Assembly: GCF_040183065.1 (NCBI RefSeq)
Contig: NC_091132.1
Coordinates: forward strand, 161,842,602 to 161,906,601
Direction: 5' to 3'
Source: Periplaneta americana
Lineage: Eukaryota > Arthropoda > Insecta > Blattodea > Blattidae
DNA length: 64,000 nt
Shown here: positions 1 through 64,000 of the stretch, piece by piece
Numbering within the stretch: position 1 is the first letter of the stretch
Layout of the letters: each line of letters starts with the position of its first letter
Position numbers and translations under genes: made by a program
Notes under the pieces: generated by a model
Seen by the model: the letters and a program-made list of their open reading frames with translations, nothing else
Database searches by the model: none
What the model was told of the DNA's origin: nothing

Positions 1-188
1 TTTTTATAGTTCCACCTTTGCTGTGGTTCTGCCGGAGAATCAGTTCCATTCCGAGGCTTATTGTTAGGTTTCGTAACAAGCTGTTCTTTACGGTGATGTG
101 TTGTTAGCCGTCATAATTAGGAACATTAAATCCAGATGTTTGATATGGGAGGGCATTTAGCACGTATGGGTGAATCCTGAGTATTAGT

Positions 189-353
189 TGTGAATCCAGA
201 GGGAAAAAACCTTTGGGGAGGCCGATACATAGATGGGAGAATAATATTAAAATGGATTTAAAGGAGGTGGGATATGATGGTAGAGACTGGATTAGTCTTG
301 GTCAGAAGAGGGATCTATGGTGGGCTTATGTGAGGGCGGCAGTGAACCACTGA
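189..353 (+). mobile_element. LINE fragment: C-terminal tail of a reverse transcriptase
   Basis: An open frame ending in TGA at 351-353 reads GKKPLGRPIHRWENN followed by IKMDLKEVGYDGRDW and a tail ending YVRAAVNH. Recalled similarity: this basic-then-acidic tail is the common C-terminus of insect LINE endonuclease/RT proteins (usual form RPRRRWEDNIKMDL). Only the last ~50 codons are visible; whether more lies to the left is outside the window. The stretch 354-726 holds nothing else recognisable apart from the pyrimidine tract and acceptor of the next exon. Confidence 0.6.
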
Positions 354-726
354 GTCCCTTAAATGCCATAAGTATGTTAGTTTTCGCACATTTTTCAGAT
401 GCATAATAATGTTAGAATTTTAGATTTGATATTGACATGTATTGATGTCCCAGAAGAGTGGAAACTTTTGCATGTATAAATAAATTTAGAACAAATGTTA
501 TAAAATATATATTGTTTTTTTTTATATTTATTGTATGGTACGTCATAAAGATTGATATTTTGACAACGTGATACAAGTGTATATAGAAGTAGGCTGCTAT
601 TACTATATCGATATAAGATGTCCAAGTACTTCACAAGTGTTTTGTGTTTTAATTAGAACTCTTCATGCATTTCATGAATCACTGAAACATTATTATGCTT
701 TACTTCCAAAATTGTTTTCTTCACAG

Positions 727-1492
727 CATTGCATTTACCCAAAACAATGGATTGTCAACTTACTACTACAGTTTTCTAGAAGATGATGGCCGACATGCAG
801 ACAAGCTGTACAAGTGTAGTGTTTGTGATATGTGTTTTACGCAATCGAAAAGTCTAAAACTTCATGAACGCGTGCACATAGTCGACAAGCCATTCAGTTG
901 CGACGTGTGTGGAAGGAAATTTTCACAAACTGCAAATTTGGAAAGCCATGCACGAATACACACCGGCTACAAACCGTTCATTTGCGATGTTTGTGGCAAA
1001 CTTTTCATGACATCGCAAAATCTGAAAAACCACCAACGTTCACATACAGGCGAGAAGCCATTCAAGTGTGATGTTTGCGAGAAACGTTTCTCGCGTTCCT
1101 ATGTTTTGCAAATCCACACACGAACACATTCAGCCGAGAAGCCTTTCAAGTGCGATGTTTGCGGGAAACGTTTCTCGAGTTCGAAGTATATGCAAACCCA
1201 CACACGAATCCATTCAGGCGAGAAACCTTTCAAGTGCGATGTTTGCGGGAAAGGTTTCATGAGTTTGCAATATCTGAACAGACACGAATGTACACATACA
1301 GGCGAGAAGCCATTCAAGTGCGATGTCTGTGGGAAGAATTTTGTGCATTTGAGTAATCTCAGATCCCATGCACGCTTTCACAGAGATAGGGTCAGGTTAC
1401 ACACAGACGGGGTGTCTCTAGCGCGGGAAGTTCGCATATTTGAGTTATCGAAGAAATCATGGAGACGTACACACCATCGGAAACACATATAA
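727..1492 (+). CDS. C2H2 zinc-finger protein, last exon (unit 1), 7 fingers
   Basis: Terminal exon of a C2H2 zinc-finger gene. The acceptor TTTTCTTCACAG ends at 726; the exon starts with one base that completes a split codon, the same phase as the finger exons at 22197 and 44682. Seven canonical fingers follow (CX2CX12HX3-4H) with TGEKPF-type linkers, FKCDVCGK being the commonest opening. A basic tail (SKKSWRRTHHRKHI) precedes the TAA. Probable role: sequence-specific DNA binding in the nucleus, inferred from the family. Upstream exons must lie left of the window. This array resembles the other units less than they resemble each other. A few finger-like scraps continue past the stop. Confidence 0.8.
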
Positions 1493-1556
1493 GTGCGGTG
1501 TGTGTGAGAAATGCGGCTCTGAGCCGTCATAATGTAATGTGATGTGAGACCCAAAG
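1493..1556 (+). pseudogene. Finger remnant after unit 1 stop
   Basis: Just past the stop the sequence still reads KCGVCEKCGSEPS in another frame, a decayed start of an eighth finger. The MITE nest begins immediately after. It suggests the array was once longer. Confidence 0.3.
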
Positions 1557-2785
1557 CACAGTTTAGTATGTACAGTGACGAAGGTTGAGTTGAGGTTGCT
1601 AGGAACAGTAGACTGTGCCGGTACTATTTCGCATTGTTTGTAATGAGGCGATAGTAGAGATCCTAGTGGTTAGCAACTATCCATGGATGTATATTTACCA
1701 CGCATTGAGCTTCGTGACTATATAGGGGAGAAATGGGTACAGTAAGACAGGAAGAATACTGATACATTTTTTATTAGATAGTAAATTTTGATGTTGAGAT
1801 GTTGGTGACAGTGGAGTTGTATGTTGTACGAGTAAAGTAGCAGTATTTTCGTACTCGCTTTGATTCTAGTTATAAGGGTGAGTGATGAAAAATAATTCGG
1901 AATTTTTCACTCTAGAAGTAAAATTTTGGCTTGTGTTTAATGAAAGTTATATTGTATATACAGATGAGATAGAAATATTAATGTTTTGTTACCTAATACT
2001 ATGGTATTTGAGATTATTATTGGCAAAGTTTCGTCTTTCATGTTTTAATTCTGAAGTGATGACGTAATTCTTAATCGAACTATGCGTAACGGGAACAGTG
2101 AGACATGCCATTGAAGGGTACACTGAGATGTCTCACTGTTACCATATACCAGTGATTTGCAAAAACAAACTAATTACATTACATTTACCAGTAACTAACA
2201 TTAAAAGTGAACATACTAGTAACCAATTTAGGAACTATAGCTTAAAATAATGGATACATTACATTTTAATGGTTTCATAAATAAAAATTATTCACAAAAT
2301 TTAAGAAAACGTTAATAAAGAATTAAATTAAATTGTTAGAATTAAAAGCTTTGTTGTCACCAAGAATTCATTTCATTTTTTCGCAAAATTTTGAAATGTC
2401 ATGGAAAATTCACTTTTCCAAATGTTCCAATGGTTTCGAAGTCAGACATCAAAATGATTCTAAATAAGCCTACAGAACACGTCAGACAGCAAGCATTCCT
2501 TTCTTTTGAAATCTAAATAATTTCAGTGTCCGTTAATAGACACAGTAGTGTCTCACTGCACCCTCCTGAATGGGAACAGTGAGACATTTGCATTTTTTTC
2601 GACAAACACGTATTGTGTATTATGTCCTTTATCTATTAAAATTTTTGTTTATGTATTATTGTACTCCATGTTTTAATATCTAATTCTGTTGCCCTTGATT
2701 TTAAAAATACTTGAATTATCACTTGCATAGATATGTATTAATATTTTGTGTCTCACTGTACCCACTACTCCCCTACTAGACTGCC
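1557..2785. mobile_element. MITE, family CACAGTCTAG, interrupted copy
   Basis: Left end CACAGTTTAGTATG matches the left TIR of copies at 11877, 34040, 57624 and 60028. The interior (GAGGCGATAGTAG, GTGGTTAGCAACTATCC) and the GCTTCGTGAC subterminal motif also match. The right TIR is split off by another element inserted at 1725-2773 and resumes as TACTAGACTG near 2775-2784. Confidence 0.6.
1725..2773. mobile_element. TIR element with GGGGAG ends and internal CAGTGAGACA repeats
   Basis: The ends are inverted repeats of about 26 bp: left GGGGAGAAATGGGTACAG, right ending TGTACCCACTACTCCCC. A TA flanks each side (1723-1724, 2774-2775), as for Tc1/mariner-type insertion. The subterminal motif GGGAACAGTGAGACA or its complement recurs inside (about 2090, 2130, 2548, 2572). 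No open frame of note. Probably non-autonomous. Inserted inside the older MITE. Confidence 0.6.
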
Positions 2786-2794
2786 CAAATGTAT

Positions 2795-2880
2795 CCGCCT
2801 TCAGGAAGTCTCAAAATCCTCTCACTCTTACACTCAGACGAGAAACCATTTTAACGCAAGATCGTAGGAAAGTGGCGGGG
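2795..2880 (+). pseudogene. Zinc-finger remnant beyond the MITE nest
   Basis: One frame reads SGSLKILSLLHSDEKPF and stops, followed by bases resembling the CDICGK codons in a shifted frame. This is the second half of a finger plus a linker. It lies in the same orientation as the unit 1 array and suggests the array once continued through the site now occupied by nested MITEs. Confidence 0.4.
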
Positions 2881-3809
2881 GTCTGGAATTATAAATTTAA
2901 TTTTCAACAACTATATTGCATTACTGTTTTATATGACTTTGATTTACCAGAAATTCAAGTCTTCGGAAGATTTCCGTCCGACTCAAATATTTTGATATGA
3001 TTTTGTTTTGTTTCGCTTTCATGAATTTTTAGACTCTTCGAATGCGTAAAACAAAATCAAGCTGCAGGTCATAAATAGAGGGGAAAGAAATTTCCGACAT
3101 ACGTTTTTAAAGAAATGCAGAATTCCAACGACGTATGTGATGTGAACTGTGTGTTTATGCAATGGATACGATGTCCGACAGTTAAGTTCGAGATCTTTCC
3201 ACCGTGCGCTTACGTAGGCAGGATTGTACACTCACCTCGGTAGGGTTTCATAACCTTGCTGTTTCAGTGTCTTACAGCTGTTTTCGTGTCGTGTAGGGGC
3301 GGAGCCTTCTTCGCTTACAAGCTGGAGCCATACGTCGGCAACAATGTAATTGTCAACTGGAGGCCTTCTTTCCAGAACACGTGTTGGTGCTAATGTCGAT
3401 TTTCAATGTAAATTAATGTTACAATATAAGTGTGTGTCGATGGAATTACGTTCGCGGTCGTACCAAACATTAATTGTTGATGTATTATAAACTAAGTGCG
3501 TGTTGGCGATAAAAACAAGACAGTAAATGAAAATATGGCTGCAGTCAGCCATTTTTTCGGTTATTATTAATGACAAAGTGATTGACAATTCTTTTAAATA
3601 TTAAATATTGTATAAACTACATTTTTATAGTCTTACTTGTGGTTTGTGTTGTATCAGAATTCTGGCCAAATTGTTGGGTCTCGTCTGCCATATCAATAAA
3701 GTTATGCCGTTCATTTTCAAGTTCATTGTAAACAGCTGTTTTGTGATCACATAAATGTTACAGTTTTGTTGAAGATTCGGAATACCTGCTATACGTCAGA
3801 ACTACCTAT
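2881..3809. other. Non-coding stretch, possible minus-strand first exon
   Basis: No protein-like frame. Around 3180-3400 the base composition is less AT-rich, and on the minus strand CCGAG/GTGAGT (donor near 3239) would end a GC-richer segment, as a non-coding first exon might. Weak; nothing else seen. Confidence 0.2.
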
Positions 3810-4288
3810 AATTTGTAGGTAATAGACTTAATTTGTCGGTTTTCAAGGTTTCTTTATTAATATTATTTATTTTGTAATAAATTAGTTATAAACATGTTTC
3901 TTTTCACTTCGTATTTATAGGATTTAAAGTGCACTGAGTTTATAATAATTGGCACATACAGTACTTAATAATTTGTAGGTAATAGACTCAATTTGTTGGT
4001 TTTAAAGGTTTCTTTATTAATATTATTGATTTTGTAATAAATTAGATATAAACATGTTTCTTTTCACTTCGTATTTATAGGATTTAAAGTGCACTGAGTT
4101 TATAATAATTGGCACATACAGTACTTAATAATTTGTAGGTAATAGACTCAATTTGTTGGTTTTAAAGGTTTCTTTATTAATATTATTTATTTTGCAATAA
4201 ATTAGTTATAAACATGTTTCTTTTCACTTCGTATTTACAGGATTTAAAGTGCACTGAGTTTACACTAATTGGCACATACTTAATAGAT
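3810..4288. repeat. Tandem repeat, three copies of a 160-bp unit
   Basis: The unit starts AATTTGTAGGTAATAGACT at 3810, 3970 and 4130, an exact 160-bp spacing. Copies differ by a few substitutions; the third is frayed at its end. AT-rich with no coding content. 4289-4779 is AT-rich sequence with nothing recognised. Confidence 0.9.
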
Positions 4289-5537
4289 AATGATGTGTTT
4301 TGTTACGTATTATGTTGGAGGTATTTTTCTTCATTTTTTCATAGATTTTTATACTTGGCCTAACTGTATTTACATCCTCATACTTTATTATACCGTAATA
4401 TGTCAATATTTTCCTCTGTTTACATTTTTTATTTTATTTGCATAATTTACACTCTTAGCTTGTTTTCTGTAGTTATATTTATTTAAAATTATACCGTATT
4501 TTAAAAAGTTTATAACAAATAATTTAGGATAACAGTATTGTTGTGGTGACTGGCCAGGTACAAGCTAAAACTGGCCTTCTGGGCATCTGAAATATTTATA
4601 GATAAGCACGACAGATAATCACATGAAATTAAAATGTATAAGATATCCTAGACCTTTCATGTCGGAGGTAAACAACATAAAGCGGCAAAACATTGTCAAT
4701 TTACTAGCCACATACTAGTTAATTGATTGAATTAGGGTATTGCGAATGTACGTCGTTATTTTATTCATTTTTGGTACAAGTAACATTTCTTTAAGTATTT
4801 ATTTATTTTGCCTTGTACCATCAATAAAAAACACGAATGCTTTTAATTTTTTAAAGTTATAATTGGCTGTATGCAAGTACTTACGCGGTATTCTGGAACT
4901 CAAAATACCATTTCGGATTCCGTAATAAATTACTACCAAGTCAAACTTTGCGAGGTTATCCTCTGTATCATGTGCAAAGCTTTTATTAGGCCTTACCTGT
5001 TCCATGCAGCCGTTTTTAAGACGTTGCTCGTGATATTATAATCGTATGCCTTGTCTGCCCTGCCTCTGAAAAATATATTGTCTTACGATGACTCCACTTG
5101 GCCAGAATTCCGGTTGTTCCATCAGGTCTCTTAGTTCGAATGGGATGCCCTCTCTTAAGGCTTTGTTTATTCCTTTTACATTTAGTTCTTCGCATTCTAT
5201 TGTTCCACTTCATTTCCTTCTAGATATTTGGTTAGGCCTTCTTTGTCGACGCATTGGTGTAGACGTCCCACGTATAGCCATGCTGTTTTATCTGCAGCTC
5301 TTACGGGTATATTTCCTGGCTCCCTAGTGCCAGTGATCTGGGTGCTTTCCCTGGGTTTCTTCCTCTTCACCACCTTGCTTGGCTCTCGGAACTTGAGTGT
5401 TCGTCCTCTGCTTCAATTCTTTCTTCTTTCCTCTCATCTACTGGTTCGGTTCTTTCGTTCTGTGGGGTGCCTTCTGAGACTCTTTCGTTTCCTTGCTTAG
5501 TTAGTAGGTTGAGGGCTTTTTGTTTTATTGCTGATGG

Positions 5538-6735
5538 TCTTGGTATTGTATTGTATTGTATTTATTAACATTCCATGGTATTCATACATGCTTACAGCTA
5601 GAATATGGAACAAGTCAAAAAACTTAATACTATTATAAAATCTTAATTTATAGTCACAGTCTAGATGAAATATATATAGACGAGATTTACAATATAGTCT
5701 ACTAGTACAACACATAGTTTTAGTATCAATTTCATGAAGTGTTACTGAATGTCATGAATTCACCTACAGAATAGAAGGCGTGAGAAATTAGGTACTTCTT
5801 TAATTTGGCCCTAAATAATTTTATGTTTTGAGTTTCATTTTTTATATCGACAGGGAGGCTATTAAAAATTTTTACTGCCATATAACACACTCCTTTTTGA
5901 TAGCACGATAGACTTGCCGATGGAGTATGAAAGTCATTTTTTTGACGTGTATTTATGCTATGAACTGTTGAATTAGTTACAAAGTTTTCACGATTACATA
6001 CGAGGAAGACTATTAATGAAAAGATATACTGACAAGCCATAAGGCATTATTTGTAGTTTTTTGAAAATAGTCCTACACGATTCCCTAGATTTGGCACCTA
6101 CTATTATTCTAATTACTCTTTTTTGTAATAGAAATATATTGTTACTCTCTGTGGAATTTCCCCAGAATATTATTCCAAAACTCATTACCGAGTGGAAGTA
6201 TGCAAAGTATATTGTTTTTAAGGTTTTGATATTTACTATCTTTTGCATAGATCTAATAGCAAAACAAGCTGAATTTAGTTTGAGGGTAATTTCTTTAATA
6301 TGATTTTTCCAATTTAACACATTATCGATTTTTAAGCCAAGAAATTTGGTTGTTGTTGTTTCTAATAGGGATCTATTGTTAATTATTGCGCTAGAAATTT
6401 GCGACGTTGAATTTGGACAGGATTTATATTGAATTATTTTAGTTTTGTTACAATTTAATACTAATTTATTGACTGAGAACCAGTCACATATTTTGAAGAG
6501 AATTTCCTCTGTTGAAGATTGGAATGTGTTGGAGTTATTGGCTGTAATTACTATACTTGTGTCATCTGCAAATAATATGGGATGACCTACATCTTTTATA
6601 AGGGGGGCAAGATCATTTATAAACACTAGAGAAAATAGGGGACCTAATATTGATCCTTGAGGAATTCCATTATTAATAGTTCCCCATGTCGATGTAGATT
6701 TCATAGTTGTATTGATTTCAACTTTCTGTAGGTGC
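5538..6735 (-). mobile_element. 5'-truncated LINE inserted in the older LINE
   Basis: Minus-strand RT half: GIPQGSILGPL (RT motif 4) and ILFADDTS (catalytic FADD), then the thumb region and a C-terminal tail ending near 5735. The 3' end is a (TATTG)n-like tail on the + strand at 5541-5560. The same 3' end recurs at 52346-53288, which confirms the limit on that side. The 5' junction near 6735 is placed where ORF1 coiled-coil codons give way to RT codons. Confidence 0.65.
5732..6705 (-). pseudogene. Reverse transcriptase fragment (LINE), frame-shifted
   Basis: C-terminal half of a LINE reverse transcriptase. 6705-5994 carries motif 4 (NNGIPQGSILGPL), motif 5 (FADDTS) and the following FLGLKI and HSVMSFGIIFWGN segments. 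The last ~90 residues (TVHSINTRQKNDFHTP ... FNSLPVDIKN ... FRAKLKKYLIS) are in a second frame, overlapping around 5994-6040, so at least one frameshift separates them. The N-terminal RT motifs and the endonuclease are absent. Confidence 0.65.
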
Positions 6736-8737
6736 TCTTGTAGTTGCTGACGTAGATTTGTTTTTATTTCCTCTCTGAGCATGTTTTCTATGCCGGACTT
6801 AATGTCGTCCATGAAAGCTTCCATTTGGGTTTTTAGTTTCCCTATAAGCTTGGTTTCTGTTTTGGCTGTGTTCAGTACTTTGCATTCGCAATCTTAACAT
6901 AACCATGTGAGTCTGAAATTTCTCCTCTTTACTATGTCGAACTCGCCTCTCGTGAGCCCGCTGCACTCGAAGTGCTGCCATCTCTCGCAGTTTTCGCATT
7001 GTGTTGCGTTATCGTTGTTGTTGACAGTCTTCTGCAAACGTCGCACAGTGGTCCAGATCGCTAAAAAGCCGGACAAAAGTCATTTTTCGAACTTCATATT
7101 AAAAACACAAAATTACCTCAATAATAATCCTCAATAGTCATTCTGATAAGACCATATGTTTTTCGGAGAATACTTGAAAGCTTCTGGTCAATACTTACGG
7201 ACAAAAGTGACACAAATCTTTCCTGATTAATTCTGCATTTTTATAAGTGATTTCTGAACATTTTGTCTGACTTAATTATGCAAAGTAAAATGCTAAGTAT
7301 ATTTTTGTGAATGCGTTGTGGTCTTATGTATTAGGAATAATTACAGTTTTCAGTATTTTTTTTTCTAAATACTGATAATAAATCAAGTTTCTATTGCTCG
7401 TGTTTTGGGGGAAAAAAACAAAATTATTTTAGAGTTTTAAACAAATGCGCCTAAGTGTACATAGTGAAACTTACATATCTATATTGGTAGATATATGTAA
7501 GTTTGTCACTGAAGGTTTCATCTGCAACACCCTACAACACTGCGAATTATGACCTCTAAATCATATCCATGCGCCAGGTCCGTCAACACGTACCGCGCCA
7601 TAAGCACTTACCGAGAGTTATGTTTGATTACTTAAAGACTGAGGAGTGATTTGTTGGAAGTAAACAACAAAGGCCCTTAATTTTTTCTATATCCAGAGGC
7701 CTTCTGTCGGTTTTAGGTCAATATATAATGTGTGCATAATGTAGTGTGTAAAAATGAATTTACGTGTTAGTTGAGAAGATATTTACGCGAAAATTAAAGA
7801 AAATGGTAATAAGACTCTTGTGCAACATGAAGAATATGTTGTGCAGTATATAAAGAACAAACGTGAATTAAATTCGGACAGTCACAGCACAAAGTCACTA
7901 GAAAGTGTATTAAGAATGTGGTTTTATCTTCAATATTATCAGCATTAGAACAAAATTAGTCACTGCAGTGAAAGCACGTATCTTCGTTAAAATTCAGACT
8001 GATTATAACAAGAAATTTAGTTACTATTTACAGACATTTTTCTACTTATTCTTCTAACAAGTGTTACCAATGATAGAAAGTATAGAAATTTTTGAAAATG
8101 TCAATACTGTATGCCACCCAAGTACATAAAATTCTTGTTCATATCTGTAATTGTGCAGACAATTCAATTATTCTACCGGTTGCAGAATTATTAGAATATG
8201 CCATTGAGTCTAGAAACTAAGATGTGACAAAATTTCGAGAAAGTTTTATTTGAAGAATTTCAAAACGAGACGACAATTTTAGGCCTCTTTAGCAGGTTAA
8301 TGTTAATTTCTGGCCATTCATTTCTAGTTTGAATAAACTACCAAAGGAAAATAAAAATTAAATGTATCTTCGGAAGTGCTTGGTCTTTGATAATGTCCGA
8401 AGAAGAGAAGGGGGGAAGAAGACGACGAATTTGAAACATCAGCTTGCGGGGACGAGTGACAGTTTGGAGATCTAAGTTCTTCTTGAAATTCTTTACTTTA
8501 TCTCGTAAGAATATTTTGTCTTCCTTTTTTTAAATCCGAATCACTCTTGGTGTTTGAATTGCGACCTTCAAACAGTTCTGTATTTCAACTTGTCTGCATT
8601 TACAACAATGAAACTACTCAGTGCATCCAAGGCATTCTTCTCAGATGCAAATGCTCAACACCTTCGTAAACAGCAAAATACATACTTTATTTCTGCTTAG
8701 CCATAAACTTCACAACAAAATATATAAAAATGTAGAT

Positions 8738-8956
8738 AAAATAAAAAATAAATTATGGTTTATTTGACGCTCGCAACTGCAGAGGTTATATCAGCGTCGC
8801 CGGTGTGCCGGAATTTTGTCCCGCAGGAGTTCTTTTACATGCCAGTAAATCTACTGACATGAGCCCGTCGCATTTAAACACACTTAAATAACATCGGCCG
8901 GGATCGAACCCCCATCCTCGAGCACAGAAGGCCAGCGCAACGCTACCGAGGACGAC
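8738..8956 (-). mobile_element. tRNA-derived SINE, type B
   Basis: On the minus strand the box-B-like GGGTTCGATCCCGG lies near the head; the body matches the copy at 58391-58631 (CGACGCTCGCAACTGCAG on the + strand). A perfect 14-bp TSD, ATAAAAATGTAGAT, flanks it at 8724-8737 and 8957-8970, next to an A/T-rich tail. Confidence 0.8.
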
Positions 8957-9055
8957 ATAAAAATGTAGATATTCTGATATAATTTAGCACAATAATGTAA
9001 TGGAATTTACAAGTGTGCAAGTTCATACAAGTTATATTACCACTAGTATTGAATG

Positions 9056-9308
9056 GTCCACACTTGTGGAGTAACGGTCAGCGCGTCTGGCCGCGAAACC
9101 AGGTGGCCCGGGTTCGAATCCCGGTCGGGGCAAGTTACCTGGTTGAGGTTTTTTCCGGGGTTTTCCCTCAACCCAATACGATCAAATGCTGGGTAACTTT
9201 CGATGCTGGACCCCGGACTCATTTCACCGGCATTATCACCTTCATTTCATTCAGACGCCAAATAACCTAGACGTTGATACAGCGTCGTAAAATAACCCAA
9301 TAAAAAAA
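9056..9308 (+). mobile_element. tRNA-derived SINE, type A
   Basis: The tRNA-like head has box A (GTGGAGTAACGGTCAGCG) and box B (GGGTTCGAATCCCGG). The body contains TTTTTTCCGGGGTTTTCCC and CAGCGTCGTAAAATAACC and ends in an A tail. Perfect 11-bp TSD AGTATTGAATG at 9045-9055 and 9309-9319. Other copies: 18869, 28705, 56125. Confidence 0.85.
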
Positions 9309-9835
9309 AGTATTGAATGATACGTAACATTTTGGACACCCCTACAAAATTACGAAAATATTAACGGATTATATATATTATTTATGTTATTAAATGAAAG
9401 AATGTACTCACCCACAAAAATACAATCCTCAATTGAATTTTTATTATAACTTATACAGGTTACACATAATTTTAAGCTTGTCGATTACATAACTTACGTA
9501 ACATTTCAACCCTTATATTAGGGGTTGCTGATGAACTCGTGTACATAAAATGAGTATAATTATTACATTTATCGAGTTTTGCAATAAAATAACACGAGTG
9601 TGATAAAAATATCTAATTTGGCCCTTATTACTGAACGCATAATTATCTCACCCCTCAAGCGGGGTACATATTCATTTTCAAATGTCATTAAAATTTTCAC
9701 ACGTTAGATACATTTTATTAGTAATAAGTTTACCAAATTTCAAGTTAAATGACCACTTGAAACAGAGTTATTACTTTTGTCCGGGTTTTAAGCGATTCGG
9801 GCCACTGTGCGTCGCACTGATCATCCACTGTTGGT

Positions 9836-10681
9836 TTATTTAGATTGTGGGAAAAATCTCAGTTCTGCTGAAAATCAAGTTGAAGTGTCTGACGACAACA
9901 CAGCTCCTGTCACAGCTTCTTTGATTACTTCATCCTGAACAAACTGTTTAAAATCAACGAGTTTAAAGAGAATTCCCTCTTTTTAACTCTTTGGTTAAAA
10001 TAATGAAGTTGGAACCGGTTCTAACGAGATTATAATCTTGTAAGCAACGGTTGGAACTATGCAGGTTGATATTTGAAGGAGGGTTATAACTACGTTAATT
10101 TATGTTTCATATAGGTAAGTTTACTGTTAAATTATATTGTATTCTATATAATTGTAAGTTATATGATCTGATCTTCACAAATGGAGTTCGAGCGATAAAA
10201 AGCTTGAACTTTTGAATTAAAGAGCATCCACACATGCTTTCGAATCCGTCTGTTCTTTGTAGGGATAAATTTCAGAACACGGATTCCTTCCTTTCCCGCT
10301 TACTTCAAAATTTTAACCTTGTGCACACAAAATAAATTATTGGCGTTGAAAAGTGCCTTTTCGTAAGCATGATGATGCGCATTTGATAAACGCAGACAAA
10401 TCTCTGCTCTTTTTAATATTTTAAGATATAATTGTCAGTGAGAATCCGTATACTGAAATTTTCCCCTTACACAACCTCAGTCTTCAATTTTCCGGCGTTG
10501 TCTGGGAAATACTGTAAAAGTGCATCTACACGGTTCAACTTTAATAATTCAAATAACGAATGCAAGCGTGAACGAAACGCATTCAATTGTCCCTATCTTT
10601 TTCCAGTTAAAATGTCAGGGCATACGGCAATTGAAAGCTACACACGCCGGTGGGCAGCCTGTGCGTATTTTGTTCAATAGT
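9836..10681. other. 5' flank of zinc-finger unit 2
   Basis: Non-coding sequence homologous to the starts of units 3 (from ~25770) and 4 (from ~50905): TTTATTTAGATTGTGGGAAAA, then ATGATCTGATC and TTGAATTAAAGAGCATCCA. The conservation marks it as part of the duplicated block and a possible promoter region. No protein frame. Confidence 0.45.
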
Positions 10682-10976
10682 CGCTGCGGCCGGGTAGCTC
10701 AGTTGGTAGAGCAGCTGGCTACGGACTGGAAGGTCCGGGGTTCGATCCCAGGTGGTGACAGGATTTTTTCTCGTTGCCAAACTTTCAGAACGGCCCCGAG
10801 GTTCACTCAGCCTCCTATAAAATTGAGTACCGGGTCTTTCCCGGGGGTAAAAGGCGGTCAGAGCGTGGTGCCGACCACACTACCTCATTCTAGTGCCGAG
10901 GTCATGGAAAGCATGGGGCTCTACCTCCATGCCCCCCCCCAAGTGCCTTCATGGCATGTTACGGGTATACCTACCT
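10682..10976 (+). mobile_element. tRNA-derived SINE, type C
   Basis: The head GGGTAGCTCAGTTGGTAGAG fits box A, and GGGGTTCGATCCCAGG fits box B. The body (CGGTCAGAGCGTGGTGCC ... CATGCCCCCCCCC) is unlike SINE types A and B. Units 3 and 4 have the uninterrupted target (TAGTAGCTTGTAGCGAG), so the insertion is unit 2-specific. TSD short, probably TAGT. Confidence 0.7.
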
Positions 10977-11008
10977 TAGTAGCTCGTAGCGAGCACTGAT
11001 TGTTTTAG

Positions 11009-11137
11009 ATGGCCGAGAATAAATTGAAAATTCTTTTCTTTGGAGGTGTTCGACCTTTTAAGCTGAAAATGGCTGCAAATGTGATTAGCTTTATTGAAGA
11101 TTATCGCAAATACGAGTGCCTATGGAGTGTTCAATGA
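11009..11137 (+). pseudogene. Small ORF, MADF-like start, upstream of unit 2
   Basis: A 42-codon frame from ATG 11009 (MAENKLKILFF ... VISFIEDYRKYECLWSVQ). FIEDYRKYECLWSV resembles the first helix of MADF (Adf-1-type) DNA-binding domains. Shifting one base at the stop gives VFNDKFENE, the usual continuation, so a shared 1-nt change truncates it. The same ORF sits upstream of units 3 and 4. Relic MADF exon or a conserved leader ORF; not resolved. Confidence 0.4.
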
Positions 11138-11876
11138 CAAATTTGAGAATGAACTAGGTCTAAGTTTTGGATTGATATAGAATATTGCTAAAATGCAAGA
11201 TTCACTCGCTGTATTTTCAGACCAATAGAAGATAGACGACGTGGTAGTCGGCATCATGTACCATGGCAATACTTGAAAACATGAATTTAGTTGGAGGCTG
11301 CCGTCCCCGACACTCCCACTGCCTTACATTTCTTTCTCTTATCTTACACCATTTCACTACTCTCCCTCTAGACATTTTCCTGATTATATTGAAATATCTA
11401 ATTTATTTATACATACGCCGGGATTCAATCATTGAACTTTTCATTTAGTGAAACACCATAATAGCCATTATAGAACGAATTTGTTGCTGAACAAACCCTC
11501 AAGAATTATAGCATACTTACGAACAATTAACATCTAATACTTCCAAAGTTATTAAACATATGGCTCTATTATTATTATATATTAGAACTGAATTCATTAG
11601 TTTGCCATTAAACTTATTACAGTTAATATGGCAACTAGATCTCGAATCAATTAAGTTTATATTGAACAGGGAACTCATATGATATGACTGCGTTACTACC
11701 CTTATCCACTATCAATTTTGTTACTATACGTATATGAAATCGAATTGCTACTCAACTTCATTTAGTATTCAATTAATCTTATTTAGCTATGTTTCATTGT
11801 CACAGTTTTATTAAGACAGTTCTTCGAACTTGCAATCTAATGTGCAGACATACGTGACGTCATATAGCCCTATTGC
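11138..11876. other. Upstream region of unit 2, no gene
   Basis: AT-rich, shared with unit 3 (31350-31850 and 34364-34500) and, inverted, with unit 4 (51862-53556). No coding signal. Confidence 0.4.
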
Positions 11877-12059
11877 CACAGTCTAGTATATACAGTCACG
11901 AAACTCAATACGTAGTAAATATGCATCCATAGGTAGTTGCTAAGCACTAGGATCGCTACCTATCGCCTCATTACAGAGAATGCGAAATAGTTCCTGCACA
12001 GTCTATTGTTCCTAGTACCCTCACAACTCAAGCTTCGTGACTGTCTTTACTAGACTGTG
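11877..12059. mobile_element. MITE, family CACAGTCTAG, 183 bp
   Basis: TIRs CACAGTCTAGTATATACAG and the complementary CTTCGTGACTGT...CTAGACTGTG. The 7-bp TSD is CTATTGC (11870-11876) / CTATTAC (12060-12066). Units 3 and 4 show the empty site, which fixes both ends. Confidence 0.85.
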
Positions 12060-12382
12060 CTATTACGTCACCCATCTTATTCATCGGGAAAACAGGGACT
12101 CTTCCTTGGACTGTACCTTAATGGTATATTTTATTAATACACATATATACGTAGTGAAGATGGCGTTCAACAACACAGTCCACCGTGTAGACACAATCCA
12201 TACATACATTTCAATTGAACCTACGATTTCAACTTCATTCTTTCATAATTTTCCCTGATTACATGCGTATAGGCACAGATAATTGAACCATGTAGAGGCA
12301 CATTAACAGCCCTAGAATCAACATGATTGTTTGTTTGTGTCTGCTACCAATATATGGAATTATTATTCCAGCTAAGCTACTA

Positions 12383-12452
12383 GTAAGTATATCCAAATGG
12401 GTGACATATTCCCTGTCAATTTAAGTTTCCTTTTTTTTTTTTTCTTTTTCAG
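12383..12452 (+). other. Possible 70-nt leader intron before exon A
   Basis: A strong donor GTAAGTAT at 12383 and a TTTCTTTTTCAG acceptor ending at 12452 bracket 70 nt. This would be a minimal intron between a non-coding leader exon and exon A. The layout repeats in unit 4 (53943-54010). In unit 3 the donor reads ATAAGTAT. Inference only. Confidence 0.4.
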
Positions 12453-12454
12453 GC

Positions 12455-12544
12455 ATGATAGACGTAATCAAGATGGAACGCGAGATCGACACTCTAGCAT
12501 TAGAACTAAGTAATAGCACAGATATAGAAGAGGAGAAACTTCAG
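12455..12544 (+). CDS. Unit 2 exon A (start exon)
   Basis: Thirty codons from ATG 12455: MIDVIKMEREIDTLALEL, then SNSTDIEEEKLQ. The acceptor ends at 12452, with GC before the ATG. The donor CAG/GTATTC follows in phase 0. Acidic and helix-prone, with one IKME psi-K-x-E motif. Copies in units 3 and 4 keep frame, length and splice sites. 12545-13520 is an intron conserved among units, with nothing else visible. Confidence 0.75.
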
Positions 12545-15500
12545 GTATTCCATATGAGAGTGACTACTACTTGCTATTTATTTTCTAAATATGTTTATAG
12601 CAATATAGCTTATCGTGTGGGCGGAAAAAAACATCCAGCAATGACCTGGCGCGAGAGACCACACAGGGAATATCTGATCAGCTGAATACTGACCTAACTT
12701 CCTCTTATCTCATTGACGGTGCACTATGGTCTGACCAGTGCAGGGGTGTCTTATGATTATCGTGATGTTCTTCCCTGCCATTTTAACTGGTCCTCGGAAC
12801 CAGACTTCGCCAGTTGTTGTACTTTCTCAGTTTGATCACAAAGATTCAAAATGTGTTATGACAAAATTCCTACCTGGTGAAGACGCATCAGCTAATATGC
12901 CAGACAGATTTAGTTCCTAAACTGGAAGAATAGTTTATTTGTGATGCCTTGCTACTAGTTTCATCAACAAGGAGATATCACTGCTTTAAACATGGCACTC
13001 ATTTCCTACCATGGTCTTAGCTTTGAGGTACAGATTATATAGCCTGCAATCTAATATGTCTCGCTGTAGTAATATAATGAGAGACATCAGTGTTCGCAGA
13101 TAATTGCTGCTCGAATCAACTTTTAACCGAACAACTCTGCTATTTTCTGCCACTGATTACCCTCAGAAGAAATACCTAATGCAATAAATCATATTAAAGT
13201 ATGTTTCAAATTTCCAAACATACATTTTATAAATAAATTAAGTAATTCTGAAGTGAAATGTGTTAGTTTGTGCAAATGTAAAAACGCGTAATAATGTACT
13301 TAAACAAAACAATCTAATAATATACAGCTATTCTTTTATATGCTGCGTTACCATGCTTTCTGTACAAACTATATCACAACTGACTCTGATGTGTCTACAC
13401 TTGCTTTCGTTGACATCAGGATTTAATAATACAGTGGAGGGGCATTAAATATAGTCAGTGGTTTATCGTGAACAACTACATATGGTGCATTTCATAATTA
13501 TCTTCTTTTGTGTGTTGCAGGAAGGAAATGTATTAGATCTGCAAGTGACTGGAATAAAGACAGAATGTATGGACCACAGCTATGAAGTAAAATCTGAGAT
13601 GATATTTGATAAAACTCATATGCCAATAGACATTTCCTTCGTCAAAAGTGAAGTCGAGGTGAGTGCAGTTTATTTAGTGTGTTGGTCGCTAGTTCTCTCT
13701 GTTCTTCACTGGCTGATGTGGCTGCTACATTCGGGTGACAGGGGATACAATTGATGCTTTCATGCTGTTCATTTCTCCATGCTACATTTTTCGTGATTCT
13801 TTTCGCCCCCTGTTTTAGCATAGAAACTGCAATGCTTAACGTGTACAAAATGATATACATGTGATGATTTCATCTCCACTGATAATTTGTACCATGCCTC
13901 CTTTAATTTGACAGTTTAGTATGGAATGCGGGCCACTTTCAGTTAATCCCGTAGTAGGTGACTAATGTTGTACTTTGCACCTGCTTTAGGAAATAATCTT
14001 AATTGTGTTGATCCTTTTTCTTTTCAGTTCTTCTTTTTAAATTGTTTATTAGCCAAACTTCACGTATTTGATGCCCATTTCTAGGTATCATTTGTTTATA
14101 ATTACCAAGGGGCGTATTTTGCGGGCTACCGGGGCTACCGGCGGTAGCCCAAGGAAATTACAAAAGAAAAAGTTTATAATATAACATAATGTAATAATTT
14201 TGTATTATTTGTTTTACCATAGTAATTAAAATTAAAGTAATTGTTAGATATATTTTGTGTAATAATAGGGTCAGCGGTAGCCCAAACCCTTTAACCAGTA
14301 TACGCCTCTGTAATCACCCAATAAAGTCATATCACAAAGACTACTTTAGAGATCCTTTCTCCATCCTCCTCCATTCTGTAGTACGTAGCTTCCTCACACT
14401 GACTTACACCAGTAGGAAGAATTAATCATGTCTTCACACCCAACCCTTCAATAAACAAACGGAGAGCTTGTGAACACTGAAATCATTCTAGACGAGGCTT
14501 TTCAGTAATATCCAAGACTTACTTGCTAATCATCCAGACGTACAAGTGACGTCACACACAATGATAATCCTTGAAAATAGGAATGAAATAGGGGGGCTTA
14601 CGCCCCCTAAGCCCCTCTACCACCTCTTATTTTTCTTTCACTCTACACCTTTTCACTATCCACTCTTCCTCACATATTTTTCTCTATTTCACACCCTGCC
14701 TACTTTATTGTAAAAAAGTTCAAACTCAAATTGGAATACATCACTCAACTTTGAATACCCCGTAATCCGATTGTAGAACATTTTGTTCAGTGAACCACCA
14801 TGATAGGCATTATGTTACGAATTCGTTGAAGAATAAACTCTTAAAAAATTATACTTAGACACTATTAACGTGAAATACTCCCAAATTCATTAAATATATC
14901 TGCAATGCTTGGGAAAAGTGACATAAGTCAGTTTTCACAAACCTTTTTTGATAACTTGTTGACAACTTAGACTGGTTTATGTCGATTTGATTTTTTCTGT
15001 ATGAATTATTGTAATGGGAGTGTTGTGCACATTTCTGACACCAGTTTTTGTTATACTAATTCTGACACCAATATTTATTATACCATTTCTGACACCATAA
15101 TTTATTGTTAAGCTCTATCATATCTGACACCAGTGTTTTATCGTGCCACTTGCCACGACAAGGGCGGATGGCTTATCTTTGAGATAATCGCGAGTTATAA
15201 TCTCTATCAAAATAACACAAACGAATCAGACACTGCGTTATACTTTATAAACTGTTCTTTCTTATGGACAGGAGGAATTCCTACTTAGAATGTAATCTCA
15301 GGCTTTCGAAATAACCACAAGCGTAGAAATTCACTATTACTAAGTTTATTAATAAAATATCAAGTTACTTCAAATAAATTATTAAATATTGAGTATTGAA
15401 CGATTTGGAAAGAATGAAAATTTCTGTTTATTCTGAAGTACCTAGATAACTAGTTAAATGAAAAGTTTAAAGAATGATCTGATGATTTTACTTACAATAG

Positions 15501-18500
15501 ATAGTAGGCGAACCCTAATGCTGTTCACAGACGATGCCATATTCTGGATTTCTTCCTGGACGTCGGGCGCTACTCCATGACCGCTATCTTGACCAATAAC
15601 TGATGACCGCGGTTTCAACGTTTCATGTCCTTTTATCAATTCTCGAACCGCGTCCTTTGTGACGTAACAGAGTGACGCTATGTTACCCGCGAATCTTCTA
15701 AAAAGACGGTATTGCTTTCACTAAACACCACGCTTCTGATTCTTAACCATTCTTTCAAATCGGCGTTTCCAGTCGTCACTTAGAACAATACAGATTTAAG
15801 GAACTCTCACGACTGAATCTCTGTTTTTGATTTACCAGTAACCAATAGAAATTGATGTCTCGCGAGAGACGCTGCACGTTGTATGTCAGCTGTTGCTAAG
15901 GCTGACTTCGTGATATAAATGTAAGCGTACGAATTTCTGCATGTTCGAGGACTGGACTATGCTGACATTAACTAAACTGTACCCTGTAATCTTTCGAAAC
16001 AGGAAGCGATCTCTATCGTATGTCAAAGGATGTCTGAATGCTTTAACAAGTACGATTTCATTACTTTAAATGAAAGTGAAAATATATTGCTTATGGTTAT
16101 AACAAAGATATGATTGCTTATCATAATCCCTGGGCACAACAGGAGGAATACCTATGTATTTTTTTTTTTTTTCCAAGCGAATAGATGTTCCGTAAGTTGT
16201 CAATAAATTATCAAAAAAGGTTTGTGGAGACTGACTTGTGTCACTTTTCCCGAGCACTACAGATATATATATTATTTTAATGTACCGAAGTACATATGAT
16301 ATTTCCATGCAGATATTCTGCGTTATCATACGATGAAAGAGTAATGGAACGGAGAAAAATTCTCTCCGGCGCCGGGATTTGAACCCGGGTTTTCAGCTCT
16401 ACGTGCTGATGCTTTATCCACTAAGCAACACCGGATACAACTCCGACGCCGGTTAGAATCGTCTCAGATTAAGCTGCACCTCAGCACATGTGTGGACTTC
16501 GGTCCTGCGTTCATAGACATCTATGACGTAGTGCAGAGGGCGGCCACTAGAGGGAACCCAAGAGTTGGAGCTTAATCTGAGACGATTCTAACCGGCGTCG
16601 GAGTTGTATCCGGTGTGGCTTAGTGGATAAAGCATCAGCACGTAGAGCTGAAAACCCGGGTTCAAATCCCGGCGCCGGAGAGAATTTTTCTCTGTTCCAT
16701 TACTCTTTCATCGTACTACAGATATAATTTCATTGTTATATAATAGAATACAGTTCATTGGTTTGCTGTTACCCTAATGACAAGTGACCTCGGAAAGAAC
16801 CTAAAATTTAATTAACGTTTATTATACACACCAGTCAATTAATATGGTAAATATTCAAAAGATAGCATTACTTTACATATCTACTATCGATTGTCTTATT
16901 TACGTATATTAAATCGATTGACTACACTACTCCACTTAGACTAAAGACTTTAATATTTTAGTAATCTTACGATAACTAGTGCATCACGAAAGAACTTTAA
17001 CTTCCACGAATTATGTAAAGCCATGGACACAGCGAACGAAAGTAGTGCATATTGATGCATTGAACAAGGATTATTAGGTTACCAGATAAAACACTAAAAA
17101 CCGAGGATCTATATATTGTATATTTGAGTTCTCGTAGCACCATTCCGATTGCCAATGGAAGAACACAAGCTCACCAAATGTTTATCGACTTTATAAACAA
17201 CATTAAAAAAGCATACCTGGACTGTGGACATACACCATTAAAATCCAGAACTTACATCAACACGGAACAAGAACTTTGAAATAAGTTAAATTACCAAGAT
17301 TTTATGAATACAATTTTTCCTACTTGCAGAGTAATGTGTAGACATATGTCACGTGATATAAGCATCTTCCTTCATCCAACTTATTGATCAGACAACACCG
17401 ACTCTTCATTGGATACTTTCGACTGTTCATACAAATTATTTCACTACTGACTCTGGAATGCGTACACGTGAAATCCTTGACATAAGGATTATTGATAGAG
17501 TGGAGAAACTTTGAAACTGTCAGTGGTTTTTCGTGAGACTTGTGTTATATGACATATTATTATGTTTTATGTTTTGCAGGAAGAAAATGTATTAGATCTG
17601 CACATGACTGAAATGAAGACGGAATGTATGGATCACAGCTGTGATCTGAAATCAGAGATGACATGTGAGGAATCTCCTGTGCCAATTCATTTTCCCATCA
17701 TTAAAAGCGAAGCGGAGGTATGTGTGTTAGTCGGTATTTTTCTCTCTGTTACATACTGGCTTATGTGACCGATAGATTCACGTCACCAGTGAAACGATTT
17801 TAGCCTACATCTGCCAAATATTTCGTTCTTTAGTAATTGGTGAATTAATTCCACTCAATTTTTATTCAATAAAGTGATGCTGAACTTTTACTAAATCATA
17901 TCAATTTTGAATTTTTTAATCACTGTTGATAATCATACAATATCCACTTCTAATTTAATTGACAACCCAGTATAGAGTTACTCGGTGGTTGGTGAGTTTA
18001 CTTATGTTTCGTGGCTGGTGTAGGGAATACGGTTAATTAGGTTTCTTGTAATTTTTCTTTTCAAATTCTTTTGATGGTTGAAATCCATATCATAGACACC
18101 TATTTCTTGTGACGTCAGTAGTTGGGAAATATGCATGCACGTCAGAGTTCACAGCGATTACTTGAAAGTATTGTTGGAGTGTGCTTTGAAGGCTTGTGAA
18201 TTTGTCTGTGTGATAGGTTTGTCACTGGATCCAACTGTGACTGCAGTTCCAAAATCACAGCTCTGAGATATCACTATCTCTGCCCGATATGGGACTCTCA
18301 GATGGTGTCGATTGATCTACCTATATTTTACGTCAGTGTCCAGACAGTTACAAATCAGAAGGTTAAGTTGTAGGTCAAAATAACTGAAATCTAATTAATA
18401 TTATTCCAACTCAAAAGCTTAATGTCAGCAACTTTCTGTTAGTGAAGATGTGCAGTCGCTATATTTTTCCATGAATTATTCTCCAAATCATTCACAAATA

Positions 18501-21500
18501 TTCCTGATTGAGTATACATGCCCGCACATCACGATGACAATTCAATGCGTGTTTTTTTTCTTCGGTATGCACGCTGCACTAAACAATATAGTTCATATAA
18601 TGCATGGCACTGGCATATCATTTAAATTTGCATACGTGTGTTAATATAAACATTTTTCTGCTCGTGACAAACATGGCTATTCCTCGTGGCTAGTTCAGAT
18701 ATACGTTGATTACAGTGACATTCAGTTCTGGACGACTTGAAAATCTGTAGACAGTAAACAGGGCCAAACACACCGAAAATCATCTGAACAGAACAATCAT
18801 GCTGTGACAAAATCGCTATTATCTATCTCAGCTATTTTTCCGGAGCTTACAGAGTTGGGAGATGTAATTTTTTTAATTTTATTGGGTTATTTTACGACGT
18901 TGTATCAACATCTAGGTTATTTAGTGTCTGAATGATATGAAGCTGATAATGCCGGTGAAATGAGTCCGGGGCCCAGCACCGAAAGTTAGCTAGTATTTGC
19001 TCGTATTGGGTTCACGAAAATCCCCGGGAGAAACTTCAACCTGATAAATTGCTCCGACCGAGATTCGAACCTGGGCTACCTGGTTTCGCGGCCAGACGCG
19101 CTGACTGTTACTCCACAGGTGTGGACTGGGAGATGTAATAGCAAAACCACACATCTACTTCAGCGTTTCTTTGCCATTCCCCTCCTCCCTGCAGTAGCAA
19201 CCTCGCACTGTTACGTAGGGAAGGCCATGAATTCATTTCATGGAGTTGAAACTCTGGCAGTAAACCACAGTTAGGATTGGGAGCAATAAGATGGAACTGG
19301 GCTCTTTTAAAAAATAAAGAGGTTAAGGCCGTAAGTGGAGTGAATAAACATAATAATAGAGAAAATATCCTCCTAAATATTTATAGTGGAGGTAATTTCT
19401 TCCATTGTTGTTTACACTGTGAACTTACTTTTTCTCCTTTTTCAAATCGTTTTAGACCTTTATTAACCTTCGCTCAATCTACCATGTAACGCCAAGACGA
19501 GAACGCTACAACCTCGGAAAGCCTCCACTGTACACTTTTCATATTAATGCCTCTCATTGCGGCGAAAGACTGAGTAAGAATAGACATCTACCTTCTGATG
19601 TTATACCGCCAGATGTTTAGTTGATTCTGTACCATTAAAGCTGTCGCCGCCCGGAGATCTGATTGGGGGACTGTTTTACCTCTGGATAATTTTACCTTAA
19701 TGGTACTCATTTCATATTGGAATGAAAATGGCAAGTTGTAGCCGATTTAAGTGAACACCATATTTTAACGTTTTGGTGGCTACTTCATTCACACACAACC
19801 CCCAGAATGTCTGCAGGACAATGGATACCATCCCGTTTTGGAATCCTAGGCAACGAGAATGCGGATGCATTAGCAAAGAAGGGCAGCCCTGCTACTTACA
19901 GACCTGTTACTAAATCTACGTATTACTCTGTGAAAAGATTTATTAAATCTCCATACTTAGACTTCAACAAACAAAATTTGATAACACAATCTCGAGGGAA
20001 AAAATGTATCTCTCTGCATCATAATCCACAGTTAATTACCGATTTACCACGAAAATCGTCTGTAACTGCATTTAGATTGGCAACAGGCCATGATTGTTTC
20101 GCCAAATACCTGCGTACAATTGGAATATATCAGTCCCCTAACGGCCCATTGTGCAACTCAAACCAAGAAATGGATTCGGAACACCTCAAAATCTGTGCTT
20201 CAGTGGCTGACCATGATAATATCTTTGAAGAATATTGCAGTGCAAGAGGTCAAATGAATTTATTGTCATACGCCTGGCATTAGAAAAGAAAACAACAACT
20301 TTATTGGAATGTTTTTATCTGAATGCTTTAATTTAATTTTAATTCAATATTATGTTTGACGCCATTTAACCTTTTTAAAATGAGCGAGAAAGGTTAAATT
20401 TTTACTTATGTTTATATGAGCTTTTTATCTTTATATATTTTCACCTATGTTCAATTGTACTTGTCTGTTTGTAATTTACATTCACCTGAAGATGACTTAC
20501 ACAAAAAAAGTCGAAAACATTCGTGATGCATATTAGTATATTCCAATTACGTAACAGAATCTACTTCTGCTGCCATAACTTCATAAGTGATAGACTGAAA
20601 ATGAAACAGACTATTTGATATTACATTCGTTCATGTAGTTTGTCGTATGCTTGTTATAAATCCAGAGATGTCTGAAATAGTTTCAAACTACCTTACCAAA
20701 AATTTCCATCACCAATTTTACCGTAACAATTTGGTCACTTGTGAATTAGGTCTTTCTCAATGCTACTCACATATGACCATCTGAGAATATGATTGAAGTA
20801 ACTTTCTTATTTACTCCTTCCAATTGACTTATAGTTTTTGTAATTGTGTCTTAAAATGGGAAATTGCTCATAAAATTACATAATATTTGGTTTTCGTATT
20901 TATTAATTTGATCTTCATTCTATACCAATAATGTTTGAATTGTTTACTGGATTAAGTAGGATTTAAAATCTAGTCTGCTGCATTTAAGCTACCATCCACT
21001 GAGCCTTCAGCTATTATTTTTCTATAGCTTATCTTCACGTACTCTTTTGCAGGACGAGGCATGTGAGATACATAAAGAGCAGGATGAGGTCGAACTACAA
21101 GTAACGGCAGAAGAGAATGAAGTATTTACCGAAGGGTGAGTGAAGTGTGTGGGCCTTTACTTCTTTGTTGGTTTCATTGCTTTATTTAAATAATAATGAC
21201 GAAGAATAGGAATTACTAATTATTTTCAACATCATTATCATTCAAATGAAGGACTCATTATTCAGAATTCATATGTTCACATGTAAATCTGTCTGTATGT
21301 GTCTCTTTGTTTTTGTATATCTGTATATCTGTCTCTCCTTAACTGTTTCTCTTTATCATTATCTGTCTGTCAGTCTGTTCGTCCATTTATACTTTTGTGC
21401 AATAGTCTGTCTATGTATCCATCCTTCCCCCTACCCATCCTTATTAACTCCTTTGTAAATGATTTGTTTTCATTTTTCCATTTCCAGTCTCCAAACCTTA

Positions 21501-24090
21501 AAAGAGGATGACAGTAATGTTATCCCCCATATCTTTACTTGAAGTTTTCATTATTTTACACCTTTATATAACTATTCAGTTGCTGGAGCAGGTGGAACTT
21601 GTCAGCTATTTCTGAGTGATTGACACACTGGACCGTGAAGAAGTAACTGTCGTGCAGAATTCCACACAAGAAAAGCAGCTGCGTAAAATCTATTAATCGA
21701 AATATATGTTTACTGAAATAATAGTTCTGTGGTGTTGAGTTATTTTTCGTGGTTTTCCTCTCAACCCATTAAGAGAAAATTCTGCGTAGCTTTTGGCGCT
21801 GGGATCTGGACTGATCTTGCTAGCATATGCATTTTCATCTCATTCAGACGCTAGACAACCAACGACAGTTGTTCATAATGCGTCGTAAAAGACCAACTAT
21901 AAAGCACTTATGAGAATTAACTTGTGTACTTCCACATACACTCACTCACAAAAAAAATCACGCACCGAAAAGGAGTTGTTGAAATTGCATGAAACCTGAT
22001 ATGGATAATCGTAACGTTGATGTATGTATATGATTACAGTATTAGAGCAAACTAATAATTTTATTGCTGAGAACTGACACTGCATACTTCCACATATTTA
22101 ATATGTGTAATATATTTGTTTTCGATGTAGTTTTTCTTTGGTGCTTTATTCTTCTTCTGTCTTCTTGCTCCTATTAACAGCACATTTTCTTCACAGCACT
22201 GAAGTTCCACCTTGCTGCCACATTATTACAGAAGATGAATGCCTGGAAACATGTGAGAAGAAATTGAAATGTGATGTTTGTGGAAAGTGTTTTTTGGATT
22301 GGATAGAACTCAAAAGACATACTGTTCTACATGAGGACAAGAGACCAATGATGTCCGATGATTGTAGAAAGAACTGTTTGCAGATGGATTTTCTCCGAAA
22401 AAACGCTTGCGTACACACAGGCGACAAGTCATTCAGTTGTGATGTCTGTCGAAAGACATTTTCGAAGTCTTATAAACTGAAAAATCATGCCCGAGTACAT
22501 TCACGCAAGAAGGCTTTCTGTTGTGATATATGTGGAAAGGAATTTTCGCGTACCAGGGATTTAAAAAAGCATAGATTCGTACACAGTGGGGAGAAGTCAT
22601 TCAGTTGTGATATATATGGAAGAACATTTTTGGATTCTACTACTCTAAAAAAGAATACCTTCGCACACACAGGGGAGAAGGCATTCAGTTGTGAAATATG
22701 TGCAAAGAAATTTTCGGTCGCTGGTTCTCTGAAAAGACATGCACTGGTACACACAGGGCAGAAGGCATTCAGTTGTGATATATGCGGAAAAAAATTTTCT
22801 TTTTCTGGTAATTTAAGAAAGCATACACGCGTGCACACAGGGGAGAAGCCATTCGGTTGTGACATATGTGGAAGAAGATTTCTGGATTCTAGTACTCTAA
22901 AAAGGCATACATTCGTACACACACGGGAGAAGGCATTTAGTTGTCACATATGTGGAAAGGAATTCTCGGTCGCTGGTTCTCTGAAAAGACATGCACTCGT
23001 ACACTCAGGGCAGAAGGCATTCAGTTGTGATATATGCGAAAAAAAATTTTCTTTTCTTAGTAATTTAAAAAAGCATACACGCGTACACACAGGGGAGAAG
23101 CCATTCAGTTGTGATCTATGTGGAAGAAAATTTTTGGATTCTAGTACTCTAAAAATGCATACATTCGTACACACACGGGAGAAGGCATTTAGTTGTCACA
23201 TATGTGCAAAGAAATTTTCGGTCCCTTGTTCTCTGAAAAGACATGCACTCGTACACACTGGGCAGAAGCCATTCGGTTGTGACATATGTGGTTCTAAATT
23301 TTCGGATTCTAGTGCTCTTAAAAATCATGCACTTCTACATACAGGGCAGAAGGCATTCAGTTGTGACATATGCGGAAAAAAATTTTCTTTTTCTAGTAAT
23401 TTAAAAAAGCATTCACGCTTACACACAGGTGAGAAGCCATTCGGTTGTGATATATGCAGAAAAAGATTTTCTTTTTCTAGTAATTTGAAAAAGCATAGAC
23501 GTATACACACAGGGGAGAAGCCATTCGGTTGTGACATATGTGGTAGGAAATTTTCGGATTCTAGTGTTCTTAAAAAGCATGCACGATTACACACAGGGGA
23601 CAAGGCATTCAGTTGTGAAAAGTGTGGAAAGCAATTTTCGCGTAATTGTAATTTAAGAAAGCATACACTCGTACACAGGGGAGAAATCATGCAGACATTT
23701 TCGGAATCTGGTAATCCAAAAAAGCATGTAATCTTAAATACAGGAGAGAAAGCATTCACTTGTGATATATGTGGAAAGACATTTTCCGAATCCGGTAATC
23801 TAAAAAAGCACATACTCTTACATACAGGCGAGAAACATTTCACTTGTGAAATATGTGGAAAGTTCTCCCAATGCGTTACTTTAAAAAAACATTCTGTTTT
23901 ACATACAGGGGAGAAGGCATTTACGTGTGATATATGCGGAAAGAAATTTAATCAATCTTCTAATCTAAAGAGACATGCACTGTTACATACAAAGCAGAAG
24001 GCATTCTGTTGTGATATATGTGGAAAAAAATTTTCCCTATCTTGTAATCTAAAGATGCATGCACTGTTACACACAAAAGAGAAGGCTTAG
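12455..24090 (+). CDS. Zinc-finger gene, unit 2: whole gene model (5 exons)
   Basis: Predicted join: 12455-12544, 13521-13658, 17580-17717, 21053-21135, 22197-24090. All introns are GT-AG and all phases agree, giving about 780 residues with both B exons or about 734 with one. The N-terminus is acidic with psi-K-x-E motifs; the C-terminus is 22 finger positions. Probable role: nuclear sequence-specific DNA-binding regulator (family inference). Introns hold a MITE, a TIR element, a tRNA palindrome, SINEs and a LINE fragment, none hitting an exon. An uninterrupted frame across five exons argues for a working gene, though the array ends early relative to finger remnants behind it. Transcript support is unknown. 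Confidence 0.7.
13521..13658 (+). CDS. Unit 2 exon B1
   Basis: Forty-six codons, phase 0 at both ends, between TGTGTTGCAG and GTGAGT. It reads EGNVLDLQVTGIKTECMD, SYEVKSEM and SFVKSEVE: three psi-K-x-E motifs (IKTE, VKSE, VKSE) in an acidic setting. The counterparts at 36824 and 55107 have exactly the same length. It resembles B2 (17580) at most positions, so one arose from the other. Confidence 0.75.
14107..14310. mobile_element. hAT-type MITE, GGGGCGTATT ends
   Basis: Ends GGGGCGTATTTTGCGGG and TATACGCCTCTG, with GGTAGCCC repeats just inside. The 8-bp TSD is TAATTACC / TAATCACC. Unit 3 has the empty site near 38545. A second copy is at 31154. Confidence 0.8.
14311..14893. other. Unit 2 intron between B1 and B2, no gene
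   Basis: Sequence homologous to 38545-39110 (unit 3) and 55690-56560 (unit 4). No coding content or other element visible. Confidence 0.4.
14894..16267. mobile_element. 1.4-kb TIR element with TCTGACACCA repeats
   Basis: Long TIR: left ATATATCTGCAATGCTTGGG, then AAAAGTGACATAAGTCAG and ACAAACCTTTTTTGATAA. The right end is its complement, ending at CCCGAGCACTACAGATATAT, so about 65 bp per side. The motif TCTGACACCA occurs at 15034, 15061, 15088 and 15123. No transposase frame. Absent from the homologous introns of units 3 and 4. Confidence 0.65.
16365..16435 (-). tRNA. tRNA-like sequence (left arm of palindrome)
   Basis: Same 71-nt cloverleaf as the right-arm copy, one base different (position 8). 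Acceptor TCCGGTG pairs with CGCCGGA; box B is GGGTTCAAATCCC. Probably part of a SINE-like element, not a working tRNA gene. Confidence 0.35.
16609..16679 (+). tRNA. tRNA-like sequence (right arm of palindrome)
   Basis: Folds as a full cloverleaf: acceptor TCCGGTG/CGCCGGA (7 bp, one G-T), D stem GCTT/AAGC, anticodon stem TCAGC/GCTGA, T stem CCGGG/CCCGG with loop TTCAAAT. The anticodon loop ACGTAGA would place GTA at 34-36 but has C where T33 is invariant. The variable loop is 4 nt. The C33, the lack of an intron (expected for animal tRNA-Tyr) and the palindromic duplication argue for a tRNA-derived repeat. Confidence 0.35.
16716..17579. other. Unit 2 intron before B2, no gene
   Basis: Homologous to 39110-39941 in unit 3 and 58643-59349 in unit 4. 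No other element seen. Confidence 0.45.
17580..17717 (+). CDS. Unit 2 exon B2
   Basis: Forty-six codons, phase 0 to phase 0, acceptor GTTTTGCAG and donor GTATGT. It begins EENVLDLHMTEMKTECMD and ends FPIIKSEAE. It is a paralogue of B1 inside the same gene, with psi-K-x-E positions kept (MKTE, LKSE, IKSE). Orthologous B2 exons lie at 39942 and 59350. It can be spliced with or instead of B1 without changing frame. Confidence 0.75.
17718..18868. other. Unit 2 intron after B2, no gene
   Basis: Homologous to 40080-41220 and 59488-60027 plus 60987-61210. The conservation is patchy and non-coding. Confidence 0.45.
18869..19126 (-). mobile_element. tRNA-derived SINE, type A, reverse copy
   Basis: Reverse-oriented copy of the 9056 SINE. 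Box B appears as GGGATTCGAACCTGGG-type sequence on the opposite strand. Perfect 13-bp TSD TGGGAGATGTAAT at 18856-18868 and 19127-19139. Absent from units 3 and 4. Confidence 0.85.
19140..19490. other. Unit 2 intron, no gene
   Basis: Homologous to 41220-41555 (unit 3) and 61210-61547 (unit 4). Nothing coding. Confidence 0.4.
19807..20283 (+). pseudogene. LINE RNase H / C-terminal domain fragment
   Basis: A 158-codon open frame to TAG. QWIPSRFGILGNENADALAK is the end of an RNase H domain: GNENADALAK holds the last acidic residue, while the usual His-Cys of IPSHCGI is RF here. A helical region follows, then a degenerate zinc knuckle (GPLCNSNQEMDSEHLKIC, first Cys missing). It matches, from memory, the C-terminus of LINE polyproteins widespread in arthropods. 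The catalytic N-terminal part is absent, so it is a dead fragment. Confidence 0.65.
20486..20518 (+). ncRNA. Hammerhead-ribozyme-like core
   Basis: CTGAAGA, then a stem GACTT/AAGTC, then CGAAAA reproduces the CUGANGA-stem II-GAAA core. Stems I and III are not obvious, so catalytic ability is doubtful. It sits ~100 nt before the right end of the LINE insertion. Confidence 0.3.
20625..21052. other. Unit 2 intron before exon C, no gene
   Basis: Homologous to 41570-41985 (unit 3) and 62800-63046 (unit 4). It ends in the TACTCTTTTGCAG acceptor. Confidence 0.5.
21053..21135 (+). CDS. Unit 2 exon C
   Basis: Eighty-three nt in phase 0: DEACEIHKEQDEVELQVT, then AEENEVFTE and two bases (GG) that join the first base of the finger exon to give Gly. 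Acceptor CTTTTGCAG, donor GTGAGT. It is acidic and links the B modules to the fingers. Every base equals exon C of unit 3 (41986-42068). Confidence 0.8.
21745..21905 (+). mobile_element. SINE type A-like fragment (3' part)
   Basis: Keeps GTGGTTTTCCTCTCAACCCA, CATTCAGACGCTAGACAAC and GCGTCGTAAAAGACCAAC from the SINE A body without the tRNA head. The matching fragment at 42676-42828 shows it predates the unit duplication. Confidence 0.55.
21939..22079. mobile_element. Clipped end of a Tc1-like element
   Basis: Left TIR ACTCACTCACAAAAAAAATC and ~140 bp of adjoining sequence match the left end of the full element at 42860. The rest is deleted. Same site, 118 bp before the finger exon. Confidence 0.65.
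22197..24090 (+). CDS. Unit 2 zinc-finger exon, 22 finger positions
   Basis: Starts at the base after TTTTCTTCACAG, completing Gly with exon C, then TEVPPCCHIITEDECLET. The fingers are 28 residues apart. Finger 1 is LKCDVCGKCFLDWIELKRH. Fingers 2 (MMSDDCRKNC), 5 (CDIYGR, His to Asn) and 18 (cysteines lost) are degenerate; finger 20 lacks one residue. The linkers are HTGEKAF/HTGQKAF variants. Helices recur in few types (SFSSNLKK, LDSSTLKR, SVAGSLKR), and fingers 6-14 form a 3-finger super-repeat. Stop TAG at 24088-24090 follows a 2-nt loss; finger codons go on behind it out of frame. Confidence 0.88.
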
Positions 24091-24340
24091 TTGCGATATA
24101 TGTGAAAAGAAATTTACCCAATCTTCTAATCTAGAGAGGCATGCACTATTACACAAAAAGGAGAATGCATTCAGTTGTGATTATTGAGGAAAGATATTTT
24201 CGCTTTCTAGTACTTTGAAGAGGCATGCTCTCGTACACTCAAGGAGAGAAAGCATTCAGTTGTGATATGAATGATAAGATCTTTTCAGAATCTGGTTGTC
24301 TAAAAGAGGATGCGCTCGTATACACGTGAGATGTTCAGTT
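24091..24340 (+). pseudogene. Decayed fingers beyond the unit 2 stop
   Basis: About three more finger-length segments are readable in mixed frames: CDICEKKFTQSSNLERH at ~24094, then FSCDY followed by a stop, then STLKRHALVH and a last eroded one to ~24330. Same 84-nt rhythm as the live array. The array has been shortened by frameshift. Confidence 0.65.
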
Positions 24341-26535
24341 GTGGTGATTGTAAAATATAAGACTGCACTTTTATGTGATTCTCTTCTGTGAATTCAGTCA
24401 TCTCAATTACTATAATATTTTCCTTCTCGCGTTAATTTTTCTTCTAATTCTGAATGAGACTACTCATTTTCATAATTTTTTGTTAAGAAGTTACTGATTT
24501 TAACATAGCATTCTGTACATTCTATAGACGTTCCTGAATTACATTTGTGAAGTCAGAACTGTAAAGAATTAAATAACCATGGATTGGAATCATACAATGC
24601 AAGAAATTTCCGTTACATTGTAACCTCACAATAATACGGACTAAAATGTAAACTTTAACGTTAAATTTGTTACTTACTTGTGTTATGTGTAATACTGCAT
24701 TTATTTCGCGCTGAATGAATTTCTTCATTGAATATTGTACATTCTTTGGCAGTGCGTAAAATGAATAGCAGTGCCTAAAGTGAATACTTGATATTTTTGG
24801 CACATGTATTTTAAAGACTCACTTTAGGCATTGATAAGTTTAGAGCGGGAGAAGCGGCCCTGGGCTAAAGGCAATTGTAGTTTAAATAAAATTATATAAT
24901 CAAGCCTTAATTTCGGTACTGGTATTAAGTAACAATTCAAAAGTAGCAACATTTTAAACAAATTCCCATTAGACTAAAGACATACCTAATGCTGAAAATT
25001 GATATTTTCAGTCTGGTTTCCGGAGGATACAGATTAAAAAAATACTAATGAGGTATTTTGTAAAATATGCAACTTCTGTTTGACAGCCCATGAAGCAAAT
25101 TTGAAAAAAGCATGCTAGCAGTAGTGTGCATAGAAGAATGTTGTCTACTAGTTTCTTGCCGCAAATCAAATGTTATGAAAGCATATTCCTGTTGTTTCCA
25201 GAGGGAGAGAGCATTACATTTAAAATTGGCTGTAAGCCTGCACATTGCAATTCATTTGTCGGTTAGAACAAGTGATCACCTCTATGAGACGTTGTGATTT
25301 GCCGTGCATGAATCACATTTTCATAATCGTCAGGTTACTTAGGACAAAGTGCTCACGTGTAATAGATCGTGATATTTTGCCATAAAGGCTTGAATGTGTA
25401 GTTAATTTTGTAGGGATTTATTTTATTCGTTAATATTGGACGAATGTGCTGATATTTCTGATCATAAGTATCTGTGTATGAGTATTAAATATTTTGGTAA
25501 AGTTGAGTATAAGATTATTACAGATTATTTAACAACAGTTTTTGTTTAATATTTATTACCCACTGTTTGGCTTGTCTTTTTTCTTCTGCTATTGCAGTTA
25601 TAAGCAGCACACATAAGAGGAGTTTTTGTTATCTCCGTGCCGCCCATCTCGGTATACATAATCTTGTAAGCAGGCGAAATTACACAACGAAACCAATCTT
25701 CCATTTCATCCGCACCGCTAAGAGCGACATATATGGCAACTTGGCCAGTTTATAATCTGTCTTCTAATTCGTTGGTGTATTTATGGTGTGAGAAAAATCT
25801 CAGTTGCGTAGAAAAATCAAGTTGAAGTGCCTTGGCGACAAGGCTGCTACCACGGCCCCCTTGATCACTTTATTCTGAACAAACCGATAAAATAAAAAAG
25901 TTGTAAGTAAGCAGGCTGATATGTGAAGGAGGGTTATAAGTACGTTATGTTGTTTCATACAGGTAAGTGTACCGGTACTGTTGAATTTTATTATATTCTA
26001 TGCAAGTGTAAGTTATATGATCTGATCATCACAAATGGAGTTGTTGCTTAATAACCTTAAACTTTTGAATTACAGGGCATCCACAAATTTTTTGTACCGG
26101 CATTGGAACCCATCTGTTCTTTGTGGTTTACGTCTCAATTTATACTCGTAGGTAAAAATTGGATAACAAGGAGACTTATTTAAATTTCAAACTTTTATGC
26201 TATACTAATTATAGTTTTGCATTATCTTTGACTTGTTAGTACAACATTAATTATGTTGGCGGTTAATGTGTTTCACACAACTTAAGTCTTGAATTCTCCG
26301 GCTTTGTGTGGCAAATAATGTAAAAGTGCATGTGCAAGGTTCAACTTTAAGCATTCAAATAACGAATGCAAGAGGTAACGAAACGCATTCAATTGTGCAT
26401 ACGTCTTTTTTTCGGTCATTCTAGAGCATCCACCTGCCATTGAACGAAAATTGCACACGTTTGTCACTGCCAATGTTGCGCTATAAACCAATTTTCAATA
26501 CTTTTATCACAACTACAACAAATTAAAAATATATA
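24341..26535. other. Intergenic, unit 2 to unit 3
   Basis: No gene. 24341-24450 and 25380-25560 match 50165-50540 after unit 3, so they are the 3' flank of the block. From 25560 the unit 3 start begins (TTATAAGCAGCACA, matching 50730). Confidence 0.45.
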
Positions 26536-28283
26536 CTGTATTGGTCCGAATATAAGCCGCAATTTTAATTCAAATTTCAAACTCCAAAAGTTGGGGTGTG
26601 GCTTATTTGCGCGGCCGATAAATTTAAACTTGAAATGTGGCGCATGTTGCTACCGGTAATTTTATCATTTTGAAATGGAGCAACAATGCCACGCGCTCGT
26701 GTTTGAAATTGTCAGCAGTCGTATGGTATATGACGCAACAATGTACCAGTCTTCATATTACAGTGATCGTACTCTTTTGTATGATAGGACAGATTAAAAC
26801 AGTTTGTACGTAGCTACGGGTTCAGCCATGAGCGGAAACGTAGAAAGAAAATCTTCAACAAGCTTGGGAATTCGGCGCAGTTATGAAGCTAGTTTCAAAC
26901 TTGCAGTTATTCGTCATGCTAGGAGTACGTCTAATAGAGAAGCCGGCAAAAAGTTTAGTGAGGATGAGTCTAATGTGCGGCGCTGGATCACCTCGGAGGA
27001 TAAACTGAAAAATGCCAATACAACCAGAAAATCTTTCAGAGGACCCAAGGCTGGGAAATACCCTGAACTAGAACGTAGGGTCCTTTCCTTTGTACAAGAC
27101 AAAAGGAAAGAAGGGATGCCTATCTCTCGACAAGTAATCCAGGTAAAATCGTTGGAAATAGCGAAGACACTGAACATTCCACAGACAGAAATCCATGGAA
27201 GTATAGGTTGGTGCCGCAGGTTTATGCGTAGAAGGGGCCTTGTTCTCCGACGAAGCACTTCATTAGCACAGAGACTGCCAGAGGATTTTACTGAGAAACT
27301 CATCAACTTCCAGAGGCACGTCATTGAATTGCGTCAGCGCCACTCTTACTCATTACACCAGATCGGCAATGCCGACGAGACGCCCGTATTTTGGGACATG
27401 CCGAGCAATATGACAGTTGACAATAAAGGGGCGAAAAGCATATCATTGAGAAAAACTGGAAATGAAAAACAAAGAATCACTGTGATGCTGGCGGTTACGG
27501 CAGATGGAGGAAAACTGCCTCCGTACGTTATTCTGAAGTGTAAAACCATGCCCAAGGAGAATTTACCTAAGGGATTAGTGATTCGTTGCCAAGAGAAAGG
27601 ATGGATGACAACCGAACTAATGGTGGACTGGCTAGCTACGGTTTGGAATCGCAGACCAGGTGCGCTGCTCTGTAAGAGGGCTATGTTAGTATCGGATGCC
27701 TTTAAAGGTCACCTCACACCCGAAGTAAAGAAGAAAATTACTGCATTGAAGACAGACCTAGTCGTCATACCTGGAGGTTTGACATCAAAATTGCAGGTGC
27801 TTGATGTCGTCGTGAACAAGCCTTTTAAAGACCATCTCCGAAAACAGTATTCGGATTGGCTTCTAGAAGGGGGTCATGCATTCACTCCATCTGGGAAAAT
27901 CAAGAAGCCATCTGTCAGCCTTATGTGTGAGTGGATTCTCTCTTCATGGCACACGATATCACCAGATTCAATCATCAAAGGCTTCAAGAAATGCTGCGTG
28001 TCTAATGCTCTGGATGGCAGTGAGGACGACGTACTTTGGGCGGAGAGTGATGAACAAAGTGACAGTGATGAAACAAATACCGGTACCGGTAGTAGTGAAG
28101 TCAGCAGTGACATTGGAGAAGACGGTGATTAGTTGTACCGGTATTTTTGGTGATTTACCCACGTAATACCGTAATTGAAGAAAAAGTGTTTAAATAGTGT
28201 AAACAGTTTTGTAACTGGATAATGTGACAGGTAAATTTCACTGCACTCAATTTTCCTTTTTTTCTCATTCTGCACTCAATTTT

Positions 28284-28314
<31 letters not shown>

Positions 28315-28366
28315 CTCTCCTTTCCCCCTAAAATTAAGGGTGCGGCTTACACTCGGGCCAATTCGG
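26536..28366 (+). mobile_element. Tigger/pogo-type DNA transposon, apparently complete
   Basis: TIRs of about 26 bp: left CTGTATTGGTCCGAATATAA then GCCGCA; right TGCGGCTTACACTCGGGCCA then ATTCGG. TA target duplications at 26534-26535 and 28367-28368. One long transposase frame lies inside. A long T-run (28285-28313) lies before the right end. Absent from units 2 and 4. Confidence 0.85.
26828..28132 (+). CDS. Tigger/pogo transposase (CENP-B HTH + DDE)
   Basis: 434 codons from ATG 26828 (the same frame is open further 5' but lacks an ATG). The N-terminal helix-turn-helix (RRSYEASFKLAVIRHA ... NVRRWI) is followed by a CENP-B-type HTH (PISRQVIQVKSLEIAK ... GWCRRFMRRRGLVLRR). The DDE domain has all three acidic residues: NADETPVFWD, LVSDAFKGHL and LQVLDVVVNKPFK. 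An acidic Ser-rich tail ends the protein. The uninterrupted frame and intact motifs suggest a young, possibly autonomous copy that cuts and pastes its own TIR element. A domesticated host gene is less likely, given the flanking TIRs and TA duplication. Confidence 0.88.
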   Translation: MSGNVERKSSTSLGIRRSYEASFKLAVIRHARSTSNREAGKKFSEDESNVRRWITSEDKLKNANTTRKSFRGPKAGKYPELERRVLSFVQDKRKEGMPISRQVIQVKSLEIAKTLNIPQTEIHGSIGWCRRFMRRRGLVLRRSTSLAQRLPEDFTEKLINFQRHVIELRQRHSYSLHQIGNADETPVFWDMPSNMTVDNKGAKSISLRKTGNEKQRITVMLAVTADGGKLPPYVILKCKTMPKENLPKGLVIRCQEKGWMTTELMVDWLATVWNRRPGALLCKRAMLVSDAFKGHLTPEVKKKITALKTDLVVIPGGLTSKLQVLDVVVNKPFKDHLRKQYSDWLLEGGHAFTPSGKIKKPSVSLMCEWILSSWHTISPDSIIKGFKKCCVSNALDGSEDDVLWAESDEQSDSDETNTGTGSSEVSSDIGEDGD

Positions 28367-28368
28367 TA

Positions 28369-28704
28369 CATCTTCATTACTTTTAACACTATATCATTTC
28401 GGAATATACAGGTCGAAACATGTCTACCAGGTATGATAGAATATTACACGAGAAAGACATACAATACATATTCCGAAACATTTAAAATCGTTTTGTACCA
28501 TACAAGTTATAGAGAATTATTACCACATTAACACATTTAGTATATCACGAAACATGTAAAATGTATTTATTATGAAAGTCGCCATAGCTTCTTCTTCAAA
28601 TTAGTAGTATAAGTACGATCCACTTCCACTAGATGGAAATCAACACGATTGGCAGAGCCGCAATACATGAAAACGAATGATACTAAATATGAGGAATGTT
28701 ACTA
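28369..28704. other. Flank of Tigger, no gene
   Basis: AT-rich, nothing recognised. Confidence 0.3.
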
Positions 28705-28965
28705 GAGGACCACACCTGTGGAGTAACGATTAGCGAGTCTGGCCGCGAAACCAGGTGGCCCGGGTTCGATCCCCGGTCGGGGCAGGTTACGCGGTTGAGG
28801 TTTTTTTGGGGGTTTTCCCTCAACCCAATATGAGCAAAGGCTGGGTAACTTTCGGTGCTGGACCCTGGACTCATTACACTGGCATTATCACCTTCTTCTC
28901 ATTCTAGACGCTAAATAACCTCAGATGTTGATAAAGCGTCGTAAAATAACCTGATTAAAGAAAAA
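28705..28965 (+). mobile_element. tRNA-derived SINE, type A
   Basis: Head GTGGAGTAACGATTAGCG with box B GGGTTCGATCCCCGG, full body, short A-rich tail. TSD GTTACTA at 28698-28704 and 28966-28972. Confidence 0.85.
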
Positions 28966-29233
28966 GTTACTACTGGTGTGTTGTATTATGTGACAGGTTA
29001 TATTCGGTTTGATTAAGTGAGTATTATGTGACAGGTTTGATTAGGTGTGTAGTATTATGAAATGGTTAGGTTAGGTTTGATTAGATGTGTATGTTATTAC
29101 TATGTTGGCAACACTGAAACACACTGTCACATTAAAGAAATTTGGCGGTATTGTTTCGTTCACGCACGACGATTTTTGTATATAAGTAACGTACGTATTT
29201 AGGGCAGGTCGGTTGGGCTTACAGCCTTCCCAG

Positions 29234-30764
29234 CAGTGGCGGTTGGCAACTTGAAATATAGGCGGTTGCATATTGTCGGTGACAGTACTTTTATACTCTT
29301 TAGCTGATGCGGCATTTTGCATGATCAGATTAAGCTGGCGCATAATAATGAACATAAGCTGCCTCTGTGTAGTTTGCTAGATCAATGCTTGAGCACCACG
29401 TAATCAACCACTCATGACTGAAGCACAATCATATATGTGAGCGATCAGTTTCTGGGACAAGTTCCTAAATGACGATTAAGCTCATGTGTTATGCTTTTAG
29501 CCAAAGATGATGCATCATGTCCAGTAGGAACAATGAAGTCGCAGAATCTTTCAACAGGTTTGTTGTTGTGGTTATGTCTGTAAATAACCACCATCTGAAA
29601 TTTGTTGGAAACATCACTTGTTTCATTTGCAGTAACAGCTAGAAAGTCCACAGTTTTTATCTGCCATGAAATCTCTTCATGACAGACTTCTAGCATAAAC
29701 GCCAAAATCTCGTTTTGAATGATTTTTGACGCCCCCTTGAAAACTCAGTAATTTTCTGGGTGGATCTTTAGAGCGTTGTCTAGCTCAGCACTGAAATTTA
29801 TGAGACTACGAAATATGCCTAGATTAGAAGACGAATCCGTTTCATGGAGACTTCTCAGTGCTAATTCAAAGGAGTCACAGAATCTAATACAATTAATGAT
29901 ATTTTTCACGTTCAATGTTTCTTCTATAGGCACCGTCCAACTGAGCACCAATATTTACAATTCCCATGAAGGCTAACTAAGGACATTTTTGATGTGGGTT
30001 GACGATGCCTCGTGTTTCTGAACCCTTTCATTTAGAAGATGCACATCAATCATTCCTGTTTTAGTTCACATTTCTTCGCCACCAAATAACACACACGGAA
30101 AACAAAATAGAGCATTCTTGACATTGCAGATGCACAACCAGTCATGTTTTTCGAACATATTAGGATTAAAAATTCTGTTAAAAGTCCTACCCTTCGTATA
30201 AATTATTTGCGAAAGCTTAATAGCAGGTTGGTCTACCAAGTCTTTTTATTTACGTTTTCGCCTCTAATGACCTAGATGAAAATGATTGTGATTGTAAACC
30301 ATTAATGGAATTCATTTTTGTACACTATTAGTTACTTACTCTCTTATAATTAACACTTTCAAGAAGACAACAAAATCTCACACAACACCCGAAGCATAAA
30401 ACGCGGTATAACGTACTATACAGCAATATGATCAAGAAGGCAGTGATTTCAAGGCGAGAAGCCTTTCGTCAATCGACGTGTGTATACACGTCATAAACTG
30501 TCTGCTAGCGAAGGCCACGCCTCCAGAGTTTTTTCCCCGCACCTGCCCTTCTAGCACCCAAAGTTCCTTGGCAGATACAGAGTTAACAAGGCTAGTACAG
30601 ATGAACATACAAGTGCTCTACAGATAATAGGGATATTTATTATTATGTTTAGAAGAGTAAATAGACTTATTGGTAAGTCATTAATGATTATTACACACAT
30701 GATTTATTTACAAAATTTTTGGGGGTAGCGCTAACTTACTACTCCCTTCTAGAGCCGCCCCCTG
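29234..30764 (-). mobile_element. hAT element, internally deleted
   Basis: Ends CAGTGGCGGTTGGC and (reverse) CAGGGGGCGGCTCTAG. Perfect 8-bp TSD CTTCCCAG at 29226-29233 and 30765-30772. It contains minus-strand fragments of a DUF4371-type (ZMYM1-like) hAT transposase; the C-terminal dimerisation half is missing. 28973-29233 and 30773-31033 on either side are AT-rich without genes. Confidence 0.85.
29290..29960 (-). pseudogene. hAT transposase remnant (DUF4371 type)
   Basis: Pieces in minus-strand order: LALRSLHETDSSSNLGIFRS, VCHEEISWQIKTVDFLAV then TANETSDVSNKFQM with KPVERFCDFIVPTGHDASS, and RQLNLIMQNAASAKEYKS. These match the DUF4371/RNase-H-like hAT core (DETSDVS, KPVERF, HQLNLIMQ). The expected Asp of DETSD is Asn, and several frames are used. 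Dead copy. Confidence 0.7.
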
Positions 30765-30974
30765 CTTCCCAGTACTCGATACTTGAAATCCAAGGCATTT
30801 TCAAGTTATTTTTTATTCATTTATTAGTGGCTGGGACATAAGAATGATTCACCTCTTTTTTTTTTTTTTATAAAAATGATAGCGCATGCGGCAATTTAAA
30901 GCTACACACGCCTGTGGGTAAGCTGTGCGTATTTCGTTCACTAGTGGCTTGTAGCGAGCAGCTGATTGTTTTAG

Positions 30975-31102
30975 ATGGCCGAGAATAAACTGAAGATTGT
31001 TTTCTTTGGTGATCTTGGACTTTTAAGCTGAAAATGGCTGCACGTGCGATTAGCTTTATTGAAGATTATCGCAAATACGAGTGCGTATGGAGTGTTCAAT
31101 GA
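30975..31102 (+). pseudogene. MADF-like small ORF upstream of unit 3
   Basis: Homologue of 11009-11137. The first ATG (MAENKLKIVFFGDLG) hits a stop after 18 codons because a base is lost. A second ATG at 31034 restores the rest (MAARAISFIEDYRKYECVWS) to the same TGA. The frame is therefore not conserved in this unit, arguing against a selected peptide. Confidence 0.4.
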
Positions 31103-31153
31103 CAAATTTGACAATCAAGTACGCCCAAGTATTGTATTGGTATTGACTATTTG

Positions 31154-31348
31154 CAGGGGCGTATTTTGCGGGCTACCGGCGGTAGCCCAAGGAAATTACA
31201 AAAGAAAAAGTTTATAATATAACATAATGTAATAATTTTGTATTATTAGTTTTACCATAGTAATTTAAATTAAAGTAATTGTTAGATATATTTTGTATAA
31301 TAATAGGGTCAGCGATAGCCCAAACCCTTTAACCAGTATACGCCACTG
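31154..31348. mobile_element. hAT-type MITE, CAGGGGCGTATT ends
   Basis: 195 bp, ends CAGGGGCGTATTTTGCGGG and TATACGCCACTG. Perfect 8-bp TSD ACTATTTG at 31146-31153 and 31349-31356. Close sister of 14107. 31357-31851 is unit 3 upstream sequence without genes. Confidence 0.9.
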
Positions 31349-32165
31349 ACTATTTGTAAAATCCAAGATTCAGTTGCTGTTTTTCCAGACCAATAGCAGA
31401 TAGATGCCGCGGTATATGGCATCATGTACCATAGCATGTACCATGGCAATACTTAAAAACATGAATGTAGTCAGGGCCTGCCGTCCCGCACACCCCTACT
31501 GCCTCACATTTCATTCTCTTATGTTACACAATTTCACTGCTCTCCCTCCTTCACATATTTTCCTGATTAAATTGGAATACCTAATTTAGCTTTAAATACG
31601 CCGGGATTCAATCACAGGACCTTTCATTTAGTGAACCACTATCCTAGCCATTACGCTACGAATTCGTTGATGAACAAACCCTTAAGAATTATAGCATACT
31701 TACGAACAATTAATATCAAATACTTCCAAAGCTATTAAACATATCACAGTTTTATTATATAATAGAACTGATTTCATTAGTTTGCCATTAAACTTATTAC
31801 AGTTAATAGGGCAAATAGATATCGAATCAATTAACTTTATATTGTACAGGACAAGGCCGCTCACAGAATTTACGGGCCCCTATGCAATACTGTACTCAGA
31901 CCCCTTGAAAAAGTAACAATTACAAGTTACCAGTTTTTCTAACCATAATGATTCTTTGCAAAATAAATAAAAGATAACACCATACACAGATATGAACCTA
32001 AAAATATACACTTTTATTACATGAAAACTTTTATCAAAACTTCACATTAGCACAATATATTATATTCATAAAACATTATTCCTAAACACCTGTAATTTCT
32101 AATTTGCAGTCCAACATCAACAAAGAACTCTCCTTGACTTCAATGATGGAAAATCATCAATTATA

Positions 32166-32956
32166 GGTTCGTTCCAACAACAGTCAGGAACCGTCCGTAA
32201 CCATCGTGAGCATGCGCAGTACAAAAAAAGCGTTTCAACACAATCCGAACCAGTCCTGAACCGGAAACATGTACTGCAGTCGGGCGTTCCAACAAGCTTT
32301 TGACACGGGTTCGGAACGGTCAAAAATAGTCCGTGGATTGAGGCATGTACGGAAGAGTACGCAAGACGCGCATGCGCATAAGCTCACCAACGTCTCCTGG
32401 ATACTGAAGAAAGACATGATCGACTGTTCACATCATTGAGGTTAAAGATGAAAACTGACAGTACAGACGGATAATAAAACTAGATATTTAATTTAAATTT
32501 TCGCCAAAAAGAAAGGGAATGGAAATTATTTGGGTATTAAAACAGTTAATTACAATTTCAACATGCAGCTTTGATTAAAAATATAATAAATAACGTACAT
32601 ACATTAATAATTAAAAAAAGAACTATTTTTAGATGAGAGTCCCCCAGTACACGACTTTGAATTATCGGAATTCTTGCCTTCCATATTTCTTGTCATCTTT
32701 TTATAGAAAATGATTGAAATTATATTTTCTGCAATTAGAATTAGCTGCGAAACGATAATAATTAAGCATCCCGTTCTTAGCAAAGATGATCACAGTTATA
32801 GCATCTCTGGATTTAGTACATAACGATCCGCGAAAGCGTTCCAACAGCGTCCAGTCCAGTTTCAATCCCATAGCAGATGCTCAACTAGCGCATGCGCATA
32901 AGATGGTACAGGAACCGTACATGAACTGATCCATGAACCGCTTGTTGGAACGAACC
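32166..32956. mobile_element. TIR element GGTTCGTTCCAACAA, inside hAT
   Basis: Perfect 15-bp ends GGTTCGTTCCAACAA / TTGTTGGAACGAACC with TA on each side, 791 bp, no frame. Subterminal GGAACG- and GAACCGT-type repeats and CGCATGCGCATAA occur near both ends. It splits the hAT codons RSLHFDDD from IIDDFPSLKSR. Confidence 0.8.
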
Positions 32957-33062
32957 TATCATCATCAAAATGTAAAGACCTAACAAGATTGCTCTCCAGA
33001 CTAAGGAGGCCAAAGTTACTCAGGCATTCTGGACACACTGTTTATCTGAATACATTTTTTAT

Positions 33063-33326
33063 TTAAATTTTGCTGAAGGATCTTTCAGCATCAACAATTG
33101 TCACAGGAATTGTATAGAATATTCTAATGGCTGTGCAGATATTTGGAAATAAACTGACCAGTTTTAATTCCCTCAGACTGTTTAGGAGATTCATAGGTTT
33201 CAGTGGTGTTAGTCCTAAATTAGAGGCATGAATCGATTTTAAATATTTCGGCTCATCACTGATCCCTTTGTTAATGTCTTCATAATATTTTTCGTCAAGA
33301 TTAAATGTTAAGCACAGGAACGCCAT
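33063..33326 (-). pseudogene. hAT C-terminal dimerisation domain remnant
   Basis: Reads LFPNICTAIRIFYTIPVTIVDAERSFSKI (here cut as LFPNICTAIRIFYTIP and VTIVDAERSFSKI), the hATC signature with ERSFS, continuing after a stop as CLSNFGLLSLESNLVRSL. N-terminal parts of the transposase are not recognisable. Confidence 0.7.
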
Positions 33327-33822
33327 TTCGTAATTTCAATTAAGAACCACGCCAAACGAATTATCTTTACACCAAAACCGGATGCTCCCTGGATCAAATT
33401 ATCGTATTTTATAATTGTTCGAATGCAACAAAAGCCAGAAGTCTTGCTAAAGATGTTATTGCTAAAGCACTATGAAATGGCGTTCCTGTGCTTCTCAGCT
33501 CTCGACTTACGTCTGTACTTGTCCATTGTGCAGTTAAACTGTAATCGGTAACACTAATGAACAGAATTTACTAGACAAGTGACAACGAAAAGACGAAAGT
33601 TTCGACACGAAACATACAATGTACTGAAAAGGAAACGTGATCCTGTGACTTCCGTTAGGAAGAATCTAATAGCATATTGTAGTGGGCCAGCCAATACATA
33701 ATTGAACGTGTTCGATACAAGTGATGGGAACATAGTTCAGGCAAATGCCGGGGCCCTCAAGTGTCATGTATGTGAACGTTAATACGGGAAACCTTTATTC
33801 TATTATATAAAAGTCAAATATT

Positions 33823-33892
33823 TAATTAATTGATGAACTAGTGGACTTACTCGTGTTAACACGTGTAAGTCCACTAGTTCATCAATTAATTA
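33823..33892. repeat. 70-bp near-perfect palindrome
   Basis: Two 35-nt arms (TAATTAATTGATGAACTAG ... CGTGTT and complement) with one mismatched pair (33851/33864) and no loop. Lies in the non-coding 3' half of the hAT element. Confidence 0.85.
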
Positions 33893-34039
33893 TATTCAAG
33901 TGTTAAAAGTGCTGTACGCAAGATTCAAAATGGATCAAATATTTACATATGAAGTGGTAATTTTTATTAATTCTACAATTGTTGAGTTAATATATTAAAT
34001 TTATGTAACAAATATTCTTACAAAATTTTATAGTACTCC

Positions 34040-34222
34040 CACATTCTAATATATCCAGTCACGAAGCTCAATACGTAGTAAATATGCAAACATTAGATAG
34101 TTGCTCACCACTAGGATCGCTAATATCGCCTCATTACAGGCAATGCAAAATAGTACCGTCACAGTCTATTGTTTCTAGCATCCTCAAAACTCAAGCTTCG
34201 TGACTGTATATAGTAGACTGTG
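34040..34222. mobile_element. MITE, family CACAGTCTAG, 183 bp
   Basis: Same length and ends as the 11877 copy: CACATTCTAATATATCCAG ... ATAGTAGACTGTG. The 7-bp flanks GTACTCC/ATACTCG match at 5 of 7. Inside the hAT element. Confidence 0.75.
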
Positions 34223-34363
34223 ATACTCGTATGTATCTACGAATAATTGTTCATAATAATAAAAAGCAATCAGACTTACTTAATGTGACGGGCCCTTATT
34301 GCTCACGGGCCCATATGCACTCGCACCCTTTGCACCCCCTTCTCGGCAGCCCTAGTACAGGGA

Positions 34364-34890
34364 ACCCAAATGATATGACTACGTTATTATACTTATCCAC
34401 TATCAATTGTGTTACTATACGTATATGCAATCGAATCACTACTCTACTTCATTTACTATTCAATTAATCTTACTTAACTATGTTTCATTGTTACATTTTT
34501 ATTAAGATAGTTCTTGTGCAGACATACGTGACGTCATATATGCCCATTACGTCATCCATCGTGATCGGGAAAACAGCAACACTTCCTTGGGTTGTTCGTT
34601 AATGGTATATACGTAGTGAAGATAACGTTCAACACAGCCCACCGTGTAGACACAAATTATACATGCATCTCAATTGCACCTGCGTTTTCACCTTGATTCT
34701 TTCAATATTTTCCCCAGATTACACATAATTGAACCGTGTAGATGTGCCTTAACAGCCCTAGAATCAGCATGCTCGTTTGTTTGTGTGTGCTGTGAATATG
34801 TGGAATTATTATTCCAGCTACTAATAAGTATATCCAAATGGGTGACATATTCCTTGTCAATTTAAGTTTCCATTTTTTTTTCTTTTTCAG
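34364..34890. other. Unit 3 region before exon A
   Basis: Homologous to 11675-12452 (minus the MITE) and to unit 4. The leader-intron donor seen in units 2 and 4 is ATAAGTAT here. No gene. Confidence 0.4.
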
Positions 34891-34892
34891 CC

Positions 34893-34982
34893 ATGATGGA
34901 CGTAATCAAGATGGAACGTGAGATCGACACTCTAGCATTAGAAGGAAGTAATAAGACAGATGTAGAAGAGGACAAACTTCAG
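34893..34982 (+). CDS. Unit 3 exon A (start exon)
   Basis: Thirty codons from ATG 34893: MMDVIKMEREIDTLALEG, then SNKTDVEEDKLQ. Acceptor TCTTTTTCAG at 34890, donor CAG/GTATCC, phase 0. Four residue changes from unit 2, no frame damage. The intron 34983-36823 hosts a foldback-like element. Confidence 0.75.
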
Positions 34983-37900
34983 GTATCCCATATGAATGAT
35001 TACTAGTTGCTAGTTATTTTCTAAATATTTCGTTTATAGCAATATAGCTTACGGTGTGGGCAAAAAAAACATCCTACAATGACTGGGCGCGAGAGACCAC
35101 ACATGGACGAGTCTGATCAGCTGAATAATGAGCTACTAATTTCCACATACCTCACTGATGGTGCACTATGATCTGACCAGTGCAGGGGTATCTTATGGGT
35201 ATCGTGATGTTCTTCCCTGCCAATTTAACTCGTTCTCTGAACCAGACTTCGCGACTTGTTGTAGTTTCTCAGACTCATCAGAATGATTCTGAGTGGACTG
35301 CGTTATTATACAACGGTTAAAGTGTTATGACAAAATTTCTACCTGGCGAATACGCATCGGTTAATGCACCAGACAAATTCAGTTCCTAAACTGGAAGAAT
35401 AGTTTATTTGTGATGCCTTACTACTAGTTTCATCGGCAAGGAGATGTTAAACATGGCACTCATTTCTTACCATGATCATAGCTTTGAGATACAGATTAAA
35501 TAGCCTGCATTCTAACTTGACTTTCTGTAGTATTATAATGAGAGATAATTGCTCCTCGAATGAACATTTAAGATAACAAATCTGCTAATTTCTGTCATTG
35601 ATTACCCTTAGAATAAATATCTAATGGAATAAATCATTTTAAAACAGTATACAGATGATATATTCATTTCTATATATCCACAGACAAAATGTCCAGTTTC
35701 TTCTGTCCTTTACAATAAAGTCCATAAATTTATAGGCCCTGTTATTTAAAGTCCACTACATTACAGGTCCATTTGTAGTTCTGTCCACAGATGGAATTTC
35801 CGTAATTTAAATGATCCACAAATCTGAAGAAATAACCAGTTTAAAAAATCATCAGTCTGTCAACATTTGGTAGACATTTGCATTAGCAACACTCCTGGCA
35901 TTCCAAATATCTCATTTCACACATCTCCAATAAATGAGGGGTCAGCGCAACAGTGGTCTAACCCTTCTCAATGCGAAAAATTAAATAATGGGCCTTCTAT
36001 TGATTTTGACGTGAACTATCTTCCTATGAATTGGAATAGACCAATCCAGCATTATATATCTTCTTAGGAAGCATGTAATTTTTTCCCTAAAAGATATCAC
36101 TTATAAATATATATGTAACTTAACATTGCTTTGTCTACATTAAAAAAGTGGCTTAAACCACTGTTGCGCTGACCTCAGTTTCATTCTTAATTTTTGAAAG
36201 ATGATAGACTCTACCATTGTGAATAGAAATTTCTTATTCTGATTCCAAAAATTTACTTCACTTCTAGTGACGTCAGATGTATTATGGACATTATAATTAA
36301 TTGACAGTAAAAGTCATTGTATATAATATATATGGACAAAATTTCTTGTGGACATATTTGTTTATGGATTAAATGTCTATGGACATTATGTTCAGTGGAC
36401 ACAATGCTTGTGGACATAACGTGATTATGGACAGTTTTTCTTTTGACTTGATGCAAAATGGACATAACTGTAGTGGACCAATCATCCTGAAACCTTTAAA
36501 ACATGTTTCAAATTTCCCACCATGCATTTTATAAATAAATAAAGTAATTCTGAAGTGAAGTGTGTTTGTATGTGCAAATGTAAAGTGGCGTAATAATGTA
36601 CTTGAACAAAACAATCTAATAATATACAGCTGTTCTCTTATATGCTGCGTTACCATGCTTTCCATACAAATTATATCACAACTGACTCTGATGTGTGTAC
36701 ACGTGCTTTCGTTGACTTCAGGATTTAAAAAGTACAGTGGAGGGCCATTAAAAATTGTCACTGGTTTATCGTGAAGTACTACATATGGTACATTTCATTA
36801 TTATTGTGTTTTATGTGTTGCAGGAAGGAAATGTATTAGATCTGCAAGTGACTGGAATAAAGACAGAATGTACAGACAACAGCAGTGATGTAAAATCTGA
36901 GATGACATTTGATAAAACTCATATGCCAATTGACATTTCCTTCGTCAAAAGTGAAGTCGAGGTGAGTGCAGTTTATTTAGTGTGTTGGTCGCTAGTTCTC
37001 TCTGTTCTTCACTGGCTGATGTGGCTGCTACATTCGGGTGACCAGGGGATACGATTGATGCCTTCATGCAGTTCATTTCTTCATCCTACATTTTTCGTGA
37101 TTCTTTTCCACCACTGTTTTATCAACAGTAATCTCACGAGAGGTTTTGATTTATCTAGAGAAAATCAAAACTCGAGTGGGATTTAATTGACTATTACACG
37201 ATTAGAAGAAAGTATATAAAGATTATAAGTAACAAAGTACTCCAATACAATAAAATATTAATTGACTTACGAAAATAAACCTGTCTTCAAATGTATTATT
37301 GCACCATTACGCTAGATGGCAGTTGTGCCAACTATTTAATCTTCATTGAACTCTGTAGACGGTTACTAGTCAAGAAAGCTTTGTTGATTCAGTTTCATTT
37401 TTATTAAGACAGTTGCATTCCACTTCAATTATCCGAATCCCAGTAATCAACGTCACTTGACAGATGATTTTCAATAAATCTTAATATTAAACAATCTCTG
37501 ATACGTGACTATCCATTATATCATATAGCAGAAGCTATAACATAACCTAACTAATATACACAAGTGTTAGAAAAGTTTTAATTAACGACGACGACATAAT
37601 AAATAAACATGAATAATTTTAAAAGGAATAATTATTGAATGTACAATTTTCAAATTTGAATGTGGTTGGTGGTTCAATTGATATTATATTGGACGTGTGC
37701 GTAATAGAAGTGGAACTCTTTGTTTTAGGCCTACATGGTGCATTCAACTTATTCAGGATTTCAGAATGAATAATTTTAAAAGGAATAATTATTAAATGTA
37801 CAATTTTCAAATTTGAATGTGGTTGGTGGTTCAATTGATGTTATATTGGACGTGTGCGTAATAGAAGTGGAACTCGTTGATTTAGGCCTACATGGTGTAT

Positions 37901-40900
37901 TCAACTTATTCAGGATTTCCGAATGGTGCTCTTCATTTATTTGTAAATCGGATTTCAGAAGATGCATAGGTATGATCAGTGATTTTTATTAATTCTTTTT
38001 TCTTGAATGCCAATGCGAGTGATATTTGAAACTGCCGTGCATCGACTGGAGTGGTTTGTAATTTTATATATATTTTTGACGTCCAGACCAGCGCAGTTTC
38101 AAATGTTGGCAAACAAAGAAACAAATGCTAGGGACGCGATAAAATTAAACAAATGCTAGGGACGCGATAAAATTGTGCGATAAGCAGCCATGATTGGTTG
38201 AAATACGTCCTTTCGTACCGTTTTATTGGTCAAAAGTAGTATGACGTAGTAAGAGTGTAATAGTCATAAAAATACAATTGTTTAACGTATGCAAAATATT
38301 ATACAGGTTGATGATTTCATCCCCACTGATTAATTTTACCATGCCTCCTTGATTTTAATTCCCAGTCCAGTACACAATGTGGGCCACTCTCAGTTAATCC
38401 CGTAGTAGGTGACTAAAGTTGTAATTTGCACCTGGTTTAGGAAATAATCTTAATTCTGTTTTTTTTCTTTTCAGTTCTTCTCTTTACATTGTATATTAGT
38501 CAAACTTCACATGTTTGTTGCCCATTTCTTGGTACAATTTCTTTATAATTACGCAATAAAGTCATGTCACAAAGACTACTTTAGAGTTCCTTTCTCCATC
38601 CTCCTCCATTCTGCAGTACGTATTTTCATCACACTAACCTACATGGGGAGGAGGAATTAATCGTCTCTTCACACCCAACCCTTCAGTAAACCAATGGAGA
38701 GATTTGTGAACTCTGAAATCATTCGAGACGAGAATAAGTTGCTTTAATTCCACAGGAATTGGAGATCGATGATGCTATATGTGCCCTCTCACACGATGTT
38801 GATAATTCAAAATATGATTGAAATCGGGGGCTCGCGTCCTTAAAACCCCAACTTCCCCTCTTATTTTTCTTCCAGCCTACACCATTTCACTATCCACTCT
38901 TCCTCACATATTTTTCTCTATTTCACCCTCTACATACTTTGTTCTAAAGAAGTGCTTCATCTGAATGTGGAATACATCACTTAACTTTGAATACCCCGGG
39001 ATTCGATCTTGGAACCTTTCGTTGGGTAAACCACCATCATAGGCATGATGTTACGAATTCGTTGAAGAACAAGCCGTTAAAAATTATATTTAGACATTCA
39101 ATATATCAGTTAATCCGTTATATAACACAAGTCAATTTATTAGTTTGCTAATGAATATTAATTTCGCAAATATATTTCAAATTAAATAACTTGCATTATA
39201 CAGATGAGCAAATTAATATGATAAATATCCAAAAAATGGCGTTACTCCACTTACCTACTAACAAATGCCTTATTTACGTATATTAAATGGATTTACTACA
39301 CTACTCCATTTAGACAAAAGACTTTAATATTCTAGTAATCTTACGATGACTAGTGCATCACGAAAGAACTTTAACTTGCACGAATTATGTAAAGCCATGG
39401 ACACAGCGAACGAAAGTAGTGTAAATTGATGCATCGAACAAGGATTATTAGTTTACCAGATAAAACACTAAAAACCGAGGATCTATATACTGTATATTTG
39501 AGTACTCGTAGCGCCATTCCGAGAGTGCAAACTGAAGATCACAAGCTCACCAAATATTTATCGAAGAAAAGCATACCTGGATTAGGGACATACACCATTA
39601 ACACCTAGAACCCACACAAACACTGAACAACAACTTTGAGGTGATCTAAATTATTACCATTTTATAAAAACAATTTTTCGTACTTGCAAAGTAATGTACA
39701 TATGCATGTCGTCATATAAACCTCTCACGTCATCCAAAATATTGATCAGACAACAGCGACTCTTCATTGGATACTTCCGACTTTTCATATACATTATTTC
39801 ACTACTGACACTGGAGTTGGTACACGTGAAATCCTTGACATCAGGATTATTAATAGAGTGGATACACTATAAAAGCAGTGAGTTGTTTTTCGTGAAAGAC
39901 TTATGTTTTATGACACAATTATTATGTTGTATATTTTGCAGGAAGGAAATGCATTAGATCTGCTCATGACCGAAATAAAGACGGAATGTATGGATCATAG
40001 CTATGATCTGAAATCAGAGATGACATTTGAGGAATCTCCTGAGCCAAGTGACTTTCCCGTCATGAAAAGCAAGGCGGAGGTGAGTGTGTCTGTGCGTATT
40101 TCTGCCTCTGTTACATACAGGCTTGTGTGACTACTAGACTCACGTCACCATCGAAACTATTTTAGCTCTCATGCTGTGCAATTCTTTGTCATGTAGTCCT
40201 TCGTGAAGTTTTTCCGCTCTATTTTTCTCCTAGAGACTGATGTTGAACATTTACTAAATCATATCAGTTTTGAATTTTTTAATCTCTATTGCTAATTCTT
40301 ATAATATTCACTTCTATTTTAATTGACAGTCCAGTATAGGGTTAGTCGGTTGATGAGTAAACTTGTCTATTCTGGCTGGTGTAGGGAATACAGTTAGAGT
40401 AATTAGGTTTCTTTAATTTTTCTTTCCAAATTCTTTTGATAGTTGAAATCCACGTCATTGATGCCTATTTCTTGTGACGTCAGTAGTTGGCAGATATGCA
40501 TGACAGTCACAATTCTCAATGATTATTTCAGAGTATTGGTGGGGTGTGCTTTGAAGACTTGTGAATCTGTCTGTGTGATAGGTTTGTCACTGGATTCTAG
40601 AGTTCCAAAATCACAGCTCCGACATCCACCATCTCTGCCCGATATGGGACTCACAGCCGTAGCGACTGTTGTACGTATAAATGACAGCTTCAGTGTCCAG
40701 ACACTTGCAAGTCACATGGTTATGTTGTTGGTCAACACATATGAGATCTATTTAATATTGTTTCAACTCAAAAGGGTGACGTCTGTCATTCTTTGTTAGT
40801 GAAGCTATGGAGTCGCTATATTCTTCCATGAATGATACTCTTCATCATTCGCAAATATTCTTGATCGAATGTGCATGCCCACATATAGCGATGACAGTTG

Positions 40901-43900
40901 AGAGCGTGTTTTTTCTTTAGTTTGCATGCTGAGCTAATCACTGTTGTTCACATAAAGCAAGGCACTGGCATTTCAATTCAATTTTCTGAAGAGTGATAAA
41001 GATTAACATCTTTCCGCTTATTAAAAGCTGGGTGCTCCTTTTGGTTTATTCAGAGATTTCTTGATTACAGTGATATTGAGTTCTAGGAGAATTGGAAATC
41101 CACAGACAGGGATGGTTACCTTCGCACAATCGCCAAGAATGATTTGAATACAAAATACAAAATTCACACTCTGACAAAATCACAGCTATTTTGTCGTAGC
41201 TTACACAGTTGGGAGATGTAACAGCAACTCCCAACTTTAGCTTCAGATTTCCCTTGCCATTCTCCTGCACTCTGCAATAGCAACCTCACACTGTTACTTG
41301 GTGAGAACTCTTTAATCGTTTCATTGAGTTCAAACTCCCACCTTAAACGAATACAAAAGATTGGGAACACTAACATGGAACTGGACTCTGGAAAAAATAA
41401 AAATATGAAGGCGTAAGTGAAGTAAATGACAATAATAATACGTGGAATTGTCTCCCTAAATATTCACAAATGAGGAAATTTCTTCCATTGTTGTTTACAC
41501 TATGCAAATTCCTTTTCCTCCGTTTTCAAATTGTTTTAGAATTTTACTGACCTTCGTTGATTTTCGGTTTAATCATATGGTTGTTGTAATTCCGGAGATA
41601 TCTGAAATAGTTTCAAACTACCTTACCAAAAATTTCCATCACCAATTTTACCGTAAAACAATTTTGATGACTTGTCAACTAGGTCTTCCTGAATCCTACT
41701 TACTTATGACTATCTCAGAATACGATTCAAGTTTCACTCTTATTTATTCTCCGAATTGACTTATAGTTTACAAAATTGTTACTTAAAACGGGACATTTTT
41801 CACAAAATGCCATAATATTTTGTTATTTGTGTTTGTTAAATTGATCTTGTTTCTACACCAATAATGCTTGAATTGTTTACTGGATTAAGTATGATTTAAA
41901 ATCTAGTCTGCTGCATTTAAGCTACCATCCAGTGAGCCTTCTGCTAATATTTTTCCATAGGTTATCTTCACATACTCTTTTGCAGGACGAGGCATGTGAG
42001 ATACATAAAGAGCAGGATGAGGTCGAACTACAAGTAACGGCAGAAGAGAATGAAGTATTTACCGAAGGGTGAGTGAAGTGTGTGGGCCTTTACTTTGTTG
42101 TTGGTTTCTTTGCTTTATTTAAATAATAGTGACGAAGAATAGGAATTACTAATTAGTTTCAACATGAGTGTTGTTCAAATGAAGGACTCAATATTCTGAA
42201 TTCCTATGTTCACATGCAAATCAGTCTGTATGTCTCTCTTTGTGTTTGTCTTTCTGTATGCCTGTCTCTCCTTATCTGTTTTTCTGCATCATTTTCTGTT
42301 TGTCAGTCTATTCGTCCATGTATACGTTTGTGTGATTGTCTGTCTATGTATCTTTCCCTCTACCCATCCTGTGAACTTCTTTGTAAACGATTTGTTCTCA
42401 TTTTTCCATTTCCAGTCTCCAAACCTTAAAAGTAGATGACAATAATGTTACCCCCCATATCTTTACTTGAAGTTTTCATTATTTTACACTCTTATATTAC
42501 GATTCAGTTGCTGGATCAGGTGGAACTTGTCAGCTATTTCTCAGTGATTGTCATACTGGACAGTCTAGAAGAATCTGTCATGGGGAATTCCACACAAGAA
42601 AAGCAACTGCGTAAATTCCAATAATCGACATATATGTTTACTGAAATTTTGGTTATGTGAGTTTAAATTATTTTTCGTGGTTTTCTTCTCAACCCATTAA
42701 GAGAAAATGGTGGGTAACTTTCGGTCCTGGACTCATCTCGCTAGCATTGACATCTTCATCTCATTCAGACGCTAGACAACCAACGATAGTTGTTGATAAA
42801 GCGTCGTAAAAGACCAACTAAAAAGCACTTACGAGAATTAACTTGCGTACTTCCACATATACTCACTGACAAAAAAAAATCACGCACGAAAAAGGAGTTG
42901 TGGAAATTGTATGAAACCTGATATGCATAATTGTAACGTTGATGTATGTAAATGATTACAGTATTAGAACAAAATAATAATTTTATTGCTGAGAACTGAC
43001 CACCTGAATTGAGGCTGTAGTACCCTGTTTCTTCAACTCTAGTTTGGATACAAGGTGTAATACAGACAGACATGGAGGCATACAGGTTTCGTATGATATC
43101 CTGCGGCATATCTGTCCATATTTACTGCAACTGGTTCTCTAGATCTTGTAGAGTTCCAGTCTTCTGCATTTGGCGTCCCAGGTGGCCCCAGACATGTTCG
43201 GTTGGTGACAAATCTGGCGATTGTGCAGGCCAAGGAAGTGTGACAATGTTGCAGAGGCATTCCTGTGACACCCTTGTTGTGTGCGGCCGAGCATTATCCT
43301 GCTAAAATAGACCTCCTCGAAGCCATGCCACGAGTGGCAACACATGTGGGAGGAGGATGTCCTGCACATATCGCTGCGCTGTTATTGACCCTCGTATCAC
43401 TACTAGGAGTGACCGACTGTCGAATGTGATGGCCCCCCAGACCAGCACGCCAGCAGGGGGTGCGGTGTGTTGCGCTACAGCTAATGTAGGATTGAGACGC
43501 GCACCACAAGTTCTCCAGGAACGACTACGACCGTCGTCAGAGCTTAAGAGAACCTGGATGCATCGCTAAAGAAGCCCGGTTCCAGTCTGCAGCAGTCCAG
43601 GTTTGCCGCTTACGGCACCACTGCAAATGGAGGCCACGGTGGGCGGGTGTCAATGGCAGGACACGTAATGGGCGCAGTGAGAATAAATTTTCTTCAATCA
43701 AGCGCCTGTAAATGGTTCAAGCAGACACAGCGGCCTGTAATAATGCTGCAACCTGTCTCAGAGTGGCGGGCGGTGAAACAGTTGGATCTGAATTATTTCA
43801 AGGAAAAATTTTTCTGTGGCCGGGTATCGATCCCGGGACTCTTCGCTTAGCGCGCGAACACTCTACCGACTCAGCTACCCCAGGAACTATACACGCCACC

Positions 43901-46001
43901 GTCACAATTTTTCCTTTTTATATCCACACAACTCACATGAGCTGACAAGACGCCAGAACTCAACTGTGAGTGCACACAAATACTGTGTGACTTTAAATTG
44001 TGGCTTTCTGTTAACGTACCTCCAGTAACGAATGTATTATACAAATCTGGCTTTCAGGTAGTAGCTCCCACTTGGATCTGTTTGCTCTTGTCAGGGGATC
44101 CGACGAACTTCTTCCCAGGTTGTCAGTCGAGGGCGTCCTGAGCCCAGTCGCTGTGTGTGCGTGCCCTCACGCATCCACTGGTCCTAACACATCCTGACAA
44201 TCTGGTCAGAACGGCGTAGGTGGCTGGCGATTCGCCGATACGACCATCCTGCCTCGCGCACTCCTGTAATGCGCCCCCTCTCAAACTCTGTTAACTGGGT
44301 AAAGTCTCTTCCATTACGTCGTAGAGGCATGTCAAATGATCGACGAGTTTTACACAACAGGATACAACAGTCCTCTAAGTTCAAGTAGCCTGTGCAAGCC
44401 CTTTTAGAGGCCACGGATGACAGCAGGTTCACGGCCTCTGGTGGCAAGACCCTTCAACTAATTTCGTTACTACGCTAAACATTGTGACTATATCTTTGAG
44501 ATGTAATTGTATGCCGAGGTTTGCAGCAAAATGGCAGGCCCTTATTAGTGCGTGATTTTTTTTTTGCCAATCAGTGCATTTACTAAATATATTATATATT
44601 TTTGTTGGATGTAGGTTTGGTTTTGGTGATATATCCTTGTTTAGTCATCTTGTTCGAATTAACAGCACATTTTCTTCACAGCAATGGAGTTCCACCTTGC
44701 TGCCACAGTATTACAGAAGATGAATTCCTGGAAACATATGAGAAGACATTCAAATGTGATGTTTGTGGAAAGTGTTTTTTCGATTCGATAGAACTCAAAA
44801 GACATACTGTTCTACACAAGGACAAGAGACCGTTGATGTCCGATGATTGTGGAAAGGACTGTTTGGAGGTGGATCTTGTCAAAACACACGCTTGCGTACA
44901 CACAGACGACCAGACATGCAGTTGTGATATTTGTAGAAAGAAATTTTCGGAAACTATTCGTCACACAGGCATCAAATCATTCAGTTGTGATGTATGTGGA
45001 AAGATGTTTCTGAACTCTTATACCCTGAAAGAACATGCCAGAGTACATTCAGGCGAGAAGCCTTTCAGTTGTGATATATGTGGAAAGAAATTTTCGTTTA
45101 CCTCTAATTTAAGAAAGCATACACTTGTACACACAGGGGAGAAGTCATTCAGTTGTGATACGTGTGGAAGAAAATTTTTGAATTCTAGTTCTCTAAAACG
45201 GCATGCACTCGTACACACAGGGGAGAAGGCATTCAGTTGTGATATATGTGGAAAGAAGTTTTCGCTCCTTAGCAATCTGAAAAGACATTCACTCGTACAC
45301 ACTGGCCAGAAGGCATTCAGTTGTGATATATGTGGAAAGAAATTTTCACTTTCTAGTAATTTAAAAGAGCATACACGCGTACACACAGGGGTGAAGCCAT
45401 TCGGTTGTGATATATGTGGAAGGAAGTTTTCGCATTCTAGTGCTCTTAACCAGCATGCACTTTTACACACAGGGAGGAAGGCATTCAGTTGTGATATATG
45501 TGTGGAAAGACATTTTCGCAGTCTGCTTCTGTAAAAAAACATAGAATCGTACACACTGGGGAGAAGGCATTCACTTGTGATATATGTGGAAAGAAGTTTT
45601 CGGAATCTAGTAATGCAAAAAAGCATAGACTCTTACACACTGGGGTGAAGGCATTCGCTTGTGGTACATGTGGAAAAAAGTTTTTGGATTCCGGTCATCT
45701 TAAAATACATTCATTCGTACACACAGGGGAGAAGCCATTCAGTTGTGATATATGTGAAAAAAAATTTTCGCAGTCTCGTTCTTTGAAAAAACATAGTATC
45801 ATACACACTGGGGAGAAGGCATTCAGTTGTGATATATGTGGAAAGGAGTTTTCGGAATCTAGTAATGCAAAAAAGCATAGACTCGTACACACTGAGGTGA
45901 AGGCATTTGCTTGTGATATATGTGGAAAGAGGTTTTCGAGACCTAGTAATGCAAAAAAGCATAGAATCGTACACACACGGGCAGAAGGCATTCAGTTGTG
46001 A
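34893..46001 (+). CDS. Zinc-finger gene, unit 3: whole gene model
   Basis: Predicted join: 34893-34982, 36824-36961, 39942-40079, 41986-42068, 44682-45534. Splice sites and phases are intact, giving about 433 residues with ten fingers begun and nine usable positions. A TG duplication near 45501 shifts the frame. Fingers in the next frame continue to 46001. It may be a shorter working protein, a recent pseudogene, or an assembly error in a TGTGTG run. The N-terminal module and promoter side look as intact as in unit 2. Confidence 0.6.
35647..36494. mobile_element. Foldback-like element: inverted arrays of a 15-16 bp GGACA repeat
   Basis: Perfect 9-bp TSD TTTAAAACA (35638-35646, 36495-36503); units 2 and 4 show the empty site. 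The left end holds GTCC at 35691, 35705, 35720, 35751, 35767 and 35783. The right end holds GGACA/GGACC at 36334, 36350, 36381, 36397, 36412, 36429, 36460 and 36475. Spacings are 14-17 bp or a double step. Terminal inverted repeats built of short direct repeats plus a 9-bp TSD are the hallmark of Foldback (MULE-type) elements. 848 bp, no transposase. Confidence 0.8.
35939..36175. repeat. Inner inverted repeat within the foldback-like element
   Basis: GGTCAGCGCAACAGTGGT at ~35940 and its complement ACCACTGTTGCGCTGACC at ~36157 bound ~237 bp. Possibly a MITE nested inside the foldback-like element; no clear TSD. A 66-codon open frame (35867-36067) crosses it and looks accidental. Confidence 0.6.
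36824..36961 (+). CDS. Unit 3 exon B1
   Basis: Forty-six codons, phase 0/0: EGNVLDLQVTGIKTECTD, SSDVKSEMTF, SFVKSEVE. Acceptor TGTGTTGCAG, donor GTGAGT. Nearly the same as unit 2 B1; the conservation extends some 100 bp into the intron. Confidence 0.75.
37610..37923. repeat. Tandem duplication, 157-bp unit x2
   Basis: TGAATAATTTTAAAAGGAAT starts at 37610 and again at 37767; the copies differ at a few bases. Minus-strand frames over it are repeat artefacts. Confidence 0.85.
38119..38174. repeat. 28-bp direct repeat x2
   Basis: AAACAAATGCTAGGGACGCG plus ATAAAATT occurs twice head to tail, identical. Confidence 0.9.
38300..39941. other. Unit 3 intron between B1 and B2, no gene
   Basis: Homologous to the unit 2 intron without its TIR element and palindrome. 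No coding signal. Confidence 0.45.
39942..40079 (+). CDS. Unit 3 exon B2
   Basis: Forty-six codons, phase 0/0: EGNALDLLMTEIKTECMD, YDLKSEMTFEESPEP and MKSKAE. Acceptor ATATTTTGCAG, donor GTGAGT. The last psi-K-x-E of unit 2 (IKSE) is MKSK here. Confidence 0.75.
40080..41985. other. Unit 3 intron between B2 and C, no gene
   Basis: Collinear with units 2 and 4 but free of their LINE, SINE and inverted-repeat insertions. It is the best empty-site reference in the window. Confidence 0.5.
41986..42068 (+). CDS. Unit 3 exon C
   Basis: Eighty-three nt, DEACEIHKEQDEVELQVT then AEENEVFTE plus GG. Same base sequence as unit 2 exon C throughout. Acceptor CTTTTGCAG, donor GTGAGT. Confidence 0.8.
42676..42828 (+). 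mobile_element. SINE type A-like fragment (3' part)
   Basis: Counterpart of 21745-21905 at the same intron position; present before the duplication. Confidence 0.55.
42860..44576 (-). mobile_element. Tc1-like element, broken, with SINE-like insertion
   Basis: TIRs ACTCACTGACAAAAAAAAATC / GATTTTTTTTTTGCCAATCAGTG (complementary, both next to CACGCAC). The minus-strand transposase remnant starts at a HTH (MPLRRNGRDFTQLTEFERG, AGWSYRRIASHLRRS, ~44330-44190) and ends with DNARPHTTRV and PDLSPTEHVWG (~43265-43165). Several stops and shifts. It sits ~105 bp before the finger exon; unit 2 keeps only its left end. Confidence 0.8.
43791..44071 (-). mobile_element. tRNA-like SINE inserted in the Tc1 element
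   Basis: Perfect 9-bp TSD TTGGATCTG at 43782-43790 and 44072-44080. On the minus strand a tRNA-like unit (GGGTAGCTGAGTCGGTAGAG ... CCCGGGATCGATACCCGG, ~43890-43818) lies close to the 3' end, followed by AGAAAAATTTTTCC. About 180 bp precede it. The head-last layout is unlike the other SINEs here. Confidence 0.7.
44682..45534 (+). CDS. Unit 3 zinc-finger exon, first frame
   Basis: Begins after TTTTCTTCACAG; the first base completes Gly, then NGVPPCCHSITEDEFLET. Finger 1 is FKCDVCGKCFFDSIELKRH; position 2 is degenerate (LMSDDCGKDC) as in unit 2; position 3 is shortened (CDICRKKFSETIRH). Six regular fingers follow (CDVCGKMF ... FGCDICGRKFSHSSALNQH). At ~45501 a TG is duplicated, so the tenth finger reads CDICVERHFRSLLL and stops. 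Confidence 0.8.
45498..46001 (+). CDS. Unit 3 zinc fingers, second frame
   Basis: In the shifted frame the array continues with CGKTFSQSASVKKH and five further canonical fingers (SESSNAKKH, LDSGHLKIH, SQSRSLKKH, SESSNAKKH, SRPSNAKKH), then breaks at HTRAEGIQL and a stop. Two of the fingers share the SESSNAKKH helix. One more decayed finger lies at ~46005-46070. Probably once one exon with 44682-45534. Confidence 0.65.
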   Translation: MCGKTFSQSASVKKHRIVHTGEKAFTCDICGKKFSESSNAKKHRLLHTGVKAFACGTCGKKFLDSGHLKIHSFVHTGEKPFSCDICEKKFSQSRSLKKHSIIHTGEKAFSCDICGKEFSESSNAKKHRLVHTEVKAFACDICGKRFSRPSNAKKHRIVHTRAEGIQL

Positions 46002-46070
46002 TATAAGTGAAAGCTGTTTTCGGAATCTGGTAGTGTAAAATTGTGTGCACTCTTAGACACAAGTGAGAGG

Positions 46071-47439
46071 TTCAGTTGCGATGTTTTTGAGACGTTTTTC
46101 TCGTTCTCGCAAGATCTGTAACAGCATGTAACGAGATACGTAAGTGAGAATCGATGTGACTGCGATATTTGTGGTGACTGTTTCTGCTTTTCGTGACAAC
46201 TGACATGGATGTAGAGCCAGATACTTATGCGTGTAGCCATAATGTGGTTTGCAGCTTCCAGGAAAGATATGCACTCTTAAGACTGGTACAGTCATGCGTA
46301 TCGATCATTTTGCTTGTGATCTCTGTAGTCTTAATCGAAGATTGGAACCCGATTGAGACCCCAGACATTCAGTTCGCGAGATCTTTGTGTGTTCACTTAT
46401 GAAAAATAACTATTTCTGTCGAAAAGAAATTATCGCTACCGTAAGGGAAGGAAATAATTAGAACAATTCTGAAAACAGTGGTAGTTGAAGGGAACAGTAT
46501 TAGTCACATTAAAGCTGACTTAATGATATGTGTCAGAGCAACAGTAATTGTTTGTATACATCTCTAATCTGATTAGTGTAATATGTTACTAATGAGTGAT
46601 GTATGCAATAGATGTGCAGACGAAGTTGTCAGTCTGCTATTGGAAAGCAATGTGAAAGGTGTAAGTGAATGATTTTGCGCGTAGGTGTATGATTTGATGT
46701 GTCACAAAGGTAATGGAAGTGGGATGTAATAACACCATTAGTGTAATTACTGGAGAATTAATGGAAACAGCAATGTGCTGCGAAACACCAAGTATCAGAT
46801 GTACTGTATAAATAGAGTAGGAGAAGTCTGATAGAAGGCTATAAATGTTGAAAACAGAGATAACAGTTTTAAGGTAGAGAGGAGAACGGAAGTGAATGTA
46901 TTTCTTTGAGTAGTTACAATCAATAGGTCTATGTTCAAGACAATAATTTGAAGAAACCTAGTAATATCTCACGCATTTGTGGACGTTTCTAGCGCAATTC
47001 AGTTGTTTTGTAAGCTTAAATTTTGTAGTAAGTAGTATGGGAAATTGGTAAGAATTTGTATTTGTAAGATCCAAAACACAGGCATTAGTGTGGTTTGTTT
47101 CATGAACTGAATTCCAGGAGACTTAATATGTAGATGGATTTTTTTTTCAGGATGAAAAATCTCTTTCTGGTGAAGAGTAACATTTTATTAACATATTTTT
47201 AGGATTAGGCAACTTTAAAGATAAAGTACAATTCAGTGTGAAAGAAAGTGCCACAGCCTACCAGTTGCAGGCAACCAAGAAGAGTTGCTTTGCTAATTAG
47301 GAGCATACTAAGAGAGAAGCTATGTGATGTACAAGGAGAAAAATAAAGAAAATATTTATGATTCGTCAGATTGTGTTAGTAAATCAGTAAATTTAGAAAG
47401 AGTCGGATAAATTGCTGTCATACTGACGCCTCTATGATA
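46071..47439. other. 3' flank of unit 3, no gene
   Basis: Starts with eroded finger-like codons (CDVFETFFSFSQDL-like, ~46078-46130). The rest has no recognised content and no homologue in the unit 2 flank, so an insertion probably spans ~46.2-50.17 kb. Confidence 0.4.
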
Positions 47440-47442
47440 AGC

Positions 47443-47895
47443 TTACACTCGTATGTTGTGAACTGATAACCCAATATTACTAGCAATGTTTAGTGTCGTG
47501 TTTGTTAGTTCTTCTAATGTCAAGTCACTGATGTTTACATATCCTACAATATCTTCGTTTGCTCTGTTACCTGGCATATCTAAATAACTATCACACAGTC
47601 TTAATTGCTCACATGTAAGCAGGTCTATTTTCATAAATGTTATCTTTGGCAAGTATTGTAAATTACTGACCACTTTTTATACGATCTACAATTTACTGAA
47701 GTATTAAATGTCTACAATTTTCAAGTACATCATTTTGAGGGGTTTTGCTGATAGGGTTCCATTTTTTCGGGTCGCGGTATTTGTCTTCCTTTCAGATACC
47801 GCGCTTGAATCCATTATAATTATGCAGTTATTCCGATGGCCCCAGATTGGAATATTATGACGGTTTAACAAAAGAACCTTTTCTGCGATTGACAC
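47443..47895 (-). pseudogene. hAT transposase remnant (DUF4371-like)
   Basis: Minus-strand pieces IAEKVLLLNRHNIPIWGHRN and EDIVGYVNISDLTLEELTNT, then LNIASNIGL. They resemble the ARQNLPLRGHRD and GFV-DL-A-TLL segments of DUF4371 hAT transposases. Two frames, short, no TIRs found. Moderate confidence. Confidence 0.45.
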
Positions 47896-48384
47896 TAATC
47901 ATTGCCAAGTTTGTTCTACTAATTTCTGCAAATGGCTGTCGGCTTGCATGAACAAATTTTCTCATTTTCCTTTCATTGTTCCATTGAAGCTATTGGCTGG
48001 CTTTGAGAATTATTATTCAAGAGATAAGTTCGTAAAATGTTCTCTCTCTTTTTTTTTGACAAGCGTAAAGGTTGTGAAACTGGGCTTTGCCTCGTGCCAC
48101 AAACACTGGAGGGCTAAAAAGATAACTTCACGAATGTGTATAATATAAAGTTTTTTCAACGATAGCACAAATTTACGCTAAATAAATATATCAAGCTGTG
48201 AAGGTTATAAGATCACGACTTAATGACAGTCTAAATTCAGAACTATTAAGAATGAAAAATCGATGGAAAAACACAGCTAATCCAGCCACAATCAACAAAA
48301 GTAACAATCGAATGTAGGCTTTCACGGCCAGCGTCAATGAGGCTAGATTTTCCGGGCTAATAGAACGTGGTCTACAACTCTAAC

Positions 48385-49255
48385 TAGAGATGAGCTTAAA
48401 CGATATCTGTGACAACTGTTACTGTGACAATTAAATATCTGTGACTTTTATCGGTGATTTTGTCACACCGATATTTTATTTCGATACGTAGCATGAATTC
48501 CACCGATATTTTGTCACACCGCACCGATAAAAATTAGCAGGAAATATTGAAGAGCAGTGAAATATGAATACGATTTCTCTATACACACCACTCATCAGTG
48601 ATTTATATGGGAAAATCCAACAAAGAAATTATGTACATGTTCCATTAACAAATAAATACTTACCTAACCGAATGGTAACATGTCAAAAGTTAACCTCATG
48701 TACCAAGAGGTTATATTATAGATGTTGAACCTGTTGATCATTTTTAAATGTAGTTGTGTATGGAGAAATTGAGGTTATATGATTATCCTAATCGTTTTAA
48801 AAATAGATCTTTTTATAGTATATAATGTAGGTAATGGATAAATTATTTTAAGTCGTGCATTAACATTATAATATTGAGCCATAGAATAAAAATTAATGAA
48901 ACATAAGTATTCGGAAAAACATTGGAAAATAATGACAAAACAAAACAGTTGTTCAGACAGGATTTTACACAAGATTAAGTACTGGTAACCAATGTTATTA
49001 TTATTTAAATCGTGTAATAACTACATCATTTATAATAAGATGGAGAAACTACCGCCCGATTGCTGTTATTGTATCATGCGCACGCGCAAACCTACGACGT
49101 AGAGGAGAAAGTATCAGTCACAGAGTACTGAATACGGAGCAGATTTCGATAGCGATATTTTGTCACTGATATTTCGCGTCATCAGTCACAGGTTTATCTG
49201 TGACAAAAAAATACCTGTGAAAAAAAATCTGTTTGTGAAATATCGTCCATCTCTA
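48385..49255. mobile_element. hAT-like MITE, TAGAGATG ends
   Basis: Ends TAGAGATGAGC...ACGATAT and (reverse) TAGAGATGGACGATAT. The 8-bp TSD is ACTCTAAC / ACTCTGAA (6 of 8). TGTGAC- and CACCGATATTTT-type motifs repeat near both ends. No frame. Confidence 0.65.
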
Positions 49256-49296
49256 ACTCTGAAAAACATCATCAGTGGCGAGGAGTGTGGGGCGTA

Positions 49297-49577
49297 GTGT
49301 TTTCTTTAGCGTGCCAGGGACAACTGCTGGTACGATTCAATGCGTGTTCTGATTTATACGAGGAACTCGGTGTGTCTCGCTGTAGATAATGGGGTGCGCG
49401 CTGGAGGTTTTGTTGTTGACAGTGTGGTCCTCGCCAGCGGTTTCAATGTTTTGGTTTCGGACCACGGCCCACACAGGACTGTCAACAGCGAGCCTCACAC
49501 AGTTCCCCCTATAAATCAGGACACGCTCCCTATCGTAGCACTAGTTGTCCCTGGCACGCTGAAGAAACACTATGGCC
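49297..49577. repeat. ~280-bp hairpin, arms ~130 bp
   Basis: TAGTGTTTTCTTTAGCGTGC ... CAACTGCTGGTACGA pairs with TCGTAGCACTAGTTGTCC ... AGAAACACTA; deeper segments (TTGACAGTGTGGTCC) pair too. It would fold as one long imperfect stem. Confidence 0.75.
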
Positions 49578-49710
49578 TATAATGGCACGCCAGTGATGTC
49601 TTCCGCACTTGCAGGCGAAACGTCTGGTCGTAACATCGCCAGTAAACCATGGCCTATTAGCCCTGAAAACTCTAACCTCAAAATAGACATTCACAATGAA
49701 AAGTAACCGT

Positions 49711-51442
49711 CAGGTTATTTAATGTAAGCATTCACAATGATTTTCGTAAAGTTTTTAAACATAAACGACAATATTAACACAGAAGCCTGCAAACTCAAGG
49801 TGTTTTCTTTGCGATGACATCAGCGATGAAGCAAAAACAATACCGGTGTCGGAGAATTTTCGAAGAAACAAAATAAAATGGTGTCGTTTGACGAATCATT
49901 AATCCTCCATTCATATTGCTCTCTGTATGACAAAAGAAGTAATTAACATAGAGATAATTCGCTGAAAGAAAATAAGTATAAGGAAGATAATCGACATTAA
50001 CATGAAGAGCTAGGGCATATATTATGATCTTTTATTTTATCATATCGTCAACATTATAGCTACCTAACCTATAATATTAAACATATCTAGGCGAAATACA
50101 AATTTGTAGTGGTCAGCCATATATTCTGCTATATGGAACCAACATCTCACATTATCAGTTTTTCATATGAACTAAAAATATACGACTGCACTTTCATGTG
50201 ATTATTCTCTGTGAATGCAGTCACCTATTTACAGATCTATTTAATGAACTTGTGGTAAAGTAAAGTTTTCATTGGGAATAATGATTCAACTGCTTCCCGT
50301 TACTGTAGCGTTTCCTCTCTTGCGTTAATTTTTTTTAATTATTAGATTGTGTTGTTTTCCCATAAATGTTAAAAACCTGTAGCTAATTTTGTAGGAGATT
50401 TATTTTATTCGTTAATATTTGACGAATGTACTGATATATTATCTGATCATAAGTCTTTGTGTATGTGTATTAGATACTTTGATAAAATTGAATGTAAGAT
50501 TATTACAGATTACTCAAGAATTGCTTTTGTTTCACATTTATTACCCACTATTAGGAAAGTTCCTTTTTCTTTTTATCTGCAAGAAAAGACACTAAGGAAT
50601 GCCCGGCTTTGATACACGAGTGCGCACGAAAAAAGTGCTGCTTATTAACAACTATGGCCGTAACTTTATAAAATTTTCCTGAAATATTATATATCATTTG
50701 TTTTTTTTTTTTTTCTTCTGGTATTGCAGTTATAAGCAGCACATATGAGACTTTTTTTTATATATCCGTAGCGCCCATCTCCGTATATAAAACGTTGTAA
50801 GCAGACCAATTTACACAAGGAAACCTTTCTTCCATTTCTTCCGCACCGCTAAGAGCGCTATACGAGTTAAATTGGCCACTTTATAATGTGTTTTCTAACT
50901 CATCGGTTTATTTAGATTGTGGGAAAAATTTCATTTGTATGAAAGAATCGATTAGAAGTGTCTATCAACAACACAGCTGCTGTCACAGCTTCCTTGATCA
51001 CATCATCCTGAACAGGCGGAAAAAATAAAGTTGCAACTATGCAGGCTGATATCTGAGGGAGTCTAATAATTACGTTCGTTATATTTCATACGGGTAAGTA
51101 TATTGTTAAATTTTATTATATTGTATTTAGGTGTAAGTTATATGATCTGATCTTCACAAATGGAGTTCGAGTGAAACAAGTTTGACCTTTTGAATTAAAG
51201 AGCATCCACACATTTTTCATACCTTTATTGGAACGTGTCAATTCTTTATGGTGAACGTCTCCTCAATTATTTACACTCGTATGTAAAAATTGGACAACAA
51301 GAAGACTTATTTACATTTAAAACTCTTATGCTATACTGATTATTGGTTTGCATTATCGTTGAATTATTAGTACAATATGTTTGCGGTTAATGTGTCTCAC
51401 ACAACTGCAATTCTCAATTCTTCGGCTTTATGTGACAAATAT
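49711..51442. other. Intergenic and unit 4 upstream region
   Basis: 50165-50540 matches the 3' flank of unit 2; from ~50730 the sequence matches the starts of units 2 and 3. No gene. Confidence 0.45.
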
Positions 51443-51468
51443 CACAATCTAGTATATACTAGACTGTG
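51443..51468. mobile_element. Solo TIR palindrome of the CACAGTCTAG MITE
   Basis: Only the two outermost TIR halves remain: CACAATCTAG, TATA, then TACTAGACTGTG (26 bp in all). The 7-bp TSD is CAAATAT/CAAATAC. Units 2 and 3 have the empty site. An extreme internal deletion. Confidence 0.75.
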
Positions 51469-51684
51469 CAAATACTGTAAAAGTGCATCTACACGCTTCA
51501 ACTTTACCTTTCCCTTTAATCATTCAAATAATGAGTGCAAGAGCAAATGAAACGCATTCAATTGTGCATATTGTTTTTTTGGAGTAAAAATGACAGCGCA
51601 TGCGGCAATTGAAAGCTAGCAACGCCGCTGGGTATCCTGTGCGTATTTTCTTCAATAGTAGCTTGTAGCGAGCAGCTGTTTTAG

Positions 51685-51813
51685 ATGGCCGAGAATAAAC
51701 TCAAAATGGTTTTCATTGGTGATGTTGGACCTCTTAAACTGAAAATAACTGCAGGTACGACTAGCTTTATGGAAGATTATCGCAAATACGAGTGCGTATG
51801 GAGTGTTCAATGA
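51685..51813 (+). pseudogene. MADF-like small ORF upstream of unit 4
   Basis: Forty-two codons (MAENKLKMVFIGDVGPLK, then SFMEDYRKYECVWSVQ) to the same TGA as in the other units, with the MADF-like reading again continuing one frame over. See 11009. Confidence 0.4.
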
Positions 51814-52345
51814 CAAATTTGAGAATTAAGTAGGCCTAAGTATTGGATTGGGTACTTTTACCGCCATCTTAGATAGTAGTGATACAATCTAAGGAAGAGT
51901 CGCTGTTTTCCCGAAAAATAAGAGGGATGACGTAATATGCCTATATGACATCACGTATGTCCCCACATTACATTACAAGTTTGAAAAAATATCTTAATAA
52001 AAATGTGACAGTGAAATATAGCTAAATAACATTGATAGAATACTAAATGAAGTAGAGTAGTGATTCGATTTCATGTACGTATAATAACACAATAGTGGAT
52101 AATTGTAGTAACGCAGTCATATCGTATCAGTTCCCTGTACAATATAGAGCTAATTGATTCGTGATCTATTTGTAATATTAACTGTAATAAATTTAATAGC
52201 AAACTAATGAATTCAGTTCAATGGTATAATAATAGTCATATGTTTAATAACTTTGGAAGTGTTTGATGTTAATTGTTGGTAAGTATGCTATAATTCATAA
52301 GGGTTTGTTCATTAACGAATTCGTAGCGTAATGACTATGATAGTG

Positions 52346-53288
52346 GTATTGTATTGTATTGTATTTATTAACATTCCATGGTATTCATACATGCTTACAG
52401 CTAGAATATGGAACAAGTCAAAAAACTTAATACTATTATAAAATCTTAATTTATAGTCACAGTCTAGATGAAATATATACAGACGAGATTTACAATATAG
52501 TCTACTAGTACAACACATAGTTTTAGGCCGTGTCTCAAAGCTCAAGTCCATACTACACACTAGTGACTAGCAACTAGGTGACTTGCAAACTACACACTAG
52601 GGAGCTTTGGAAATGTATACTTGAAACATGGCCTTCTTCATAGACTATTTTTCTAAAAACCATGACATCACGGTGCAGCACTGAATTAGGAAGGCAGTGT
52701 CCTAATGCAGTTTCATTACGAATTATGTGGAAAAGATAAGGGCTTAATATATTACAATAATGTTTAAAACATTGTACAGATGGTACTAACAATGTCAATG
52801 TTCAAAGTTAACGTGTTATTCTACATTATATTTACATTATTTCACTTCCAAAGCATTTTCAGATTTCATAACCCCAATTGCTGATGAGGTATCCATATTT
52901 GTTTAGTGAAAAAGTCAACAATGAAGCAAGCATTTTCGTTTACTAGCTACTACGGACTTGATTCCTATGCACTATGTAGCTTTGGATCATAACTTCTGAC
53001 GTCACATCCGGCTATTTAGGCAACAATCTAGTTCACTTCAGCTGAAATTGTAGCTTTGAGACACGGCCTTAGTATCATTTCATGAAGTGTTATTGAATGT
53101 CATGAAATCACCTACAGAATAGAAGGCGTGAGAAATTAGGTACTTCTTTAATTTGGCCCTAAATAATTTTATGTTTTGAGTTTCATTTTTTATATCGATA
53201 GGGAGGCTATTAAAAATTTTTACTGCCATATAACGCACTCCTTTTTGATAGCACGATAGACTTGCTGATGGAGTATGAAAGTCACTAA
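52346..53288 (-). mobile_element. LINE 3' end, second copy, with MITE inside
   Basis: 52346-52525 and 53069-53288 match 5541-5940 almost base for base, including the (TATTG)n tail and the last RT codons. 5'-truncated at ~53288. The Harbinger-like MITE at 52526-53068 interrupts it. Confidence 0.85.
52526..53068. mobile_element. PIF/Harbinger-like MITE
   Basis: Perfect 17-bp TIR GGCCGTGTCTCAAAGCT / AGCTTTGAGACACGGCC and TTA duplicated target (52523-52525, 53069-53071). The uninterrupted LINE copy at 5541 confirms the ends. 543 bp, no transposase. Confidence 0.9.
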
Positions 53289-53570
53289 ATGGTTCACTAA
53301 ATGAAAGGTCGTATGGTTGAATCCCGGTTTAGTTATAGGTAATCAGGAAAATATGTGAGGGAGAGCAGTGAAATGGTGTAAGATAAGAGATAGAAATATG
53401 AGACTGTGGAGGTGTCGGGGATGGCAGCCCCCGACAAAATTCATATTTTCAAGTATTGCCATGATACATATGCCATATACCGCATCGTCTATCTTCTATT
53501 GGTCTGGAAAAACGGCGACTGATTCGTGGATCTTACCAATATTCAATATCAAACCAAGGTATATTATATT

Positions 53571-53571
53571 A

Positions 53572-53616
<45 letters not shown>

Positions 53617-53650
53617 CATACATACATACATACATACACACACACAGTAT
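53571..53650. repeat. Microsatellite (TA)n-(CATA)n-(CA)n
   Basis: Compound simple repeat directly beside the right breakpoint of the inverted block. Frames over it are artefacts. Confidence 0.95.
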
Positions 53651-54015
53651 ATATGTAATGAAGATGATGTACAACACAGCCCACCGTGTACACACAAGCT
53701 AAATATGCATCTTAATTGAACCTGCGTTTTCAATTTGATTCTTTCAATATTCTCCTCTAATTACATGCGTACAAGCGGTTGCTTACGAAATTATACAACT
53801 ATATATTTTGTACATAATCTCGTAAGCAACGGTGCAAGCACAGAAATTTGAACGGTGTAAATGCACCTTAACAGCCCTATAATCAACATGCCCGTTTGTT
53901 TCTGTCTGCTAGGAATATGTGGAATTATTATTCCAGCTACTAGTAAGTATATTCATATGGGTGACATATTCTTTGTCAATTGAAGTTTCCTTTTTTTTTT
54001 TCTTTTTCAGCTGTG

Positions 54016-54102
54016 ATGGAAGTAATCAAGATTGAACGTGAGATCGACACTCTAGCATTCGAACTAAGTAATAACACAGATATAGAAGAGGAGAAACTTC
54101 AG
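54016..54102 (+). CDS. Unit 4 exon A (start exon)
   Basis: Twenty-nine codons: MEVIKIEREIDTLAFEL, then SNNTDIEEEKLQ. The first ATG of units 2 and 3 is GTG here (54013), so the next in-frame ATG is used. Acceptor TCTTTTTCAG, donor CAG/GTATCC. Confidence 0.7.
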
Positions 54103-57100
54103 GTATCCCATATGAGAGTGACTTCTACTTGCTATTTATTTTCTAACTATGTCGTTTATAACAATATAGCATATGGTTTGGGCGGAGAAAGCATCCTGCT
54201 AAAAATGCGCGCGAGAGACCCCACACGGGCGAGGCTGATCAGCTGAATACTGACCTAACTTCCTCACACCTCATTGATGGTGCACTATGGTCTGACCAGT
54301 GCAGGGGTATCTTATGGGTATCGTGATGTTCTTCCCTGCCACTTTAACTGGTCCTCGGGACCAGACTTCGCCACTTGTTGTAGTTCTCAGACTTATCAGA
54401 ACGATTCTGAGTGGACTGCATTATTATACAACGGTTAAAGTGTTATGACAATATTTCTACCTGGTGAAGTCACATCGGCTAATGCGCCAGACAAATTCAG
54501 TTCCTAAACTGGAAGAATAGTTTACTTGTGATGCCTTACTACTAGTTTCATCGGCAAGGAGATGTTGCTGCCTAAAACATGGCTTTCATTTCTTGCCATG
54601 GTCTTAGCTTTGAGGCACAGATTATATAGCCTGCATTCTAACTTGTCAGTCTGTAGTAATATAATGAGAGACAGCAGTGTTCGCAGATACTTGCTGCTGG
54701 AATCAATATTTAAGAGAAAAACTCCGCTATTTTCTGCCATTGATTACCCTCAGAAGAAATATCTCTTGCAATAAATCAATTTAAAACATGTTTCATATTC
54801 CTTACCATTCATTTTATCAATAAATTAAGGAATCCTGAAGTGAAATGTGTTTGTATGTGCAAATGTAAAAAGGCGTAGTATTGTACTTGAACAAAACAGT
54901 CTAGTAATATACAGGTATTTTTTTTTATGCTGCGTTACCATGCTTCCTCTACAATTTATATCACTACTGACTCTGATGTGTGTACAGGTGCTTTCGTTGT
55001 CATCAGAATTTAATAAAACAGTGTGGGGCTTTAAATACGGTCACTGGTTTATCGTGAAGAACTACATACAGTACATTTCATAATTATTATGATTTGCGTG
55101 TTGCAGGAAGGAAATGTATTTGATGTACAAGTGACTGGAATAAAGACAGAATGCGTAGACCACAGCTATGAAGTAAAATCTAAGATGACATTTGATAAAA
55201 CTCCTGTGCCAATTGAGTTGTGCTTCGTCAAAAGCGAAGTTAAGGTGAGTCCAACAATATTTATGAAGTGTATTGGTCGCTAGTTCTCTCTGTTCTTCAC
55301 TGGGTGATGTGGCTGCTTCATACGGGTGACCAGGGGAAACGATTGATGCTTTCATGCTGTCCATTTCTTCATCCTACATTTTTCGTAATTCTTTTCCACC
55401 TCTGTTTTATCATAGAAACCGCAATTCTGAACTTTTACAAAATGATATACATTTTGATTTCTTCCTCAATGATTATTATTTTTACAATGTCTGCTTTTAT
55501 TTTAATTGACATTCCAGTATGGAATGAATGCCACTTTCAGTAGATCCTATAGGTAGGTGACAAAATTGTACTTTGCACGTGGTTTTAGGAAATAATTTAA
55601 TTCTGCTTTTCTTTTTTTATTTCCAATTCTTCTTTTTAAATTGCTCTTTAGCCAAACTTATTTGATGCCTATTTCTTGGTACATTTCTTTCTAATTACGC
55701 GATAAAGTCATATCACAGAAACTACTTTAGAGTTCCTTTCTCCATCCTCCCCCATTCCGCACCACTTAGCTTCCTCACACTGCCTTATATGGGGAGGAAG
55801 AATTAATCACGGCTTCACGTCCAACCCTTCAATAAAACAACAGAGAGATTTGTGAACACTAAAATCATTGTAGACAAGGCTTTTCGCCAAAATCCAAGAT
55901 TCAGTTGCTGTTCTTCCAGACGAATTGGAGATCGGTGACGCAATATGTGACGTCACGCACGATGATAATATTTGAGAATATGATTGAATTCGGGGACTCA
56001 CGCCCCAAATCCCTCGCTACCCCAATTTATCTTTCTTCCACCTTACATCACTTCACACTCTTCCTCATATTTTTCTCTATTCACCCTCTACCTACTTTAT
56101 TTTATAAATTATTTCATTTTAATTGTCCACACCTGTGGAGTAACAGTCAGCGTGTCTGGCCGCGAAACCAGGTGGCCCGGGTTCGAATCCCGTTCGGGAC
56201 AAGTTACCAGGTTGAGGTTTTTTCCGGGGTTTTTCCTCAATCCAATCCGAGCAAATGCTGGGTAACTGTCTGTGCTGGACCCCAGACTCACTTCACCGGC
56301 ATTATCACCTTCATTTCATTCAGACGCTAAATAACCTAGATGTTGATACAGCTTCGTAAAATAACCCAGTTAAAAAAAAAGAATTCATCTTAATTTAGAA
56401 TACATCACTTACCTTAGAATACACAGAGTTTCGATCCTAAGACCTTTCGATCAGTGAACCACCATCATAGCCATTATGCTACAAATTTATTAAAGAACAA
56501 ACCCTTAAGAACTATACTGGGACACAATTAACGTGAAATACTTGCAAAGGCATTACAAAAGTATACAGAGTGGAAGGTAACCTTTTACAATCCTTCTGGG
56601 ATATTATATCTTGAATTATGATGCAAAGGAAGTCTAGTAATATATTGTTCCCAGAAGGGTCGTTTTCGAAAAAAATAATGGTCTTTTGTAACTTAACATT
56701 ATGATAAAGTTTTTCATGAAATTGCTCAAAATTGGGTTTTTATCTCATGTAGGATGATAGGATAAGCTATGTATGGCCATGTTACAGTAGTATTTGCATG
56801 GAAAGTAACAGATTTGGAATAAATCGCGGTAATAGTCGTGTACACATTGCGTGAGAGCAGGGCTGTGACATGATGGCAACACTGTTTCTTTCCATGTGGC
56901 TGAGCTAAGTGTACAGAACAGACGATGTTCTTACATTCACGTCGTCGTTAGTTGCAGGCTATGTGCAGTTCGAAACAGTTGAAACACAACGAGAGGCCAC
57001 AGTTTTCTAATGTATCTGGACGTGTTATTAATTTATGGCGGAACTGGTCAAAATGCCGCTGCAGCTGCTGGGTTATACTGTGACGGATAGCTGGATCAGG

Positions 57101-59487
57101 AGTGTGAAAGTTGTAGACACACAACTGGTGGACACTTTGAACAGTACCTTTAAAAGACACTGTGGAGAATGGTGTACAAAATTTAACACTCCCATTAATA
57201 GATAGGTAGTTAGGTAGGTAGAACTTTATTGTCGATGGCATAATGTATGCATAGACATGGTCAAATATATACAATTACAATTTAATGTAAAATAAGTCAA
57301 ATATAAAAAACATTATTCCTTTCAAGGACCCATGCGTGCATCCTCAAGATTTTATTAATTTCGTTTTTATATAATTCCTAAATTCACGAGAATTTTTTTG
57401 TATATTTGATGTCATCAGGCAAACTGTTGTATATTTTGATACCAAAGACCATATATGTTCTACTAGTGTTTGTAAGATGGTGTGCTGGAATAGTTAAACT
57501 ATTTTTGTTACGAGTGTCGTATCATTTTCATTCAGTTTCAAAGTTCTTTATTTCTTCCAAACATCGTATTGTAATTGAGTTGGAGTGACATCAACTGTGT
57601 GATCCTCAATGTATAATAATACAACAGTCTAGTATATATAGTCACGAAGCTTGAGTTGTGAGGGTGCTAGGAACAATAGACTGTGCCATTATTATTTTGC
57701 GTTGTCTGTAATGAGGCGATCGTAGCGATCCTAGTGGTTAGCAACTATCTATGGATGCATATTTACTACATCATGTGCTTGGTGACTGTATATAATACTG
57801 TATTTAAAGGATTGATTTTGTTCTAGCAGTAATTTTTCATTCTACTGTATTATTGATGAAATTGCTTTAAAATGTAACGGAAAGTATGTGTTTGTTCGTA
57901 CAAAATTTAGTGCTGAAACGATACAATGACGAATGTTTCTTCATAGATAACGAATAACATAGTTCGTGTGATTAATATGTTACGATTACATATATTTTGA
58001 TTTAACTGTATTCTCAACAGATGTTTTTGTTTACAAACGGTATGTGTGTACATCCTCTCAAAACCCCTGCCACATAGATAGTTCCAGCGACATTCAGTAT
58101 TTTGTGATGCAGTGATCTCGCTAAGTAAACATTGCTACTGTGTACAAAGTTGCAACATTGCAACATTCGTTTTCTCGAAATATTACAAAAACTACTCGTT
58201 GTATGAAAAAATATTATTAGCAAAAACGGTCCCAAGTGACATGATCTGTTACGGGTGTGAAGGATTGTAAAAGGTTACCTTCCGTATAACACAACTAAGG
58301 TAATTAATTTGCTATTAACCTAATTACATTTAAGCTTTAAAATGCATTACAAATGAATTAACTTGTATAATACAAGCCAGTAAACTAATAAAAATGTTAT
58401 AAAATTTTATGTTTTATTTAACGACGCTCGCAACTGCAGAGGTTATATCAGCGTCGCCGAATGTGCCGGAATTTTGTCCTGCAAGAGTTCTTTTACATGC
58501 CAGTAAATTTATTGACATGAACCTGTCGCATTTAAGCACACTTAAATGGCATCGACCTGGTCCGGGATCGAACCCGCAACCTTGGGCTAAGAAGGCCAGC
58601 GCTATACCAACTCGCCGACCAGGTCGACATCGTAAACTAATATCATAAATATCCAAAGGCTGGCGTAACTTCACTTACCAACTATCAATTGCTTAATTTA
58701 CGTATATTAAATCTATTCACTAGACCAGTCCATTTAAACTAAAATCTTTAGTATTCTAGTAATCTTGCGATTGCTACTATATCCCGAAAGAACTTTAACA
58801 TTTCCGAATTATGTAAAGCCATGAACACAGATAACGAAAGTAATGAAAATTGAGGAATCCAACGAGGATTATTAGCTTACCAGATAAAACACCATAAACC
58901 TTCTAACTATATAATGTATACTTGAGTTCCTATTCCTCCTTTGGGAAAGTACAAATGGAAGAACACAAGCTCATCAAATGTTTATCGACTTTATAAACTA
59001 CATTAAAAAGCATAAATGACTTATGGACATACACAACAACTTTGAGGTAAGTTAAATTGCCTATATTTTATAAAATCAATTTTTCGTACTTGCAAATTAA
59101 TGCGTAGATATGGATGACGTCATATAAACCTCTTACATCATCCATCTTATTGATCGGACAACAGCGACTCTTCATTGGATACTACCGACTTATCTAACAA
59201 ATTATTTCACTACAGACACTGGAGTGGGTACACGTGAAATCCTTGACATCAGGATTAACAAAAGGGTGAACTCACTTTTAAATCAGTCAGTAGTTTTTCA
59301 TGAGAGTCTTGTGTTATTTGACATAATTATTATGTTGTATATTTTGCAGGAAGGAAATGCATTAGATCTGCACATGACCGAAATAAAGACGGAATGTATG
59401 GATCACAGCTATGGTCTGAAATCAGAGATGACATTTGAGGAATCTTCTTTGCCAATTGACTTTCCCATCATGAAAAGTGAGGCAGAG
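54016..59487 (+). CDS. Zinc-finger gene, unit 4: partial gene model
   Basis: Join of 54016-54102, 55107-55244 and 59350-59487, in frame throughout. Exon C and the finger exon should lie past 64000: the sequence at 62800-63046 matches the intron just before exon C of units 2 and 3, where a Tc1-like element now begins. Incomplete because of the window edge, not because of visible damage. Confidence 0.6.
55107..55244 (+). CDS. Unit 4 exon B1
   Basis: Forty-six codons, phase 0/0: EGNVFDVQVTGIKTECVD, YEVKSKMTFDKTPVP, CFVKSEVK. Acceptor GTGTTGCAG, donor GTGAGT. Two of the psi-K-x-E sites persist (IKTE, VKSE); the middle one is VKSK. Confidence 0.75.
55245..56124. other. Unit 4 intron after B1, no gene
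   Basis: Homologous to units 2 and 3; no coding signal. Confidence 0.45.
56125..56385 (+). mobile_element. tRNA-derived SINE, type A
   Basis: Head GTGGAGTAACAGTCAGCG, box B GGGTTCGAATCCCG, full body, A tail. TSD CATTTTAATT / CATCTTAATT. Confidence 0.85.
57197..57620 (-). mobile_element. LINE 3' fragment with (TACC)n tail
   Basis: Minus strand: NIQKNSREFRNYIKTKLIKS resembles the end of LINE RT proteins, followed by a 3' UTR and a TAGGTAG-type tail at 57205-57218. Strongly 5'-truncated. Confidence 0.5.
57624..57802. mobile_element. MITE, family CACAGTCTAG
   Basis: ACAGTCTAGTATATATAG, GTCACGAAGC, the GAGGCGAT/GTGGTTAGCAAC core and GGTGACTGTATATAATACTGTA at the right. Eroded ends. Confidence 0.7.
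58391..58631 (-). mobile_element. tRNA-derived SINE, type B
   Basis: Second copy of the 8738 SINE. Box B on the minus strand is GGGTTCGATCCCGG. Perfect 11-bp TSD GTAAACTAATA at 58380-58390 and 58632-58642. Confidence 0.85.
58643..59349. other. Unit 4 intron before B2, no gene
   Basis: Homologous to 16800-17579 and 39190-39941. Confidence 0.45.
59350..59487 (+). CDS. Unit 4 exon B2
   Basis: Forty-six codons, phase 0/0: EGNALDLHMTEIKTECMD, YGLKSEMTFEESSLP, FPIMKSEAE. Acceptor ATATTTTGCAG, donor GTGAGT. Confidence 0.75.
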
Positions 59488-60027
59488 GTGAGTGCAATTT
59501 ATGAAGCGTGTTGGGTCGATGTTTCTCTATCTGTTACGTACTGTCTGGTATGGCTGCTAGATTCACGTCACCAAGGAAATAATTTTATCTTTAATGCTGT
59601 CCCTTTCTTTGTCCTGTAGTTCTTCGTAAATTTTTTCCACTCAGTTTTTCTCCTACAGTCTGATGCTGAAGGTTTACTAAATCACATCAGTTTTGGATTT
59701 TTTAATCACTATTGATAATTCATACAATATGTACTTCCAATTTAATTGACACGCAAGTATATAGCTGCTCGGTAGTCGCTGTGTAAACTTGTGTTTTGTG
59801 CCTGGTGTAGGCAATACAGTTATTTTGTAATTTTTCTTTTTAAATTCTTTTGATAGTTGAAATCCACATCATTGACGCCTATTTCTTGAGACGTCAGTAG
59901 TTGGGGGATCTGTATGAATGTCACATTTCAGGATGACTACTTCACAGTATTTGTGGGGTGTGCTCTGAAGTCTTGCACGCCGTGCTAATCACTATTGTTC
60001 ATGTAAAGCATGGCACTGGCATATCAG

Positions 60028-60979
60028 CACAGTCTACTATATACAGTCACGAAGCTTGAGGTGATTTTTTGCAAATCTCGTGATAAAGCGCTCCAAGCGG
60101 TTAGCAACTAGAAACAACAGACTGTCCATGGTCGACTTTGGACTGTGTCGTATTTCCATCGAGTGCTAGCTCGTTGCGTATTTCTCATTGATGCTTGTGA
60201 AATGTTCATTATTGGTTGTAATGAAAATGTTAATGGCTAAAATACAATAATTTTAATAATCATATTTTACTAGAGACGTAGAAAAATTAAGTTTGTTTTA
60301 ATGAAATTTATTGATCACGTTTTATTTTCAATTCTGGTGGGATTATTATTGCTTAGGTCTACTTTTTTTCCAAAGGATATGTTTTTAATTACAGCTGTTA
60401 ATTTTGTTGTTATTTTTATTTGTTACTTTATTAGAGACGTAGAAAAAGTCTGTTACAATAAAATTTATTAATCACATTTTGTTTCCAATTCTGGTGTGAT
60501 TATTATTGCTTAACCTCAACTACGTAAGCCTACACTACAAGTACCGGTACACGTACATAAGTTAATCCATTAATTCATATTTCCATTATTATTGTTGTAA
60601 AGGGAGATGCAAATTAATATTTATTGGTTTCATAGTTAATTATCGCTATAATCTTGAATGAGTGAAGCGATTATAGTAAATTTCAGTTCGTTTTGCACAA
60701 ACAAAAATAATATTAACCTATTTCTTGCAGGTATCTTCGAGTTTATGGTGGAATTTAATACACTTTATGAAAATAATAAATTAACTTTATGCATTTAATA
60801 TTTCAATAATGGAAGGAAGGTGTTAATTTTTCCAAAAGAACATAACGACATATTTTGTCGGCTGCTAGGAGAGAGATCTGCGATGATGAGGCGATAGTAG
60901 CGATCCTAGTGGTGGGCAACTATCCATGTTTGCATTTTTACTACATATTGAGCTTCGCGACTGTATATAGTAGACTGTG
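60028..60979. mobile_element. MITE family CACAGTCTAG, long copy (952 bp)
   Basis: Ends CACAGTCTACTATATACAG and CTGTATATAGTAGACTGTG. Perfect 7-bp TSD ATATCAG at 60021-60027 and 60980-60986. Carries ~770 bp not found in the 183-bp copies, including a direct repeat of TAGAGACGTAGAAAA (~60281, 60433). Could be nearer the parent element; no transposase frame seen. Confidence 0.8.
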
Positions 60980-61559
60980 ATATCAGTTCAATTTGCAGAA
61001 GAATGATAAGCATAAACATCTCTCTGCTGATGGAAAATGTGGATATTCCTCGTGGTTTGTTCAGAGATACGTTGATTACAGTGATATTGAATTCCAGGCG
61101 ACTTGGAAATTTACACAATCGCCAAGAATGATTTGAAGAAAAAATGTCATTGTGGCAAAATCGCAATTATCTATCCCAGGATTTTTCCAGAGCTTGCACA
61201 GTCCGGAGATGTAATAGCAAAACCCCACATCTGCTTCAGAGTTCCTTTTCCAGTCCCCTCCTCTCTGCAGCAGCAGCCTCACACTTTTAGATGGGGAAGA
61301 ACATTTAATCATTAATTGATCGAGTTCAAACTCTCACAGTAAAGCTAGAGACAGGATTGGGAACAATGACATGGAACTGGCCTCTGGAAAAATAGAAAAG
61401 TGAAGACGTAAGTGAAGTAACTAAATAAAATAATAGGTGGAAAAAGTCCCCCTGAATGTTCACAATTGAGGTAATTTCTTCCATTGTTGTTTACACTGTG
61501 CAAATTACTATTCCTTGATTTTCAAATCGTTTTGGCTTCTATAAACCTTCGTTCATTTA

Positions 61560-62787
61560 TTAACTTAGAAAGCATGTTGGAAATATTCAGATTGTCAATT
61601 AATATAGATAAACACAATATAATATTTGTTACTCAGTCAAATGACAAATCAATGTAAAATAATGACTTATATTATATGGTCATTAAGTTTTATATACATG
61701 AGCTACAAATTGCAAAGTTTTCGCCCATTCAGGCATCTTCAGGCACAATTATACAATATCTCAATATCAAACTATGTAGCTATTACATTGGTGGTAGATA
61801 AACTGTTTGAGATTAATGGTGTACAAAACATCTCCATAATTAAAATGTAATATTACAAGTCAGAAATTGAAATAATGTTAAAAACCACGTAGTGTTGTAA
61901 TTAAACTTCATAATATTCTGTGGAACTCTTGTTCAGTAGAGTCCAATGAGTGATGAATTATGTCTGAAATATATAAATAAATACGTACGTAAGTACGTCC
62001 ATAATTTGTGTCTTCCAATTAGTTTTTCAAATTCTTCAAAATTTTTATTTATTTATTATTTTATTACAGATAACTGCTTCAAACATAGGATGTTTTATAG
62101 TGATCTATACAGTTGCCACGTTCAAACGACGTGAGTACTTTTAATTATCCAATCCGATTACACTTTCACATTTGATAATTTCCTATTTATATTTCGTATT
62201 TATTTATATATTTCAGACATAATTCACCACTCATTGGACTCTACTGAACAAGAGTTTCACAGAATATTATGAAGTTTAATTACAACACTACGTGGTTTTT
62301 AACATATTGTTTTATAGTGATCTATACAGTTGCCACGTTCAAACGACGTGAGTACTTTTACTTATCCAATCCAATTCCGATTACACTTTTACGTTTGATA
62401 ATTTCTATTTCGTATTTATTTATATATTTCAGACATAATTCATCACTTATTGGACTCTACTGAACAAGAGTTCCACAGAATATTATGAAGTTTAATTACA
62501 ACACTACTTGGTTTTTAACATTACTTTAATTTATGACTTGTAATATTACATTTTAATTATGGAGATGTTTTGTACACCATTAATCTTAAACAGTTTATCT
62601 ACCACCAATGTAATAGCTACATAGTTTGATATTCAGATATTGTATAATTGTGCCTGAAGATGTCTGAATGGGCGAAAACGTTTGCAATTTGTAGCTCATG
62701 TATAAAAACTTAATGACCATATAATATAAGTCATTATTTTACATTGATTTGTCATTTGACTGAGTAACGAATATTATATTGTGTTTA
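61560..62787. mobile_element. Inverted-repeat retroelement-like insertion with hammerhead-like motifs
   Basis: Perfect 12-bp TSD TTCGTTCATTTA (61548-61559, 62788-62799). Outer arms of ~350 bp are inverted copies (left from ~61604). The interior has a 218-bp tandem duplication (TGTTTTATAG at 62091 and 62309). Each arm bears CTGAAGATG, a short GCC/GGC-type stem and GCGAAAAC (61718-61742 minus; 62654-62677 plus). The long TSD suggests target-primed insertion; Penelope-like or LINE-derived is a guess. Confidence 0.65.
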
Positions 62788-63046
62788 TTCGTTCATTTAG
62801 TTTAGTCGTATGGTTGTTATAAATCCAGGGATATCTGAAATAATTTGAAACTACCTTACAAAAAATTTCCATCACAATTTTACCGTAACAATTTGATCAC
62901 TTGTCAACTATGTCTTCCTGAATCCTACTCACTTATGACCATATTATAATATGATTCGAGTGTCATTCTTATTTACTCTTCCAATTGACTTATAGGTTAT
63001 GTAATTGTTACTTAAAATGGAATATTTCTTACAACATGCCATAATA

Positions 63047-64000
63047 CACTCAGGGACAAAAAAAACCGGACACTTCTATATTTGCTTGTATTTTGTTGCC
63101 AATTATTTCAAAATGAAACAAAACCCATTTAAACAAAATAATGTTTCATTTAGCACCTTATACGACAACATTTGAAAAAAAAAAAAAAAATCTCTGATGA
63201 GAAAATTTACAAAAAATTACAAAGGGAGTATAACTATGACATTGTTTGGTCTAACATTTTTTTTCTTTTTATGGTGCCTTAAACATTAAAAACTCTTTTT
63301 AGTAACGGGTATTGCCCCCTCTGGCTTGAATAACTACATCCATACGTCTTGGCATGCTCTCAATTTGGTTAGCAATGTCTTCTTGAAGAATAAGTTCCCA
63401 TTCTTCGCCAAGTGATCGCCTCAACTCTTGTAACGATTCTGGTCTTGGTCGTCTATTCTTAACACGCTGTCCCAGCATGTCCCACATGTGTTCAATTGGG
63501 TTCATGTCCGGACTTCTTGCTGGCCATGGAAGGACATGGATTCCCACTTCTTGGAGATAATCTCTGACCGCATGGGCAATATGCGGCCGTGCATTATCAT
63601 GCATTAAAACAAAATTATCGCCTACAAATTGGCCAAATGGCACTACATGATCAGCCAAACATAGATTTATATACCTATCAGCTGTTAGTCTTCCATTTTC
63701 AACAAAAACCAACTCTTTACGAGCATCCGTACACACTCCTGCCCAAACCATCACTCCACCATCTCCATACGGCACATTTTCGGAAATGCAACACTGTGAA
63801 AATCGTTCTCCCGTCCTTCTCCAAACTCTTTCACGTCCATCAGGTGAGCACAGATTGGAATGGGACTCATCGGTGAACAGAACACAGCTCCACTGTCCAT
63901 TTCTCCAATCCCTGTGATCATTTGCAAAACGCAGTCGTTCAACTCGATGCATCCTTGAGAAGTCTGGGACCAGTTGCAGGTCTACTTGATATCAGTCCAC
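63047..64000 (-). mobile_element. Tc1-like element, right-truncated by window edge
   Basis: TIR CACTCAGGGACAAAAAAAAC next to TA (63045-63046). The transposase is on the minus strand. The other TIR lies past 64000. Inserted in the unit 4 intron just before the expected exon C. Confidence 0.8.
63299..63952 (-). CDS. Tc1-like transposase, catalytic domain (partial)
   Basis: DD34E domain: LFTDESHSNL, LMHDNARPHIAHAV and SPDMNPIEHMWD, with 34 residues between the second Asp and the Glu. Ends NTRY and stop at 63299. Upstream of MHRVERLRFANDHRDW the family sequence continues in another frame (GLISSRPATGPRLLKD), so a 1-nt shift near 63940 separates the HTH part. The catalytic residues are intact; the shift probably disables this copy. 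Confidence 0.8.
   Translation of the reverse strand: MHRVERLRFANDHRDWRNGQWSCVLFTDESHSNLCSPDGRERVWRRTGERFSQCCISENVPYGDGGVMVWAGVCTDARKELVFVENGRLTADRYINLCLADHVVPFGQFVGDNFVLMHDNARPHIAHAVRDYLQEVGIHVLPWPARSPDMNPIEHMWDMLGQRVKNRRPRPESLQELRRSLGEEWELILQEDIANQIESMPRRMDVVIQARGGNTRY

Follow-up and report, generated by a model that had tools for sequence, protein, structure and literature searches.

A Foldback-Like Element with Opposed Terminal Arrays and a 9-bp Target Site Duplication in an Intron of a Duplicated Gene, Probably a Non-autonomous Mutator-Like Transposon

Introduction

The TU elements of sea urchins carry an outer terminal inverted repeat (TIR) domain of about 15-bp tandem repeats, and are flanked by a target site duplication (TSD) of 8 bp. 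Mutator-like elements (MULEs) generate target duplications of 8-11 bp (PMC6446971), and in Aedes aegypti all 14 described MULE families have TSDs of 8-9 bp (PMC5225508). Given that 10 of the 12 long-TIR families of this mosquito carry subterminal tandem repeats of 9-15 bp (PMC5225508), an array architecture is not rare among insect MULEs. Muta1, named a type 2 Foldback transposable element, has a 145-bp TIR with nine copies of a 12-bp repeat, separated by spacers of 3-4 bp, and a TSD of 8 or 9 bp, and Muta5 has nine copies of a 15-bp repeat; more than 300 putative non-autonomous derivatives of Muta1 are reported, most of them with a variable interior, and their TIRs are often truncated and variable in repeat number (PMC5225508). 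The Muta elements group with Phantom in a later tree (PMC6446971). A survey of arthropod MULEs reports complete elements in two species of Blattodea, and its main text uses neither "foldback" nor "tandem repeat" (PMC13359780).

Outside the insects, the Tm1 elements of root-knot nematodes have in each TIR one to nine units of a motif that is mostly 14 bp long, a TSD of 8-10 bp, most commonly 9 bp, in 45 of 53 elements, and a transposase described as that of a Phantom-like MULE (PMC3169594). Tetris of Drosophila virilis was placed in Mutator by the length of its TSD and by earlier suggestions on foldback elements, not by a transposase (PMC4079207). Here, we describe an insertion whose build recalls these systems, and weigh to which of them it is likely to be related.

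Results

Insertion into One of Three Paralogous Introns

The window, that is, the whole stretch of DNA analysed (64 kb), looks eukaryotic, with several transposon remnants and with C2H2 zinc-finger genes whose introns are duplicated; from these genes, an insect and perhaps a cockroach may be guessed as its source. All results on the element rest on one copy within it. Comparison of the window with itself by blastn revealed three paralogous introns, of which only the copy at 34.5-37.1 kb carries the element. Direct reading and comparison with the paralogues place the following features:

35647-36494, no strand: the complete insertion, 848 bp; it sits in one intron of a duplicated gene and is missing from two paralogous introns
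35638-35646, no strand: left copy of the 9-bp TSD, from sequence and paralogue comparison
36495-36503, no strand: right copy of the 9-bp TSD, from sequence and paralogue comparison
13193-13201, no strand: empty site in the first paralogous intron, placed by aligning it to the joined flanks, with 3 mismatches in 9 bases
54780-54788, no strand: empty site in the second paralogous intron, from BLAST overlap and alignment; one exact TTTAAAACA

The TSD reads TTTAAAACA on either side of the element, with 9 of 9 bases identical. For the second paralogue, 34721-35646 matches 53840-54788 and 36495-37124 matches 54780-55412, the two flank matches overlapping by the 9 bp at 54780-54788, where this intron has its single exact copy of the target sequence. 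For the first, 12062-13198 matches 34546-35643 and 13194-13820 matches 36496-37124, and the intron reads ATTAAAGTA where the element-bearing copy reads TTTAAAACA. In both cases the breakpoints of paralogy coincide with the ends of the element. After removal of the element and one copy of the TSD, the three introns align across the site without a gap, with gaps elsewhere, and no remnants of the arrays described below were seen in the alignment at either paralogous site. The element ends about 330 bp upstream of a splice acceptor, placed by inspection, that is common to all three paralogues.

Against the first paralogue, the joined flanks have 683 identities, 90 mismatches, and 75 gap positions; against the second, they have 694 identities, 98 mismatches, and 37 gap positions. 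By these counts, the insertion is younger than the intron duplications, which are themselves now about 12% diverged. The element might instead have been excised precisely from both paralogues, a less simple explanation; for TSD-flanked Muta1 in yeast, excision was precise in about 90% of revertants (PMC5225508).

Opposed Terminal Arrays

Both ends of the element are arrays, in opposite orientation, of a degenerate 15-16 bp unit with the core TGGACA. We scanned for them by scoring this core at spacings of 13-18, with 2,000 dinucleotide shuffles of each arm as the null:

36285-36479, plus strand: right array, 13 units at a mean spacing of 15.75 bp; score 32.2 against a shuffle maximum of 11.6
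35675-35818, minus strand: left array, 10 units of the 15-16 bp repeat with core TGGACA, 7 of them with at least 5 of 6 core bases
35661-35666 and 35648-35653, minus strand: cores of the two outermost possible left units, 4 of 6 core bases each; doubtful

The right array has spacings of 15-17, an exact TGGACA in 8 units, and at least 5 of 6 core bases in 10 of the 13. The left array has a mean spacing of 15.33; extended to a chain of 12 units, its spacings are 13-16, 2 cores are exact, 7 of the 12 have at least 5 of 6 core bases, and the score is 20.0 against a maximum of 11.4 in its 2,000 dinucleotide shuffles. Neither array score was attained in any shuffle (0 of 2,000). When both strands of the 64-kb window were scanned, no comparable array came near either score anywhere else, the next-best value (10.2) coming from the right array read on its other strand. 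Orientation is strict for exact words, TGTCC being absent within 36283-36480 and GGACA within 35670-35820. Tandem Repeats Finder also detects repetition with a period of 16 at 36331-36433, within the right array.

Conservation was counted on the 13 right and 10 left units, leaving out the two outermost left ones. Core positions 2-4 (G, G, and A) are kept in 21, 22, and 22 of the 23 units, and, beyond the 6-bp core, units are on average 0.35-0.41 identical to one another, against 0.28 expected from composition; most of a 15-bp consensus is therefore AT-rich filler, with conservation concentrated in the core. Higher-order repetition of units is unsupported: permutation p values of the right array (over 15 bp, 0.055 at lag 3 and 0.054 at lag 4; outside the core, 0.047 at lag 4) stand among 28 tests and count as no evidence. 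Of the preliminary description, which gave array extents of 35691-35783 and 36334-36475, the arrays themselves proved real, and both run longer under the spacing-aware scan; its two skipped (decayed) units become a larger number of decayed ones, and its 15-bp unit consensus holds for the well-kept core, the remainder being mostly the filler just mentioned.

Outer Ends and Inner Palindrome

Over their outermost 24 bp, the element's ends have GATGAT in common and are not significantly alike, as 312 of 1,000 shuffled pairs align equally well; the outer arms as wholes align only marginally (13 of 1,000 shuffles as good). Because both alignments are this poor, the ends of the element are better described as a pair of opposed arrays than as a terminal inverted repeat matched base for base, and a classical short-TIR element was rejected on the comparison of the very ends. 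Inside the arms lies a second, separate symmetry:

35908-36022, plus strand: left arm of the inner palindrome; local alignment score 61, maximum of 1,000 shuffles 46
36091-36206, minus strand: right arm of the inner palindrome, from the same alignment; core at 36150-36174

Its best-kept core pairs 35940-35964 with 36150-36174, 92% matched over 25 bases. A single-stranded DNA fold of the whole element beats 20 of 20 shuffles (z -5.6); what survives in the centroid structure is mainly the inner palindrome, and the arrays therefore gain no independent support from this fold. The element thus has the composite inverted terminal regions of short tandem repeats, and the ability to fold back, that define a foldback-type element structurally. 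Because no tRNA match is located in the inner palindrome, a tRNA-like interpretation of it was abandoned, and no RNA family reached its gathering score in the element; three weak matches, far under their gathering scores, were treated as chance.

Coding Capacity and Further Copies

No coding capacity was detected in the element, which is overlapped by one open reading frame (ORF) of at least 100 aa with no Pfam hit. The window holds 31 ORFs of at least 100 aa, and 23 of these were scanned against Pfam: none had a MULE transposase hit, and the mobile-element hits that were obtained are to pogo/Tc5-like DDE_1, DDE_3, and RVT_1. A second copy of the element was found in the window neither by blastn with word size 7, beyond short matches at chance level, nor by the array scan.

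In IMG/VR, a three-core pattern matched at least 120 stretches, and none of the 120 loci listed has arrays in both orientations, so that among 121 sequences (the 120 IMG/VR loci listed and the window) the window alone passed this test. Among the listed loci there are 28 single-strand chains of at least five cores; spacings are all divisible by 3 in 21 of the 28, and these look like coding repeats. A 20-base pattern from the right end gave no match in IMG/VR or in prokaryote genome contigs, a 17-base pattern from the inner palindrome gave five IMG/VR loci, taken as chance, and the element matched no phage record. It should be noted that these misses say little, as the collections searched are viral and prokaryotic.

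Other Repeats and Genes in the Window

A 387-bp palindrome at 16329-16715, with arms 87% identical by blastn, is no foldback transposon, as each arm contains a 72-base tRNA gene. The two genes are divergently arranged, nearly identical tRNA-Tyr genes with anticodon GTA (ARAGORN), and no intron was seen in either; intronless tRNA-Tyr is unusual in eukaryotes. The inverted repeat at 61608-62788, with arms of about 378 bp that are 97% alike and a 216-bp unit present twice at 62091-62521, resembles a young long-TIR element, with no clear target duplication by eye. An uninterrupted pogo/Tc5-like transposase frame of 444 aa occupies 26798-28132, with DDE_1, HTH_Tnp_Tc5, and a Brinker-type DNA-binding domain, and a weak candidate inverted repeat surrounds it at about 26546-28356. 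Near the end of the window, 63299-63991 is a transposase frame with a DDE_3 domain, which we take to be Tc1-like.

The stretch 5541-5936 has counterparts 99.5% and 97% alike at 52344-52526 and 53069-53284, with about 540 bp between them and a 4-base overlap at the join; this interval at 52-53 kb may be a further recent insertion whose empty site also lies within the window, at 5541-5936. A dispersed repeat of about 260 bp is present in four copies (9049-9314, 18860-19126, 28710-28970, and 56118-56385) that are 82-91% alike, one of them inverted relative to the rest; partial and weaker matches lie near 21734-21890 and 42671-42824. Tandem arrays are found at 3808-4279 (160-bp unit, three copies) and 37609-37925 (157-bp unit, two copies), each 96% matched.

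Discussion

Comparison with Described Elements

Empty sites, array scan, and DNA fold together support the preliminary description of a foldback-like element with inverted arrays and a 9-bp TSD; its exact target duplication is borne out base for base, and blastn breakpoints and alignment agree on the empty site that it saw in two paralogous introns. The analogy that it drew with Galileo is not supported: Galileo shares internally repetitive long TIRs with several transposase-binding sites, but it belongs to the P superfamily, with 7-bp bounding sequences, compared with the 9-bp duplication found here, and with TIRs longer than 1 kb (PMC3688188, PMC3573991).

We regard the insertion as probably a decayed, non-autonomous cut-and-paste DNA transposon of the "type 2 foldback" kind of MULEs, its membership among the MULEs being inferred and a MULE relative the most likely guess. 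A TSD within the 8-11 bp range of MULEs was found, namely an exact 9 bp in the single copy with two empty paralogous sites. In architecture, the closest elements appear to be Muta1 and Muta5 (Phantom group) of mosquitoes and Tm1 of nematodes; units with a 15-16 bp period at both ends are a feature shared with, and not exclusive to, the MULE group.

Muta1 and Muta5 likewise have long ends of tandem units, with a period of 15-16 bp for Muta1 when its spacers are counted and a TSD of 8-9 bp, a likeness that rests on the architecture as described and not on unit sequences. Their TIRs consist of a short terminal motif and nine units, whereas the present element has 13 and 10-12 strongly decayed units, no clear terminal motif common to both ends, and no transposase seen; by eye, the first 10 bases of each end form no palindrome of the Muta1 terminal type. 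Tm1 shares composite TIRs, a variable number of units, and a TSD most commonly of 9 bp; beyond the arrays its two ends are unlike (motifs A1 and A2), as they are here, and it has MITE-like copies. Membership in Tm1 was rejected by eye, as neither its unit, near CGATTCAGTATCCGC, nor its end motifs CGGTTAA and CCTACCC are matched by our element; Motif D also differs by eye, and the Tm1 host is a nematode. Tetris resembles the element in being a non-autonomous foldback, with a TSD of 8-10 bp, and differs in its tandem repeat, TIR-220, which is far longer than the unit found here (PMC4079207).

Alternative Readings

The readings weighed here are not mutually exclusive, and their odds do not sum to one. 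What argues against a MULE is the unseen transposase (no MULE hit in 23 of the 31 ORFs), the single copy, the unlike terminal 24 bp (312 of 1,000) and marginal outer arms (13 of 1,000), and, by eye, a unit and ends unlike the published Tm1 motifs with no Muta1-like terminal palindrome. One alternative is nesting, in which the inner palindrome at 35908-36206 would be a separate MITE inside an older array-ended element, a reading compatible with MULE descent of the outer part; the palindrome is significant by itself and does not resemble the arrays, yet by eye it has no convincing TSD around it, just TA dinucleotides, it is best kept inside its arms and not at their tips, and it has no second copy in the window, which makes nesting possible but rather unlikely. 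Unlikely, too, is that the element is of the Rehavkus or FB/NOF type and not of the Muta/Phantom type, an alternative that overlaps with the preferred one, Rehavkus being MULE-related: a 9-bp TSD, TIRs of 26-400 bp, a minisatellite, and arthropod and annelid hosts are all described for Rehavkus, but there the minisatellite precedes the 3' TIR, in contrast to the opposed arrays at both ends here (PMC6446971).

Foldback structure is thought to have emerged in several lineages, Galileo being the P-superfamily case (PMC3688188), and a non-autonomous member of another superfamily (P/Galileo-type, Merlin, hAT, or undescribed) with independently evolved array ends is another alternative, the transposase being unseen among the 23 of 31 window ORFs scanned. 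We consider this improbable, as the 9-bp TSD fits MULEs (8-11 bp; PMC6446971) and not the 7-bp flanks of Galileo, and the array period agrees with those of Muta1 and Muta5 (PMC5225508). That there is no mobile element at all, only a free-standing minisatellite or clustered regulatory sites of the host, is hardly credible: the period-16 repeat called at 36331-36433 speaks for it, and it is largely contradicted by the opposed arrays, the clean insertion boundary, the exact 9-bp duplication, and the two empty sites.

Possible Mechanism and Significance

For a Mutator-like foldback, the arrays would be rows of putative binding sites for a transposase supplied in trans by an autonomous relative, and many weak sites per end could give a specificity beyond the reach of a single short core. 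The transposase would cut at the element ends, with staggered joining 9 bp apart leaving the duplication. A precedent exists in Galileo, whose transposase uses its THAP domain to bind sites repeated inside the TIR; the same 2013 paper describes the tandem repeats of Foldback and Phantom elements as then untested as binding sites (PMC3688188). The middle of the element would be passive filler that is, or has acquired, its own palindrome.

The right-array spacing of 15.75 bp lies near one and a half turns of B-DNA, which has 10.5 bp per turn, so that neighbouring sites would face opposite sides of the helix. We tentatively suggest, as a doubtful rather than a favoured idea, that the conserved trait may be this geometry, with transposase subunits on alternating helix faces and the unit sequence free to vary between families. 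The periods of Muta1 and Muta5 nearly equal that of our element, and that of Tm1 is shorter (14 bp); the left array, the more decayed of the two, at 15.33 and Tm1 at 14 fit the half-turn geometry less well, and the similarity in spacing is a pattern over three or four families, not a result.

The build of the element has already been described in insects and nematodes, and it is a good but fairly ordinary further example. Its value lies in offering a clean animal case of a MULE-like foldback, with two natural empty sites and with repeat arrays, not a simple inverted repeat, common to its two ends. Should families with different units prove to keep a spacing of about 15-16 bp, this would point to a fixed geometry of transposase binding.
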